Below the pieces are notes generated by a model. That model did no database searches, was not told the DNA's origin, and saw only the letters and a list, made by a program, of their open reading frames with translations. Below are positions 1 through 52,245 of a stretch of 52,245 nucleotides of DNA, piece after piece. Position numbers and translations under genes: made by a program. Origin of the DNA: Pseudomonadota bacterium (GTDB taxonomy: Bacteria; Pseudomonadota; Gammaproteobacteria; Burkholderiales; Sulfuricellaceae); NCBI GenBank assembly GCA_021801705.1, contig JAJYXP010000078.1, positions 1 through 52,245 on the forward strand, in the 5' to 3' direction. How positions within the stretch are numbered: the stretch's first letter is position 1; each line of letters begins with the position of its first letter.

Positions 1-57
1 CGTTTTGACCAACTCCGCACAATAAGCTTCAAATCGCGATTCAAAACCCCGGCTCAT
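1..57 (-). CDS. IS701-like transposase, first 19 codons (partial)
   Basis: Minus-strand reading frame that starts with ATG at 57 and runs off the left edge; it reads MSRGFESRFEAYCAELVKT. The 'RFEAYC' start followed by a Leu/Lys-rich helix is the usual N-terminus of IS701-family DDE transposases. Upstream (58-120) is the short leader and the IS terminus. Only the N-terminus is in the window, so completeness cannot be judged. The matching C-terminus of a copy in the same orientation lies at the other end of the window. Confidence 0.6.
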   Translation of the reverse strand, partial: MSRGFESRFEAYCAELVKT

Positions 58-120
58 GCTGTATCCCTCGCTCGTAACTTTGATCCTTGGCATTGTTGCA
101 TATTTTTTAACACAGTAGAA
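1..120 (-). mobile_element. IS701-like element, 5' end (cut by the window edge)
   Basis: Contains the start of a minus-strand transposase and its terminal sequence. Read outward-in on the minus strand, the end begins TTCTACTGTGTTA directly after a CTAG at 121-124. The same 13 bases follow a CTAG at the far right of the window (52151-52167), so the two windows ends hold opposite termini of the same kind of IS. IS701-family elements duplicate a CTAG-like 4-bp target, which fits. Only 120 bp are visible here. Confidence 0.65.
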
Positions 121-229
121 CTAGTAGTCAGTTAACATGAAATGTCGCCATCGTAGGTCGGGTTTTAACCCGACATGTCGGGCTGAAGCCCGACCTACAT
201 CCCGGAAATTCAACGTGACTGACTACTAG
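121..229. repeat. CTAG-bounded palindromic element, copy 1 (core type II)
   Basis: Starts CTAGTAGTCAG at 121 and ends with the inverse CTGACTACTAG at 229. The interior is a hairpin pair built on 'gtaggtcgggtt...aacccgac' and 'gtcgggctgaagcccgacctac'. The sub-terminal 'aattcaacgtgac' matches copies 4 and 5. On its left the CTAG abuts the IS701-like end; on its right CTAG supplies the TAG stop of the flavoprotein gene. Confidence 0.8.
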
Positions 230-1377
230 AACCGTCGGTAAAGCCAGTACTTCTCGTAAAGGATCTTGCCGGCGTGCCAGAACAGGTTCGGGCCGCGCAT
301 CTTCACCTGCGGCGTCGGCTCGGCGTAGAAGTCGCCCTTGCCGATGCCAGCGCGGCCGTTGCCGGTCTCGATGAAGCACATGCCCTCGCCCGTAAACCGG
401 CGCGGCGCGCCCTTGCCGGTCCAGGCGTGGGCGATGTTGTTCGCCACCACCTCGGCCTGGCCGTGGGCGAAGACGCCCGCCTTGGGCAGCGGCCGGCCCA
501 TCTTGAGGGGGATAGTGGTGATGTCGCCGATGGCGAAGACGCCGTCGAACTGCGTTTGCAGCGTGTGCCGGTCGACCGCAATCCAGCCCGCTTCGTTGGT
601 GAGGCCGGCGTCGCGCACCACCGCCGGCGCGCGGTGCGGCGGGACGTAGAGCAGCAGATCGTATTCAGCCGTGACGCCGTTGGTGAAGGTGACACGGCGC
701 GCCGCCGGATCGACCTCCTTGACCTGGTGTTCGGGATGGTAGGAGATGCCGCGCGCCTCGATCATGCCGCGCACGGCGGCGCCCAGTTCGGGGCCGGTGA
801 CGAACATCGGACGCGGTTCGGCAGCGAAGAAGTCGATGGCCGTTTTCTCGCGCAGACCGTGCTTGTGCAGAAAGGCGTCCACCAGCAGCGCAGCCTCGTA
901 GGGTGCGGCCGGGCATTTGTATAGGGGCGCGGCGGTGAGAACAACGATGCGCCCGCCCGGGAAACGGGCGAGGGCGTCGCGGATGGCGGTCGCTCCCTCC
1001 ATGGTGTAGAGGTTCAGGCCGGCTTCCGCCAGTCCCGGAATCGACTCGGGGGCATACTCGGCGCCGAGCGCGATTACCAGCGCATCGGCCGTGAGCGATT
1101 CGCCGGCGACCTCGACTTCGCGGCGCTGCGGATCGATGCGGGTGACATCGCCGTGGCGAAACTCGACGCCACGACCGATCAACCGGTCCAGGGAACGGGT
1201 GAAATCCTCCGGTTTCCGGTCGCCGACCATCAGCCACAACAGCGACGGCGGAAAGAAGTGCCGCTCGGCGCGATCAACCGCAATCACACGGTCGGAGGCG
1301 GGCAGGAGCTTGCGCAGCATCTCGGCAGCGACGAGGCCGCCGAGACCGGCCCCCAGAATCAACGCGGTTCGTTTCAT
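226..1377 (-). CDS. SQR-like FAD-dependent pyridine nucleotide-disulfide oxidoreductase
   Basis: Predicted 383-aa flavoprotein of the sulfide:quinone oxidoreductase / flavocytochrome c sulfide dehydrogenase group. Seen: N-terminal Rossmann motif GAGLGGLVAAE (residues 9-19), second FAD motif VFAIGD (280-285), and two cysteines, C155 in YKCPAAPYE and C334 in GMCFIETG, at the places where this group carries its redox cysteines. No signal peptide is visible, so it would sit in the cytoplasm or on the membrane's inner face. Family knowledge says these enzymes pass electrons from sulfide or related sulfur species to quinone; the actual substrate here is inferred only. It lies in the same direction as a DsrE protein and a cysteine desulfurase, which supports a sulfur role. 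Its TAG stop is formed by the CTAG end of the adjacent palindromic element. A REP-like hairpin separates it from the next gene. Confidence 0.8.
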   Translation of the reverse strand: MKRTALILGAGLGGLVAAEMLRKLLPASDRVIAVDRAERHFFPPSLLWLMVGDRKPEDFTRSLDRLIGRGVEFRHGDVTRIDPQRREVEVAGESLTADALVIALGAEYAPESIPGLAEAGLNLYTMEGATAIRDALARFPGGRIVVLTAAPLYKCPAAPYEAALLVDAFLHKHGLREKTAIDFFAAEPRPMFVTGPELGAAVRGMIEARGISYHPEHQVKEVDPAARRVTFTNGVTAEYDLLLYVPPHRAPAVVRDAGLTNEAGWIAVDRHTLQTQFDGVFAIGDITTIPLKMGRPLPKAGVFAHGQAEVVANNIAHAWTGKGAPRRFTGEGMCFIETGNGRAGIGKGDFYAEPTPQVKMRGPNLFWHAGKILYEKYWLYRRF

Positions 1378-1412
1378 GGCGTGCTCCTTAGAATCTGTTT
1401 TAAAAATTTCCG

Positions 1413-1471
1413 GTAGGAGCGGCCCCCTGGCCGCGATTCAATCTGTTTCGCGGCCGGGGGGCCGCTCCTAC
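1413..1471. repeat. REP-like inverted repeat (GTAGGAGCGGCC type)
   Basis: Arms GTAGGAGCGGCCCCCTGG at 1413-1430 and its inverse ending CCGCTCCTAC at 1471 form a long GC-rich hairpin between two genes. The outer GTAGGAGCG...CGCTCCTAC is the same design as the core of palindromic element copy 5 near 48.8 kb, but here there are no CTAG/TAGTCAGTCA ends. It may also serve as a transcript-stabilising or terminating hairpin. Confidence 0.75.
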
Positions 1472-1504
1472 AAGAGGGGTGCGTGATTTTTTAAAATCAG
1501 CTTC

Positions 1505-1858
1505 TTAGAAGACTATGACCTTGTCGCTCCACTGCGTCCATGCGGTAAGCTCGTCCATCGTGCTGCGGGAGGCGCCTTTGACCAAGTCAGTTTCGCTGAT
1601 GCCGCGCGCGTCGATGCAGGTGCCGCACACGCCGATCCCGCCGCCGGCGCGCACGATCATGCCCAGCATGTCGCCGATGTTGTAGTAGCCCTGGGGCACC
1701 TTCTGCCCGGCCTTGGCGCAGGCGGCGGCATCTCCGATCAGGAACACCTTGACTTCCGTGTCGCCCGCCTTCAGCAGGGAACGCGCCAGGCGCAGGCCGT
1801 TGTAGCTGCGCTCGGTGCCATAGGGCGCATCATTAAGGATCAAGAGGTACTTCTGCAT
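1505..1858 (-). CDS. DsrE-family sulfur-relay protein
   Basis: 117-aa protein of the DsrE/YchN fold. Seen: a beta-alpha start MQKYLLILNDAPYGTE and the conserved GVCGTCIDARG loop with C78 and C81, which in DsrE/TusD relatives is where sulfur is carried; a further Cys is at 47. Family knowledge: these small cytoplasmic proteins shuttle persulfide sulfur between enzymes. Neighbours are an SQR-like flavoprotein downstream and a cysteine desulfurase upstream, which fits a sulfane-sulfur trafficking role, but the partner is not known. GGGAG lies just upstream of the ATG. The 200 bp upstream are free of genes and may hold its own promoter. Confidence 0.85.
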   Translation of the reverse strand: MQKYLLILNDAPYGTERSYNGLRLARSLLKAGDTEVKVFLIGDAAACAKAGQKVPQGYYNIGDMLGMIVRAGGGIGVCGTCIDARGISETDLVKGASRSTMDELTAWTQWSDKVIVF

Positions 1859-2064
1859 GATTTTCTCCCGTGTTGATGGTTACTTGCGGTTGCGCTCAAA
1901 TAATCGTAATAACATTTGAATTGTAGCCCCAAAAAGCGCCTGTCGCAAGAAGAATGCGTCGATGGCGCAAAAACACTTGACATGGCATTGGGCTTGCGAG
2001 GATTTTTTTTGGGTTATTATTCGGTGCTCCATGCCCTATTCTCAATCTTGTCCGTCTGTGCCTG

Positions 2065-3225
2065 TCAGAACGGATTACCCATTTTGCCCCGCGTGCTCTT
2101 CCACACTTCGATCAACGCCCACGCCGCACGGTCGATTTCGGCGGCGGTGGTGTCCCACCCCAGCGACAGCCTGACCGCTCCCGCCGCCCGTTCGGGAGAA
2201 ATTCCCATCGCGCCAAGCACACCGCTCGCCCCATGCCCGGAGGCATGGCAGGCGGAGCCGGTGGAGGCGGCTACGTCCGTTGCCGCTTGCAACAGCGCGG
2301 CGCCGGTCACGCCGGGGAAGGAGATGTTCAGGGTGTTGGGCAGTCGCGCCTCGAAGGGGCCGTTGAGAACCAGGCCGGGTATCGCCGCCAGTAGCGTCTC
2401 GTGCAGCTTGTCGCGCAAGCCGCGCAGATGCGCCTGCGCTTCGGGCAGGCGGCGGCTGGCGAGTTCGGCGGCTACGCCCAAGCCGACGATGAAAGGTACG
2501 TTTTCGGTGCCGGGGCGCAGCCCCCGTTCGTGGCCGGCCCCCACCGATACGGGCAACAATGGGGTGCCGGTGCGGACATACAGCCCCCCTACGCCTTTGG
2601 GGGCGTAGAACTTGTGCCCCGCCAGAGTCAGCAGGTCGGCGCCGAGGGCATCGACATCAACAGGAATTTTGCCCGCCGACTGGGCTGCGTCCACATGCAA
2701 TATAATTCCGCGCTGACGGGTCAGCGCCGCGATTTCGGCGATGGGCTGGATGGTGCCGGTTTCGTTGTTGGCGTGCATCACCGAGACCAGGGCGGTATCG
2801 GGCCTGATCGCCCTTTCAACTTCGACTGGATTGACCCTGCCATGCCGATCAACTGGCAGGACGGTCACTTCCCAGCCTTCTTCATGCAGCTTGAGAAAGG
2901 GCTGCATCACCGAGGGGTGCTCGATCAAGCTGGTGATCAGGTGTCTTTTCTTTCCGGCAAGCGCCCGTGCCACGCCTTGGATGGCCAGATTGTTGGCCTC
3001 GGTAGCGCAGCCGGTAAAGACGATTTCCTCCGGCTTGGCGCCGACCAGCGCGGCCACCTCCCCCCTTGCCTGCTCCACCGCCGCTTTCGCCTTTTGCCCG
3101 TAAACGTGGAACGAAGAGGGGTTGCCGAAATGCTCGCGCAGATAAGGCTCGATGGCGCCTGCCACTTCCGGCGCCACCGGGGTGGTGGCGTTGTAGTCGA
3201 GATAGACCGGCTTGGCCCCCATCAT
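2065..3225 (-). CDS. Cysteine desulfurase (IscS/NifS family, class V aminotransferase)
   Basis: 386-aa PLP enzyme that removes sulfur from cysteine as an enzyme-bound persulfide. Seen: N-terminal LDYNATTP, HANNETGT, VDAAQSAG, PLP lysine in LAGHKFYAPKG (K205), and the sulfur-accepting cysteine in TGSACHASG (C326). The start is placed at ATG 3225 (a second ATG follows at 3222) because GGAGG ends at 3227; a GTG at 3243 would put this ribosome site inside the gene. It is not in an isc or suf cluster; a DsrE-like gene is immediately upstream, so it probably feeds sulfur metabolism or molybdenum-cofactor maturation and not general Fe-S assembly (inference). Its first 25 codons are duplicated at 23.65 kb. 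Confidence 0.9.
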   Translation of the reverse strand: MMGAKPVYLDYNATTPVAPEVAGAIEPYLREHFGNPSSFHVYGQKAKAAVEQARGEVAALVGAKPEEIVFTGCATEANNLAIQGVARALAGKKRHLITSLIEHPSVMQPFLKLHEEGWEVTVLPVDRHGRVNPVEVERAIRPDTALVSVMHANNETGTIQPIAEIAALTRQRGIILHVDAAQSAGKIPVDVDALGADLLTLAGHKFYAPKGVGGLYVRTGTPLLPVSVGAGHERGLRPGTENVPFIVGLGVAAELASRRLPEAQAHLRGLRDKLHETLLAAIPGLVLNGPFEARLPNTLNISFPGVTGAALLQAATDVAASTGSACHASGHGASGVLGAMGISPERAAGAVRLSLGWDTTAAEIDRAAWALIEVWKSTRGKMGNPF

Positions 3226-3371
3226 GCCTCCTTTGTCCTGCACGGGTTCAGAAAGTCAGGTTCATGTCAGCCTGGATGACCACATCCTTGTAATACCTGG
3301 CCGGGTCGGCGACCTTGACCCCCTCCACGAGGTCGCCGGGGCTCATGCCGAAGAGCGGGATGTTCAGCGGA
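3149..3371. repeat. 223-bp direct repeat, left copy
   Basis: Spans the 5' end of the cysteine desulfurase gene and the 3' end of the neighbouring DsrE-like gene. It is repeated at 23647-23868 in the same orientation; by eye the only difference is one missing C in the run at 3216-3220. Here both genes are intact across the repeat, so this is the original locus. Confidence 0.95.
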
Positions 3372-3664
3372 CAGGCGAGCAGGGCGGCACCTTCGGCAGC
3401 GAGCATGACGAACATGTCTTCCACTAGCGGCAAGTCAAGCTCGTCCATGCGTTTCATCACCGCCGCCCCCTGTTCGGGCATGTCCGGCATGCAGGCAAGA
3501 TTGCCCACATGTTCCTTGTGCACCGCGAGGACGCCGCGGGAGCCGAAGAAGACCGTGACCCTGGAGCCGTTGCGCAGTAGCGAAAGCGCTGTCATCAGGG
3601 CATTGAAGACCTGGCAGAGCTCGTCGTGGAAACACATGATGGATACATTTCTGGACGGGGTCAT
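3248..3664 (-). CDS. DsrE/DsrF/DsrH-like protein
   Basis: 138-aa protein resembling the DsrE_2 group of sulfur-relay proteins. Seen: an alternating beta/alpha pattern starting NVSIMCFHDE, a second block RVTVFFGSRGVLAVHK (35-50), and a conserved late cysteine C98 in LLACPLNIPLFGM, the probable persulfide-carrying residue; other cysteines are at 11, 17 and 58. It lies 22 bp upstream of the cysteine desulfurase start, in one transcription unit. The 3' third is part of the 223-bp direct repeat, so a truncated copy exists at 23.8 kb. AAGGA lies upstream of the ATG. Function in sulfur transfer is inferred from family and context. Confidence 0.75.
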   Translation of the reverse strand: MTPSRNVSIMCFHDELCQVFNALMTALSLLRNGSRVTVFFGSRGVLAVHKEHVGNLACMPDMPEQGAAVMKRMDELDLPLVEDMFVMLAAEGAALLACPLNIPLFGMSPGDLVEGVKVADPARYYKDVVIQADMNLTF

Positions 3665-3676
3665 GGCAGTACATCC

Positions 3677-3757
3677 TTAAGTGGTGGGATCGACGTGAAA
3701 CGGAATCAGCGGGAGACGCGACGCGCAGCGGCTGTTGCTGTCATTGGGACTGTTCAT
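3677..3757 (-). CDS. 26-aa small ORF with a copied translation start
   Basis: ATG at 3757 preceded by GAGG with 7-nt spacing; reads MNSPNDSNSRCASRLP and ends 12 nt before the DsrE-like gene. Its first 26 bases (3740-3765) are identical to the start region of the molybdoenzyme alpha gene at 9804-9829 (MNSPND). It is therefore either a leader peptide or, more likely, the stump of a duplicated or recombined copy of that start. No function can be assigned. Confidence 0.4.
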   Translation of the reverse strand: MNSPNDSNSRCASRLPLIPFHVDPTT

Positions 3758-3796
3758 GGCATTTCCTCTGCCGTTTGAAAGAATATAAAGTGGCAA

Positions 3797-4768
3797 CTAT
3801 CCGCCGGTGGACGCCATGAGCCGGACGACTTGATGCGGCCGCTCCCGGAACTCGTGACGCGCCGGCTTGCGGTGCAGACCCGCGAGCAATGCTTCCTCGA
3901 TGGCGGCATCGGGGCAATCCGTTCGCAGCAGGTCGCGAAAATCCACCCGGTCATCCTGGCCCAGGCATAGGTGCAGGGTGCCGTCCACTGCCAGACGCAC
4001 CCGGTTGCAGGTTTCGCAGAAGTGCTGGGAAATCGGCATGATGAAGCCGATCTGGAAGCGGCCGTCCGGCGAAACCAGATAACGGGCCGGCCCGCCGCCG
4101 GGAACCACACCATCCACCAGCCCGAAGCGGACACGCAGCCGCTCCCGCACCGGACGCAGATCGAGGAAGCCGCTGCTCCGCCTGGTATCCCCCATCGGCA
4201 TGGTTTCGATCAGCCGCAGGACGAAGCGCCGCTCGATGCAATAGGCGACCATCGCATCGATCTCCTCCTCCAAGGTTCCGGCCATCGCCACCATGTTGAT
4301 CTTGATGAGCTGAAATCCCTCTTCCCTGGCGGCTTCCAGCCCTTCCAGCACCTGCGGCAGGACATCCCTCCCGCAGATGGCCCGCACGCGATCCCGGTCG
4401 AGGGAATCGAGACTGACGTTGAGCCGGTGAATGCCGGCCCGGCGCAGCCTGGATGCGTACTTCGCCAGTTGGGTGCCGTTCGTCGACAGGGAGAGATCCT
4501 CGATTCCAGGCAAGGCGGCCAGGCGCTGAACCAGGTCAACCAGGTTCCTGCGCAGCAAGGGCTCGCCTCCCGTGAACCGCACACGCTTCAACCCCAGGCA
4601 GGCGAACACTTCGATCAGACGCTCGATCTCGCCGAAGTTCAGCCAATGCTCAGGTTCCTCGTAGCCCTTGTATCCTTCCGGCATGCAATACGAGCAACGC
4701 AGATCGCAGCGATCCGTCACCGAGAGCCGGAGGTATTCAATGCGACGGCCGAATCTGTCCAACAGCAT
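3797..4768 (-). CDS. moaA: GTP 3',8-cyclase MoaA
   Basis: 323-aa radical-SAM enzyme for the first step of molybdopterin synthesis, converting GTP to 3',8-cyclo-GTP, which MoaC turns into cyclic pyranopterin phosphate. Seen: the CxxxCxxC cluster CDLRCSYC (C21, C25, C28), FTGGEP (65-70), the C-terminal second cluster CETC...C (C251, C254, C268) that binds GTP, and the essential GG tail at 322-323. Full length for the family. It lies 19 bp downstream of the molybdoenzyme gamma-subunit gene and is probably cotranscribed, a dedicated cofactor gene for these molybdoenzymes. moaC lies outside the direct repeats at 25 kb. Confidence 0.95.
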   Translation of the reverse strand: MLLDRFGRRIEYLRLSVTDRCDLRCSYCMPEGYKGYEEPEHWLNFGEIERLIEVFACLGLKRVRFTGGEPLLRRNLVDLVQRLAALPGIEDLSLSTNGTQLAKYASRLRRAGIHRLNVSLDSLDRDRVRAICGRDVLPQVLEGLEAAREEGFQLIKINMVAMAGTLEEEIDAMVAYCIERRFVLRLIETMPMGDTRRSSGFLDLRPVRERLRVRFGLVDGVVPGGGPARYLVSPDGRFQIGFIMPISQHFCETCNRVRLAVDGTLHLCLGQDDRVDFRDLLRTDCPDAAIEEALLAGLHRKPARHEFRERPHQVVRLMASTGG

Positions 4769-4787
4769 CTTTACCCCCTCCGATCCG

Positions 4788-5519
4788 TCAGAACCGCAAC
4801 TGCCACCATTCTAGGGTTATGGCCTTTAGGCCGTCCCTTTCCCGGTTGTCGCCATCCCAGGCGGCAAATGCCACCGGGACGCTCTTCCTCCCGCTTAGCG
4901 TGATGCCTTCCTGCTGCTTGACACGCAAATGGCGGGAAATGACGACTTCCCAGCCGCTTTCCCTGCGAACCGCCGTGCTGCGCAAGTCTGGTAATGGAAT
5001 GGACGAGCTGGTGCCGCCATAGCCGTTGGCGATCAGGTTTTCGATGCGGCCATCGGCCCGCCAGTACCACACGTTGACCGCGTTCTCGGAATCACCCATG
5101 AAGGGCGAAGTCGACGCCTTGGCGTTGATGGGAAACTGCACCGCTGCGCCGTCAGCGAACCGCGCCAGATCATCGATCGCGGTGTTGGCAGTGCGATCAC
5201 TCCACGCCAGCTTCAGGAACAGGCGGTCTTTCACGCGCACCGCCTGTGCGGTCAGCCGCTCCACGACGGGCACACCTTTAATGGCTGGGTGGCCTGGAAA
5301 AGCAGGCTGCAGCGAAACTTGCGTGGCGGGCGCTTTCTTCCAGATCGCCGCCTCCGGCGAGGCGGCATCCACGCCCGTCACGGATAGTACGCGGATAGTG
5401 TGCTGGGCCGCCGCAGAGGCGCTGCCTTGCGCCGCCGTCGCCGACATGGCGAGGCACCATGCCCCAGCGCTCAGTCCGAGTGCTGCCAGTCGCTTCATCA
5501 GTTTGCGTGCTTGCATCAT
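4788..5519 (-). CDS. Type II DMSO-reductase-family gamma subunit (heme b, ethylbenzene-dehydrogenase-like domain)
   Basis: 243-aa exported protein. A signal peptide (about residues 1-30, [22 protein letters not shown]) precedes a domain of the DdhC/SerC/EbdC/ClrC type that binds one heme b and transfers electrons between the molybdenum dimer and a cytochrome c. Seen: [16 protein letters not shown] and the C-terminal [10 protein letters not shown] typical of the family. Start at 5519 (MMQARK) because GGGAG lies 4 nt before it; longer readings have no ribosome site. The gene order alpha-beta-chaperone-gamma is that of serABDC, ddhABDC and clrABDC. Heme ligands (Met/Lys in relatives) were not assigned. 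Confidence 0.8.
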
Positions 5520-5533
5520 GTATCTCCCGATTC

Positions 5534-6094
5534 TTATGGTTGCTCGCTGAGCCGGCTCCGGTGTGCTTCCACCAGTTCGCTCAATGCCGGGGCGTATTGC
5601 GCATAGATGGTATCCGTTGTCTCCAACCGCCAGCGAAACTCCGGCAGCCAGGCGCCCAGGTGTCTGGTGAGGAAATCCCGCGCCGCGAGGCGAAAAGGTT
5701 CCGCATCGCGCCCGGCTTGTCCGGCCGCCTGCTCCTGCATGCAAAGCCACGCCAGGAATTCCAGCTCGGTGGCGAGGTGGTCGGGATATTCCCGGTCGGC
5801 TTCCGGGAGCTTCACATCGAAGAACTCGTAAAAACGCATCAGGTCCTGCAGTATCCCATCTCGCCCGAGATCAGGCCGGTTCAGTCCCTCGAACAGCGGT
5901 ACCGGGGCGCGGTTGCGGCCGACTTCGAAGGCGGCCAGGTACTCCGCCTCCATGTCGTCCTGGGTGAGGCCCGGGTCGGTCAACCCCTGATCGCTCAAGC
6001 GCCGCCAGGACTCCGGATTGGGGTAGGAGAAGACCTGCGCCATCGCCATGTAGGCGCCAGCAAGGGCGCCGGCATCCCAAGTGGTCGCGTTCAT
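5534..6094 (-). CDS. TorD/DmsD-family molybdoenzyme chaperone
   Basis: 186-aa all-helical cytoplasmic chaperone for inserting the molybdenum cofactor and delaying Tat export of the alpha subunit. Seen: [16 protein letters not shown] near the start, [10 protein letters not shown], and the [15 protein letters not shown] helix with conserved acidic/aromatic residues, the hallmark of DdhD/SerD/NarJ-like TorD proteins. Start chosen at 6094, where ATGA overlaps the stop of the beta-subunit gene, indicating translational coupling. It lies between beta and gamma genes as in serABDC-type operons. Confidence 0.85.
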
Positions 6095-7065
6095 AATTTG
6101 AACCTGTCCTTGTTGGTGTAACCGATCAGTATCTCGGTCAGTCCCGAGGGCTTGGCTTCCCGGCGCTTCTGGATCTCGCGCCCCAGAGTCTCCAGCGCCT
6201 GCCTGGTCCCCGGGCCGAACAACGCCTCCAGGTCGGCGATTGGGATGCGTGGCGTGTCTCCAAGACGGCCGTCTTCCTCGAACATGGCCGGCGTGGTATT
6301 TATCGGGGGCACATAGAAAACGTTCGGCTCCGTGCCGTGCTCCGGATGGAGCGGTAGTGCCACTTTCCACTGTTCGACCAGCTTGTAGATCGGCCCATCC
6401 TTATCATCGCGGTAGCCAACCATGCGCATCTTGCCGCTGCATTGGGTAACGCATGCCGGCGCCACACCCTTCTCGACCCGTGGATAACAACCGATGCACT
6501 TCTCGGACTTTTGGGTCTGGAGATTGAAATACACCTTGCCGTAAGGACAGGCCTGGACGCAGTAGCGGTAGCCGCGGCAGCGCTCTTGGTCGATCACCAC
6601 CAGTCCGTCCTCGGGGCGCTTGTATATCGCCTTGTTCGGACAGGCTGCCAGGCAGGCGGGGTTGGAGCAATGGTTGCAAATGCGCGGCAGGTAGAAGTAA
6701 TGGTTGTTCGGGAATTGCCCTGCGCCCTCGTCCTCGTCCCAGTTCGGGCCCCAGGTCGGCTTCTCGTGGGGCACGAGCTGATTGGCCTTGCCTTCCAGCA
6801 GCGCTGCCTCGAAGTTGTATTTCCAGACGCCGCCGTAGGCCTCTATAAGCGGAATCTTGCCATCCGTCTGCAACACCCCATTCTTGAAGCCACCGCCCTT
6901 CTCCTCCCAGTTCTTTGGGTAGCCCTTGCCGGGGCGGGTTTCCACGTTGTTCCAGTACATGTACTCGCGCCCGTCGCGGTTGGTCCACAGCTGCTTGCAG
7001 GCCATGGTGCAGGTGTGGCAGCCGATGCACTTGTTCAGGTCGAATACGTAGGCCAACTGTCTCAT
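6091..7065 (-). CDS. Type II DMSO-reductase-family beta subunit (four Fe-S clusters)
   Basis: 324-aa iron-sulfur electron-transfer subunit related to DdhB, SerB, ClrB, EbdB and NarH. Seen: first cluster CIGCHTCTMAC near residue 15, CNHCSNPACLAACP, then CRGYRYCVQACPYG in which Tyr replaces the second Cys, as Trp/Tyr does in type II enzymes with one [3Fe-4S] cluster, and CIGCYPRVEKG...CVTQC. It has no signal peptide and would be co-exported with the Tat-carrying alpha subunit (known for the family). It starts 11 bp after the alpha stop and overlaps the chaperone by 4 bp. The natural substrate of the enzyme cannot be read from this subunit. Confidence 0.9.
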   Translation of the reverse strand: MRQLAYVFDLNKCIGCHTCTMACKQLWTNRDGREYMYWNNVETRPGKGYPKNWEEKGGGFKNGVLQTDGKIPLIEAYGGVWKYNFEAALLEGKANQLVPHEKPTWGPNWDEDEGAGQFPNNHYFYLPRICNHCSNPACLAACPNKAIYKRPEDGLVVIDQERCRGYRYCVQACPYGKVYFNLQTQKSEKCIGCYPRVEKGVAPACVTQCSGKMRMVGYRDDKDGPIYKLVEQWKVALPLHPEHGTEPNVFYVPPINTTPAMFEEDGRLGDTPRIPIADLEALFGPGTRQALETLGREIQKRREAKPSGLTEILIGYTNKDRFKL

Positions 7066-7076
7066 GGTCTATTTCC

Positions 7077-9821
7077 TCAGGTTTTCTCGACGTCAACCGT
7101 CGTTTCGTTGAAGATGCGGTTCGGGTTGAAGCCGCCGGCCGTATATTTGACGTGGCCGTAGCCGCCCACCAGTTCCAGCGGGTTGATCAACTCGCTGCCG
7201 ACATCGTTGTAGTGGGTCCTGTTCTTGTACTGGTACTGCTCCCAGCCGTGCTCGCTGAAGACTACGTTCTCGGGCAGGCCGGGCCAGGCCTTCACCATGG
7301 CGAAGAACTCACCCGCGGAGTTGAATACCCGCACCATGTCGCCGTCCTTGATGCCCTTTCTGGCCATTGCCTCGGGGTTGAGCCGCACGTCTGGCGTGCC
7401 GCGCTGATGGCGTAGCATCCATTGCTCGGTGCGGGCAAAGGAGTGCACGCCCCAGCGGGTATGCGGTGAGTTATACACGAAGGGATACCTCCTCGGCGCC
7501 ACTACGCCGCCGCCGTACTGCGGTTTCGGCACCGTCGCGCCGAAGCGCTGGAACCAGTCGTGGTCCACGTAGAACTGCAGGCGCCCGGTCAGCGTCCCGT
7601 AGGGCTTCTTATCGGTAACGTTTACCGTGAAGGGCCGGTAGGGCTTGTCCTTGGGAACTGGCCCGGTCTTGCCGGCCGAGGGGCCGACCTCGGCGAAGCC
7701 GTTCTTCAGCACTTCCTCGTAGGTGCCGGGGCCCAGCGCCTTGGATCTTTCCATGACGAAGCGCAGCGCGTCCTCGTCGCGGGCGACGGCCCCCTTCATG
7801 GTGAAATCGTCGTAGAAGGTATCAAAGTCGATGGCGCTCTTGATTTCCGGATCGTCGACCCTGGCGATGCCGCGAGCTCTGGCGCGCTCCTGGATCTTGG
7901 AAGCGAGCGCCACGCCGATCGCCCAGTCGGTCTTGCGCTCGTACATGGGCTTGACCGGCTGGCCGAAGGCGTGGATGAAGCGGGTCACCGAGGTCTCGCG
8001 GATGTCCAGCTTCTCGATATTCTCCGCCGCCGGCAGGACGATGTCGGAATACATGCACCCCGAGTTCATGCGGAAGTCCACGTTCACCAGCAGCTCGCAG
8101 CGCTTGAGAAAGTTCTCCGCCAAGTGACTGTAGGCGTTGGATGTGGCAAAGATGTTCACGCCGGCGTTGATGTAGACGACCGGATCCTTGATGGATTGCC
8201 AGTTGGGCATCCAGCCCTTGGCCTCCGACTCCTTGCGCAAGGCCTCCATGTCGTCGACACCGAAGCCGATCTGCTCGTGCAACTGGGCATCGTCGTAGTA
8301 GGCCTTGGAGCGCCGGTACTGTTCGCCCCACACCCATTGCGCCAGCACCATGGAAACGCTACGTCCCGGCTTGCCCTTCACCGCGCCGAGCTCCGTGCCC
8401 CCTTCCAGCTTCCAGCCCTCGTAGGTGGTATCGATGGAACCGGTGGTGCCGTGGTGGCCAATCAGGGTAATGATGAGGATTTTCAGGCGGCCGCACTGGA
8501 AGCCGTCGAAGTGCTTCTGGTTGTTGTAGCCGTCGAGGATGCGCAGCGCCTTGCACTCGGCGATCCAGCCGGCAAGCTTGCGCACCACGGTCGGATGCAC
8601 GCCCGTGGTCGCCTGGGTGGCTTCCGGCGTGTAGGGAGCGATCTCGGCCTTCAGACGCTCGAAAACGGTGGTGACCTGGACGCCCTCCGCAGAGAACGAC
8701 CCTTCCAGCGCCGGATCGACGGCGCCGAACTTCAGGGTCTTGTCCTTGCTGCCCATGCTGCCGGGCGCCAGCACCGCCTTGCCGGTCTTGATGTCCCAGA
8801 CGTAGAAAACCTGGTCGCTGCCGTCCGGCTTGAAGTCCTTCTCGCGCAGGAACTTGCCGTTGTCGGTGCGCACCAGGAAGGGCAGGTCGGTCTGCTCCTT
8901 GAGATAGTCCGGCTTGTAGTATTTGCCGGCGATGAGCACGTTGATGATGGCCGCGGCGAGATGGGAGTCCGTGCCCATCTTGACCGGCACGAACAGGTCG
9001 GAGTGGATCGAGGAGGGGTTATAGTCCACCGAGATGTTCACCAGCCGCGCCCCGTTGTAGCGCGCCTCCATCAGGAAGTGCGCATCCGGAATCCGCGTGA
9101 CGATGGGATTCATGTGCCACATCAGGATGAGGTCGGATGTGAACCAGTCGTCGAAGGTGGACACGCTACGCGCCGGTACACGCACCGTCTGGATGCCGGG
9201 ATAGAGGTCGCCGGTCATCGACGACACGTCCGGCTTGATGGCGCCCAGCAGGTTGGCCAGCCGGGTGTAGACGGTGTTGCTGATGACGGCAAATGGACGC
9301 TTGGAGACGACGATGTTGCCCGGCCCGCGCGTGAGCGTGGTGTCGATGATCTTGTCGGCGATCTCTGTGAGCGCCTCGTCCCAGGAGATGCGCTTCCACT
9401 TGCCCTCGCCGCGGGCGCCAACGCGCTTCAACGGATACTTGAGATGGTCTGGCTGCTTCGACCAGGAACAATAGACGGCACCCTTCTGGCAGCCCCGCGG
9501 GTTCATGTCGGGGATGCCGGGCAATTGCGGGTACTTGCTGACCTGTTCGTCGCGCATAGGGATGCCGTTTTTTACGTAGACATTCCAGGCACAGCCTGCC
9601 ACGCAGCCAATGGAGTGTGTGGTGAAGCCCACCGAATCCCAGGTCCATTCCTTGCGGTAGAGATCTTCCCAGCTTCGGTAGGGATAGCTCTTAAGTGGAT
9701 CCTCGACGGGCAGGATCTTGGAGAATGCCCACACGCTCGATGGCACAGCGGCGCTGGCAAGCGCTGCAGCGGAGAGTTGCAGGAATTTGCGGCGACCGTT
9801 GACGTCATTGGGACTGTTCAT
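7077..9821 (-). CDS. Type II DMSO-reductase-family molybdopterin oxidoreductase, alpha subunit
   Basis: 914-aa catalytic subunit with bis-MGD molybdenum. Seen: Tat signal [16 protein letters not shown] (twin Arg at 10-11); the H-x3-C-x3-C cluster with H69, C73, C77 and C111 in NPRGCQKGA, the His-first [4Fe-4S] pattern of the NarG/DdhA/SerA/EbdA/ClrA/PcrA clade; a candidate Asp Mo ligand, D205 in MTGDLYPG; a C-terminal MGD-binding domain with [16 protein letters not shown]. Start at 9821 (MNSPND) with GGAG 7 nt upstream; longer readings lack this. The clade acts on selenate, (per)chlorate, dimethyl sulfide, ethylbenzene or nitrate; nothing here decides among them, and a sulfur compound is only suggested by the neighbours. 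It heads the alpha-beta-chaperone-gamma-moaA operon behind two FNR-like boxes. Confidence 0.9.
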
Positions 9822-9883
9822 GGCATTTCTCCAGGTTCGGTTCAGAAGCGAATACAGTTTCCTTTGGCTTGTGCCAGTGGGTT

Positions 9884-9897
9884 TTGACACGGGTCAA
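9884..9897. promoter_or_regulatory. FNR/ANR-like box 1 (TTGAC-N4-GTCAA)
   Basis: TTGACACGGGTCAA is a perfect 5-4-5 palindrome of the FNR/ANR/DNR type (consensus TTGAT-N4-ATCAA, with G/C variants in ANR/DNR sites). It is 63 bp upstream of the molybdoenzyme alpha start, a plausible activator or RNA-polymerase-proximal position. Confidence 0.55.
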
Positions 9898-9915
9898 ATC
9901 CCGAAATTGCGAACT

Positions 9916-9929
9916 TTGATGCATGTCAA
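9916..9929. promoter_or_regulatory. FNR/ANR-like box 2 (TTGAT-N4-GTCAA)
   Basis: TTGATGCATGTCAA matches the ANR/DNR consensus TTGAT-N4-(A/G)TCAA exactly. It lies 32 bp (about three helical turns) from box 1, upstream of the type II molybdoenzyme operon. It suggests induction at low oxygen or during denitrification. No FNR gene is in the window. Confidence 0.65.
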
Positions 9930-9969
9930 GCTAATTGCCTTTGTCTAATTTCGAAGGCCGGTCGCCGGT

Positions 9970-10131
9970 CTATTCTTCCTCTTTCTTCATGCCCTTGTGA
10001 CAGTCGATGCAGGTCTCGCCTTTCTTCTGGGCAGCTTTGTGACGGAGCCAGGCCATCGCCGCCTGGGGCTCCTCGGGCATACCCTTGAAGCTGTGGCAAT
10101 TGCGGCACTCGCGCGAGTCGGATGCCTTCAT
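9970..10131 (-). CDS. Mini diheme cytochrome c (NapC/NirT C-terminal-like)
   Basis: 53-aa reading frame starting MKASDSRECRNCHSF with two heme motifs, CRNCH and CIDCH, and a charged tail KGMKKEEE. 'RMKASDSRECRNCHSF...CIDCHKG' is the C-terminal two-heme part of NapC/NirT-type quinol dehydrogenases, but the membrane anchor and first two hemes are absent, and there is no signal peptide. The ATG is 8 nt after the stop of the FecR-PKD gene. It may be a truncated remnant or a frame once fused to an exported partner. Without a signal peptide it could not receive heme in the periplasm, so a pseudogene is likely. Confidence 0.5.
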   Translation of the reverse strand: MKASDSRECRNCHSFKGMPEEPQAAMAWLRHKAAQKKGETCIDCHKGMKKEEE

Positions 10132-10141
10132 GCGCTTCCGC

Positions 10142-11074
10142 TCAGCAGCCACAATCCGCCTCGACTGAAATGCCCGTCTGGGCCGAGGCCTTCTCGCCGT
10201 TCTCATCTTCCACCCGCAGGATCACGACGTACAGGCCCTGGGTAAAGGTGTGCTCCGCCTCCTTCGTCGATGCCGATTCGCCGTCGCCGAAATCCCACGC
10301 GATGGACTTGAGTTTTCCGCTGCCGCCCCCGACCACGGCCTTGAAGTTCACCTTGTAGGGCGCATTGCCGCGGCGGTTGGCCACGCCGCCGATCTTGGCG
10401 GCGAGTTTTCCGCCGGCCGCCCCGGCGCTCTCCTCGGCGAGAAGGCTGCCGCCCAGATCCTTGGAGACCTTCGCCAGGGACTGTTTGATCTTGTCATCCA
10501 TGGGCTTGACGGCGTCCTGCGCCGGTTTGGCCCCGGCAGTGATCGTGACCTGCTGGCCGTCGTCGATCCGGAGGCGATCCGTGCCCACGTCGATAACCAG
10601 CCGGCCGATCACGGACCACGCAGTGAAGCTCTTCTTGTCCGGATCATGGTTAATGGCGAACTCGGCGCCCTGGGTTCGCACGTTCAGCGCCCCCATGCGG
10701 ACCTGGAATTCGGAGAACAGGTGCTCGGGCACCTGAGCCTTGATGAAAAGGCGCCCTTTGTGCAGGTCCAGGATCGTCTTCTCCATCTTCTTCTCCAGAT
10801 CGAAACTCACGCCCGCCAGCTCGATCTCGGTATTGGGATAGAGCTTCACCATGCTGCCGTTGGACCAGAAGAGCAAAGCCCCGGACTTGTCCCTGGCGGC
10901 CAGGCGGTCACCGCGATCGAGGACATCGCCCTCCTTCGCTGGCTTCCAGTCCTGCGCGCCGCTTCTCCTGATCTCGACGCTGCCGTCACTCTGGGTGATC
11001 CTTACGTTCGACGCGTCCTCAGCCCATGCAAAAGCGCCCCACATCAGAAAAACCGCAACCAACAGATGTTTCAT
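10142..11074 (-). CDS. FecR-domain and PKD-domain exported protein
   Basis: 310-aa protein with signal peptide MKHLLVAVFLMWGAFAWA, a FecR-like domain at about residues 25-165 (GDVLDRGDRLAARDKSG, VRTQGAEFAI), a hinge rich in Ala/Lys, and a C-terminal PKD domain at about 220-303 with the signature WDFGDGESAS and HTFTQGLYVVILRVED. It ends in ADCGC. FecR domains usually sense or bind surface signals, and PKD domains mediate protein contacts outside the cytoplasm; there is no FecI sigma factor nearby, so a FecIR regulatory role is unlikely. Start at 11074 because this gives the signal peptide. It follows the PKD lipoprotein gene in the molybdoenzyme operon. Likely a periplasmic or outer-membrane accessory of that complex (inference). 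Confidence 0.75.
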   Translation of the reverse strand: MKHLLVAVFLMWGAFAWAEDASNVRITQSDGSVEIRRSGAQDWKPAKEGDVLDRGDRLAARDKSGALLFWSNGSMVKLYPNTEIELAGVSFDLEKKMEKTILDLHKGRLFIKAQVPEHLFSEFQVRMGALNVRTQGAEFAINHDPDKKSFTAWSVIGRLVIDVGTDRLRIDDGQQVTITAGAKPAQDAVKPMDDKIKQSLAKVSKDLGGSLLAEESAGAAGGKLAAKIGGVANRRGNAPYKVNFKAVVGGGSGKLKSIAWDFGDGESASTKEAEHTFTQGLYVVILRVEDENGEKASAQTGISVEADCGC

Positions 11075-11105
11075 GACTGACCTACCCTTCATTGAAAAAA
11101 CCGGT

Positions 11106-11462
11106 TCAAATTCCGCCGCATCCATGGGATTCCGAATCGATTGCCACGCTCGCCTTCCTGACGTGTCCGGCGGCATCGGTCACCGTGAGGATGACGTCGT
11201 AGCGACCGACCTCGTACTCCTGTTCGGGCGTTTCCGGGCCATCCCACTCCTTGCCGTTGCCGAGATTCCAGTGGAACCGCAGGGGCGGCACCAGCCCGGC
11301 AGTTTCGGCCCTCAAAGCGACGATCTTCGGCGGCCGCCCCGTGCATAGATCCTCGACCAGAATCCTCACGGATGGCCCCGTGTCATGCGTTGCGCCCGGC
11401 CGGCCCAACATGCCCGCCGTGCATCCGGACAGGAGCAATGCCACAAACGCGACCCATTTCAT
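11106..11462 (-). CDS. PKD-domain lipoprotein
   Basis: 118-aa protein with a lipoprotein signal MKWVAFVALLLSGC (lipobox LSGC, lipidated C14). A single immunoglobulin-like PKD-type domain follows, with FHWNLGNGKEWDGPETPEQEYEVG and YDVILTVTDAAGHV. It ends SHGCGGI. The ATG at 11462 lies 2 nt after the stop of the beta-barrel gene, so the two are translationally linked; longer upstream readings run through the barrel gene and are rejected. It resembles the PKD half of the following FecR-PKD protein, suggesting the two form a pair. An outer-membrane lipoprotein binding the barrel is an inference. Confidence 0.7.
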   Translation of the reverse strand: MKWVAFVALLLSGCTAGMLGRPGATHDTGPSVRILVEDLCTGRPPKIVALRAETAGLVPPLRFHWNLGNGKEWDGPETPEQEYEVGRYDVILTVTDAAGHVRKASVAIDSESHGCGGI

Positions 11463-11464
11463 TG

Positions 11465-13306
11465 CTAGAACTTGACCTCCCCGCCGAAAACCAACTCGTA
11501 AGCGGGTTTGGGATCGCTCCCGTCGGGCAGCGCGTAGACGGCTCCAGGGCGGAAGTAGCCGATGGAAGCAAAACCATCCAAACGCTTGTAGAGCGGATAG
11601 GTCACGTTGAGGTCGGCTTCCCATCCCACATCCCTTGTCGTGCTGGTCGATGTGGCCGTGCCACGGCTCCAGTCCAGGATCGGCCCCCGGCCTTCGAACA
11701 CGGCCTTCGTCGTCCAGAGCTTGGTCAGCGACGGGGTAATTTTCAGGCCCTTGCGCGGCTCCAGGGTGGTGTCCAGGCGCACATAGGTGATGTTGGAGAG
11801 ATTGCTGTCCCAGAAATTGTATCCCGCGCGGATGTCCTCGCTGTAGATATTTCCGAACTTGTGCCGTTCCTTGCACAGGAACAGTCCGTTGAAATTCTGC
11901 ATCGTGCCGCTGGCCGTGCTGTCGGTTCCGTTGCCGGAGCCCCGGCCGAATTCAAGCCCGGCGGAAAGATTCGCCAGGGATCCAACCCTGCCGAGGTCGC
12001 GCGTGGCTTTCAGGAGCAGCGCATTGGCCTTGAGTTTCCGGTCCGCTGTGTAGTCGCCGGAAAGCAAGATGGCTTCCGCCTCGAACTTCCAGTTCTGGAA
12101 ATCGGCGGATGCGGCGATGCCCGTCCAAAGCGGCTGGAAGCCGCCGTCCCGCGGCATCGTGGCCGCATCGAAGTCCTTGTCCAGGTTCAGGTCCGCGTCG
12201 CCTGCGCCGCCGCGGTCGACGACTTTCAGGAGATAGGGCTTCACGCGCAGCGAGCGCGAGGGACGGACGTCGAGATCCAGGTAATAGGCGTCCAGCTTGT
12301 TCTTCGCATTGAGCAGTGCATCGCGAGGTCCGGCCGGCGGCCCGCCCGCGGCCCTGAAGTCCGTGTAATCCCGCCAACCGCCGGCGACCGACATGTAGCC
12401 GCCGGACAGGGTGGTCTGCCCCCAAGGCAACTGGCCGAAGGGATACTGGAGGCGAACCGCGTCCATCGGCCCTTCGAGGACGATTTTATTCCCCACGTCC
12501 CAGTTCTGGCGTCCCGCCCGGACCATGAAGGGGCCGGTGTATTGGACGAACAGCTCGCGCACCAGTTGGGAATTGAGCGTCTGGAACTGGCCCCAGCGTT
12601 CCAGCGTTCCTTCGCTGTCCTCCTTCCAGTCGAACGTCAGATTACCCTTGTCCAGCACCAGCCTGGCCAGGAGCGCCTCGTAGGTGGCGTCGACCTGCAA
12701 CGAATAGCGCTGGTCGAAATACGTCGCGTTGTCGAATTCCCAGTTCTGCCGCGAGTTGCCCAGGTCGAAACGTCGGCGGGAGTTGACCTGCCCCTTGTAC
12801 TTGCCGGAGAAGTCGAACTTGACCTTATCCTTCTGCTCTTCCTGCTGCTTGGCCGCCTCCGCCTGGGACTTCCGCGCCTGGGTTTCCAGCGCCAGCAGCC
12901 GCCGCCGGGCTTCCTCGTCGCGCCCTTCCGGCTTCTTGGCGACTTCCGGCTCGGCCCACTCGTCGTCACCCGCACCCTTGGCCGCCGGTGGCGCCTGCCG
13001 AGCCTCAGCGCCCGGCTGCGTGCCTCCGGGCTTTTGCTCTTTCCTGAGAAGCTCGGCCTGAAGCCGCGCGGTCTCCGCCTTGAACTGGGCCACCTGGGCT
13101 TCCAGTTCCTGCAGCCGGCGCAGGATCTCCGCCTCGGCTCCCCGCCTCCCGGACGCCATGCGCTGGGACTGGCCCTGGGGCTGCGATTTCTTTCCCAGCG
13201 ACCTGACTTGCTCCGCCTGCACGCCGGAAGCGCTTCCGGCGATCAGGCCGGCCGCGATCAGTCCCGGCACCCACGGGCGAGCTCTATTGGTGGTTCGCTT
13301 CTGCAT
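11465..13306 (-). CDS. Outer-membrane beta-barrel (porin-like) with N-terminal coiled coil
   Basis: 613-aa exported protein. Signal peptide through about residue 31 (GLIAAGLIAGSASGVQA); a coiled-coil stretch at about 55-85 (EAEILRRLQELEAQVAQFKAE) and again at about 130-165 rich in Glu/Arg/Gln; then about 440 residues of alternating amphipathic strands (KFDFSGKYKGQVNSRRRFD ... YELVFGGEVKF) ending in a C-terminal Phe, as in outer-membrane barrels. The strand pattern is like the alginate-export/porin superfamily; homology to MtrB/MtoB was not established. It sits directly downstream of a triheme cytochrome gene, an arrangement reminiscent of porin-cytochrome electron conduits. A hairpin (13344-13362) precedes the gene. 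Confidence 0.75.
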   Translation of the reverse strand: MQKRTTNRARPWVPGLIAAGLIAGSASGVQAEQVRSLGKKSQPQGQSQRMASGRRGAEAEILRRLQELEAQVAQFKAETARLQAELLRKEQKPGGTQPGAEARQAPPAAKGAGDDEWAEPEVAKKPEGRDEEARRRLLALETQARKSQAEAAKQQEEQKDKVKFDFSGKYKGQVNSRRRFDLGNSRQNWEFDNATYFDQRYSLQVDATYEALLARLVLDKGNLTFDWKEDSEGTLERWGQFQTLNSQLVRELFVQYTGPFMVRAGRQNWDVGNKIVLEGPMDAVRLQYPFGQLPWGQTTLSGGYMSVAGGWRDYTDFRAAGGPPAGPRDALLNAKNKLDAYYLDLDVRPSRSLRVKPYLLKVVDRGGAGDADLNLDKDFDAATMPRDGGFQPLWTGIAASADFQNWKFEAEAILLSGDYTADRKLKANALLLKATRDLGRVGSLANLSAGLEFGRGSGNGTDSTASGTMQNFNGLFLCKERHKFGNIYSEDIRAGYNFWDSNLSNITYVRLDTTLEPRKGLKITPSLTKLWTTKAVFEGRGPILDWSRGTATSTSTTRDVGWEADLNVTYPLYKRLDGFASIGYFRPGAVYALPDGSDPKPAYELVFGGEVKF

Positions 13307-13343
13307 AATCCTTACCCTGCTTATGCCTCCGGCCCCGACTTGC

Positions 13344-13362
13344 CCGGCGAAGCGCCGGGCAA
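13344..13362. other. Intergenic hairpin in the molybdoenzyme operon
   Basis: GCCCGGCGAAGCGCCGGGC can form a stable stem-loop between the triheme cytochrome and barrel genes. There is no T run after it on the transcribed strand. It may act as a processing or stability element that sets different levels of the two products. Confidence 0.45.
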
Positions 13363-13385
13363 TGACAGGCTTTTCGGCAGTGATG

Positions 13386-13949
13386 TTATTTTCCTGCTTC
13401 CGGAGCCCCGTAGAACGTCTTGATCTTGCTGTCGGGCCCATGGCATTCCGCGCAAACCAGCCGTTTGAGGGTCGGCTTGAAGAGGTCAGGCTCCATCGGC
13501 CGCAGCGCTTCCACGCGGGTGTATTGCACGCCCTCGCCCGGACGCACGATCAATTTCTTCCACACGCCCGCAGGAGAATGTGCCGAATTGGGATGGTAGA
13601 CATCGGCCATAATGAACCATCCTTCCTTCTCGCGGGCGTTTTTCGTGGGAGTCCACATTTCGTGACAAGTCAGGCAGTCACGGTTTCTGCCGTTGTAAGC
13701 GACTTTTTTCGATTCCAAGTGGCGGCGGTGCAAGTTGGAAATATCCGCGCGGGCGGTCTTCATCTCGAGGATATATCCATGGCAGCCCAGACATATCTTG
13801 TTCTTCTTGCTGTAGTCGGGAACTTTGCCTTTCTGTTGGTTGGAAACCGCCCTGGGCGGCCAGTCTATGGGCGACTGGACCTCCAGCGCCGCCATGGTCG
13901 CCGTCGAGGCAAGTGCGAGGAATGCAAAACTCAAGATTCTGTAACGCAT
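13386..13949 (-). CDS. Periplasmic triheme cytochrome c
   Basis: 187-aa protein with signal peptide MRYRILSFAFLALASTATMA and three heme motifs: CLGCH (53-57), CLTCH (92-96) and CAECH (166-170). Extra histidines (H74, H77, H119, H124) could serve as distal ligands for bis-His hemes. I do not recognise the exact family. It sits between a TorD-like chaperone gene (its start overlaps that gene's end by 19 nt) and the outer-membrane barrel. The likely role is carrying electrons between the exported molybdoenzyme and a membrane or outer-membrane partner (inference). No membrane segment besides the signal is visible. Confidence 0.85.
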   Translation of the reverse strand: MRYRILSFAFLALASTATMAALEVQSPIDWPPRAVSNQQKGKVPDYSKKNKICLGCHGYILEMKTARADISNLHRRHLESKKVAYNGRNRDCLTCHEMWTPTKNAREKEGWFIMADVYHPNSAHSPAGVWKKLIVRPGEGVQYTRVEALRPMEPDLFKPTLKRLVCAECHGPDSKIKTFYGAPEAGK

Positions 13950-14623
13950 GGTGTCCTCCCTTCGGAGTGGATTTCATGGGTCAATTCCGGCACGTCCTTT
14001 TGCTCGTCCTCCAAAAATGCGATGGTGAGGCGGGCGAGCGCCCGGTACATGTCCAGATCCGTTTCGTCGATGATCCGTTCGCACAGGGGCCTGTACCAGC
14101 GCAGCAGGTGCTCGGTGAGGAAGCCGTTCTGGAAGCTCAGGCATTTCTGCAGCCCCGCCCAGTTGGGTTCCTTCCAGAACTGCTCCTCGATGTCGCACAG
14201 GAATTTCATGAACTCCAGTTCGACCCCCATGTGGTCGGGCAGCTCCAGGCAGGCGCCGGTCAGTCGAGCGGCCGCCTCCTCGTAATACTGTTGCACCGCG
14301 ACGGTCACGCGGCCGCCCAGGCGCTGGTTTTCATCGGCGTAGAAGGCCTCGTGGGGCACCACGCCGGTGGGCAGGACGAAAAGCCGGGTATGCTCCGCCG
14401 CAAGCTCGTTTTCGAGTTGCGTTCCGCTGGCGGCTTCCCGGAAGAAGAACGTCAGGTCGTTCGCCGCCGTGCCGAAAGGTCCGCGCTCGTCCTGAACGAG
14501 CCCGCCTTCACGGATCATCTCCGTCAGATCGGCGCTAGGCGGGGCCGCGTAGAGCGCGGAGAGCACGGCATAAGTTCTCGCGCGCCCGGCGGCAACGGTT
14601 TGCATTTGCTTAGGGTTGATCAC
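13931..14623 (-). CDS. TorD-like chaperone of the second molybdoenzyme
   Basis: 230-aa helical cytoplasmic protein of the TorD/DmsD group. Seen: RTYAVLSALYAAPPSADL near the start, ELAAEHTRLFVLPTGVVPHEAFY, and the DHMGVELEFMKFLCDIEEQF helix. Start placed at GTG 14623 because GGAGG lies 8 nt upstream (14632-14636) inside the end of the preceding ferredoxin gene; an in-frame upstream ATG (14656) has no such site. The GTG overlaps the ferredoxin stop, suggesting coupled translation. It presumably matures the alpha subunit encoded at 16.5-19.4 kb, distinct from the other TorD gene at 5.5 kb. Confidence 0.85.
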   Translation of the reverse strand: MINPKQMQTVAAGRARTYAVLSALYAAPPSADLTEMIREGGLVQDERGPFGTAANDLTFFFREAASGTQLENELAAEHTRLFVLPTGVVPHEAFYADENQRLGGRVTVAVQQYYEEAAARLTGACLELPDHMGVELEFMKFLCDIEEQFWKEPNWAGLQKCLSFQNGFLTEHLLRWYRPLCERIIDETDLDMYRALARLTIAFLEDEQKDVPELTHEIHSEGRTPCVTES

Positions 14624-15791
14624 TCTGATTTCCTCCAAGAAAGAAACGTCGCGCAATCGCGTCCCGGCGGTCGCCGCTCGCGAGGCACGACAGGCGGTGC
14701 TCCGATGCCTCGCCCAGGAAGCTCTCGTGGCATGCCTGGCAAGTTTGCCGCGGTGCGGAAATTAGCGTGACGCTCGGCTGATCGAACAGCACGGACAGAT
14801 CGACCGTTTCACGGATGCGAATGGCTTGATGGAAGCACGCGGCTTCGCAGACCCGGCAGCCGGTGCACAGCGCAGGATAAAAATCGAGGGCATAGACGCC
14901 GTTCGCTTCGCGATGGCGCAGCGCCTCCACGGGGCAAAGCGTTTCACAGACATTGCAGCCCACGCACTGGCTGCCCACTTCCACATCGGCAAACGGCAAT
15001 CCGGCAGCGGGAAGCGACTTCGACCTCGCCTCGGCGCCCGGGAGAGCGCGTAGCACTTGCAGCAGCTCCGTCCGCTTCGGATTCCCGTGATGCCGTTGCA
15101 CAGCGTCCCGGAATACCTCGGCCGGCTTCTGCCCGGTCGCCCCGTCCTCCGTCGCCGCGACAGCCCCGGCATCCTTCCACTTCTCGGCGATGGCACGGAA
15201 CATCGCCCGGCGCGGGTTGGGAGATTCGGAAGCCTCCCGGGTCTCCTGCGGCCTGCCGACCGACACCGGGATCCGACCAACCCGGCCGGCGGTGAAACCC
15301 GCCGATTCGCACAGCGCCTGCGCGAGAAACAGGGCTCTCTCCCACTGGGGGGCGTCCCGGTTCAGCCCGCAGCCCGAGCAACCGGGATCGAGGAATTCCG
15401 CGCGCGCGGCCCCGCCTCGAATCGGCTCCAGCAGGAGCGCCTCCGTCAGCCGGCTGAGGCAAGGCAGCACCAGGTCCACCTTCCCTTCCGCCCGGGGGCA
15501 GGCGATGCGGAAAGTCTCTCCCGGCCGCACCCGGCTACGGATGCGTTCCGCGAGCTGCGGATCGCTTTCCTTGAGGCTGATCGCACCGTTCGGGCAGGCA
15601 GAAGCGCAGGCGCCGCACCCGACGCAGGCGTCGGTGATTTCGGCGCCCTGCCCGGCAAACTGAACCGCGCCGGGAACCGGGCACACCACCGCACACGAAG
15701 TACAATACGACTTCGTGGTCCGGAAGCGGGAGCACAAGCCGTGCTCCACGCTTGCCGGCAGCTCCGGCCGGATTTTGGCAAGCATGTCCAT
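14610..15791 (-). CDS. Multi-cluster 4Fe-4S ferredoxin-type protein
   Basis: 393-aa cysteine-rich protein. In order: CTSCAVVCPVPG (about residue 30), CVGCGACASACPNG (about 56), CSGCG (about 140), then after a low-complexity linker CVGCNVCETLCPVE (about 275), CTGCRVCEAACFHQ (about 305), and late CQACH (about 350). This suggests two pairs of [4Fe-4S] ferredoxin clusters. No signal peptide or membrane segment is seen, so it should be cytoplasmic unless co-exported. Similar extra ferredoxins accompany some Psr/Ttr/Arx-type molybdoenzyme operons (family knowledge, not a match). The CQACH looks like a heme motif but would not be hemylated in the cytoplasm. Ribosome site is weak; start ATG 15791 or the in-frame ATG two codons later. 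Confidence 0.75.
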   Translation of the reverse strand: MDMLAKIRPELPASVEHGLCSRFRTTKSYCTSCAVVCPVPGAVQFAGQGAEITDACVGCGACASACPNGAISLKESDPQLAERIRSRVRPGETFRIACPRAEGKVDLVLPCLSRLTEALLLEPIRGGAARAEFLDPGCSGCGLNRDAPQWERALFLAQALCESAGFTAGRVGRIPVSVGRPQETREASESPNPRRAMFRAIAEKWKDAGAVAATEDGATGQKPAEVFRDAVQRHHGNPKRTELLQVLRALPGAEARSKSLPAAGLPFADVEVGSQCVGCNVCETLCPVEALRHREANGVYALDFYPALCTGCRVCEAACFHQAIRIRETVDLSVLFDQPSVTLISAPRQTCQACHESFLGEASEHRLSCLASGDRRDAIARRFFLGGNQSDQP

Positions 15792-15815
15792 GCTGTTGAC
15801 CGTCTCCGCAATCCG

Positions 15816-16442
15816 CTACTTGGTGGTGGTGTAGCGCACGCTGGGATTGGTGTCGGCACCGGCCACGGTGATGCTCACGGCGCGCGCCTGTCTCTCCCGC
15901 ATGAGCGGCGTCAGCTCATTCAATTCGCCGAAGAACCGCACCTTGGCCGGACAGGTGTTAACGCACGCGGGCAGCAGGCCCTTCTCGACGCGATGGACGC
16001 ACAGCGTGCATTTCTCCATAACCTTCGCCTCTGCGTTGAACTGGGGCGCGCCGTAGGGGCACGCCCAGGCGCAATAGCGGCAGCCGATGCACTTGTCCTT
16101 GTTGATGAGGACGATGCCATCTTCCTTGCGCTTGGTGATCGCGCCCACCGGACAGGCCGCCAGGCAGGCCGGCCGCCCGCAGTGCATGCAGGGCATCGGC
16201 ACGAAAGTGACGCCGACATTCGGCGCCTTCTGCGGATCGCGGAAATCCCCTTCCTCGATCTCGATCACGCGGTTGTAGTCGACGCCGATGGGCGTGTTGT
16301 TCTCCGACTTGCAGGCTATCGTGCAGGCATTGCAGCCGATGCAATGCTCGATGTCGACCCAAAGCGTGTATTGCTTCGGACCCTGCTTGGCGAAGGAGCG
16401 GTCGACGGCTTCACGGGGAATGACGGATTTGTATTCAGACAT
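15816..16442 (-). CDS. Molybdoenzyme beta subunit, four-cluster ferredoxin
   Basis: 208-aa iron-sulfur subunit of the PsrB/PhsB/TtrB/DmsB type. Seen: CIGCNACTIAC (34-44), CMHCGRPACLAACP, CIGCRYCAWACPYG and CTLCVHRVEKG...CVNTCP, giving four Cys quartets for [4Fe-4S] clusters; the third cluster keeps all cysteines, unlike the type II beta subunit at 6.1 kb. No signal peptide, so it would be exported with the alpha subunit. It lies 10 bp after the alpha stop. The expected next partner, an NrfD-type quinol-binding membrane subunit, is absent. Confidence 0.92.
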   Translation of the reverse strand: MSEYKSVIPREAVDRSFAKQGPKQYTLWVDIEHCIGCNACTIACKSENNTPIGVDYNRVIEIEEGDFRDPQKAPNVGVTFVPMPCMHCGRPACLAACPVGAITKRKEDGIVLINKDKCIGCRYCAWACPYGAPQFNAEAKVMEKCTLCVHRVEKGLLPACVNTCPAKVRFFGELNELTPLMRERQARAVSITVAGADTNPSVRYTTTK

Positions 16443-16452
16443 GATGCCCTCC

Positions 16453-19377
16453 TTAAACTTTTTCTACACGGAGCGGCGTCCCATTGCTCTGGGTGCCGCC
16501 CGATACGGGATCGATCAAGATGCGGTCGCCCAGAACGGGATCGGCCATGTGCAACGGGTTGAGGCTGAAGCCCGCGCCGATGCGCTTGTCGTGGTATTGC
16601 GGCTTGCCGTCCGCTGTCCATTCCTTGCCTCCCCCGGCCCCCCAGCGCCCGTAGGACTGGCTCACCGAGAAGACCCCCGGCCGGATGCGGCTGGTGACGC
16701 GCACCTGCATCTTGAACCAGCCATCGCCCAAGGAGAGTTCCACGAACGGGATGTGCTTGCTCGAAGGCGACTTGACCTTGACCCAGTCGCCGGTTATGAC
16801 GCCGAGTTTCTGCGCGTCGCCCGGATTCATCTCCGCATAGTTCTGCGGCTTGATCGAGGCCAGCCAGAGGTTGTTCATGGTGCGCGACTGCGTGTGCCAG
16901 GCATCCTTGTGGGTGTGGAGCTGGAACGGGTATTCCTTCCAAATGGCCGGATCGAGCGGCTGCTCCTTGCAGTCGAAGATGGTACGGTATTGCGGCAGGC
17001 CATCGTAGAACTTGCCCGTCATGCTGTTCTTGTTTGCCGCCACGTTCGCCGCATACGCCAGCAGGCCGCGCACCTGCCTGCCGCCCGGGAAGCGCGTGTA
17101 GTCGCCATCGTACTGCTTGCCAGGGTTCTCGAACTTGCCGCCGAGCTTGACCAGGCGGCTGTCCGGATCCAACCCCGGCTCGCCCTTGTAGTCGCCGTTC
17201 TTGTAGTACTCGTTCCAGAACTGCCAGGAGTTGAAGATATCCACGCCGGGACCGCCGCCGTCCTTGCCGAAGCCGGGCAGTCCGCAGCGGATGGCAAGCT
17301 GGATCAGCGTATCGTCCGCCGTCTGCACATCAGGATGGATGCCGCGGTAGTTCTTGGTCTTCGGATCGAGGGTGCCGACCACCGGCTGCCGCAGCCCCGC
17401 GACGCGCGTCTTGATGGGCGGGTAGGTCTTGAAGCCGCCGATGCGCTCCAGGTACTCGGTGTCCGGCAGGACGTAGTCGCACAGCTGGCTGGTCTCGCCC
17501 ATGTTGGCGTCGATGCTGAAGGTAAGCGGCATCGCCTTCAGGTCGAGGAAGGCCTCGATGACCGGGGCGTTGAACGGCTGGGTATAGGCCGGATTGTTGA
17601 AGTAGTTCAGGTAGGCCTTGATGCGGTACGGATAGCCTTTCCGCACGGACGAGAAGAACTCGCTGGCCACGGTGCGCACCGCCAGCGGATAAAATGGGCG
17701 CGTCGAAAACGGCTTCTTGCCCTGATACTTGGCTTTGTTACGATCGACCGGTACGCCCGTCGCTGTGCGCTTGGGGCCTTTCACGTCCCCGCCGAACGCC
17801 TTGTGTCCGGGAATGTAGCCGCCCTTGCGGTCGATGTTGTCCACCATCATGTTGAGGATGCACAGCGCCTGACCATTCCACCAGCCGTTCGTCTGCTGGA
17901 CCGGGCCGCGGAACATCTCGATCACCGGCCGCTTGGCGCTGGAAAACTCCTTGCCCAGATGCGCAATCGTGCCGGCGGGAATATCGCACTCCCGCTCGCA
18001 CTCTTCCAGCGATTTCTCCTGCGCCCGCTCGCGCAGCATGCGGAAGACCGTCTTGTACTTCTCGCCCTTGATCTCGACTTCGGCATCGAGGTCGGCCGGC
18101 CCGTCCACCTCGTGGAACAGCGTTGGCTTGCCATTGACCAGCACCACGTAGTCGGCCTGGCCCAGACCCGCATCCTTGCCCGAGAGATACAGCTTGGGTT
18201 CCTTGGTCCTGACCAGGTAGGTCATGTCGGTCCAGTTGCGCCGGCCGGTCTTCTTCGCCGCCTGCTCGTTCGGCAAGGCAAGGAAGTCGGACTTGTAGGC
18301 CTTGTTCTCGATCATCCAGCGGATCATCCCGATGAGGAAGAAAGCGTCCGTCGAAGGTTTGAGGGGGATCCACTCGCCTTTGCCTTGAAGAGCCTTCGCG
18401 GCGCCTGGGGAGAGCCAGGGGTCGACCACGACGTGCTTGAACTCCTTGGCGTAGGGCCCCATGCGCTTGGCGAACTTCTGCAGGTAACGGGCCTTGGTCT
18501 GCCCGGGGTAATCGGCGTGGGTGATGTTGGATCCCACGCTGATCAGGTAGCTGCAGTACTCGTAATCGGCATAGGCGCCAATCTCGTAGGGTGGCACGTT
18601 GAGCGTGTGCTCGACGACGTTGTAGAAAGTTCCGGCGCAGCGGTCGCAGTGGTTGAGCATGTTCGGGGAGCCCGCAGCTTCCTTGACGAAGCGCGGCGTC
18701 AACGGCGACTGTTCGTTGCGCCCGTGCGCCCAGACGAACTGGTTGCGTTTGGGGCCCCAGCCTTCCGCCGGCGCCTCGTCCATGTAATCCGAGTCCTCCG
18801 CGCCCATCGGCTTGTCGTTGTTGAGGATAGACTTGAGACCCTCGACCTGCCGGGTCTCCTCCCCCGGCACGTTCTTGAAGAGGAGGCCGCCTTCGCAGAT
18901 CTCGGTCAGCGCCTGGTCCCACGAGATGGTTTTCCACTTGCCGGAGCCGCGCGGCCCGACGCGCTTGAGCGGATGCTTGAGGCGGTTGGGATTGTAGAGG
19001 GCATAGACGCCCGCCTGGCCTTTCGCGCAAAGCGTGCCGGCGTCCTTGCCGTTGAGGCCGCCGTCCAGATCGCTCTCCTCGACGATGTCGCCTTTAGCCA
19101 CGTAGTCGTAGGTGTTCGGGTGATAGGGGTTGCCGTCGATCTTGACCAGCTCGCCGTTCACGATCGTGCATTGAATGCCGCAACCGCTGTGGCACATCAG
19201 GCAGACGCTGCGCACGATCTTCGCGTCGGCGCCCACCATGTCCGGCCTGGAACCGGTCTTGCCCACTTGCGCAAGCCACTCCTGCGCGCTCACCGGCTGG
19301 ATTTGCGAGAGTACTACAGTCGCCCCGGAAACCTTGAGAAATTCGCGCCGGGTAAGGTGATTATCAAGCAGTTTCAT
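16453..19377 (-). CDS. Molybdopterin oxidoreductase alpha subunit (Psr/Phs/Ttr/Arr-like)
   Basis: 974-aa Tat-exported catalytic subunit. Seen: twin-arginine motif LTRREFLKVSG (Arg 10-11); [4Fe-4S] motif C59-x2-C62-x3-C66...C117 (CLMCHSGC, LCAKG); a candidate Cys molybdenum ligand in GSPNMLNHCDRC (C244 or C247); and the C-terminal MGD-binding domain. The Cys-first cluster and likely Cys ligand place it with the thiosulfate, polysulfide, tetrathionate and arsenate reductase branch, unlike the NarG-like enzyme at 7-9.8 kb. Substrate and direction are unknown; a sulfur oxyanion or metalloid is suggested by the three-component PhnD-like sensor next door (AioX/ArxX and TtrS are precedents). AGGAGG lies 8 nt before the ATG. 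Confidence 0.9.
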   Translation of the reverse strand: MKLLDNHLTRREFLKVSGATVVLSQIQPVSAQEWLAQVGKTGSRPDMVGADAKIVRSVCLMCHSGCGIQCTIVNGELVKIDGNPYHPNTYDYVAKGDIVEESDLDGGLNGKDAGTLCAKGQAGVYALYNPNRLKHPLKRVGPRGSGKWKTISWDQALTEICEGGLLFKNVPGEETRQVEGLKSILNNDKPMGAEDSDYMDEAPAEGWGPKRNQFVWAHGRNEQSPLTPRFVKEAAGSPNMLNHCDRCAGTFYNVVEHTLNVPPYEIGAYADYEYCSYLISVGSNITHADYPGQTKARYLQKFAKRMGPYAKEFKHVVVDPWLSPGAAKALQGKGEWIPLKPSTDAFFLIGMIRWMIENKAYKSDFLALPNEQAAKKTGRRNWTDMTYLVRTKEPKLYLSGKDAGLGQADYVVLVNGKPTLFHEVDGPADLDAEVEIKGEKYKTVFRMLRERAQEKSLEECERECDIPAGTIAHLGKEFSSAKRPVIEMFRGPVQQTNGWWNGQALCILNMMVDNIDRKGGYIPGHKAFGGDVKGPKRTATGVPVDRNKAKYQGKKPFSTRPFYPLAVRTVASEFFSSVRKGYPYRIKAYLNYFNNPAYTQPFNAPVIEAFLDLKAMPLTFSIDANMGETSQLCDYVLPDTEYLERIGGFKTYPPIKTRVAGLRQPVVGTLDPKTKNYRGIHPDVQTADDTLIQLAIRCGLPGFGKDGGGPGVDIFNSWQFWNEYYKNGDYKGEPGLDPDSRLVKLGGKFENPGKQYDGDYTRFPGGRQVRGLLAYAANVAANKNSMTGKFYDGLPQYRTIFDCKEQPLDPAIWKEYPFQLHTHKDAWHTQSRTMNNLWLASIKPQNYAEMNPGDAQKLGVITGDWVKVKSPSSKHIPFVELSLGDGWFKMQVRVTSRIRPGVFSVSQSYGRWGAGGGKEWTADGKPQYHDKRIGAGFSLNPLHMADPVLGDRILIDPVSGGTQSNGTPLRVEKV

Positions 19378-19477
19378 GTGATGGTCCTCCTGGGAAGTTG
19401 TGGCTGTTCATTTCGTCTCGTCCTCTTTGAGATGAAGCGGCTGGTCATATTTATCCGTTTTCCTGCGCAAAAACTGT

Positions 19478-19493
19478 GTTACCGCCGGGTAAC
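19478..19493. promoter_or_regulatory. Palindromic operator GTTACC-N4-GGTAAC (copy 1)
   Basis: Exact inverted repeat 101 bp upstream of the molybdoenzyme alpha start. The same design recurs at 19921-19940 in the same divergent intergenic region, so it is probably a regulator site; the sigma54 response regulator next door is the natural candidate (inference). Confidence 0.6.
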
Positions 19494-19696
19494 AAAGAAC
19501 TGCTCGTAAAGTCTTCATGTTGCTGCATGACCAGCGCGACCGGCACCCAGAACCCTCTCTGGAGCGCCAAACACTGACCTGTCCGCCAACGCTGCAACGA
19601 GCATCGCAAAAAGACATTCCCGCGAATTTCCGGCAGCCATCAGCATGTGAAATCACCATCTCGATGCCATGGCGATTCATATCGCGTACCAAGTTG

Positions 19697-19813
19697 ATGT
19701 TGTTAGGCACGTTACTTGCGAAGTGGGAGATAATTGAATTCATTTTCTTGGTATTATCGGTTTTGGTTACTTGCGTTATCGCATTAGCACAAACCGGGCC
19801 AGACGACGAATGA
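19697..19813 (+). CDS. Possible 38-aa single-membrane-span peptide
   Basis: ATG at 19697 opens a frame with a hydrophobic run IIEFIFLVLSVLVTCVIALA followed by QTGPDDE. This looks like one transmembrane helix with a short acidic tail. The ATG has no clear ribosome site, and the sigma54-like element lies inside its first codons, so it may be fortuitous or a remnant of a longer membrane protein. Confidence 0.25.
   Translation: MLLGTLLAKWEIIEFIFLVLSVLVTCVIALAQTGPDDE
19705..19719 (+). promoter_or_regulatory. Sigma54-like -24/-12 element, plus strand
   Basis: AGGCAC-N5-TTGC with the GG (19706-19707) and GC (19718-19719) exactly 12 nt apart; consensus TGGCAC-N5-TTGC, one mismatch. It points toward the binding-protein/kinase/regulator operon, which begins 260 nt downstream. 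The operon's own regulator is a sigma54 activator, so autoregulation is possible. Confidence 0.45.
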
Positions 19814-19920
19814 TTTGCCTAACACTTGGAATCATTGAAAGAATTTTTTCCGCCCGAATATCTGGTCTGACGGGATAGAAATCAAGAAATGGGTCATTAA
19901 TAGAAGCAAAAATCCTTATT

Positions 19921-19940
19921 TGGTTACCTTAAGGTAACCA
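19921..19940. promoter_or_regulatory. Palindromic operator TGGTTACC-TTAA-GGTAACCA (copy 2)
   Basis: Perfect 20-bp palindrome 50 bp upstream of the periplasmic binding-protein gene. Half-sites GGTTAC and GGTAACC recur at 19765-19770 and 19974-19980. Together with copy 1 they suggest cooperative binding of a dimeric regulator controlling both divergent operons. The rest of the 613-bp intergenic region shows only AT-rich sequence. Confidence 0.65.
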
Positions 19941-19990
19941 AATCGGCAAAACAGTAAATTTCTGCTACTGCTTGGTAACCGACCGATAAA

Positions 19991-20845
19991 ATGAAACCCT
20001 TAATCAGAATTGTTTTATTGGCAGCCGCGGCTGTTCTTGCCAACCCGACGCTCGCCGCAGAGGAGCCTGCCAAGATACTGCGCATAGGCTTGACGCCGAC
20101 GGTTCCGTACGATCAATACCAGTTGATCGAGCAATGGCGCCTCTACATGGAGCGCAAGCTCAACCGGCGGGTTGAATTCATACGGCGCGACAGCTACATC
20201 GAGACGATGGATATGCTGCGCCGGAGGAAGCTGGACTACGCCTGGATCTGCGACTACCCCTTCGTGTACTTCAGGAGCCAGGTCAGGCTGCTGGCGGTGC
20301 CGCTCTATCAGGGACGTCCCTACTACCGGTCCTACCTGATCGTACCGGCAACGAACCGGAGCACGACATCCATCGCGCAGCTGCGCGGTGTGGTTTTTGC
20401 CTATACGGACCCCTATTCCAACACCGGCTATCTCGTGGCGCGGCACCAGTTGCACCAGATGGGTGAAAACCCGGCGCAGTTCTTCCGCCAGACGTTCTTT
20501 ACCTGGTCACACCGCAAGGCGGTGGAGGCCGTGGCAACCGGGATGGCGGATGGCAGTGCGGTGAGCGGCCACGTCTGGGACACGCTGACCATAGTCAAGC
20601 CCGAATTGACAGCAGCGACGCGCATCGTTTCGAAGTCGTCCGAATTCGGCTTTCCGCCGCTCGTGGCGAACCCGACGGTGCCCAACGAGGAATTCCGCAA
20701 CGTGCAGAAAGCGCTGCTGGGCATGGCGTCAGACAGTAAAGGCAAGGCGTTGCTGAAAGGGTTGAACATCGACGGTTTCATTGCGGGCAGCCCGCATCTG
20801 TATGACAACGTCGCCCGAATGATGAAGGCCGTCGGCGAGAAATGA
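19991..20845 (+). CDS. PhnD-like periplasmic substrate-binding protein (sensor component)
   Basis: 284-aa exported protein: signal peptide MKPLIRIVLLAAAAVLANPTLA, then a two-lobed PhnD/phosphonate-binding fold (LRIGLTPTVPYDQYQ, DYAWICDYPFVYF, FAYTDPYSNTGYLVARHQL). No ABC transporter permease or ATPase is near; its stop overlaps the start of a membrane histidine kinase by 4 bp. This is the arrangement of the AioX/ArxX and phosphonate-like sensor proteins, and TtrS carries the same fold fused to its kinase. The likely job is to bind a periplasmic oxyanion and signal through the kinase (inference). The ligand cannot be read from sequence. Confidence 0.8.
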   Translation: MKPLIRIVLLAAAAVLANPTLAAEEPAKILRIGLTPTVPYDQYQLIEQWRLYMERKLNRRVEFIRRDSYIETMDMLRRRKLDYAWICDYPFVYFRSQVRLLAVPLYQGRPYYRSYLIVPATNRSTTSIAQLRGVVFAYTDPYSNTGYLVARHQLHQMGENPAQFFRQTFFTWSHRKAVEAVATGMADGSAVSGHVWDTLTIVKPELTAATRIVSKSSEFGFPPLVANPTVPNEEFRNVQKALLGMASDSKGKALLKGLNIDGFIAGSPHLYDNVARMMKAVGEK

Positions 20846-22293
20846 ACCCTCTGCTCAATCTCAGCTTCCGCTACAAGGTCCCGCTGTGGGGTGGCGTCCT
20901 CATCGTCGTCGCTACGCTGGCGGTTTCCGCCGCGCTCATGAAGCAGGCCTACGACGACCTCAAGAGCGACCTGATGAATAGCTCCGCCAACCTGAGCCGG
21001 ACGCTGGCGAAGACGCTGTTCCCTTCCATGATGCACGAAGAGGTATGGCGCGCTTATGAGATCATCCTGGCACCGCTGGATGCCGGGCAGGGTGGCAGCC
21101 GTATCCAGCCGGAACTGATTGTCGCGCTGGACAACCGGCAGCGCGTCTTCGTTTCCAGCCAGCCGAAATCCGTTCCGTTGTCAGCCGATATCCGGCAGTT
21201 CGGCGAGGAGTATGCGCATCTCGCCGATCGGATTGCAGCACGATCTGAGCCTGACGCTGCAATCATCGAATTCTCCGGCTCCCGCCGAATTTATGTCGCC
21301 GCCCCCGTAGCCGAGGAGGGCGCGCGATTGGGAACGCTGGTCATCGTGCATTCCAAAGACGTATTCCTGCCGCGCTTCAAGAACGTCGCTTCGCGCGGTG
21401 CAGTGATCGGCCTTCTCGTGCTTGCGGTGCTGCTGCCGATCAACTGGTACTGGGGGCAGCGGACGGCCGTACCCCTGGTGCAACTGGCCTGCAGTATCGG
21501 CAAGGTGGCGCAAGGCGTGCCGCCGGAACTGCCGCCGTGCACTTATGCCTATCGGGACGAGCTCGGCCAGTTGTGCGAAGCCTATGGCCTGCTGGTCAAG
21601 GCCCTGCAGGAAAAGGGGCTGCTGGAGCAGGAGATGATCCGCTCGGAGCGGCTGGCGGCTGTCGGACGGCTGTCGGCCGGCATCGCTCACGAGATCAACA
21701 ACCCGCTCGGCGGCATGCTGGTCGCCTTGAACAACTTCAAGCGCCGGGCAGGAAATGACGAGCGCACGCTGAAAACCGTGGGCATGATCGAGCGCGGCCT
21801 GGCGCAGATACAGGACACGGTGGGCGCCATGATGGTCGAGGCAAAAGTGAAAAGCCGGGACTTCGTGCCGCACGACGTCGAGGATGTGCAGATGCTGCTC
21901 TCGGGCGAGGCGCACAAGCGGAGTGTGGCCATCCGCGTCGACAGCGACATCACGAAACCCGCCGCGCTGCCGGCAACGCTGGTGCGCCAGATCCTCATGA
22001 ATCTGCTGCTCAACGCCGTGCAGGCCTCCGAACCATCCGCCACGGTTCAATGCACGATTCGCCGCACCGGCAACACGTTGACCATCGAGACCGAGAACAC
22101 CGGTCGCACCATGCCGCCGGAAGTCATGAGCCATCTTTTCGAGCCCTTCGTCAGCAGCAACGAGGCCGGGCACGGGCTCGGACTGTGGGTCACCTATCAA
22201 ATTGTTTCGCAACTGGGCGGGCAGATCACGGCCGAGAGCCGCGATGGCCTGACGCGCTTTTCCGTTTCGCTTCCCGCAGGAGAAAATTCATGA
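20842..22293 (+). CDS. Membrane sensor histidine kinase
   Basis: 483-aa kinase. Seen: transmembrane helix 1 at about 15-33, a periplasmic domain of about 150 residues, helix 2 at about 187-204 (GAVIGLLVLAVLLPINWYWG), a HAMP-like linker, the HisKA box GIAHEINNPLGG with phospho-acceptor H283, N-box NLLLNAVQAS and G-box GHGLGLWVTYQI. It overlaps both neighbours by ATGA, so binding protein, kinase and regulator are made together. The periplasmic loop would contact the PhnD-like protein, as in the AioXSR/ArxXSR systems (family knowledge). Confidence 0.9.
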   Translation: MNPLLNLSFRYKVPLWGGVLIVVATLAVSAALMKQAYDDLKSDLMNSSANLSRTLAKTLFPSMMHEEVWRAYEIILAPLDAGQGGSRIQPELIVALDNRQRVFVSSQPKSVPLSADIRQFGEEYAHLADRIAARSEPDAAIIEFSGSRRIYVAAPVAEEGARLGTLVIVHSKDVFLPRFKNVASRGAVIGLLVLAVLLPINWYWGQRTAVPLVQLACSIGKVAQGVPPELPPCTYAYRDELGQLCEAYGLLVKALQEKGLLEQEMIRSERLAAVGRLSAGIAHEINNPLGGMLVALNNFKRRAGNDERTLKTVGMIERGLAQIQDTVGAMMVEAKVKSRDFVPHDVEDVQMLLSGEAHKRSVAIRVDSDITKPAALPATLVRQILMNLLLNAVQASEPSATVQCTIRRTGNTLTIETENTGRTMPPEVMSHLFEPFVSSNEAGHGLGLWVTYQIVSQLGGQITAESRDGLTRFSVSLPAGENS

Positions 22294-23642
22294 GCACCGA
22301 GCCGCTGCAGGTCTGCCTGATAGAGGATGATGAATTGATGGGCGAGGCTTTGTGCGAGCGCTTCGAAATGGAGGGCTTCAAATTCGCCTGGTACAAAACC
22401 GGAAAGGATGCCTTGCATGCCTTGCAGCGCAAGCGTTTCAGCATCGTTGTCAGCGACATCCGCCTTCCCGATCTGAGCGGGGAAGACGTATTTGTCCAGT
22501 TGCGCCAGTCGCAGGTCACGGCCCCGCAGTTTCTGTTCATGACCGGCTATGGCACCATCGATCAGGCAGTGCGCTTGCTCAAATTAGGCGCGGCCGACTA
22601 TGCCGCCAAACCACTCGATGTCGACGCCTTGATGCAGCGGATACGAGAACTGGGCGGCCCATCGGAATCGATTGCACCGGAAGGCATGGTGCTCGGCATC
22701 TCCAATACCATGCGGCGTATCGATCACATGCTCGGGCGGCTGGCGACATCCGACGGCACAGTCCTCATCACGGGTGAATCGGGCACCGGCAAGGAACATG
22801 TTGCACGAAGGCTGCACGAGCTAAGCGAGAGTGGCCAGACCGCGCCGTTCGTGGCGGTCAATTGCGCTGCCATTCCCGACACGCTGCTGGAGGCGGAGAT
22901 GTTCGGTTTCGAGAAGGGAGCTTTCACCGGAGCGGCCAAAGAGCGTCACGGCTACTTCGAACAAGCCGACGGCGGTACGCTCTTCCTGGATGAAGTGGGC
23001 GACATGCCGCTCGCCATGCAGGCCAAGCTGCTGCGAGCAATCCAGGATCACACCGTGACCCGCGTCGGCGGCGGAACGCCTGTTCGCGTCGATGTCCGCC
23101 TCATTTGCGCCACCCACGAGGATCTGCGCCAGATGGTGGAGGCCGGCCGCTTCAGGGAGGACCTCTATTACCGGATCAACGTCATCCACCTGCGGGTTCC
23201 ACCCCTGCGCGAGCGGCGCGAGGATATCCTCTGGCTGGCGCGACGCTTCGCGGAAGAACGCTCCGCAAAGAAAGAAGGGGGGGTGTCGTTCTCATTCAGC
23301 CTTGCCGCAGAACGGGCGCTGCTATCCCACCCCTGGCCGGGCAACATCCGCGAATTAAGACATTGCATCGAGCGCGCATGCATCCTGGCCGACCATTCCC
23401 AGCTTGATCCTGAACTGCTGTTCGGCGACTCGCTTCACCACGATCCCGGTGCTTCCGTTACCGGCGATACGCTGATAGCTCATCTCGATATCTGCGAGAA
23501 GCACTATATCGAGCAGGCGCTGGCCGCTCACGTCTGGAAAGTCGGGGAGACGGCCAAGTTCCTTGACATCAGCCGCAAGAACCTGTGGGAAAAGATGCGC
23601 AAGCACGGCATCGCCGGGCCGGCCAAGCGGGCACTGTCCTGA
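22290..23642 (+). CDS. NtrC-family sigma54 response regulator
   Basis: 450-aa regulator. Receiver domain at 5-120 with phospho-acceptor D56 (VVSDIRLP); AAA+ domain with Walker A GESGTGKE (162-169), sigma54 contact loop GAFTGA (210-215) and the Walker B region TLFLDEVGD; and a C-terminal Fis-type helix-turn-helix (VGETAKFLDISRKNLWEKMRKHG). GGAG lies 8 nt before the ATG, which overlaps the kinase stop. It is the likely binder of the GTTACC-N4-GGTAAC sites. Its stop codon is only 4 nt from the start of the right copy of the 223-bp direct repeat. Confidence 0.92.
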   Translation: MSTEPLQVCLIEDDELMGEALCERFEMEGFKFAWYKTGKDALHALQRKRFSIVVSDIRLPDLSGEDVFVQLRQSQVTAPQFLFMTGYGTIDQAVRLLKLGAADYAAKPLDVDALMQRIRELGGPSESIAPEGMVLGISNTMRRIDHMLGRLATSDGTVLITGESGTGKEHVARRLHELSESGQTAPFVAVNCAAIPDTLLEAEMFGFEKGAFTGAAKERHGYFEQADGGTLFLDEVGDMPLAMQAKLLRAIQDHTVTRVGGGTPVRVDVRLICATHEDLRQMVEAGRFREDLYYRINVIHLRVPPLRERREDILWLARRFAEERSAKKEGGVSFSFSLAAERALLSHPWPGNIRELRHCIERACILADHSQLDPELLFGDSLHHDPGASVTGDTLIAHLDICEKHYIEQALAAHVWKVGETAKFLDISRKNLWEKMRKHGIAGPAKRALS

Positions 23643-23646
23643 CGGG

Positions 23647-23868
23647 TCGATGGCGCCTGCCACTTCCGGCGCCACCGGGGTGGTGGCGTTGTAGTCGAGA
23701 TAGACCGGCTTGGCCCCATCATGCCTCCTTTGTCCTGCACGGGTTCAGAAAGTCAGGTTCATGTCAGCCTGGATGACCACATCCTTGTAATACCTGGCCG
23801 GGTCGGCGACCTTGACCCCCTCCACGAGGTCGCCGGGGCTCATGCCGAAGAGCGGGATGTTCAGCGGA
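23647..23868. repeat. 222-bp direct repeat, right copy (broken gene ends)
   Basis: Same orientation and, apart from one deleted C near 23716, same sequence as 3149-3371. It carries the first codons of a cysteine desulfurase and the last third of a DsrE-like gene, both non-functional here. The repeat pair encloses 20.3 kb with both molybdoenzyme operons and the three-component regulator. Confidence 0.95.
23748..23868 (-). pseudogene. 3' fragment of the DsrE-like gene
   Basis: Last third of the gene at 3248-3664 (through MSPGDLVEGVKVADPARYYKD to the stop), ending abruptly at 23868, where it is joined to an unrelated enzyme fragment. No start codon in the native frame. Confidence 0.8.
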
Positions 23869-24008
23869 TCATGGTGCCCAGGTTCTTGCGCCAGTTCCAC
23901 ACCGGCGCCAGCAGATGCCTGGCGCCCATCAGGGCCCCGGCCGTGATGTCGCTGTGCCCCCCAGATATTTGGTGGCGCTGTGGATGACCCGGTACAGCGC
24001 TCAAATCC
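23869..24008 (-). pseudogene. Fragment of a Cys/Met-metabolism PLP enzyme (MetB/MetY/MetZ type)
   Basis: Minus-strand pieces read RVIHSATKYLGG and, after a one-base frameshift, HSDITAGALMGARHLLAP then VWNWRKNLGTMI. This is the PLP-lysine region of cystathionine gamma-synthase / O-acetylhomoserine sulfhydrylase enzymes (SATKYLGGHSD). Both ends are missing and a C is lost in the GGGGGG run, so it cannot encode an enzyme. It is a foreign piece fused to the DsrE fragment at the repeat boundary. Confidence 0.65.
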
Positions 24009-24119
24009 AGCCCGGAACATCAACCATATTAAATAATCATATGAATTTTTGAATAATAAATCAACAATAATTTTGCGTCATGGCAAAACATTTTCTTTCA
24101 GGGCGTTACGAATCGGACA

Positions 24120-24311
24120 GGGATGGCTCTTAAAGCCCCCCGCCGCCAGAGCGGCGGCGAACAGGAATAGCAAGACAGCAATAGTGCGCTGCACCGCTGC
24201 CAGGGTCACTTTACTTCATCAGCCGCACACCCAGGAAGGAGCCGGCAAAAGCCGGAAAACAGCGTCAGCACCGCCACCGCCGTGAGACAAACAATCGCAG
24301 GTACGCCAGGG
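24120..24311 (-). pseudogene. Possible C-terminal remnant of a TauE/SafE-family permease
   Basis: Minus-strand pieces in different frames read LTLFSGF, GSFLGVRLMK and VTLAAVQRTIAVLLFLFAAA. The last two membrane helices of TauE/SafE sulfite-exporter-like proteins have this shape. Frameshifts interrupt it. The stretch 24009-24119 upstream is AT-rich, with nothing recognisable. Confidence 0.4.
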
Positions 24312-24980
24312 TTACTGCCCGCCCGCCACCGGCTTCCGGTCGGCTTTCCATTCCGGATAGCCGTCCTCCAAGCGCCGTGCATGGTAACCGTGCTTGCGCA
24401 ACGCTTCCACCGCCTCGAAGGCCAGCATGCAATATGGGCCGCGGCAGTAGGCGACGATCTCCTGGTCGTGAGGCAACTTGTTCAACCGCCCCGTCAGGGA
24501 TTCAAGCGGAATATTGACCGCCCCTTCGATATGACCGGCGTCATACTCGGCAGGCGGACGGACATCGATCACCATCGCCTCGCCGGATCTGACCAATCCG
24601 AGAAGTTCTTCGCGCCGAACGGGGGTCAGGTTATCCCGGCTCTCGAAATTTTCGCGCACGATGCGCTCCACCTCCGCCAGGTGGCGCTCGGCGATTCCCC
24701 GAATGCCGGCCAGCACGGCCGGAATCGCGTCGTCGGTAAGCCTGTAGAACACCTGCAAACCATCCTTGCGCGACACCGCCAGTCCGCTGTCGCGCAGAAT
24801 TTGCAAGTGATGGGATGTGTTGGCCATTGACATGCCGCTCGCCTGCGCCAGCGCATCTACGCTGCGCTCGCCCTGGGCCAGCGCCTCGATCAGTTCCAGC
24901 CGGTTAGCGCTGGCCATGGCCTTGGCGACGCGGGCGAAATGCTCGAGCAGTCTTTTTTTGGGGGAAACCAAACCGGGCAT
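24312..24980 (-). CDS. ArsR-type regulator fused to a rhodanese domain
   Basis: 222-aa protein. Residues 10-95: winged helix-turn-helix of the ArsR/SmtB type (LIEALAQGERSVDALAQASG, NTSHHLQILRDSGL). Residues 120-215: rhodanese domain with VIDVRPPAEYDAGHIEGAVNIP and an active-site loop CRGPYC (C179, C184). Such fusions act as sulfur- or redox-responsive repressors or sulfurtransferases in sulfur bacteria (family knowledge); the ligand here is inferred. It starts 4 bp after the moaC stop and is cotranscribed with it. Confidence 0.88.
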   Translation of the reverse strand: MPGLVSPKKRLLEHFARVAKAMASANRLELIEALAQGERSVDALAQASGMSMANTSHHLQILRDSGLAVSRKDGLQVFYRLTDDAIPAVLAGIRGIAERHLAEVERIVRENFESRDNLTPVRREELLGLVRSGEAMVIDVRPPAEYDAGHIEGAVNIPLESLTGRLNKLPHDQEIVAYCRGPYCMLAFEAVEALRKHGYHARRLEDGYPEWKADRKPVAGGQ

Positions 24981-24984
24981 ACGT

Positions 24985-25464
24985 TCAGTCCTCCGCGACC
25001 CAGTGCCCCGATTTGCCGCCCCGCTTCTCGATCAGGCGGATGCCGTCCATGCGCATGCCACGGTCCACCGCCTTGCACATGTCGTAAATGGTGAGCAGTC
25101 CGACGCTGACCGCGGTGAGCGCTTCCATTTCCACGCCGGTGCGCCCGAGGGTTTCCGCCGTCACGGCGCATTCGATCGCCGCGCTGGACTCGTCCACGTT
25201 GAATTCGACGCCGACCCTGGTCAGCGCGAGCGGGTGGCACAGGGGAATCAACTCGGCAGTCCGCTTCGAAGCCTGGATCGCGGCGATACGGGCGATGCCA
25301 AGCACGTCGCCCTTCTTCGCGCTACCGGCCTGGATCAGCTTGAGCGTATCCGGCTGCATGGTGATGCGGCCTGCCGCCCGGGCGATGCGGCGGGTTTCCG
25401 CTTTTTCCGCCACGTCCACCATATGGGCCTGGCCAGATTCATCAAAATGTGTGAATTGATTCAT
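24985..25464 (-). CDS. moaC: Cyclic pyranopterin monophosphate synthase MoaC
   Basis: 159-aa enzyme that completes the conversion of the MoaA product to cyclic pyranopterin monophosphate. Seen: MVDVAEK near the start, [13 protein letters not shown] (about 70-82), [23 protein letters not shown] and the late [12 protein letters not shown], all family signatures. ATG at 25464 is preferred over a TTG 12 nt upstream. It stands outside the direct-repeat block that contains moaA, so the molybdopterin genes are split between core and block. Confidence 0.95.
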
Positions 25465-25539
25465 TTTGCGATACAAAAAGATACAAAATTAACGAACTAA
25501 TTGGGTTAAGAAAACATCCAATCAAGCTATCATATCATT

Positions 25540-26970
25540 ATGAATTTGCGCCTCCTAATCCTGCTCGTCCCACTGCTGACCATGCCAGGCGTACTGGCTG
25601 ACGGCCTGCCCGATCTCGGCGAAGCTTCGCAAAACACATTCTCCCCACAGACGGAACGCCGCGTCGGCGAGGCCATCATGGTCGACATACGCCGCGACCG
25701 CAGCCTGGTAAAGGATCCCGAACTAACCGACTACCTTAACAACCTCGGCTACCGGCTGGTGTCAGCCAGCGCGGAAAACCGCCAGGATTTCGAGTTTTTC
25801 GTGCTGCGCGACAACACCCTCAACGCATTTGCCCTGCCGGGCGGCTTCATCGGCGTGCACACAGGGCTGATTCTCGCAGCACAGAGCGAATCCGAACTCG
25901 CCGCCGTGCTCGGCCATGAAATAGCCCACGTCACCCAGCACCATCTGGCGCGCATCATCACCAAGCAGGAGCAAAGCACGATCACTTCGCTTGCCGGCCT
26001 GGCGGTAGCAATCCTGGCCGCACGCTCCAACCCGCAAATCGCCAATGCCGCGATGGCCACGGCACAGGCAAGCTCGATCCAGACCCAGCTCGACTTCACC
26101 CGCGAACATGAGCGCGAGGCCGACCGCATCGGCCTGCAGACCTTGAGCCAGGCCGGCTTCGACCCGCGTGGCGCAGCCACATTTTTCGAGCGGCTGCAGA
26201 AATTCAGCCGCCTTTATGAAAACAATGCGCCCGAATACCTGCGCACTCACCCGATCACCAGCGAGCGCATCGCCGACATCCAGAACCGGCTGGCAGGCTT
26301 GCCCTATCGTCAGGTTCCTGACAGCCTCGAATTCCAACTGGTGCGCGCAAAGCTGCGCGCCGAGGAAGGCACGCCACAGCAGGCCGTGGCCCTCTTCGAG
26401 GACGCGCTGCGCGAGAAAAAATATACCAGCGAAACAGCCAGCCGCTACGGTCTGACAGCGGCGCTGCTGCGAGCCAAGAATTATGCCCGTGCCGAGCAGG
26501 AACTCGCTCTATTACGCGAGACGGCCCAGCCCAACGCCATTATCGAAAACCTGGCAGCACGAATCAAGACCGCTGCCGGCCAGCCCGGTGCCGCCCTCGC
26601 CCAGTATCAGACAGCTCTGAAAAGCTTCCCCAACCACCGCGCGCTGGTATATGGCTATGCCGATGCCCTGCTGCAAAACCGCCAAAGTGCTCAGGCACTG
26701 AAACTGATCAGCGACCGGCTGCGCCGCTTTCCACACGACGACCGGCTCTACGAACTGCAGGCACAAGCTTACGCCATGCAGGGCAAGACACTTCTGTCCC
26801 ATCAGGCTCAGGCGGAAGCCTACGCCCGCCAGGGCAACCTGGTCGCAGCCATCGAACAACTGCAACTCGGACTAAAAGCAGGCGACGGCGACTTCTATCA
26901 ACTCTCTATAATGGAGGCACGGCTCAAGCAACTCAGGGCCGAGCACGCCGAGCTCGCTAAAAAGCCCTAA
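25540..26970 (+). CDS. bepA: Periplasmic M48 metalloprotease with TPR repeats (BepA-like)
   Basis: 476-aa exported protein: signal peptide through about residue 20, M48 protease domain with zinc motif HEIAH (126-130) and the third ligand in REHEREADRIG (about 188-198), then about 220 residues of TPR-like helical repeats. Same architecture and length as E. coli BepA/YfgC, which handles LptD and BamA assembly in the outer membrane. Divergent from moaC with 75 bp between. The 185 bp after it contain no gene. Confidence 0.85.
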   Translation: MNLRLLILLVPLLTMPGVLADGLPDLGEASQNTFSPQTERRVGEAIMVDIRRDRSLVKDPELTDYLNNLGYRLVSASAENRQDFEFFVLRDNTLNAFALPGGFIGVHTGLILAAQSESELAAVLGHEIAHVTQHHLARIITKQEQSTITSLAGLAVAILAARSNPQIANAAMATAQASSIQTQLDFTREHEREADRIGLQTLSQAGFDPRGAATFFERLQKFSRLYENNAPEYLRTHPITSERIADIQNRLAGLPYRQVPDSLEFQLVRAKLRAEEGTPQQAVALFEDALREKKYTSETASRYGLTAALLRAKNYARAEQELALLRETAQPNAIIENLAARIKTAAGQPGAALAQYQTALKSFPNHRALVYGYADALLQNRQSAQALKLISDRLRRFPHDDRLYELQAQAYAMQGKTLLSHQAQAEAYARQGNLVAAIEQLQLGLKAGDGDFYQLSIMEARLKQLRAEHAELAKKP

Positions 26971-27155
26971 GCCCGAAGAGCCGGATGTGAGTAGTAAGGC
27001 GAGAGGAGAAAAATATAACGGCACCGACCTCGGTTTTATCCCTTACTCCTTACTCCGTAATTAATTGGTATTTTATTTTTCAGTCTCCCACTTAGGGGTA
27101 CTTGAAAAATTTACCATCAGGGTCAAAATAGATTGAGTAGAATTAAAGGAAGCGA

Positions 27156-27464
27156 ATGGGCAGCAAGCGTCAGGAAACCCCTGTTCTGGAAACAGTGGCA
27201 AGCAGGTTAAGAACTCCGCCCATGTTTAAAGTGGTGTTGCTGAACGATGACTTTACGCCTATGGAATTCGTGGTCGAAGTGTTGCAGCAGTTTTTTTCCA
27301 AGACCCTCGAACAGGCGACGGAAATCATGCTCAAAGTCCATACCGAGGGTGCCGGCATATGCGGGGTGTACCCCAGGGACATCGCCGAAACCAGAGTGGA
27401 ACAGGTCGTGGCATTCGCCCGGCAGCATCAACATCCGCTGCAATGCGTGATGGAGGAAAATTGA
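27156..27464 (+). CDS. clpS: ATP-dependent Clp protease adaptor ClpS
   Basis: 102-aa adaptor that delivers N-degron substrates to ClpAP. Seen: [20 protein letters not shown], with the N-degron pocket residues, and [26 protein letters not shown] precedes the ATG. It overlaps or abuts clpA by 1 nt in the usual clpS-clpA order. A disordered N-terminal tail of about 25 residues is normal. Confidence 0.97.
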
Positions 27465-27465
27465 A

Positions 27466-29727
27466 ATGATCGCACAGGAACTTGAAGTATCCCTACACAT
27501 GGCCTTCATGGAAGCGCGTCAGAAGCGCCACGAATTCATTACCGTGGAGCACCTGCTGCTGGCCATGCTCGACAACCCAAGCGCAGCCAAGGTGCTGCAG
27601 GCCTGTGCCGCCAACATCGACGAATTGCGCAAAACCCTGGCCGATTTCGTCACTGCCGAAACCCCCACCGTGGCCGGCTCGGGCGAAGTGGACACGCAGC
27701 CTACCCTGGGCTTCCAGCGCGTTATCCAGCGCGCCATCCTGCACGTGCAGTCTTCCGGCAAGAAAGAGGTGACCGGCGCCAACGTGCTGGTGGCGATATT
27801 CGGCGAAAAGGATTCGCACGCGGCATTTTTCCTCAACCAGCAAGGCATTTCCCGCCTTGACGTGGTGAACTACATTTCCCATGGCATCAGCAAGGTAGCG
27901 GAAGGCAATGCAACGCGCCACGCCCCGGAACAGGAAGCGGAGCAGGAAAACGCTCCCGCCGGCGCGCTGGATAACTTCACCCAGAATCTGAATGCACAGG
28001 CGCTGGCCGGCAAGATCGACCCGCTCATCGGACGATCCCTGGAACTGGAGCGGGTCATCCAGACGCTGTGCCGCCGCCGCAAGAACAACCCGCTCCTGGT
28101 AGGCGAGGCGGGCGTGGGCAAGACCGCCATCGCCGAAGGACTGGCACGGCGCATTGTCGAGAACGAAGTGCCCGAAGTATTGTCCGACAGCACGGTCTAT
28201 TCTCTCGACATGGGCGCCCTGCTGGCCGGCACCAAGTATCGCGGCGATTTCGAGCAACGCCTCAAGGCCGTGCTGAAGCAGCTCACCGAGGACCAGAACG
28301 CCATCCTGTTCATCGACGAAATTCACACCCTGATCGGTGCGGGCGCCGCTTCCGGGGGCACGCTGGACGCTTCCAACCTGCTGAAACCCGCCTTGACCTC
28401 GGGCCTGCTCAGATGCATCGGCGCCACCACCTATAATGAATACCGCGGCATTTTCGAGAAGGATCACGCCCTTTCGCGGCGCTTCCAGAAAATCGACGTG
28501 CCCGAGCCCAGCGTGGAAGAAACCATCGCCATCCTGCGCGGCCTGAAATCCCGCTTCGAGGTTCACCACGGCGTCAAGTACACTGCCGCCGCGCTGACCA
28601 CGGCAGCGGAACTGTCGGCGCGCTACATCAGCGACCGCCACCTGCCCGACAAGGCGATCGACGTAATCGACGAGGCCGGCGCGGCACAGCGCATCCAGCC
28701 GAAGTCGAAGCAGAAGAAAACCATCACCAACAAGGAAATCGAGGAAATCATCGCGAAAATCGCGCGCATTCCGCCGAAGAATATTTCCAGCGACGACCGC
28801 AGCACCCTCAAGACCCTGGACCGCGACCTTAAATCCGTGGTGTTCGGGCAGGACAAGGCAATCGACGCGCTCGCCACCGCCATCAAGATGGCGCGCAGCG
28901 GCCTGGGCAATCCGCAGAAGCCGATCGGTTCCTTCCTTTTCTCCGGCCCGACCGGCGTCGGCAAAACCGAAGTAGCGCGGCAACTGGCCTACACCCTCGG
29001 CATCGAACTGATTCGCTTCGACATGTCCGAATACATGGAGCGTCACGCGGTGTCGCGCCTGATCGGCGCCCCGCCCGGCTATGTCGGTTTCGAGCAGGGC
29101 GGCCTGTTGACCGAGCAAATAACCAAGCACCCCTATGCGGTGCTGCTGCTGGATGAAATCGAGAAAGCCCATCCCGATATTTTCAATATCCTGCTGCAGG
29201 TGATGGACCATGGCACGCTCACCGACAACAACGGCCGCAAGGCGGACTTCCGCAACGTGATCATCGTCATGACCACCAATGCCGGCGCGGAAAGCCTGAC
29301 AAAAACCAGCATCGGCTTCACCGGTTCCCAGAAACCGGGAGACGAACTGGCAGAGATCAAGCGGCTGTTCAGCCCGGAATTCAGGAACCGGCTCGACGGC
29401 ACCATTTCCTTTGCGGCGCTCAGCCACGAAATCATACTGCGCGTGGTGGACAAGTTCCTGATGCAACTGGAAGAACAACTGCACGAGAAAAAAGTGGAAG
29501 CGGTGTTTACCGACGCGTTGAAGGATTATCTCGCCAAGCATGGTTTCGACCCGGCCATGGGCGCGCGGCCGATGGCGCGGCTGATTCAGGACACCATCCG
29601 CAAGGCGCTGGCGGACGAGCTTCTGTTCGGCCGGCTGGCAGGCGGCGGCAAGGTGGTGGTGGACATCGACGGGGAGGAGAAAATCCGCCTCGAATTCGAG
29701 AGCAGCGAAAGCGCGGTCAGCGTTTAG
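27466..29727 (+). CDS. clpA: ATP-dependent Clp protease ATP-binding subunit ClpA
   Basis: 753-aa AAA+ unfoldase. N-domain (1-145), D1 with Walker [14 protein letters not shown] and [14 protein letters not shown]2 with Walker [16 protein letters not shown] and [15 protein letters not shown]. It lacks the ClpB middle coiled coil, as ClpA should. Follows clpS directly and ends before a bidirectional-looking terminator. ClpP is not in the window. Confidence 0.97.
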
Positions 29728-29739
29728 CCGCAGTAAAAC

Positions 29740-29776
29740 AAAAAGGCGCAGAATTCAAAAAATCCTGCACCTTTTT
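29740..29776 (+). terminator. Terminator after clpA
   Basis: AAAAAGG-C-GCAG ... CTGC-A-CCTTTTT forms a stem with one mismatch and a T run; the A run on the other arm lets it work for the convergent DUF2892 gene as well. Confidence 0.7.
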
Positions 29777-29794
29777 AAAACCAGGCCGCCTGTT

Positions 29795-30004
29795 TTACTT
29801 CTTTTCTTTCATCGGGCAGGTATTCAAGCCCAACAGCGGGTAGAACGGGCACCAGCCCATCAGGCCGGTTGCCAGCGGCACGATGCCGATCAAGCCCCAC
29901 AGCCACAGGCCGTTTTCGCTCCTGAGCACGAAAGTCAGCGCCAAAAGCACGATTCCCGCCACGATACGCAGGACTTTGTCGATTCCACCAACGTTTGCTT
30001 TCAT
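29795..30004 (-). CDS. DUF2892 (YgaP-like) small membrane protein
   Basis: 69-aa protein with two hydrophobic helices: KVLRIVAGIVLLALTFVL and LWLWGLIGIVPLATGLMGWC, followed by the conserved C-P-FYPLLGLNTC pattern. This matches the membrane domain found in E. coli YgaP, where it is attached to a rhodanese. GGAGG lies 6 nt before the ATG at 30004. It is directly downstream of the FisR-like regulator gene, which suggests a link to sulfane-sulfur handling (inference). Confidence 0.8.
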   Translation of the reverse strand: MKANVGGIDKVLRIVAGIVLLALTFVLRSENGLWLWGLIGIVPLATGLMGWCPFYPLLGLNTCPMKEKK

Positions 30005-30047
30005 TTCGATCCTCCAGTTAAAACGACCTTGGTATAAAAACGGCACC

Positions 30048-31418
30048 TTACCCCTTGATTGAATGCAGTTGGTAACGGTTCAGCTTGCGGTACAAGGTGC
30101 GCTCGCTGATGCCGAGGAGGTCCGCCACAGTGCGCCGATGACCGGCGTGCTGTTGCAGCATTGCGCGGATATGGCGAATTTCCAATTCCTCGATTGAAAG
30201 ACCGGCGGCGTTGGCGGCCCCCATGGTTTCGCGGCGTCCGGACTGAATCCCCGGTTGCGGCGTTTGTTGGGATTTAGCCTCGCTCAGGCTGTCGAAATGG
30301 ATGTGCCTGGCATGGATAATTCCGTCGGCAGTCAGGGCGGACGCCTTCTGCAGAACATTACGCAACTCGCGCACATTGCCTGGATAGTCATGGCTCATCA
30401 GGCGGGAGATGGCATCCGCGGCAAGTATCGGGATCTTCTTTCCGGAGCTGCTCATGCGGGCAAGCAAGGCCTCGGCCAGGGCGGGAATGTCCTGCCGCCG
30501 CTCGCGCAACGTGGGCAGCATCACATCGATACCGGCAATCCGGTAATAGAGATCCTCGCGAAACAGGCCCTGATCGACCCGATCCAGCAAGTTGCGGTTG
30601 GTGGCGGAAATAACGCGCACATCCGCCATCAGGATTTCCGTGCCGCCTACACGGCGAAACTCCCCCGTCTCCAGCACGCGCAGCAATTTGGGTTGCATGG
30701 AAAGGGGAATTTCTCCAATTTCATCAAGAAACAGGGCGCCCCCGTCAGCCAGTTCGAACAAACCCTGCTTGCGTCCGATGCACCCGGTAAAGGCACCGCG
30801 CTCGTGGCCGAAAAACTCGCTCTCGAACACCGATTCTGAGATTGCGGCACAATTCACCGCGACAAACGGACGGCCGCTCCTGCTCGAATGCTTGTGCACG
30901 AATTCAGCCGCCAGTTCCTTGCCGACGCCGCTCTCCCCGTAAATCAGAATGGGCGCCTCCGACTCGGCCACGCGCCCCAGCTTGTCGGCACACGCCAGAA
31001 AGGCGGGAGATTGACCGATCATGCGCATGTCCTCGCAATCCAGGTCTTCCGAGGCCCTCATCGGAGCAATCGCCTCCCCCAGATACAGGCGGCCGTCCAG
31101 GCCGTGGATCGGATAGCCCTTGAGACGCACCCGCTCGGCACGGTTGTGGCTGTCGTGATGAATATGAAGCACCTGGCAAGGCTCACCGCTGGCAAACACC
31201 TTCTGATGCGGGCAGAACTCGCCGTTCTCGTGGCAGGGAACTGAAGAATGATGGGAAATTTCGTGGCACAGGCGGCCAACGATTTCCTGCTGGCTTAAGC
31301 CGTACACCTGGCAATAAACGTGATTCGCCGATACCACGCGGTAATCCGCGTCGATCAGGACGAACGGATTTTCCTGGATGTTGATCAGGGATTGCAGATC
31401 GAGTGCAAGATCATTCAT
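30048..31418 (-). CDS. FisR-like sigma54 activator with a cysteine-rich PAS sensor
   Basis: 456-aa regulator. N-terminal PAS-like domain (10-125) with C51, C62 and C69; their spacing (11 then 7) is the same as that of C53, C64 and C71, the sulfane-sulfur-sensing cysteines reported for FisR of Cupriavidus pinatubonensis. Further Cys at 36 and 81. Central AAA+ domain with GESGVGKE, GAFTGC (contact loop, last residue C instead of A) and LFLDEIGE. C-terminal Fis helix-turn-helix HRRTVADLLGISERTLYRKL. Divergent from a perfect sigma54 promoter driving an SQR gene, as in known fisR-sqr loci. It probably senses polysulfide or persulfide and switches on the SQR operon (inference from family). Confidence 0.85.
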   Translation of the reverse strand: MNDLALDLQSLINIQENPFVLIDADYRVVSANHVYCQVYGLSQQEIVGRLCHEISHHSSVPCHENGEFCPHQKVFASGEPCQVLHIHHDSHNRAERVRLKGYPIHGLDGRLYLGEAIAPMRASEDLDCEDMRMIGQSPAFLACADKLGRVAESEAPILIYGESGVGKELAAEFVHKHSSRSGRPFVAVNCAAISESVFESEFFGHERGAFTGCIGRKQGLFELADGGALFLDEIGEIPLSMQPKLLRVLETGEFRRVGGTEILMADVRVISATNRNLLDRVDQGLFREDLYYRIAGIDVMLPTLRERRQDIPALAEALLARMSSSGKKIPILAADAISRLMSHDYPGNVRELRNVLQKASALTADGIIHARHIHFDSLSEAKSQQTPQPGIQSGRRETMGAANAAGLSIEELEIRHIRAMLQQHAGHRRTVADLLGISERTLYRKLNRYQLHSIKG

Positions 31419-31431
31419 TCAGGGAACTCTT

Positions 31432-31448
31432 CATGACAAACTGTCATG
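31432..31448. promoter_or_regulatory. Palindromic activator site CATGACA-N3-TGTCATG
   Basis: Perfect inverted repeat 166 bp upstream of the -12 element of the SQR promoter and 14 bp from the start of the FisR-like gene. The overlapping TGTCATGACA (31442-31451) and GTCATGACAC at 31545-31554 repeat the half-site. The position is typical of a sigma54 upstream activating sequence, and it may also autoregulate the regulator gene. Confidence 0.6.
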
Positions 31449-31513
31449 ACAGTATAGCCGCAATTAATCCACTATGTAAATCATGCGGCTAGATTTGATT
31501 ATCCGCCTTGTAT

Positions 31514-31531
31514 CGTCCGGCATGCCGGACG
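31514..31531. other. 18-bp perfect palindrome CGTCCGGCATGCCGGACG
   Basis: Lies between the two TCATGACA sites upstream of the sigma54 promoter. Could be a second regulator site or a hairpin; no assignment possible. Confidence 0.4.
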
Positions 31532-31613
31532 GATCTGCCACAGCGTCATGACACGGTGGCATCGACAAAAAATACCCATGTCATATCTCATTAAAAAACA
31601 TCGCATTGCGAAC

Positions 31614-31628
31614 TGGCACGCCGATTGC
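31614..31628 (+). promoter_or_regulatory. Sigma54 promoter of the SQR operon
   Basis: TGGCAC-GCCGA-TTGC matches the -24/-12 consensus at every conserved base. Transcription would start near 31640, 36 nt before the 65-aa gene. Confidence 0.9.
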
Positions 31629-31675
31629 TTTCAAATCGTATTGCACACTGTAATCACCCTCATAAGGAGAAAAAG

Positions 31676-31873
31676 ATGTCGGCAATCTGGAAACTGCGGG
31701 AAAACGTAAAAATGGACGACGCCACCGCTGCGGAAGTGGCCAAGATCGCCTGTGCGCTCAAATCCCTTTCAGCCTATGCCAGCATGGCGATGGAAAGCGA
31801 GGATGCGCCGGAAGACCTGCAGAAGATTGTAGACGAGGGCCTCGACGCGATGACCAGGATCTTCGTCTGGTAA
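31676..31873 (+). CDS. 65-aa conserved-looking helical protein of the SQR operon
   Basis: Starts MSAIWKLRENVKMDDATAAE with AAGGAG 7 nt upstream, and is the first gene behind the sigma54 promoter; 48 bp later comes the SQR. Composition is helical (AAEVAKIACALKSLSAYASMAM) with one Cys; it ends RIFVW. I do not recognise the family. Position suggests a partner, chaperone or sulfur carrier of the SQR (inference). An upstream in-frame start (31625) is rejected because it overlaps the promoter's initiation region. Confidence 0.75.
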   Translation: MSAIWKLRENVKMDDATAAEVAKIACALKSLSAYASMAMESEDAPEDLQKIVDEGLDAMTRIFVW

Positions 31874-31921
31874 TCGTATTTCACTCTATTTCGGGCAATA
31901 AAACTTAAGGAGACCGTGCAG

Positions 31922-33190
31922 ATGGCACATATCGTAATTCTCGGCGCCGGCATTGGCGGCATGGCATGCGCGTATGAAATGCGGGAGCAAGTCCGACCCG
32001 AAGACAGCGTTACCGTCATTTCGGATTCCCCTCTATTTCAGTTTGTTCCCTCCAACCCCTGGGTCGCCGTCAACTGGCGCACCAAGGAAGACATCACCAT
32101 CCCCATCGAACCCTATTTCGAGCGCAAGGGCATCAAGCTGATCGCCACGCCGGCAAAACGCGTGCACCCGGAAAAAAATCAGGTCGAAATGAGTGACGGC
32201 ACCACCATCGACTACGATTTCCTGGTCATCGCAACCGGAGCGAAACTGGCCTTCGATGAAGTGGAAGGCATGGGGCCGGGCAAAAACACCCATTCCGTCT
32301 GCCACGTCGATCACGCGGTAGAGGCCAGCAAGGCATGGAATGACTTTATCAAGGACCCGGGGCAGATCGTTGTAGGCGCCGCACAGATGGCCTCCTGCTA
32401 CGGCCCCGCCTACGAATTCGCCATGATCATGGACACCGACCTGAGAAGGCGCAAGATACGCGACAAGGTGCCCATGACCTTCGTCACCGCCGAACCCTAT
32501 ATCGGCCACCTCGGCCTGGGCGGGGTAGGCGACTCGAAAGGGATGATGGAATCCGCCATGCGCGACCGCCACATCAAGTGGATCTGCAACGCCAGGGTCA
32601 CCAGGGTCGAACCCGGCAAGATGTTCGTCACCGAACTGGATGACATGGGCAACGTCAAGAAGGAACATGAGCTGCCCTTCAAGTACTCGATGATGTTGCC
32701 CGCCTTTAAAGGGGTGGATGCCGTATTTGGCATCGAGGGCCTGACCAACCCGCGCGGCTTTATCCTGATTGATCAATTCCAGCGCAACCCGAAATACCAC
32801 AATATCTATGCGATCGGGGTGTGCGTCGCCATCCCTCCGGTGGAAGCCACTCCGGTGCCGACCGGCGCGCCCAAGACCGGCTACATGATCGAAACCATGG
32901 TGACCGCGACGGTGCACAACATCCGCGCCGCCCTCGACGGCAAGGAACCGGATTACCAGGCGACCTGGAACGCCATCTGCCTCGCCGATTTCGGCGATAC
33001 CGGCGCAGCCTTCGTGGCCCTGCCGCAGATTCCGCCGCGCAACGTCAACTGGTTCAAGGAAGGAAAGTGGGTGCATCTGGCCAAGATCGCCTTCGAGAAA
33101 TACTTCCTGCGCAAGATGAAGAAGGGCACGACCGAACCGATCTACGAGAAATACGTGCTGGGCGTACTGGGCATCAAGAAAAAGAAATAG
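31922..33190 (+). CDS. sqr: Sulfide:quinone oxidoreductase
   Basis: 422-aa FAD enzyme oxidising sulfide to sulfane sulfur and reducing quinone on the membrane. Seen: Rossmann motif VILGAGIGGMACAYE (5-19), ATGAKL (104-109), three cysteines C127 (SVCHVD), C159 (ASCYGP) and C301 (GVCVAIPP) as in SQRs, and a basic/amphipathic C-terminal tail (FEKYFLRKMKKG...GIKKKK) for monotopic membrane binding. Start chosen at ATG 31922 (GGAG with 9-nt spacing); a GTG two codons earlier is possible. Controlled by the sigma54 promoter and FisR-like activator upstream. Distinct from the SQR-like protein at 0.2 kb, which is shorter. Confidence 0.88.
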   Translation: MAHIVILGAGIGGMACAYEMREQVRPEDSVTVISDSPLFQFVPSNPWVAVNWRTKEDITIPIEPYFERKGIKLIATPAKRVHPEKNQVEMSDGTTIDYDFLVIATGAKLAFDEVEGMGPGKNTHSVCHVDHAVEASKAWNDFIKDPGQIVVGAAQMASCYGPAYEFAMIMDTDLRRRKIRDKVPMTFVTAEPYIGHLGLGGVGDSKGMMESAMRDRHIKWICNARVTRVEPGKMFVTELDDMGNVKKEHELPFKYSMMLPAFKGVDAVFGIEGLTNPRGFILIDQFQRNPKYHNIYAIGVCVAIPPVEATPVPTGAPKTGYMIETMVTATVHNIRAALDGKEPDYQATWNAICLADFGDTGAAFVALPQIPPRNVNWFKEGKWVHLAKIAFEKYFLRKMKKGTTEPIYEKYVLGVLGIKKKK

Positions 33191-33228
33191 GTCATGGGGT
33201 TTTTGTGGTTGTAGTGTGTCTCCGTTCT

Positions 33229-33251
33229 GGGCGGCTTCGGCCGCCCTTTTT
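33229..33251 (+). terminator. Intrinsic terminator after sqr
   Basis: GGGCGGC-TTCG-GCCGCCC followed by TTTTT: a perfect 7-bp GC stem with a UUCG tetraloop, 38 bp after the sqr stop. Confidence 0.95.
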
Positions 33252-33404
33252 ATCTTCTCGCTTCAAACCGGCGGAGCCAGCAGGAAATTACGAGCTGTGA
33301 CGCATACCGAATGACCAGTTCATGTAGGGTGCCCTACGCTGGCTGGTTGTTCGCCCGTGTTCGCCCAGACCCTGTTCGTCCGGGTTGACCCCAAAGTTTG
33401 TTGG

Positions 33405-33582
33405 TCAAGCTGCCCACTGTTTTTGGTTGTGTACCTGATCAAGCAGATATTCGGGCGCAAGGCCGGCGCCATTCGCCCATGTCACGGCTCGGGAAATCCG
33501 CCTCACCCTCTTCGCCATTATCAAAAACGGGATAGAGCCGATAGCCCCCCAAATGCCTCGCATCGGTTACATGCAAAATCAT
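33405..33582 (-). pseudogene. DUF2442-protein remnant, frameshifted
   Basis: Starts MILHVTDARHLGGYRL, continues after a frameshift as VFDNGEEGEADF and, after a deletion, ends WANGAGLAPEYLLDQVHNQ. These are the N-terminal, middle and C-terminal signatures of DUF2442 proteins, which pair with DUF4160 proteins in toxin-antitoxin-like modules. The length (178 nt) is not a multiple of three. 33252-33404 holds nothing else recognisable. Confidence 0.55.
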
Positions 33583-33600
33583 GGCAATCACTCCAATGGG

Positions 33601-33745
33601 TCAATCGAGTTCAGCGGACTGTCTGCTTGCTGCTTGCGACAGCCGCCAGTTTTCCAGCAAATCATCTTTGTGCAAATCCAGTTTAACTGCGTCACAAATT
33701 ACGTTTAATCGATCCGCAACACGGATATCGATGCAGGCGAAGCGC
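33601..33745 (-). pseudogene. C-terminal remnant next to DUF2442 (DUF4160-like)
   Basis: Minus-strand frame ending LDLHKDDLLENWRLSQAASRQSAELD, similar in shape to the C-terminus of DUF4160 proteins (hydrophobic-L-H-x3-LxxNW). It ends 18 nt before the DUF2442 start, the normal order of that pair. The N-terminal part is missing. Confidence 0.35.
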
Positions 33746-33804
33746 GATACGAGCGGCGATGAGAAAGCAAAGCGTGGCAATCGAATCGGTTATCGGCACG
33801 TTTA

Positions 33805-33826
33805 AACATTTATTGACACAGTCAGA
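33805..33826. mobile_element. Possible IS701-like terminus remnant
   Basis: TTTATTGACACAGTCAGA ends directly at CTAG 33827 and resembles the IS end TTTTAACACAGTAGAA that abuts CTAG at 121. No transposase is attached. Probably a solo or degraded terminus of a related IS. Confidence 0.35.
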
Positions 33827-33973
33827 CTAGTAGTCAGTCACGGTGAAAAGCATGGATGAGTTGAACCGTCACACCGGCGAAAGCTGGTGTCCAGGTTGTT
33901 GATTTTTCTGGATTCCGGCTTTCTCGCCGGAATGACGAGATTGTCCACCGGTTTCAATATGACTGACTACTAG
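33827..33973. repeat. CTAG-bounded palindromic element, copy 2 (core type I)
   Basis: 147 bp from CTAGTAGTCAGTCA to TGACTGACTACTAG. Interior has two hairpins: CACCGGCGAAAGCTGGTG and ATTCCGGC...GCCGGAAT. Copies at 34644-34788 (inverted) and 52010-52154 are nearly identical. The right CTAG supplies the TAG stop of arfB. Confidence 0.9.
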
Positions 33974-34386
33974 TCCTCGACCTTTCCCCGCCCTCGCTTG
34001 ACCTCGCCACGTTGCTTCTTGGTTGCCAGCCTGCGCTTTTGGGACGCCTTGGTCGGCTTGGTGGCGATGCGCGGCTTGGGCTTCTCGGTGGCGCGGAGTA
34101 TCAGCTCCACCAGCCTCTGAATCGCGTCCTGCCGGTTGCGCTCCTGGGTGCGGTGGCGTTTGGCTTCGATCAGCAGCTCGCCCTCGTTGGTCAGGCGACT
34201 GCCCGCCAGCTTCATCAAACGGGCGCGCACATCCTCGGGCAGCGAAGGCGAGTGGGCCACGTTAAAGCGCAACTGCACCGCGCTGGACACCTTGTTGACG
34301 TTCTGCCCTCCCGGCCCGGAAGCGCGGATGAACTGCAGTTCGATTTCGCCCTCGTCGATGGCGAGCTGTGAAGTAATCCGGATCAT
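33970..34386 (-). CDS. arfB: Alternative ribosome-rescue factor / peptidyl-tRNA hydrolase ArfB
   Basis: 138-aa release-factor-like protein that hydrolyses peptidyl-tRNA on stalled ribosomes. Seen: catalytic GGQ in SGPGGQNVNKV (about 24-34), KRHRTQERNRQDAI, and a strongly basic tail (KKQRGEVKRGRGK) that enters the mRNA channel. Length is that of E. coli ArfB/YaeJ. Start at ATG 34386. The TAG stop is contributed by the CTAG end of the adjacent palindromic element; a near-identical element in inverse orientation lies 258 bp upstream, so the gene is bracketed by inverted copies. Confidence 0.92.
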   Translation of the reverse strand: MIRITSQLAIDEGEIELQFIRASGPGGQNVNKVSSAVQLRFNVAHSPSLPEDVRARLMKLAGSRLTNEGELLIEAKRHRTQERNRQDAIQRLVELILRATEKPKPRIATKPTKASQKRRLATKKQRGEVKRGRGKVED

Positions 34387-34450
34387 GCCGCCATGGTAGC
34401 AACCGGCCGCTTGCCATGAAAGAAATAATCGCGTTAAATCCAATCGGCAT

Positions 34451-34486
34451 CACTACTGCCCGGTCAATCACTACTGCCCGGTCAAT
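34451..34486. repeat. Tandem 18-bp duplication
   Basis: CACTACTGCCCGGTCAAT occurs twice head-to-tail just upstream of arfB. A local slip or scar of earlier insertions. Confidence 0.8.
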
Positions 34487-34607
34487 TGAACATGCGAAAT
34501 GCTGTAGCCCGTGACTGACGGGGAGTTCCGAGCGATGAAGGGTGGTGTCGATTTGAACGACGATTGCCGATTCTTGCAGACTTCCGGGATTTTTCCCGGA
34601 GGGTGCC

Positions 34608-34643
34608 GTGAACACTGGCAAGACGCTGTTCGCACAGATAATC
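34608..34643 (+). pseudogene. Truncated start of an IS4-type (DUF4372) transposase
   Basis: GTG start reading MNTGKTLFAQII, the characteristic opening of DUF4372/IS4-family transposases, preceded by an IS-like leader with the hairpin TCCGGGATTTTTCCCGGA. It is cut after 12 codons at CTAG 34644, where palindromic element copy 3 begins; nothing of the rest of the IS is seen downstream. Confidence 0.55.
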
Positions 34644-34788
34644 CTAGTAGTCAGTCATATTGAAACCGGTGGACAATCTCGTCATTCCGGCGAAAGCCGG
34701 AATCCAGAAAAATCAACAACCTGGACACCGGCTTTCGCCGGTGTGACGGTTCAACTCATCCATGCTTTTCACCGTGACTGACTACTAG
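34644..34788. repeat. CTAG-bounded palindromic element, copy 3 (core type I, inverted)
   Basis: 145 bp, reverse complement of copy 2 except for a few changes. It interrupts the IS4-type fragment at a CTAG. 34789-35148, downstream, holds a GC-rich hairpin (CCCTCTCCCC...GGGGGAGAG, near 34.87 kb) but no gene I can support. Confidence 0.9.
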
Positions 34789-35148
34789 TGTAGTGCTTCG
34801 TAAATTGCGATACATACATCACTGAACGCATCTCCCTCATTCCCAGCCCTCCCAAGGGGTCGATCGCCCTCTCCCCATCCGGGGGAGAGTTGGAGAGAGG
34901 GCTGACGCGGAATGATGCGACCGCGCAGGACTGAGCAGTGCCTTCCGCAGGAAGGTGCGGCCCCGGAGCGGGGTGCAGGCGCCCGATAGCGCGGTCGCGG
35001 CATTCCTTCCGCTGCGCGGGGCCCCTCGTGCAACGCTCCAGGGCGCCCCATTCCAAGGAGTTGCACCCGTAATGGGCATCCCCGCCATGGAGGCCGCTAA
35101 AGCGGCTCTCCTCGGCGAGAAAACGGGCGAACCCATAATTTCAAGCAA

Positions 35149-35345
35149 ATGAAGTGCGATCTGAAATCCGGCCGGACCCCGGCTTCGTCCTTCCTCGCCA
35201 ACTTCGCCCGCCTGTTGCTGACGGCGGGAGCGCATGTCTTGCACCAGCAATTGCGTCTCCTGGGCCTGCAAGGCACCGCACCGGCAACGGCTCAGCCCGT
35301 GACGGTCATCCTCTCGCTGTTCAAGGTTGCCGCGCGAGTCAAACA
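35149..35345 (+). pseudogene. C-terminal fragment of an IS1380-type transposase
   Basis: Reads MKCDLKSGRTPASSFLANFAR then LLLTAGAHVLHQQLRLLGL and LFKVAARVKQ. The D-K-x4-R...S-x-FLANxxRLLL-x-AAxVL pattern and the following helix are the C-terminal signature of IS1380-family transposases. The N-terminal catalytic part is missing and no ends are visible. The run after it to 35430 is degraded. Confidence 0.6.
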
Positions 35346-35431
35346 GCAGGGTGCCTCTAAAAATTCAGAGTTCGCCCAACCGCAAGGCGCGGAAAAAAAT
35401 TCGCCGTGCCGCATATGCTAAAAACCGCCAT

Positions 35432-35567
35432 TAGCCACAGATAAACGCGGATTAACACGGATAAAACAATGTGTTGCAGTGGATTTTTCATTCACCCGAA
35501 AGGTGTGCAAGATGAGAAATATAACTCATTGATAATCCGTGTATATCCGTGTTAATCCGTAGCTGAA
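35432..35567. repeat. Interrupted inverted repeat, CGGATTAACACGGAT type
   Basis: Left arm at 35445-35464 (CGCGGATTAACACGGATAAA) and right arm at 35542-35561 (its near-inverse) enclose about 77 bp with a central hairpin CACCCGAAAGGTG. Same layout as the element at 41841-41990, but different arm sequence. Located between the IS1380 fragment and acnB. Confidence 0.75.
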
Positions 35568-35682
35568 CTGCTTTTTATAGATTTGTGCAACATTCAGGCT
35601 AACTCCTTTGCAAGGATTTAAGCTCAGCCGAATTACCGGATATAATAAGGGTTTTTGGAATGCCATTTTTTGAGAACACACC

Positions 35683-38241
35683 ATGCTTAACGCCTACCGA
35701 GACCATGCCGCCCAGCGCGCCGCCCAAGGCCTGCCGCCACTCCCCCTGAACGTGGAACAAACTGCCGCCCTGGCCGAATTGCTGAAGAACCCGCCCGCGG
35801 GAGAGCAAGATTTTCTGGTAGAACTGCTGGAAAACCGCGTCCCCGCCGGCGTGGACCAGGCGGCCTGCGTCAAGGCCGGCTTCCTGGCCGATGTCGCCAA
35901 GGGCAAGACGGCTTCCCCGCTGGTAAGCCGCGAAAAGGCGGTGCAATTGCTCGGCACCATGCTGGGCGGCTACAACGTGGGGCCGCTGATCGAGCTGCTG
36001 GATGGCGACCTGGCCGAACAGGCGGTTGCCGCGCTGTCCCGCATCACCCTGGTGTTCGATGCCTTCCACGATGTGGCGGACAAGATGAAGGCGGGCAATC
36101 CGCACGCCCGGAAACTGATGCAATCCTGGGCCGACGCCGAATGGTTCACCTCCCGCGCGCCGCTGCCGGATAGCCTGCAGGTGGTGGTATTCAAGGTTCC
36201 CGGCGAAACCAACACCGACGACCTGTCACCCGCCCAAGTCGCCTGGTCGCGGCCCGATATCCCGCTGCACGCAACGGAAATGCTGGTGTCACGCCTGCCC
36301 GGGTCGCTGGAAACCATAGCCGAACTGAAGAAAAAAGGCCTGCCCCTGGCCTATGTGGGAGACGTGGTGGGCACCGGCTCGTCGCGCAAATCCGCCATCA
36401 ATTCGGTGCAATGGCATATGGGGCGAGACATTCCGTTCATCCCCAACAAACGCACCAGCGGCATTGTGCTGGGCAGCAAGATCGCCCCGATTTTCTTCAA
36501 CACCGCCGAAGACTCCGGCGCCTTGCCGATCGAGTGCGACGTGTCGGCGATGAACACCGGCGACGTCATCACCATCTACCCGTTCAAGGGCGAAATCCAC
36601 GATACGGCCGGCAAGACCCTCTCCACCTTCACCCTGGCTCCCGTCACGATGGCGGACGAGGTACGCGCCAACGGGCGCATACCATTGATCATCGGGCGAG
36701 GCCTGACCGGCAGGGCGCGCGAGGCGCTTGGCCTGCCGCATTCCGACCTGTTCATACAGCCGGTCCAGCCCAGGGACACCGGCAAGGGCTTTACCCTGGC
36801 GCAGAAAATGGTGGGCCGCGCCTGCGGCGTGGCGGGCGTGCGCCCCGGCACCTACTGCGAGCCGAAGATGGCGACTGTCGGCTCCCAGGACACCACCGGC
36901 GGCATGACCCGCGACGAACTGAAGGAACTGGCCTGCCTGGGCTTTTCCGCCGACCTTGTGATGCAGAGCTTCTGCCACACGGCGGCCTATCCAAAACCTG
37001 TGGACATCAAGTTGCAGCATGAGCTGCCCGAATTCATGACCAGCCGCGGCGGCGTGTCGCTCAAGCCGGGCGACGGGGTGATCCATTCCTGGCTCAATCG
37101 CATGCTGCTGCCCGATACCGTCGGCACCGGCGGTGACTCCCACACCCGCTTCCCGATCGGCATTTCCTTCCCCGCCGGCTCCGGGCTGGTGGCCTTTGCC
37201 GCGGCGATGGGCATGATGCCGCTGGACATGCCCGAGTCCGTGCTGGTGCGCTTCAAAGGCCAAATGCAGCCCGGCATCACCCTGCGCGACCTGGTCAACG
37301 CCATTCCCTACGCCGCCATCCAGGAGGGCACGATGACAGTGGGCAAGCAGGGCAAGAAAAATGTTTTCTCCGGCCGCATCCTGGAGATCGAGGGTTTGCC
37401 CGACCTGAAGGTGGAGCAGGCGTTCGAGCTCTCCGACGCCTCGGCCGAGCGCTCCGCTGCCGCCTGCACGGTGCATCTCAGCAAGGAGCCGGTGATCGAA
37501 TACCTCAACTCCAACGTCGCCCTGCTCAGCAACATGATCGAGAGCGGCTATCAGGACGCACGCACCCTGCAGCGCCGCATCGACGCCATGAAAGCCTGGC
37601 TGGCCAAGCCCGAACTGCTGGCGCCGGACGCCGACGCCGAATACGCCCACGTCATCGAGATCGACCTCGCCACCATCAAGGAACCGCTGCTCGCCTGCCC
37701 CAATGATCCGGACGACATCAAGCCGCTTTCCGCCGTCGCGGGCGACAGGATCGACGAGGTTTTCATCGGCAGTTGCATGACCAATATCGGCCACTACCGT
37801 GCTGCGGCAAAAATATTGGAGGACACCGGCTTGATCAAGCCGCGGCTGTGGGTCGTGCCGCCCACCCGCATGGATGAGCAGGAACTCCGCGAAGAAGGCG
37901 CCTACAGCGTCTTCGGCCGCGTCGGCGCGCGCACCGAGATGCCCGGCTGCAGCCTGTGCATGGGCAATCAGGCACGAGTGGCGGACAACGCCGCCGTCTT
38001 CTCCACCAGCACCCGCAACTTCGACAACCGCATGGGCAAGGGTGCCCGAGTCTACCTCGGATCCGCAGAACTGGCGGGGGTCTGCGCGCGCCTGGGCCAC
38101 ATCCCGACGGTGCAGGAATACCTCGACCTGGTGGGCAACATCATTGCACCCCAGGCGGACAACATTTACCGCTACCTCAACTTCGACCGGATGGAAGAGT
38201 ACCGTCCGCGCAAGACCATACAACTGACACAGGTGTCGTAA
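35683..38241 (+). CDS. acnB: Aconitate hydratase B (bifunctional 2-methylisocitrate dehydratase)
   Basis: 852-aa TCA-cycle enzyme with a [4Fe-4S] cluster. Seen: N-terminal HEAT-like domain ([20 protein letters not shown]), the swivel domain, [12 protein letters not shown] (about 228-239), [13 protein letters not shown] (about 482-494), [14 protein letters not shown] (about 695-708) and [11 protein letters not shown] (about 755-765), which carry the cluster cysteines. Full family length. A TATAAT at 35641-35646 lies 37 bp before the ATG and may be the -10. Confidence 0.97.
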
Positions 38242-38245
38242 AAAA

Positions 38246-38857
38246 ATGAAACTGATCATGACGCCGACCAGCCCCTACGCCCGCAAAGTCCGCATTGTCC
38301 TGGCGGAAAAACGTATCGAATATGAGCAGGTGATAGACAGCCCGTGGGACGCAAATTCTCACGTACCCGATTTCAATCCCCTGGGAATGGTGCCGGTGCT
38401 GGTGCTGGACGACGACCACACCCTGTTCGACTCGCGCGTGATCGTCGAATATCTCGATACCGTCAGCCCGGTGTCCCAGCTGATTCCCAAGGACAGCCGC
38501 CAGCGTCTGGCGGTGCGCCGCTGGGAAGCGCTGGCCGACGGGATTTCCGATGCGGCAGCCGCCATCTTCGTGGAAAGAAAACGTCCGGAATCCCAGCAAA
38601 GCCATGAGTGGATCGTGCGCCAGGACCAAAAGGTATTCCGCGGTCTTGAAGCCATGTCGGAAGAGCTGGGAGAGAAAAACTGGTGCACCGGCGAGTTTTT
38701 CAATCTCTCGGATATTGCGGTGGGATGCGCCCTCGGTTATCTCGATCTGCGCTTCCCGGAAATCGAATGGCGCAAGGCTCACCCCGTGCTTGCCCGGCTG
38801 GCGGACAAACTGTCGCAAAAGCCATCCTTCAAGGACACAGTGCCGCCCGCATCGTAG
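38246..38857 (+). CDS. Glutathione S-transferase family protein
   Basis: 203-aa soluble protein with an N-terminal thioredoxin-like domain (MKLIMTPTSPYARKVRIVLAEK; catalytic Ser/Tyr region TSPYARK, DFNPLGMVPVLVLDD, DSRVIVEYLD) and an all-helical C-terminal domain. Similar to YibF-like GSTs. Four bp after acnB, likely cotranscribed. The TAG stop lies inside the start of a REP-like hairpin. Confidence 0.88.
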   Translation: MKLIMTPTSPYARKVRIVLAEKRIEYEQVIDSPWDANSHVPDFNPLGMVPVLVLDDDHTLFDSRVIVEYLDTVSPVSQLIPKDSRQRLAVRRWEALADGISDAAAAIFVERKRPESQQSHEWIVRQDQKVFRGLEAMSEELGEKNWCTGEFFNLSDIAVGCALGYLDLRFPEIEWRKAHPVLARLADKLSQKPSFKDTVPPAS

Positions 38858-38905
38858 GTGCGAATTTATTCGCACGTTTGGTTGGCCGAATAAATTCGGC
38901 CCTAC
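38854..38905. repeat. REP-like double hairpin (GTGCGAATTTATTCGCAC type)
   Basis: GTAGGTGCGAATTTATTCGCAC at 38854-38875 and GGCCGAATAAATTCGGCC from 38884, closing with CCTAC. The same core, with CTAG/TAGTCAGTCA ends, forms palindromic element copy 4 at 48.6 kb; here the ends are absent. Confidence 0.8.
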
Positions 38906-38911
38906 AGTCAC

Positions 38912-38988
38912 GTAGGGTGGGCACGTTTTGTGCCCACGCGGAAACAACCCTTGCTGACCGCGTGGGCACAAAAACGTGCCCACCCTAC
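38912..38988. repeat. 77-bp inverted repeat (GTAGGGTGGGCACGTTTTG)
   Basis: Left arm 38912-38941 and right arm 38958-38988 are near-perfect inverses (GTAGGGTGGGCACG...CGTGCCCACCCTAC), separated by 16 bp. Located between convergent GST and mnmA genes; could terminate both. Confidence 0.8.
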
Positions 38989-38992
38989 CAAT

Positions 38993-40078
38993 CTATCGGA
39001 TTACCCCGCCTCCCAGGCAGACTTCGCTCTCGTACACCACCACCGACTGGCCGGGCGTGACTGCCCATTGCGGCTGGGCAAATTCGATTTCGCACCGCTC
39101 CCCGTCCACGCGGCTGATGGAGCATGGCGCATCCGCCTGGCGGTAGCGGACCTTGGCACCGTATACCCAATCAGTGTGGGGCGCATGACCGGAAATCCAG
39201 GAAAGATCGGCGGCGGTCAGGTTTTCCCGGAACAGGACGGGATGGCCGTGCCCCTGCACCACGACCAGCACATTGCGCTCCATGTCCTTGCCGGCGGCGA
39301 ACCACGGCTCGCCCCTGTCGCCGAGGCCTGCCAGCCCGCCGATACCCAGCCCCTGGCGCTGGCCGATGGTGTAGTAGGCCAGCCCTTCGTGCCGCCCCAC
39401 CACGCTGCCCTCGGGCGTTTCCATGTCGCCCGGCTGCTTCGGCAGATAGCGGGAAAGAAATTCCCGGAACGGCCGTTCGCCGATGAAACAGATGCCGGTG
39501 CTGTCTTTCTTGGCATGCACCGGCAGCCCGGCTTCGCGCGCAATCTCGCGCACCTCGCGCTTGTACAGCCCGCCCAGGGGGAAAAGCGTTTTGGCAAGCT
39601 GGGCCTGGTTGAGGCGGTAGAGAAAATAACTCTGGTCCTTGCTGCCGTCTTCCGCTTTCAGCAACTCGAACAGCCCTGCCCGTTCGCGCACCCGTGCATA
39701 GTGGCCGGTCGCGATGAAATCGGCGCCGAGGCTCAAGGCATGATCCAGGAAGGCCTTGAACTTGATCTCGGAATTGCACAACACGTCCGGATTAGGCGTG
39801 CGTCCGGCCCGGTATTCGCGCAGGAAAATCTCGAATACCCGCTCGCGGTACTCCTTGGCGAAATTGACCGCCTCCACCTCCATGCCGATCTTTTCGGCGA
39901 CAGCGAGCACGTCCATGAAATCCTGTTTGGCCGGGCAATAACCATCCTCGGTGTCGTCGTCCTCCCAGTTCTTCATGAACAGGCCGATCACATCAAAGCC
40001 CTGGCGTTTCAACAGCAGTGCGGCAACCGAGGAATCCACCCCGCCCGACATGCCCACCACCACTTTGCTCCTACTCAT
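38993..40078 (-). CDS. mnmA: tRNA-specific 2-thiouridylase MnmA
   Basis: 361-aa enzyme that thiolates U34 of tRNA-Lys/Glu/Gln using relay sulfur. Seen: ATP-binding loop [11 protein letters not shown] (10-20), catalytic cysteine in [14 protein letters not shown] (about 104) and the second cysteine in STGICFIGE (about 200). Family-typical length. The window also encodes a tRNA-Lys(UUU), one of its substrates. It overlaps the following small exported protein gene by 8 nt. Confidence 0.96.
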
Positions 40079-40610
40079 CCGGTTTTGCTCCGTCCAGCCA
40101 GTCTTCCAGCCGGAAAATCACAGCCGGCCGGCCATTGTCGAAAAACCAGGAATCCACCGCGAATTCCTGGCCGCTCTGTTTTTCCACGATACGCGCCGCC
40201 CAGTGATCGTCAACCAGCAACGGCGCCCTTCTCGCCGGCTCCAGCACGCCATGAAACCTGAGCCAGCCCCTGCTTTCCAGCAGGCGCAAATAGGCGGTGG
40301 CATTGGCGGACTCATCAATGCAATCCATCCTGCCGTCCAGGCCGTCATCATCGATGTTGCCGCCCCTGTCCGCCCATGTCGGGGTCTGTTGCCCGGAAAA
40401 AGTCTCGAACAGGCCGATAGCAAGGGAAATCGCCACTCGCTCGCCCGCCGCGTCCTTTGCCCGCAGCAACAGCCTTTTGACTGCGGCCAGTTCACTCGCA
40501 TCGAATTCGACCCCGGCCCTGACGGCGCAACTGTAGTTATAGCAAATGCTGGCCTCATCGGCCTGCGCGGCCAGACCGAAGCACAACAGCAACAGGAATA
40601 ACCACGGCAT
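40071..40610 (-). CDS. Exported hypothetical protein
   Basis: 179-aa protein with signal peptide [17 protein letters not shown] and four cysteines in the mature part (near 23, 28, and 96). Central stretch [29 protein letters not shown] is acidic and conserved-looking; C-terminal [10 protein letters not shown] do not recognise a domain. It overlaps the Nudix gene by one base upstream and mnmA by 8 nt downstream, so it belongs to a Nudix-hypothetical-mnmA unit, an arrangement seen in betaproteobacteria. Confidence 0.75.
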
Positions 40611-41056
40611 CAGATAAAGTGGGTGACGAGGTCCAGAGGATAGCGCTTGCCGGCAAGGCAGTCTTCAAGACACTGAAGCACCAGCGGGCTGCGGTGGTGC
40701 GCTGTGCTCGCGCGGATTTCGTCCGGACTCAACCACACGGCGCGCAGGATACCGTCATCCAGCCGGCGTAGCGGCTCGTGCCCACGCACCCGCCCGGCAA
40801 AGGCAAAACGCAGATAGGTGATATCCTTGCGCGGGTGATGCCAGCGGTAAATCCCTAGCAGCCATTCCGGGATAAAATGGTAGGCGGTTTCCTCCAGCGC
40901 CTCGCGGACCACGCCCTGCTCCAGGGTTTCATTGGCCTCCCAGTGGCCGGCAGGCTGATTAAAGCGGATGCCCTCATCGGTTTCTTCCTCCACAAGGAGA
41001 AATTTCCCGTCTTGTTCGATGACCGCCGCTACGGTGACATGGGGCTTCCAGATCAT
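40610..41056 (-). CDS. Nudix hydrolase (NudJ-like)
   Basis: 148-aa pyrophosphohydrolase. Nudix box GHWEANETLEQGVVREALEE (about 37-56) fits G-x5-E-x7-R-E-x2-E-E. Begins KPHVTVAAVIEQDGKFLLVEE. NudJ (YmfB) in E. coli sits next to mnmA and acts on thiamine and nucleoside pyrophosphates; the same neighbourhood here supports the assignment. Confidence 0.9.
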   Translation of the reverse strand: MIWKPHVTVAAVIEQDGKFLLVEEETDEGIRFNQPAGHWEANETLEQGVVREALEETAYHFIPEWLLGIYRWHHPRKDITYLRFAFAGRVRGHEPLRRLDDGILRAVWLSPDEIRASTAHHRSPLVLQCLEDCLAGKRYPLDLVTHFI

Positions 41057-41155
41057 GCATTTTACCTGCGCAAAAAGACGATTTTATAGCTTTTCCATTT
41101 CGATTCAAAACCCAATAAGGGTAAAATCGGCAAACATCCCAATGGAAATGCCGCC

Positions 41156-41833
41156 TTGAATAAAGCCGTCGTATTATTGTCCGGTGGACTCGATTCCGCC
41201 ACCACCCTGGCCATCGCCCGCAGCGAAGGGTACGCCTGCTACGCCCTGAGCCTTGACTATGGCCAGCGCCATGGCGCCGAACTGGATGCCGCTCAACGGG
41301 TCGCCGCGGCGCTGCAGGCCCACGAGCACCGCACGATCAAGCTGGACCTGACGGCATTCGGCGGCTCTGCGCTGACCGACGCCCGCATCGCCGTGCCGAC
41401 CCGCCCTTCCGCAGGCATACCCATCACCTATGTGCCGGCGCGCAACACCATCATGCTGTCGCTGGCACTGGCCTGGGCGGAGACGCTGGGCAGCGGCGAT
41501 ATCTTCATCGGCGCGAATGCGGTGGATTACTCCGGCTATCCGGATTGCCGCCCCGAATACCTCGAAGCCTTCGAAAAAATGGCCAACCTGGCCACGAAAT
41601 CCGCAATCGAAGGCAGAGCCATGCACATCCGCGCACCTATCGTTCACCTTACAAAGGCGGAAATCATTCTTCGCGGCATCGAACTGGGCGTGGATTACAG
41701 CCTCACCGTTTCCTGCTACCAGGCCGATGCGCATGGATCGGCCTGCGGACTATGCGACTCCTGCCGGCTTCGCCGCCAGGGTTTTTCCAGCGCCGGCGTT
41801 GCAGACCCTACCAGATACCTGCTTGAACCTTAA
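41156..41833 (+). CDS. queC: 7-cyano-7-deazaguanine synthase QueC
   Basis: 225-aa ATP-dependent enzyme of queuosine synthesis. Seen: PP-loop [13 protein letters not shown] (7-19), [18 protein letters not shown], and the zinc cysteines near the C-terminus ([18 protein letters not shown]). It must start at TTG 41156 (GGA 9 nt upstream): the only nearby ATG (41148) runs into a stop after two codons. Length is that of the family. Confidence 0.95.
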
Positions 41834-41840
41834 AACCGTA

Positions 41841-41990
41841 ATTAACCACGAATGGCACGAATATTCACGAATGAACACAAATAGTTAACAACAAATATCG
41901 CCTCACCCAACAGGTGAATCGGGTGAATATCGTTAATTTCTTGATTATTCGTGAACATTCGTGTTTTATTCGTGTAAATTCGTGGTTAAT
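41841..41990. repeat. Interrupted inverted repeat, CCACGAAT type
   Basis: Left arm 41841-41879 (ATTAACCACGAAT...) and right arm 41949-41990 (...ATTCGTGGTTAAT) with repeated CACGAAT units, enclosing about 70 bp that contain CACCCAACAGGTG. Same layout as the element at 35432-35567. Downstream of queC. Confidence 0.8.
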
Positions 41991-42160
41991 CGCTTTTTTA
42001 GGTTGAAACAAAAGAAAAACCTTAGTCCGAACGGACTATGTGAAATCGAAGCGTCTACCTATAGAATCAATCTGTTGAAATACAGACAAATTCAAAGGCG
42101 GTTTTTATATCGCCACCACCCCAACTCAATCTTAAAGCTCACCACGGAGGAAAATAAATC

Positions 42161-42256
42161 ATGGTGGAAACAGGCTATTCGGCAGCGCCCTCTGCTCAGC
42201 AGGGATACGCTCATGCGCTCATCCTGGGCGCATCCTTCACTTCAGCGAAAGGATAG
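42161..42256 (+). CDS. 31-aa small ORF ahead of the YeeE/YedE transporter
   Basis: ATG 42161 with GGAGG 10 nt upstream; reads MVETGYSAAPSAQQGYAHAL and ends GASFTSAKG, 4 nt before the transporter ATG. No signal peptide or membrane helix is evident. The good ribosome site and tight spacing suggest a translated leader or small partner. 41991-42160 before it is AT-rich and may hold the promoter. Confidence 0.5.
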   Translation: MVETGYSAAPSAQQGYAHALILGASFTSAKG

Positions 42257-42260
42257 GCAG

Positions 42261-43445
42261 ATGGTCTATCAATCCTTTGCACAAGCCCAGTCGTTCTTCC
42301 TTTGGTCTGTTTTCGGCATAGCCGTGGTCATGGGCGCGCTCGTCAACAAGACAAATTTCTGCACCATGGGCGCGGTATCCGACTGGGTAAACATGGGCGA
42401 CACCGGGCGCCTTCGTTCCTGGATGTTTGCCATCGCGGTGGCGATGTTGGGCGTGACGATCCTCGAAGCCAGCGGCCTGATCAATCTGACCTCCACCTTC
42501 CCACCCTACCGCGCGTCCCAACTGGTTTGGGCTCAAAACCTGCTGGGCGGGCTGATGTTCGGAGTCGGCATGACGCTCGCCTCCGGCTGCGGCAATAAAG
42601 CCCTGATCCGGATCGGCGGCGGCAACCTTAAATCGGTGATGGTCGTGGCCATCATCGGTCTTATCGCCTACTTCATGGCCAATCCATTGCCGGGCACGGA
42701 CCAGACGCTGTATACCATTCTGTTTTATGACTGGATCAGCCCGCTCTCCGTCACCCTGAAAACCAGCCAGGACCTGGGCGCAATCGTCGTCGGCTCTGGC
42801 ACACCCGCAAACGCCCGCCTGGCTGTCGGGATCATCCTGGGATTGGCGCTGCTCGCCTATGTTTTCATTTCCGCCGATTTCCGCGGCAGCCTGGACAACA
42901 TCCTCGGCGGCCTGGTGGTGGGACTGGCAGTGATTGCGGTCTGGTATATCACCAGCAACGTCATGGTGAGCGCCGACGGACAGAACTTCCCCCTGCAGAA
43001 TTTCGTCGCCGAGCAATGGGACATGTATGCCGCGCCCGGAGACCTGAAACCAGCAGACAGCCGGCCACTTTCGGTGCAATCCCTTACCTTCATCAACCCG
43101 ATGGGCCAGACCGTGGGCTACGCCATTGACGGCTTCAAGGCTACCGCCCTTAATATAGGCGTGATGGTGCTGACAGGCGTCATCCTCGGATCCCTGCTGT
43201 GGTCCCTGATCAGCAGAAGCTTCCGTATCGAGTGGTTCGCTTCCGTCAAAGATTTCGTCAACCATTTCGTCGGCGCAATCCTCATGGGCTTCGGCGGTGT
43301 ACTGGCAATGGGCTGCACCATCGGCCAGGGTGTCACCGGTGTTTCCACCCTCGCTGTCGGCTCCATCATCACCCTTATCGCGATCATTGCCGGCACTGCC
43401 GCCACAATGAAATATCAGTACTGGCGAATGATGAACGAGGCCTGA
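42261..43445 (+). CDS. YeeE/YedE (TsuA-like) thiosulfate/sulfur transporter
   Basis: 394-aa polytopic membrane protein (about nine or more hydrophobic helices). Seen: three cysteines in the conserved loops, C34 (NFCTMGAVSDW), C110 (ASGCGNKALIRIGGG) and C352 (MGCTIGQGVTG), the set that lines the thiosulfate path in TsuA. Family knowledge: imports thiosulfate or a related sulfur species. Start at ATG 42261 with AAAGGA 7 nt upstream; longer frames run through the repeat. Alone except for the small ORF before it; fits the sulfur theme of the window. Confidence 0.88.
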   Translation: MVYQSFAQAQSFFLWSVFGIAVVMGALVNKTNFCTMGAVSDWVNMGDTGRLRSWMFAIAVAMLGVTILEASGLINLTSTFPPYRASQLVWAQNLLGGLMFGVGMTLASGCGNKALIRIGGGNLKSVMVVAIIGLIAYFMANPLPGTDQTLYTILFYDWISPLSVTLKTSQDLGAIVVGSGTPANARLAVGIILGLALLAYVFISADFRGSLDNILGGLVVGLAVIAVWYITSNVMVSADGQNFPLQNFVAEQWDMYAAPGDLKPADSRPLSVQSLTFINPMGQTVGYAIDGFKATALNIGVMVLTGVILGSLLWSLISRSFRIEWFASVKDFVNHFVGAILMGFGGVLAMGCTIGQGVTGVSTLAVGSIITLIAIIAGTAATMKYQYWRMMNEA

Positions 43446-43495
43446 TTTGCCTCCGCAACCGTTGTCACAAGACCCCGCCCAGCGTGGCTTTTCTC

Positions 43496-43524
43496 TTGAC
43501 AGCCGGTTTTTGACTAGGCATAAT
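43496..43524 (+). promoter_or_regulatory. Sigma70 promoter of tRNA-Lys
   Basis: TTGACA (43496-43501), 17-nt spacer, CATAAT (43519-43524). Start of transcription near 43531, just before the tRNA. Confidence 0.85.
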
Positions 43525-43538
43525 CTCGTTTTTTTCGG

Positions 43539-43614
43539 GGGTCGTTAGCTCAGCCGGTAGAGCAGCGGACTTTTAATCCGTTGGTCGCCAGTTCGATCCT
43601 GGCACGGCCTACCA
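43539..43614 (+). tRNA. tRNA-Lys (anticodon UUU)
   Basis: 76-nt cloverleaf: acceptor GGGTCGT/ACGGCCT with a G1-U72 wobble, D arm starting GCTC, anticodon loop CTTTTAA (TTT), T arm CCAG-TTCGATC-CTGG, and encoded ACCA end. Flanked by a strong promoter and a terminator, so a single-gene unit. Target of MnmA thiolation at U34. Confidence 0.97.
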
Positions 43615-43620
43615 AAAACT

Positions 43621-43650
43621 AAAGGGTTAGCTCAAAAGGCTAACCCTTTT
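43621..43650 (+). terminator. Intrinsic terminator after tRNA-Lys
   Basis: AAAGGGTTAGC (43621-43631) pairs perfectly with GCTAACCCTTT (43639-43649), followed by T residues. 43651-44117, downstream, is gene-free: a short unexplained frame, then AT-rich sequence with one DnaA-box-like TTATCCACA at 44003-44011. Confidence 0.93.
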
Positions 43651-44117
43651 CTCTTTCCGGGCGTGGCAAAAGTGCGACAGCGACGCCACGTTACTTCATC
43701 AGCCATTCGCTATACCAGACGCCACAACCGCCAGATGTTCCCTTGCCGGCTTGTTGGCATAGCCACCACATCGAGCGGGATTCTCTCCGAGCAATTCATA
43801 AAGGGTTTTAAGCGATCCCGGCCTCGGTTACGCACAATGCTTAATGAATAATTTCGATTAATCAGAGAACTCACTGAAATTCCTGAACAATTAGTCAACA
43901 TATTGAAAAACAACGAAAATTAAATAGTATAAATTATAAGCAGGCAAGAATAATCCCTTATTAGTCAATGTTGTTTCATAATTGTTACTTAGTTTTGCAC
44001 ATAGTTATCCACAGCATTTGTGGAAGCCCATTATTTTAATTCTGTGTCAATTGGAGAATCCCTATCGTTTCCGGCTTCCTGCGTTAATCGCCCGGTGCGC
44101 ACGGCGTGCCCGTTGCA

Positions 44118-45104
44118 CTAGTCTTCTGACGCAAGGCCCTGCCCCATCACCTCGCTCGAGCCGATCCAGAAGGCATTGTCCATGCGGAGAAACTCGTCAT
44201 ACGGTATGTAATGGGAGCCGTCACAGGAAAAAGTAAGGCCGACGATGCCATTGAAGATATTCAGCGTACCGGAACGCAGATAGAACATCTCATCCATAAA
44301 ACGCAGCATGCGGAAGGTATCCAGCACTTCACGGATCCGCTCCAGAGGCACCAGCGCATCGGCCGGGTAGGCCTTCCGGGGATAGGCGAGACAGATATCA
44401 GGATCGATCAACTCATTGATGTCCAGCAACCGGTACCGGTAGGGATCGTCCACCACCCAGATAATGGCGCGGCTGCTGGAGAAGTGCAGCATCACATGGA
44501 ATACCCCATGATAGAGCATCAATTCAGCCACCACGCCCAGTACCGTATCGACATGCAGGTCCATTTCGCTGTCCGCCCTGGTCTGGTGAAAGACCGTGCC
44601 GCGTATGGAGGGGTCGCCCTTGATCTGACGCCAGTATCTCGGCTCCTCGTAGAGCTTGCGCGTCAGCGGCAGGTCGCGCAGACCGAAATATGCGCCGATA
44701 AAGCCCAGCGCCACACCTGCCGCGTCGCGCACGACCTGGATGGCGGTGAGGGACGGACGCCGCTCCCGCAAACTGATGTAAGCCTCGGAAAGGAAAAAAT
44801 TGGTGCCCGCCGAAACCTCCCGGAAATAAGGGCGCTGCGACCGATCCCGGCCAAAACCCTCCAACAGCCCCTCGTGACCGACGTTATCGCTGATCTGGAT
44901 CGCGTTGGCGTCCAATACATAGAGATGCTTGCAGTAAGGCAATTCCTTCAGCGCCTCGCTCAGCAAGGAATTGAGCTTTGCGCGGTCACCCCATACAGGG
45001 ATGCATTTCGCTGCCAACTGCTGCAGTGGTTCCTGCAGCAGGCCGACGAGTGATTCGCGCTGATGCGCAATGCTTTCTTGCAATGTTTCCTTGGGTGGCT
45101 TCAT
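44118..45104 (-). CDS. PDC-sensor-domain protein
   Basis: 328-aa protein without a clear signal peptide or output domain. The first 180 residues resemble the PDC/dCache ligand-binding fold (YVLDANAIQISDNV, GRDRSQRPYF, FLSEAYISLRERRPSLTAIQVVRDA). The rest (DPYRYRLLDINELIDPD...) has no domain I recognise and ends in EVMGQGLASED. Stand-alone PDC proteins of this length occur in betaproteobacteria near chemosensory genes; here the nearest is the CZB protein at 48 kb. Ligand unknown. Confidence 0.7.
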   Translation of the reverse strand: MKPPKETLQESIAHQRESLVGLLQEPLQQLAAKCIPVWGDRAKLNSLLSEALKELPYCKHLYVLDANAIQISDNVGHEGLLEGFGRDRSQRPYFREVSAGTNFFLSEAYISLRERRPSLTAIQVVRDAAGVALGFIGAYFGLRDLPLTRKLYEEPRYWRQIKGDPSIRGTVFHQTRADSEMDLHVDTVLGVVAELMLYHGVFHVMLHFSSSRAIIWVVDDPYRYRLLDINELIDPDICLAYPRKAYPADALVPLERIREVLDTFRMLRFMDEMFYLRSGTLNIFNGIVGLTFSCDGSHYIPYDEFLRMDNAFWIGSSEVMGQGLASED

Positions 45105-45343
45105 GGCCTGGGCAACCTCTGTCTCTACTACGTTTGAATCATCTGTCCGCGCAAAATCCCATTTTATGTCATTCCCTCAGACTTGATCCGCGTATGCCGT
45201 AGATTCTATGGCAGGAAACCATTCCAGCCAATACCGGCATACCGTCGATTTTCCTGGAAACAGGAATGGAACCCCTGCTGTTCCTTGCGTTCAAATCCAA
45301 TGCCGTGTAAAACACATTTTTTCCACAAGCCGGGGATAGCGCC

Positions 45344-45685
45344 ATGAACGATACCGCGTGTGATCTGACCTCGAAAACCTGCAAGCCCTGCGAGGGCGGC
45401 GTACCCGCGCTGGAACAGGCGGAAATAGACCGGCTGCTGAAGGCATTGAATGACTGGTCACAGGACGGGAACGGAATTTTTAAAATTTACCGCTTCAAGA
45501 ACTATCACGAGACCATGGCTTTCGTAAATGCAAGCGCCTGGATCTCGCACCGTGAGGACCATCATCCCGATCTGGCGGTGAGTTACAACCAGTGCCTCGT
45601 GCGCTATTCCACTCATGCCATCGGCGGATTGTCTGAAAACGATTTCATCTGTGCCGCAAAAATCGACGGGATTTTTAAAATCTGA
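45344..45685 (+). CDS. phhB: 4a-hydroxytetrahydrobiopterin dehydratase (PhhB/PCD)
   Basis: 113-aa pterin-4a-carbinolamine dehydratase. Seen: ALNDWSQDGNGIFKIYRFKNY, the active-site HREDHHPDLAVSYN with the paired histidines, and the STHAIGGLSENDFICAAKID tail. In bacteria lacking phenylalanine hydroxylase it is thought to recycle pterins, including in molybdopterin-related metabolism (family knowledge). Stands alone. Confidence 0.92.
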   Translation: MNDTACDLTSKTCKPCEGGVPALEQAEIDRLLKALNDWSQDGNGIFKIYRFKNYHETMAFVNASAWISHREDHHPDLAVSYNQCLVRYSTHAIGGLSENDFICAAKIDGIFKI

Positions 45686-45757
45686 ACTGACCGGCGGGAT
45701 CGCTCCGCGTTGCACGGGCACTTGTGCGCAACAGATTATTTTGCAAAGATAACCCGC

Positions 45758-46123
45758 ATGCCGACCAAACTATTCGCCCTCAGAGGCGTGCCTGATGACG
45801 AAGCCGGAGAAATTCGTGAATTATTGGCGGACAATGGAATCGATTACCATGAAACGCCCGCGGGAAATTGGGGGATATCGGCGCCGGCCATATGGGTAAA
45901 CGACGAGAACCAGGCCCAAAAAGCAAAGTCGCTCCTGGAAAAATACCAACAAGAGCGGCTTGCCCGGGCAAGGACGGAATATGAGCGATTAAAAAAGGCG
46001 GGGAAGAACAAAACCGTCATTGATTTAATAAAAGAAGATCCGGTTAGATTCATCGCCTATTTGGCAATCATAGCGCTAGTGGTCTACCTCTCCACCAAGC
46101 CGTTCCTGCATATCGGGAAATGA
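45758..46123 (+). CDS. DUF6164 family protein
   Basis: 121-aa protein: an N-terminal ferredoxin-like fold (LFALRGVPDDEAGEIRELL, WGISAPAIWV), a charged helix (EKYQQERLARARTEYERLKK) and a C-terminal membrane helix (RFIAYLAIIALVVYLSTKPF). Start at ATG 45758 since the family begins MPTKLFALRGVPDDEA. Function unknown in the family. Confidence 0.8.
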   Translation: MPTKLFALRGVPDDEAGEIRELLADNGIDYHETPAGNWGISAPAIWVNDENQAQKAKSLLEKYQQERLARARTEYERLKKAGKNKTVIDLIKEDPVRFIAYLAIIALVVYLSTKPFLHIGK

Positions 46124-46185
46124 CGGTGCGTTGAATCACTCGCTCTCCCGCATCCATATTTTTCAGGACTTGCACAAAAACCGAC

Positions 46186-46788
46186 ATGAAACCCCATTCC
46201 GAATCCTGCGAGCAAAATCAGGCGCCCATTCTGGCAGTGCTGAAAGAAAGCTTTGCAGACCGCCACCGGGTCCTGGAAATAGCCAGCGGGACGGGCCAGC
46301 ACGCCGTTTATTTTGGGCGTGAGCTAGCGCATCTGACCTGGCAGACCAGCGAGCTGGCGCACAACCACGCAGGCATCCAGGCATGGCTCGACGAAGCCCG
46401 GCTGCCCAATGTGCCGCCCCCTGTCGCCCTGGATGTGAATGATGCGCCATGGCCAATCGGGAGGGTGGATGCCGTGTTCAACGCCAACACGGTGCATATT
46501 GTGTCGTGGCCGGCAGTGGCGCGAATGTTTGAAGGTATCGGGCAAATACTGGAAACGGGGGGAATCCTGTGCCTATATGGCCCGTTCAACTACGGCGGCA
46601 CCTATACCTCTGAAAGCAACGCCCGTTTCGACGCCTGGCTCAAGGCCAGGGACCCTCAAAGCGGGGTGCGTAATTTTGAAGCCGTGAATCAGCTCGCCGG
46701 AGCACAAGGTCTGGTGCTGCAGCGCGATGTGCCCATGCCCGCCAACAACCGTACCCTGGTGTGGAAGAAAATTAAACCTGGAAATTGA
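46186..46788 (+). CDS. DUF938 family SAM-dependent methyltransferase
   Basis: 200-aa protein with the SAM-binding glycine loop LEIASGTGQHAVYFG (30-44), the acidic strand end SELAHNH and FNANTVHIVSW, as in DUF938 proteins (methyltransferase-like 26). Substrate unknown. Between DUF6164 and the Hpt/HD-GYP gene, with 80 bp before the latter. Confidence 0.88.
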   Translation: MKPHSESCEQNQAPILAVLKESFADRHRVLEIASGTGQHAVYFGRELAHLTWQTSELAHNHAGIQAWLDEARLPNVPPPVALDVNDAPWPIGRVDAVFNANTVHIVSWPAVARMFEGIGQILETGGILCLYGPFNYGGTYTSESNARFDAWLKARDPQSGVRNFEAVNQLAGAQGLVLQRDVPMPANNRTLVWKKIKPGN

Positions 46789-46868
46789 TACGGGCGAATG
46801 AAATAATGAAAAAAGACCGGCGATAACATTCAGATTTTCAATCCCGCGGGACAGTAAAGGCGAGCCAA

Positions 46869-47975
46869 ATGAGCAATCTTGAAGCAGTGATCCAACCGCG
46901 TATCGTGGATCGTCAGTCACTGGCGGAGTATCTTGAAGATCTCGCGGATCTCGCGCCCAAGGTCGAAAAAGACGTGGCCAAACTCAAGGCTGCGCCGACC
47001 GACCGGGACATCATCACCAACCTGTTTCGCACCCTGCACAACATCAAGGGGGATGCCGGCTTGTGCAAGGTGGAGATGGGCGTGGTTATCAGCCATCCGC
47101 TCGAAACCCTGCTGGGGCGGCTGCGCGCGGGGGAGCTGAATTTTACCGACTTGCTGGGCGAGATCATCCTGCTCTCGATAGACCGCCTGGAACTGGCCGT
47201 GGAAACACTGGCAGCGGGCAAGCCGCTCGCCCATTTGCAGCTCGTCAACCTGGTGAATGGCCTGGAAGAACTGAGCCAGATCCAGCAGAACCAGATGGAC
47301 GCCGCCATAAGCCGCATCATCGAATCGGTCACCGGATTCCGCCCCGCTTCAGTGGCATTCCGCAGCAAGGCCCATAGGTCGGCCATCGCGCGCAGCGCGG
47401 AAAGCATCGCCGCGGATCTGCGCTTTTTTCGTACGCTGGCGCAACAATTCGAAAACCGCTCCATCCATTTCCGGGGGCGCGGCGTACGGACGCTCCGTCT
47501 CGCTCTGGATACCAACCGGGCCGCCGGCAAGCCGGTTGATCCGGTGCAACTGGAAGCCGCGGTCTACATGCACGATGTAGGCATGATGTTCCTGCCCGAG
47601 GGAATGTGGCTAAACAAGCTTGGCCGGCTCAATGAAGACGACAGGAAAGCCCTGCACGCGCATCCCGGCTACGGTGCCGGCCTGCTGGACCGGATGGAAG
47701 GCTGGAAACCCGCGACCGAGATGGTGGCGCAACATCACGAGATGCCCGACGGGGCAGGCTACCCAGAAGGACTGAAAGCGGACCAGATCTGCCAGGGAGC
47801 CAAAATCCTCGCGATCGTGGACGCTTTCGAAGCCGTCATGCTGAAACACGCCAACCGCGGCCATAGCCGCTCCATGCTGCGGGCTATCGCCGAAGTCAAC
47901 GCCTGCGACAAACAGTTCGCGGCGGAGTGGATAGCCCCCTTCAATGCCGTGATCCGGCAGATGATCGAGGGCTGA
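46869..47975 (+). CDS. Hpt domain linked to an HD-GYP phosphodiesterase-like domain
   Basis: 368-aa protein. Residues 15-130: Hpt-like helical bundle with phospho-acceptor box TLHNIKGDAGL. Residues 165-368: HD-GYP domain with MHDVGMM (HD pair), HPGYGAGLL, QHHEMPDGAGYPEG (the GYP motif, variant GAGYPEG) and IVDAFEAV. Probably degrades cyclic-di-GMP under control of a phosphorelay; the Hpt-HD-GYP fusion without a receiver is less common. No membrane segment. Confidence 0.85.
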   Translation: MSNLEAVIQPRIVDRQSLAEYLEDLADLAPKVEKDVAKLKAAPTDRDIITNLFRTLHNIKGDAGLCKVEMGVVISHPLETLLGRLRAGELNFTDLLGEIILLSIDRLELAVETLAAGKPLAHLQLVNLVNGLEELSQIQQNQMDAAISRIIESVTGFRPASVAFRSKAHRSAIARSAESIAADLRFFRTLAQQFENRSIHFRGRGVRTLRLALDTNRAAGKPVDPVQLEAAVYMHDVGMMFLPEGMWLNKLGRLNEDDRKALHAHPGYGAGLLDRMEGWKPATEMVAQHHEMPDGAGYPEGLKADQICQGAKILAIVDAFEAVMLKHANRGHSRSMLRAIAEVNACDKQFAAEWIAPFNAVIRQMIEG

Positions 47976-48153
47976 ATTTAATTAATTTCATTCAAGTCCA
48001 GGCTATATGGATATGAGAACCCGGATATCGAAATATCGGACTTTATGAGAGAATACGGAAAACAAGATTGGCGATTAGCAGCGGGCATCGGCGCGATGTT
48101 TCCGGGTAATAAACCAGCAATTTTTAACAACACCAATCAAGGAGAAAAGTTTC

Positions 48154-48516
48154 ATGGCAAATATACAGGAAATCGATAAGGCAATTGGCGCTCACAGCTT
48201 GTGGAAGGCGCGCCTTAAATCGGCAATTTCCACCGGCAAATCCGAAGTTCCGGTGGCCACAATTAAGGTGGACAACCAATGTGCATTTGGTCAGTGGTTA
48301 TACGGACAGACGCTAAGCGCGTCAGACAAGACAACGCCGGACTATAAAACCGTAAAGGACTTGCATGCCGAGTTCCACAAGGTTGCCGCGCGAGTTGCAG
48401 AATTAGCCACATCTGGCAAGCAGGCCGAAGCAGATCAGGTGTTGTCTCACGAATTCGCGGCCGCTTCACTAAAACTGACAACTGCAATGATGGAGTGGCG
48501 GAAAACCTCCAAATAG
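48154..48516 (+). CDS. CZB (chemoreceptor zinc-binding) domain protein
   Basis: 120-aa soluble protein consisting of one CZB domain with the full 3-His/1-Cys zinc set: H14 (GAHSLWK), C43 (CAFGQWLYG), H71 and H75 (LHAEFHKVAAR). In other bacteria this domain senses zinc or hypochlorous acid attached to chemoreceptors or diguanylate cyclases; here it stands alone, downstream of the HD-GYP protein. A partner in cyclic-di-GMP or chemosensory control is an inference. Confidence 0.9.
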   Translation: MANIQEIDKAIGAHSLWKARLKSAISTGKSEVPVATIKVDNQCAFGQWLYGQTLSASDKTTPDYKTVKDLHAEFHKVAARVAELATSGKQAEADQVLSHEFAAASLKLTTAMMEWRKTSK

Positions 48517-48531
48517 AAAACGCTAAAGCCT

Positions 48532-48611
48532 GTCGGGCTTGAAGAATAAAGGCAAAAAAGTGGCTCGGCGAGAACAGGTTTTGCTGCCTATTTCCTTCAA
48601 GTCCGACAGCA
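48532..48611. repeat. Imperfect inverted repeat after the CZB gene
   Basis: CTGTCGGGCTTGAAG near 48534 and CTTCAAGTCCGACAG near 48596 are inverses with one bulge, separated by about 47 bp. Could end the CZB transcript. Confidence 0.5.
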
Positions 48612-48618
48612 CGCTCAA

Positions 48619-48740
48619 TCTTAGTCAGTCAACTTAAAACGACTGTACGTTCTTTGTAGGTGCGAATTCATTCGCACATTTGGCCGAATGAATTCGGCCC
48701 TGCAAGAAAATCACGCAAATTCAACATGACTGACCGCTAG
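48619..48740. repeat. CTAG-bounded palindromic element, copy 4 (core type III)
   Basis: Left end is slightly eroded (CTTAGTCAGTCA), right end TGACTGACCGCTAG. Core: GTGCGAATTCATTCGCAC and GGCCGAATGAATTCGGCC, as in the stand-alone REP at 38854. The right CTAG is shared with copy 5. Confidence 0.8.
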
Positions 48741-48859
48741 TAGTCAGTCACGTTGAATTTGCGGGATGTAGGAGCGACCTCCAGGTCGCGAACCACCGAA
48801 TTCGCGACCTGGAGGTCGCTCCTACGCAAACCGTGCGTTTCATGTTGACTGACCGCTAG
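48737..48859. repeat. CTAG-bounded palindromic element, copy 5 (core type IV)
   Basis: CTAGTAGTCAGTCACG ... TGACTGACCGCTAG enclosing a long perfect hairpin GTAGGAGCGACCTCCAGG / CCTGGAGGTCGCTCCTAC. In tandem with copy 4. On the right, CTAG forms the TAG end of a short minus-strand frame (HHFVQMGTTFGGRRIVDWL...). Confidence 0.88.
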
Positions 48860-49003
48860 CATATCCGCGGCAATTGTTCGCCCGTCAGCCAATCCACGAT
48901 GCGCCGGCCGCCAAATGTCGTTCCCATCTGCACGAAGTGGTGGGCGCCTGATTCTTACCCCGACAGACTGACTTCTGCTGAACATGCCAGCCTTCGCTGA
49001 ACA

Positions 49004-49036
49004 GAACCGCACGTGCAGTTTTCCCGCAGGGGGCTC
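49004..49036 (-). ncRNA. Possible group II intron domain V remnant
   Basis: On the minus strand GAGCC...GGTTC closes a 33-nt hairpin with a GGGAAAA loop and a short asymmetric bulge, the shape and size of group II intron domain V. A preceding GATGGGGAAACCATCG hairpin is also typical of that region. No intron-encoded reverse transcriptase is present. 48860-49367 otherwise holds no gene I can support. Confidence 0.35.
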
Positions 49037-49367
49037 CCCAGTCGATGGTTTCCCCATCGGAATTGCCTCGCTCTAAGCCCAACTTATGCCTGGTGAACAG
49101 CCCAACTCCCTCCAAAAATATCTTTAGCCGGCGCAAATGCCCTTCATGGCAACGCCGATGCTTTTCCTTCTTAAACATAACAACGCGCGCAGGCGACACG
49201 GCCGATTTACGCGCCCAGCTCCCGGAATGCTCATTCATGCGCGAGTCCGGATCCGAATATGACAAATTTTTAAACTATGCGGCTATCATGTTTTTATGTA
49301 CTATACTGAGTACAAATTATGGAAAGAAAATAAATTTTAACCATGTCAAGTTATAGGAGGCACTGAT

Positions 49368-50492
49368 ATGAAGAGCTATTTGTTTGGCGCTTGTGCAGCG
49401 GTAGCAGCAGCGCTGTCCATGCATGCGCTGGCCGCGCCGCTGGGGCTACCGTCTGTTCCCATTCCTGCGGACAACCCGCAAAGCCAGGAGAAGATCAAGC
49501 TTGGCGACAAATTATTCCACGATACGAGGTTCAGCTCCACCGGTAAGGTGAGCTGCGCGACCTGCCACGACGCCAAAAAAGCCTTTACCGACAGCCCATT
49601 GCGGGTTTCGGAAGGCGTCAACAAGCTGACGGGCACGCGCAATGCGCCAACAGTGGTAAATGCGGCCTATTTTCACAAGCTGTTTTGGGACGGGCGTTCG
49701 CCAGACCTGGAAGACCAGTCTCAGCATCCATTTGTGAATCAAGTGGAAATGGGTTTAAAAGATCACAAGCCGATTCTCGAAATTGTGCGTACCGACTCTG
49801 ATTATGGAAAGGCGTTCAAGGCGGTGTTCGGAAAATCCGGCGATCAAATCACCATGGATGACGTGAAAAAGGCTATCGCAAGCTTCGAGCGCACCATCGT
49901 CTCCGGAAACTCGCCGTTCGACCGGTATTACTTCGGTGGTGACAAGAAAGCCATGGCGCCCGCGCAGATTCGGGGTTTCCAGGTTTTCCTTGGCCAAGGC
50001 CGATGCGTTTCCTGTCACACCGTGGAACAGGATCATGCGCTTTTCACCGACAACCGCTTCCACAATATCGGCATAGGCATGAATCGCATACAGAAAGATG
50101 CGCCTCGCCTGGCCGGCGAGTTTTTGAAGGCCAAGTCGCAAGGTGCGGACGTGGACAAAGCCGTGCTGACCGACCCGAAAACCTCGGAGTTGGGCCGTTT
50201 CGCGGTAACGGATGGGTTTGACGATATGGGTTCGTTCAAAACTCCGACGCTGCGGAATATCGCACTGACCGCGCCGTACATGCATGACGGCAGCCTGAAA
50301 ACCCTGAATGAAGTGGTGACGCACTACAACAATGGCGGGGCAACCAAGAAAAGCGATCGGGTTAATGACTTTCTGAGCGGCGGCATCCGGCCGTTGAATT
50401 TAAGCAAACAGCAGATTTCGGACTTGGTCGCTTTCATGGAAGCGCTGACCAGCCCGGAATACGCAAAATCAGTCAAACCGGTTAAAAAATGA
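49368..50492 (+). CDS. Diheme cytochrome c peroxidase (CcpA/MauG-type)
   Basis: 374-aa exported protein: signal peptide MKSYLFGACAAVAAALSMHALA, heme motifs CATCH (63-67) and CVSCH (213-217), with the surrounding KVSCATCHDAKKAFTD and conserved NAPTVVNAAYFHKLFWDGR of bacterial cytochrome c peroxidases. It detoxifies hydrogen peroxide in the periplasm with electrons from a small cytochrome c (family knowledge). AGGAGG lies upstream of the ATG. First gene of a three-gene unit with a Tat phosphoesterase and a monoheme cytochrome. Confidence 0.92.
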   Translation: MKSYLFGACAAVAAALSMHALAAPLGLPSVPIPADNPQSQEKIKLGDKLFHDTRFSSTGKVSCATCHDAKKAFTDSPLRVSEGVNKLTGTRNAPTVVNAAYFHKLFWDGRSPDLEDQSQHPFVNQVEMGLKDHKPILEIVRTDSDYGKAFKAVFGKSGDQITMDDVKKAIASFERTIVSGNSPFDRYYFGGDKKAMAPAQIRGFQVFLGQGRCVSCHTVEQDHALFTDNRFHNIGIGMNRIQKDAPRLAGEFLKAKSQGADVDKAVLTDPKTSELGRFAVTDGFDDMGSFKTPTLRNIALTAPYMHDGSLKTLNEVVTHYNNGGATKKSDRVNDFLSGGIRPLNLSKQQISDLVAFMEALTSPEYAKSVKPVKK

Positions 50493-50502
50493 GGAGACCA
50501 GC

Positions 50503-51579
50503 ATGAGCAAACCGATTAACCGACGCGATTTCCTGAAGGGTGCTGGCGCGCTGGCGGCCATGAGTACCCTGCCGATCAGCATGGTGGAACTGGCTTTTGC
50601 GGACAGTTCGCAAAACTTCACCTTCGCTTATATTTCGGATGCGCATATTCAGCATATCAAGGGTCGTGAATTCGTACGCAATTGGGATCGCGGCTTGATC
50701 CGCGCCGTGGCTGAAACCAATATGCTTACGCCCAAGCCTGATTTCGTCATGTTTGGCGGGGACCTGGGCCAACTCGGAAAGAGGGAAGAACTCGATCACG
50801 GCGCGGAAATCATGTCTGCATTGCATGGTAGCAAAGTGCATTACGTGATGGGCGAACATGATTACTACCTGGATCTTGGCCAATACTGGGAGAAGCTTTT
50901 CGGGCCGAAATATTACAGTTTTGACCACAAGGGCGTCCATTTCGTGGTGTTGAACAGCATCCTCACCTATGACGACTGGACGTTCAAACGCTGGCCTACC
51001 GCCGAGCAGCGCATGCTGGAAATGGCCGGTCTCGACAACCCCAACGGTTCGCCCTTCATGGTTGGCGACAAGCAACGCGAATGGCTGAAGAACGATCTGG
51101 AGAAAGTTGACAAGAATACACCGCTCGTGGTGTTCTCGCATTCGCCCCTGCAAAAAATCTACAAAGGCTGGAATTTCTGGACTGAGGATGCCGAGCAGGT
51201 GCAAGCGTTGTTACAACCGTTCAAGAAAGCCAATGTCATCTACGGTCACGTGCACCAAATCCAGTACAACCAGATCGGCAACATCAGCTTCCACGCCGTG
51301 ATGGCAACATCCTGGCCCTGGCCTTACCCTTCCACCTACACACAAGCGGAGCAATATCTGCCCAAGCTGACGGTGCCGATGAACCGCGCCGATCCATTCT
51401 TCGAACGGGACGCGACAGGCTGGCAATTCATCAATCTCGCAACCGGCAATGCGGATGTGCACTACAACCTGAGCAGCAACACCAGCCGCACCGTTTCATT
51501 CAACACCAGGACCGGCCAGCCGGAGGATGAGGCATATCAGCCGGCGGACAAGCACATTCCGCCGCAGACACATTTCTAA
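50503..51579 (+). CDS. Tat-exported metallophosphoesterase
   Basis: 358-aa protein with twin-arginine signal INRRDFLKGAGALAAMSTLP and a calcineurin-like fold: SDAHIQHI (first metal motif, D-x-H), GGDLGQLG, GEHDYY (GNHD variant), VFSHSPL and GHVHQIQ. It is therefore a periplasmic binuclear-metal phosphoesterase; the substrate is unknown. GAGGAG precedes the ATG, 10 bp after the peroxidase stop. Its linkage with a cytochrome peroxidase and cytochrome c is unusual. Confidence 0.88.
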   Translation: MSKPINRRDFLKGAGALAAMSTLPISMVELAFADSSQNFTFAYISDAHIQHIKGREFVRNWDRGLIRAVAETNMLTPKPDFVMFGGDLGQLGKREELDHGAEIMSALHGSKVHYVMGEHDYYLDLGQYWEKLFGPKYYSFDHKGVHFVVLNSILTYDDWTFKRWPTAEQRMLEMAGLDNPNGSPFMVGDKQREWLKNDLEKVDKNTPLVVFSHSPLQKIYKGWNFWTEDAEQVQALLQPFKKANVIYGHVHQIQYNQIGNISFHAVMATSWPWPYPSTYTQAEQYLPKLTVPMNRADPFFERDATGWQFINLATGNADVHYNLSSNTSRTVSFNTRTGQPEDEAYQPADKHIPPQTHF

Positions 51580-51596
51580 GAACAGAGGAGACGGAC

Positions 51597-52013
51597 ATGA
51601 TGCATATGAAACATCTCAAGGCCGCTGTCTTGTGCATTGCTGCGGCAGGTTTTGCCCATGCGCTGCCGGCGCAAGCGGACGAATTCACCCCGGCGGACTT
51701 AAACCGCTGGCAGGAACAGTACATGAAGGTGGTCAAAGACGGCCGCGAGCTTTGGACCAGTCCCACTCTGGGCACCAATGGCGTGGCCTGTGCGCAGTGC
51801 CATCCCAATGCCGCAAATACCCACCCGGAAACTTATCCGAAATTTCAAAAACAGCTCGGCAAAGTAGCGCCGCTGTGGGAAATGGTTAACTGGTGCATCC
51901 GCAACCCCCTGGAAGGCAAGGCGCTCGCCGCCGATGATTACAAGATGATCGCGCTGCAAGCCTACATTACCCAGGAAAGGCGCGGGGTAAAGCTGGAGCC
52001 GGGCAAGCACTAG
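51597..52013 (+). CDS. Monoheme cytochrome c
   Basis: 138-aa exported protein: signal peptide through about residue 27 (ALPAQA), one heme motif CAQCH (65-69) followed by PNAANTHPETYPKFQ and a conserved-looking WEMVNWCIRNPLEGKAL stretch with an extra Cys, like SoxA/cytochrome c families that bind sulfur compounds (weak resemblance). Probably the electron donor of the peroxidase two genes upstream, or a separate redox carrier. The TAG stop is supplied by CTAG of palindromic element copy 6. Confidence 0.85.
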   Translation: MMHMKHLKAAVLCIAAAGFAHALPAQADEFTPADLNRWQEQYMKVVKDGRELWTSPTLGTNGVACAQCHPNAANTHPETYPKFQKQLGKVAPLWEMVNWCIRNPLEGKALAADDYKMIALQAYITQERRGVKLEPGKH

Positions 52014-52154
52014 TAGTCAGTCACGGTGAAAAGCATGGATGAGTTGAACCGTCACACCGGCGAAAGCCGGTGTCCAGGTTGTTGGTTTTTCTGGATTCCG
52101 GCTTTCGCCGGAATGACGAGATTGTCCACCGGTTTCAATATGACTGACTACTAG
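52010..52154. repeat. CTAG-bounded palindromic element, copy 6 (core type I)
   Basis: Nearly identical to copy 2 at 33.8 kb, in the same orientation. Left CTAG overlaps the stop of the cytochrome gene; right CTAG abuts the IS701-like element. Confidence 0.9.
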
Positions 52155-52245
52155 TTCTACTGTGTTATTAAATACTCATTACGCTGAAAGACGCGCTGCC
52201 ACAGCAGGGACACTGTGGCAAAGTCCGAGCAATGACGCGCGCCAG
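52155..52245 (-). mobile_element. IS701-like element, 3' end (cut by the window edge)
   Basis: Begins TTCTACTGTGTTA right after CTAG, the same 13-bp end as at 108-120 in inverse sense, then carries the end of a minus-strand transposase. Same orientation as the left-edge copy. Confidence 0.65.
52168..52245 (-). CDS. IS701-like transposase, last 25 codons (partial)
   Basis: Minus-strand frame entering at the right edge and stopping at TAA 52168; reads LARVIARTLPQCPCCG then SASFSVMSI. The CPCCG cysteine cluster near the C-terminus fits IS701-like transposases. Only the tail is visible. Confidence 0.5.
   Translation of the reverse strand: MARVIARTLPQCPCCGSASFSVMSI

Follow-up and report, generated by a model that had tools for sequence, protein, structure and literature searches.

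A conserved molybdoenzyme operon found in several bacterial phyla, probably a respiratory system for selenium or sulfur oxyanions

The reaction proposed below, selenite reduction, is also that of SrrABC from Bacillus selenitireducens, for which we know of no accompanying set of barrel, PKD and multiheme proteins. For Gram-negative selenate respirers, we know of no established route by which selenite is reduced and Se(0) leaves the cell. In published trees, SrrABC is assigned to the PsrA/PhsA lineage, and SrdA of the Bacillus SrdBCA system lies on the same branch as TtrA. The substrate of TtrA is tetrathionate, and that of SrdA is selenate and not selenite. The FdhA selenoproteins belong to the same molybdenum superfamily and carry selenocysteine (Sec) at the active site, where it coordinates the metal. 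Among Mo/W-bisPGD enzymes, two published tables give Sec for formate and formylmethanofuran dehydrogenases only. A 2026 catalogue of 119 selenoprotein families and subfamilies lists some Fe-S Sec proteins and has no TtrA-like or DmsB-like entry.

Here we describe a related gene set in a stretch of 52,245 nucleotides (the window) from a member of the Sulfuricellaceae. All the minus-strand genes named in the original prediction are present where it placed them, with the features it described, and the relatives' loci bear out its view of one operon with a conserved gene order. The run does not stand alone, since a type II DMSO-reductase operon continues on the same strand and genes for a PhnD-type protein, a kinase and a probable regulator diverge upstream. 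DsrE-, NifS- and FCSD-like genes also lie near the operon in the window. The features are:

16453..19377, minus strand: alpha, a Tat-exported molybdopterin oxidoreductase of 974 aa (Tat motif RREFLK), placed by sequence on the TtrA/SrdA branch in its own clade
15816..16442, minus strand: beta, a four-cluster ferredoxin subunit of 208 aa with 16 Cys
14610..15791, minus strand: multi-cluster ferredoxin-like protein of 393 aa with 24 Cys, export signal absent by eye
13931..14605, minus strand: TorD-type chaperone of ~224 aa (PF02613, E 9e-22), the start picked by eye in an ORF opening at 14656
13386..13949, minus strand: c-type cytochrome of 187 aa with three CxxCH motifs (CLGCH, CLTCH, CAECH)
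11465..13306, minus strand: outer-membrane barrel of 613 aa with a coiled-coil N-terminus, AlgE-like in appearance
11106..11462, minus strand: PKD lipoprotein of 118 aa with a conserved C-terminal Cys115 (11118-11120)
10142..11074, minus strand: FecR-PKD protein of 310 aa ending in CGC, Cys308 and Cys310 being its only Cys
9970..10206, minus strand: apparent C-terminal remnant of a NapC/NirT tetraheme gene, the NapC-derived part from ~10138
7077..9890, minus strand: alpha2, catalytic subunit of a type II DMSO reductase, SerA/ClrA clade (TIGR03479, 1340 bits, cut-off 984.75)
6091..7065, minus strand: beta2 of the type II enzyme (TIGR03478, 568 bits, cut-off 480.7)
5534..6370, minus strand: delta chaperone of the type II enzyme (PF02613; ORF, true start inside)
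4788..5750, minus strand: gamma heme subunit (EB_dh) of the type II enzyme (PF09459; ORF, true start inside)
3797..4768, minus strand: moaA, molybdenum cofactor synthesis
19991..20845, plus strand: PhnD-type periplasmic binding protein, divergent from alpha
20842..22293, plus strand: sensor histidine kinase
22050..23642, plus strand: probable response regulator (ORF, true start inside), assigned by position, as relatives conserve such a gene next to those for PhnD and the kinase

The order alpha, beta, ferredoxin, torD, cytochrome, barrel, PKD lipoprotein and fecR recurs in Proteobacteria, Nitrospirota, Rokubacteria and Myxococcota, and partly in Armatimonadota, at alpha identities of 67-90%. 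Since the order is found in several phyla, the gene run is not a chance arrangement. Some components vary: the PKD lipoprotein gene was not detected in every relative's locus, nor in either of two Sedimenticola loci, no accessory set was apparent in the Bacillota locus L035, and the cytochrome has two CxxCH motifs in four loci against three in the window. The 393-aa ferredoxin-like protein may act in maturation or electron supply. We found no description of this gene cluster in the open-licence PubMed Central literature.

Alpha carries the Fe4S4, molybdopterin and dinucleotide-binding domains (PF04879, PF00384 and PF01568) and is, as judged from its sequence, a member of the DMSO reductase family that forms a separate clade on the TtrA/SrdA branch. 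Its nearest curated NCBIfam models are TtrA (equivalog NF011567, 358.5 bits against a cut-off of 1750) and PhsA (196 bits), and it stays far under every curated NCBIfam cut-off scanned. The tree agrees: the clade stands on its own with a support of 100/100 and a branch of 1.6, and two named TtrA (from L103 and L104) fall outside. Cys247 (18637-18639) aligns with the invariant Mo-ligand Cys of the family. Cys244 (18646-18648), three residues ahead of it, is specific to the clade, with Cys or Sec at this position in 31/31 clade rows versus 0/14 rows outside. The operon thus resembles TtrABC in its nearest alpha family and in having two-component genes next to it, as with ttrSR, and the Nitrospirota relatives have ferredoxin and NrfD-type genes before alpha, as in ttrBCA and SrdBCA. 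It differs from TtrABC in the distance of alpha from the TtrA model, the extra [C/U]xxC motif and the addition of beta, ferredoxin, cytochromes, AlgE-like barrel and PKD proteins; the window lacks TtrC.

The second operon has the gene order of SerABDC/ClrABDC, with TIGR03479 over its cut-off, and encodes an enzyme separate from alpha. Because alpha2 is as similar to the characterised ClrA of Ideonella (84%) as to the Sedimenticola copies (82-83%), its reading as "Ser" rests on the missing cld. No PF06778 match to chlorite dismutase was found in the window's genome, which rules out a chlorate role for the linked operon there; in all, Cld is missing from 9 of the 12 alpha2 genomes, and in the other three its contig also encodes a type II enzyme that is more distant. 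Alpha2 (82-85% identity) occurs in 11/26 relatives' genomes and in the window's genome, that is, in 12/27 operon genomes versus 0/398 other genomes of the order (Fisher 2.8e-16). Only a few genes at most separate it from the operon in seven loci, and 17-18 kb do so in both Sedimenticola species; several relatives have moaA between NapC and alpha2. At E <= 1e-60, 12 of the 26 genomes have no match, including four Nitrospirota with TGA in alpha and the Rokubacteria, Armatimonadota and Delta members. The alpha2 tree leaves out L055-L057, L060, L061, L064, L065, L068, L069 and L072. Nine Betaproteobacterial loci have kin of the PhnD, kinase and regulator genes next to alpha. In Sedimenticola and Rhodoferax such kin adjoin alpha2, from which the PhnD gene is divergent; the set also adjoins the ClrA-like copy of Sedimenticola selenatireducens. 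Shared mobile DNA could mimic a functional linkage between the two operons.

Taken together, we read the operon as a horizontally spread respiratory module around a periplasmic Mo-bisMGD reductase, which would be quinol-fed and act on a chalcogen oxyanion, most likely converting selenite to Se(0). To this reading as a whole, including the substrate that we infer, we give a probability of about 0.42. A less likely alternative is that the module respires tetrathionate, thiosulfate, polysulfide or some related sulfur oxyanion, as TtrA and PsrA/PhsA respire sulfur compounds, with the SerA-like neighbour serving a second acceptor: TtrA and PhsA are the nearest models, the sensor kinase and probable regulator adjoin the operon as TtrS/TtrR do by a plasmid TtrA, and the DsrE-, NifS- and FCSD-like genes are close by. 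However, the score far under the TtrA cut-off, the separate clade and the strong linkage to the SerA/ClrA-type operon all speak against it. Somewhat less probable still is another metalloid or metal oxyanion as the substrate (selenate itself, arsenate, antimonate, tellurite or vanadate). SrdA and archaeal arsenate reductases share the branch in published work, and a Citrobacter arsenatis plasmid encodes a distantly related enzyme amid its ars genes. Against this, a second selenate reductase next to SerA would be redundant, and S. selenatireducens, a selenate respirer that has the operon, is reported not to be able to grow by arsenate respiration (PMC5052931); strain CUZ is reported there not to respire selenate. 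A search for the ArrA family in 150 genomes gave no match over the cut-off and one below. Counting against the selenite reading are the substrates of TtrA and SrdA, the 12 genomes with no alpha2 match, the operon copies without an anchor beside them, and the 35 matches of a pattern scan, none of them from Thauera selenatis, whose genome may or may not have been in the set.

Under the selenite reading, electrons would come from the quinol pool. The original prediction saw neither an NrfD-type nor a NapC subunit, yet its own "mini diheme" frame matches NapC/NirT (PF03264, E 1.5e-17, profile positions 104-167 of 174). By eye, the frame shows neither a signal peptide nor a membrane segment. It lines up with the C-terminal part of the ~220-aa NapC genes of relatives, from which an apparently clean deletion sets it off. 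The ~1.25 kb missing from the window would have held a c554-like gene and the membrane half of NapC. The frame is best read as a NapC remnant and not as a functional soluble cytochrome, and no other NapC was found in the window's genome. Elsewhere, NapC lies downstream of the operon in 11/26 relatives' loci. Upstream genes in five more (one of them cut) encode an NrfD-type protein together with a ferredoxin of its own, and one copy scores above the DsrP cut-off. The same type of protein is upstream in 7/8 further Nitrospirota stretches. The lack of a membrane partner is accordingly no trait of the system, given that a NapC or an NrfD/DsrP-type protein adjoins many relatives' operons. The consistent co-occurrence of an NrfD-type gene, which was to count against the original prediction, is borne out in part: anchors of one type or the other adjoin many relatives' operons, and none was seen beside the operon in six loci. 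With the NapC/c554 entry apparently deleted from the window's genome, the system there would be in decay or would draw on a different periplasmic donor.

In relatives with an intact entry, electrons would pass from quinol to NapC (or NrfD), through the c554-like and triheme cytochromes to beta, and then to alpha. A SerABDC-type enzyme would first make selenite from selenate; alpha would then act on the chalcogen oxyanion, most likely by reducing selenite to Se(0). The C-terminal thiols or selenols of the PKD proteins, near the outer membrane, would take up the zero-valent product or keep it reduced, and the AlgE-like barrel would admit the substrate or release the product. The barrel looks AlgE-like from its model (pLDDT only 63.6), for which the best Foldseek matches are AlgE, and from its family, where 15/19 members match the AlgE-family PF13372, the window's own barrel not among them. 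Searched against PDB sequences, the barrel profile matched mainly coiled coils. The FecR-PKD protein ends in CGC in 20/21 cases. The suggestion that the barrel and PKD proteins may handle substrate or product is strengthened by these conserved C-terminal Cys and by the candidate Sec residues discussed below. It was also proposed that the enzyme exchanges electrons with an outer-membrane barrel/cytochrome conduit, or that the barrel imports a bulky substrate. Although barrel, lipoprotein and cytochrome belong to the conserved core, this model is very improbable: in place of the MtrB-type barrel and large multiheme cytochrome of a porin-cytochrome (MtrAB-type) system there are an AlgE-like barrel and a cytochrome with two to three hemes, on which grounds we reject a conduit, and many relatives have an inner-membrane quinol partner.

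In the relatives, up to three proteins of the operon appear, from their codons, to carry Sec. An in-frame TGA replaces the codon of alpha Cys244 in eight Nitrospirota genomes, that of the Fe-S ligand Cys88 of beta (16179-16181 in the window) in six Nitrospirota genomes, and that of the C-terminal Cys of the PKD lipoprotein in seven genomes, where the lipoprotein tails carry one more Cys. The candidate Sec residues stand in the peptides NHU(S)RC, PCMHU and PGU. All three sites are TGC in the window, and no tRNA-Sec or SelB was found over cut-off in its genome. It is highly improbable that the TGA codons reflect ordinary stops, errors or pseudogenes: they fall at one identical codon in eight alpha and six beta genes from separate genomes, each time facing a Cys and with the frame intact on both sides, and relatives show Sec/Cys mosaics between subunits. 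With the bSECIS rule (a loop of 3-9 nt with G in the first two, 16-37 nt from the TGA, E <= -7.5), a hairpin was found in 8/8 alpha TGA genes versus 3/25 Cys versions, and at 3-7% of codons in six alpha genes. For beta, 6/6 TGA genes pass, but so do 6/18 of the Cys versions caught by the pattern and, in one beta gene, 11.5% of the codons; for the PKD lipoprotein, where the stretch after the TGA is short, 0/7 TGA genes pass. tRNA-Sec was found in 11/12 TGA genomes (the exception, G909, at E <= 1e-9) and SelB in 4/5 of those tested (G081 having none over cut-off); tRNA-Sec is over cut-off in 13/22 other genomes as well. TGA also ends other genes in such Nitrospirota loci, which rules out a recoded genetic code there.

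If these codons are Sec, the proposed selenite reductase could, in some lineages, form part of a more elaborate arrangement, which we regard as rather doubtful. In such a three-selenoprotein relay of a dedicated selenite-respiring machine, alpha would carry Sec-x-x-Cys including the Mo-ligand Cys, and beta a Sec-ligated [4Fe-4S] cluster. The C-terminal selenol of the lipoprotein (Cys in the window) and the CGC of the FecR-PKD protein would carry zero-valent Se to the AlgE-like channel, so that Se(0) is kept from forming in the periplasm. In contrast to FdhA, where Sec coordinates the metal, the Sec of the relatives' alpha would align three residues before the Mo-ligand Cys.

The conserved operon is present in a cultured selenate respirer. 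A molybdoenzyme of the chalcogen branch with Sec/Cys-x-x-Cys at its Mo site would, together with Sec as a ligand of an Fe-S cluster and perhaps a lipoprotein with a Sec tail encoded in the same operon, extend Sec chemistry to new sites.

Domain and family scans of the window confirmed that all nine frames of the original prediction are real. The window is contig C7 of its genome (2.84 Mb, 98.75% complete), and its relevant features are listed below.

Features of the window
9970-19377, minus strand: the alpha operon, composed of the next five lines
16453-19377, minus strand: alpha, molybdoenzyme catalytic subunit; Tat motif, three molybdopterin-oxidoreductase domains
Minus strand: beta, 16 Cys arranged as four cluster motifs
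Minus strand: ferredoxin, 393 aa, 24 Cys, no export signal seen by eye
Minus strand, downstream of the ferredoxin: TorD, triheme cytochrome, 613-aa barrel, 118-aa PKD lipoprotein and 310-aa FecR-PKD protein
9970-10206, minus strand: mini frame
7077-9890, minus strand: alpha2, catalytic subunit of the linked SerA/ClrA-type operon
226-3664, minus strand, beyond moaA: FCSD-like flavoprotein, NifS-like cysteine desulfurase and DsrE-like protein

The top curated model for alpha is TtrA (358 bits vs a cut-off of 1750). A type II DMSO-reductase operon (alpha, beta, chaperone and EB_dh gamma) and moaA lie directly downstream of the alpha operon, and divergent genes for a PhnD protein, a kinase and a probable regulator lie upstream. 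L016, L026, L028 and L031 likewise carry kin of the NifS-like protein (61-65%) in the vicinity of alpha. The genome encodes a second TtrA-like enzyme (C79 36311-39358; 31-34% to alpha), which clusters with an Azospirillum plasmid enzyme and the named TtrA rows of the tree discussed below.

A single pattern scan for alpha over 84,980 species genomes returned 35 loci, 26 of which (L009-L034) match alpha at 67-90% identity, the remaining nine at 25-44%. The 26 come from Beta- and Gammaproteobacteria, Nitrospirota, Rokubacteria, Armatimonadota and Delta/Myxococcota. The gene order is conserved as far as fecR: alpha-beta-ferredoxin-torD-cytochrome-barrel-fecR is kept in the 20 loci that extend to fecR (the other six end before it), the exceptions being L021 (Armatimonadota), where no barrel was seen, and L009, where the barrel frame is split in two. 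The PKD lipoprotein was detected between barrel and fecR in 13/20 loci (in L032 only at E 0.002) and not recognised in L012, L013, L015, L017, L018, L020 and L021; a full NapC-type gene is present in 11/26. Near the Armatimonadota copy, an 852-aa frame carries 29 CxxCH motifs (L021 13497-16055). The operon probably moves horizontally, because alpha is absent at E <= 1e-80 from the other 60 genomes of the relatives sample, 11 of them congeneric, and, among 399 genomes of the order, is present at E <= 1e-100 in two, one of them the window's own, with at most two candidates scored per genome.

The operon had been described as anchor-less, a description that many of its relatives do not support. 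The NapC-type gene of the 11 loci follows fecR, encodes ~200-220 aa and is kin of the mini frame; the L011 copy, the one scanned, matches NapC/NirT over almost its full length (294 bits, just below the cut-off of 310.6). A c554-like tetraheme cytochrome precedes it in 11/11 loci (285 bits in L011; cut-off 400). The mini frame is the final part of such a NapC. In a DNA comparison with L025, the FecR end of the window is joined straight to the NapC end, and the missing ~1.25 kb encodes, in L025, c554 and the initial part of NapC. A family search of the window's genome found no other PF03264 match. Upstream of alpha, a ferredoxin and an NrfD-type membrane protein are encoded in L020, L022, L023, L024 and L027 (the last cut), and in seven of eight further Nitrospirota stretches (L141, L142 and L144-L148; not L143); the L022 protein scores above the DsrP cut-off. 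Downstream in L009 lie a TtrB/DsrO-like ferredoxin and another membrane-like frame; a 349-aa frame with six CxxCH motifs (14684-15733) lies between its c554 and this ferredoxin. In L010, L012, L015, L032, L034 and L143 no anchor was visible next to the operon, and L014, L029 and L030 are cut stretches. The anchors beside many relatives, together with the NapC deletion, indicate that the system is usually quinol-linked and that the window carries a truncated copy.

In a 45-row tree, midpoint-rooted and with several long branches, the 31 alpha rows group as a single clade (100/100, branch 1.6). Outside it stand 14 rows, among them two named TtrA, an archaeal enzyme, one from Salipaludibacillus and one from a Citrobacter arsenatis plasmid. 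The Citrobacter arsenatis enzyme (L105 3073-7877), on a long branch, is encoded with a ferredoxin among ars genes, a hypothetical protein sits in the NrfD position, and the enzyme is possibly an arsenate reductase of the alternative type. The Mo-coordinating Cys of the TtrA/SrdA branch aligns with Cys247 of the window, in what we take, from structures, to be the ligand column. Published tables list Cys as the Mo ligand in that branch (PMC10100899, PMC7331816). Three residues earlier, position 244 is Cys in 31/31 clade rows, counting Sec rows as Cys; the 14 outside rows show Gly, Ala, Thr or Ser there.

Codon 244 reads TGA in L022, L023, L024 and L034, whose alpha frames are open apart from it. 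A follow-up scan of 395 Nitrospirota genomes found 13 clade members at at least 69% identity, besides three matches at 37-41%; six of the 13 carry one TGA, four of them new and all at the same codon, giving eight genomes in total. TGA also replaces the second Cys of the beta CxxCxxxxCxxxCP motif (six genomes) and the conserved C-terminal Cys of the PKD lipoprotein (seven genomes), behind which a short tail contains one further Cys. These codons, the mark of a candidate multi-selenoprotein operon, occur in varying combinations in L022-L024, L029, L034, L141-L146 and L148, from Nitrospirota and one Delta/Myxococcota relative. The states vary independently: G871 and G939 combine alpha Sec with beta Cys, G909 and G954 show the reverse, and G821 and G081 have TGA in the lipoprotein only. 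By the published bSECIS rules (PMC13188914), with stems required to run at least 5 bp uninterrupted, 8/8 alpha TGA genes pass, vs 3/25 Cys versions and 3-7% of the codons of six alpha genes; 6/6 beta TGA genes pass, vs 6/18 pattern-caught Cys versions and 11.5% of the codons of one beta gene; of the lipoprotein TGA genes, 0/7 pass. tRNA-Sec scores above cut-off in 11 of the 12 TGA genomes (not G909) and in 13/22 other genomes tested, some barely; SelB does so in four of five TGA genomes tested, not in G081, where the lipoprotein alone has TGA. Elsewhere in these loci TGA serves as an ordinary stop. The relatives' alpha and beta are well-supported candidate selenoproteins, and the PKD lipoprotein is a probable one. 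All three sites are Cys in the window's genome, where neither tRNA-Sec nor SelB scored above cut-off.

The FecR-PKD protein ends in CGC in 20/21 sequences, with CxC in 21/21, and the two Cys of this tail are the sole ones in the window's copy. The predicted structure of that protein is good (pLDDT 84), with matches to FecR-type and PKD folds. For the barrel, whose model is of low confidence (pLDDT 63.6), the 17 best Foldseek hits are AlgE, and the Pfam alginate-export family matches 15/19 barrel members at E <= 0.01, the window's not among them.

Alpha2 scores above the type II family cut-off and shares 84% identity with Ideonella dechloratans ClrA. Homologues (82-85%) are present in 11/26 alpha genomes and in none of 398 further genomes sampled from the order (at most two candidates scored per genome), which hold three more distant ones (36-42%). 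Counting the window's genome, this gives 12/27 vs 0/398 (Fisher p 2.8e-16), an imperfect comparison in that the 26 genomes span several phyla and the 398 one order. Alpha2 lies only a few genes from the operon in L011, L012, L016, L025, L026, L031 and L033. Both Sedimenticola species carry it on the contig of alpha, 17-18 kb away and adjoined by a PhnD-kinase(-regulator) set. The S. selenatireducens genome paper describes selenate respiration, reports inability to respire arsenate and assigns the species one SerA-like, one ClrA-like and one PcrA-like gene (PMC5052931). The two alpha2 copies of S. selenatireducens split in an alpha2 tree: L053 beside Ideonella ClrA, and L058, linked to alpha, beside the S. 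hydrogenitrophicus copy. A PhnD set adjoins L053 as well, which counts against the specificity of that link. ~215-aa SAM methyltransferase frames that look alike (one scanned) lie near the SerA/ClrA-like loci of both species (L076 11904-12551, L077 1275-1934, L078 12746-13393). Chlorite dismutase was not found in 9/12 alpha2 genomes, the window's among them; in G069, G078 and G083 it lies on contigs that also encode a type II enzyme of lower identity (34-41%), presumably PcrA. In L010, L013, L024, L141, L142 and L146, a different, third molybdoenzyme lies downstream instead of alpha2. It is ~800 aa long (L010 20434-22851), with PhsA as best curated match (285 of 694 bits), and occupies the place where other Betaproteobacteria have the SerA/ClrA-like operon; beta and TorD frames follow it in L141.

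What the analysis shows is the gene set, the anchors, the linkage to alpha2, the separate alpha clade and the TGA pattern; the direction of electron flow, the substrate and the role of the thiol or selenol tails are inferences. The Cys positions that become Sec suggest chemically active sites, and since the same positions turn into Sec, the PKD lipoprotein would be tied to redox chemistry and not to structure alone. Selenite would be the first-choice substrate of the alpha system, since it is what the partner enzyme would produce and since selenate is respired by one cultured carrier; sulfur oxyanions come next.
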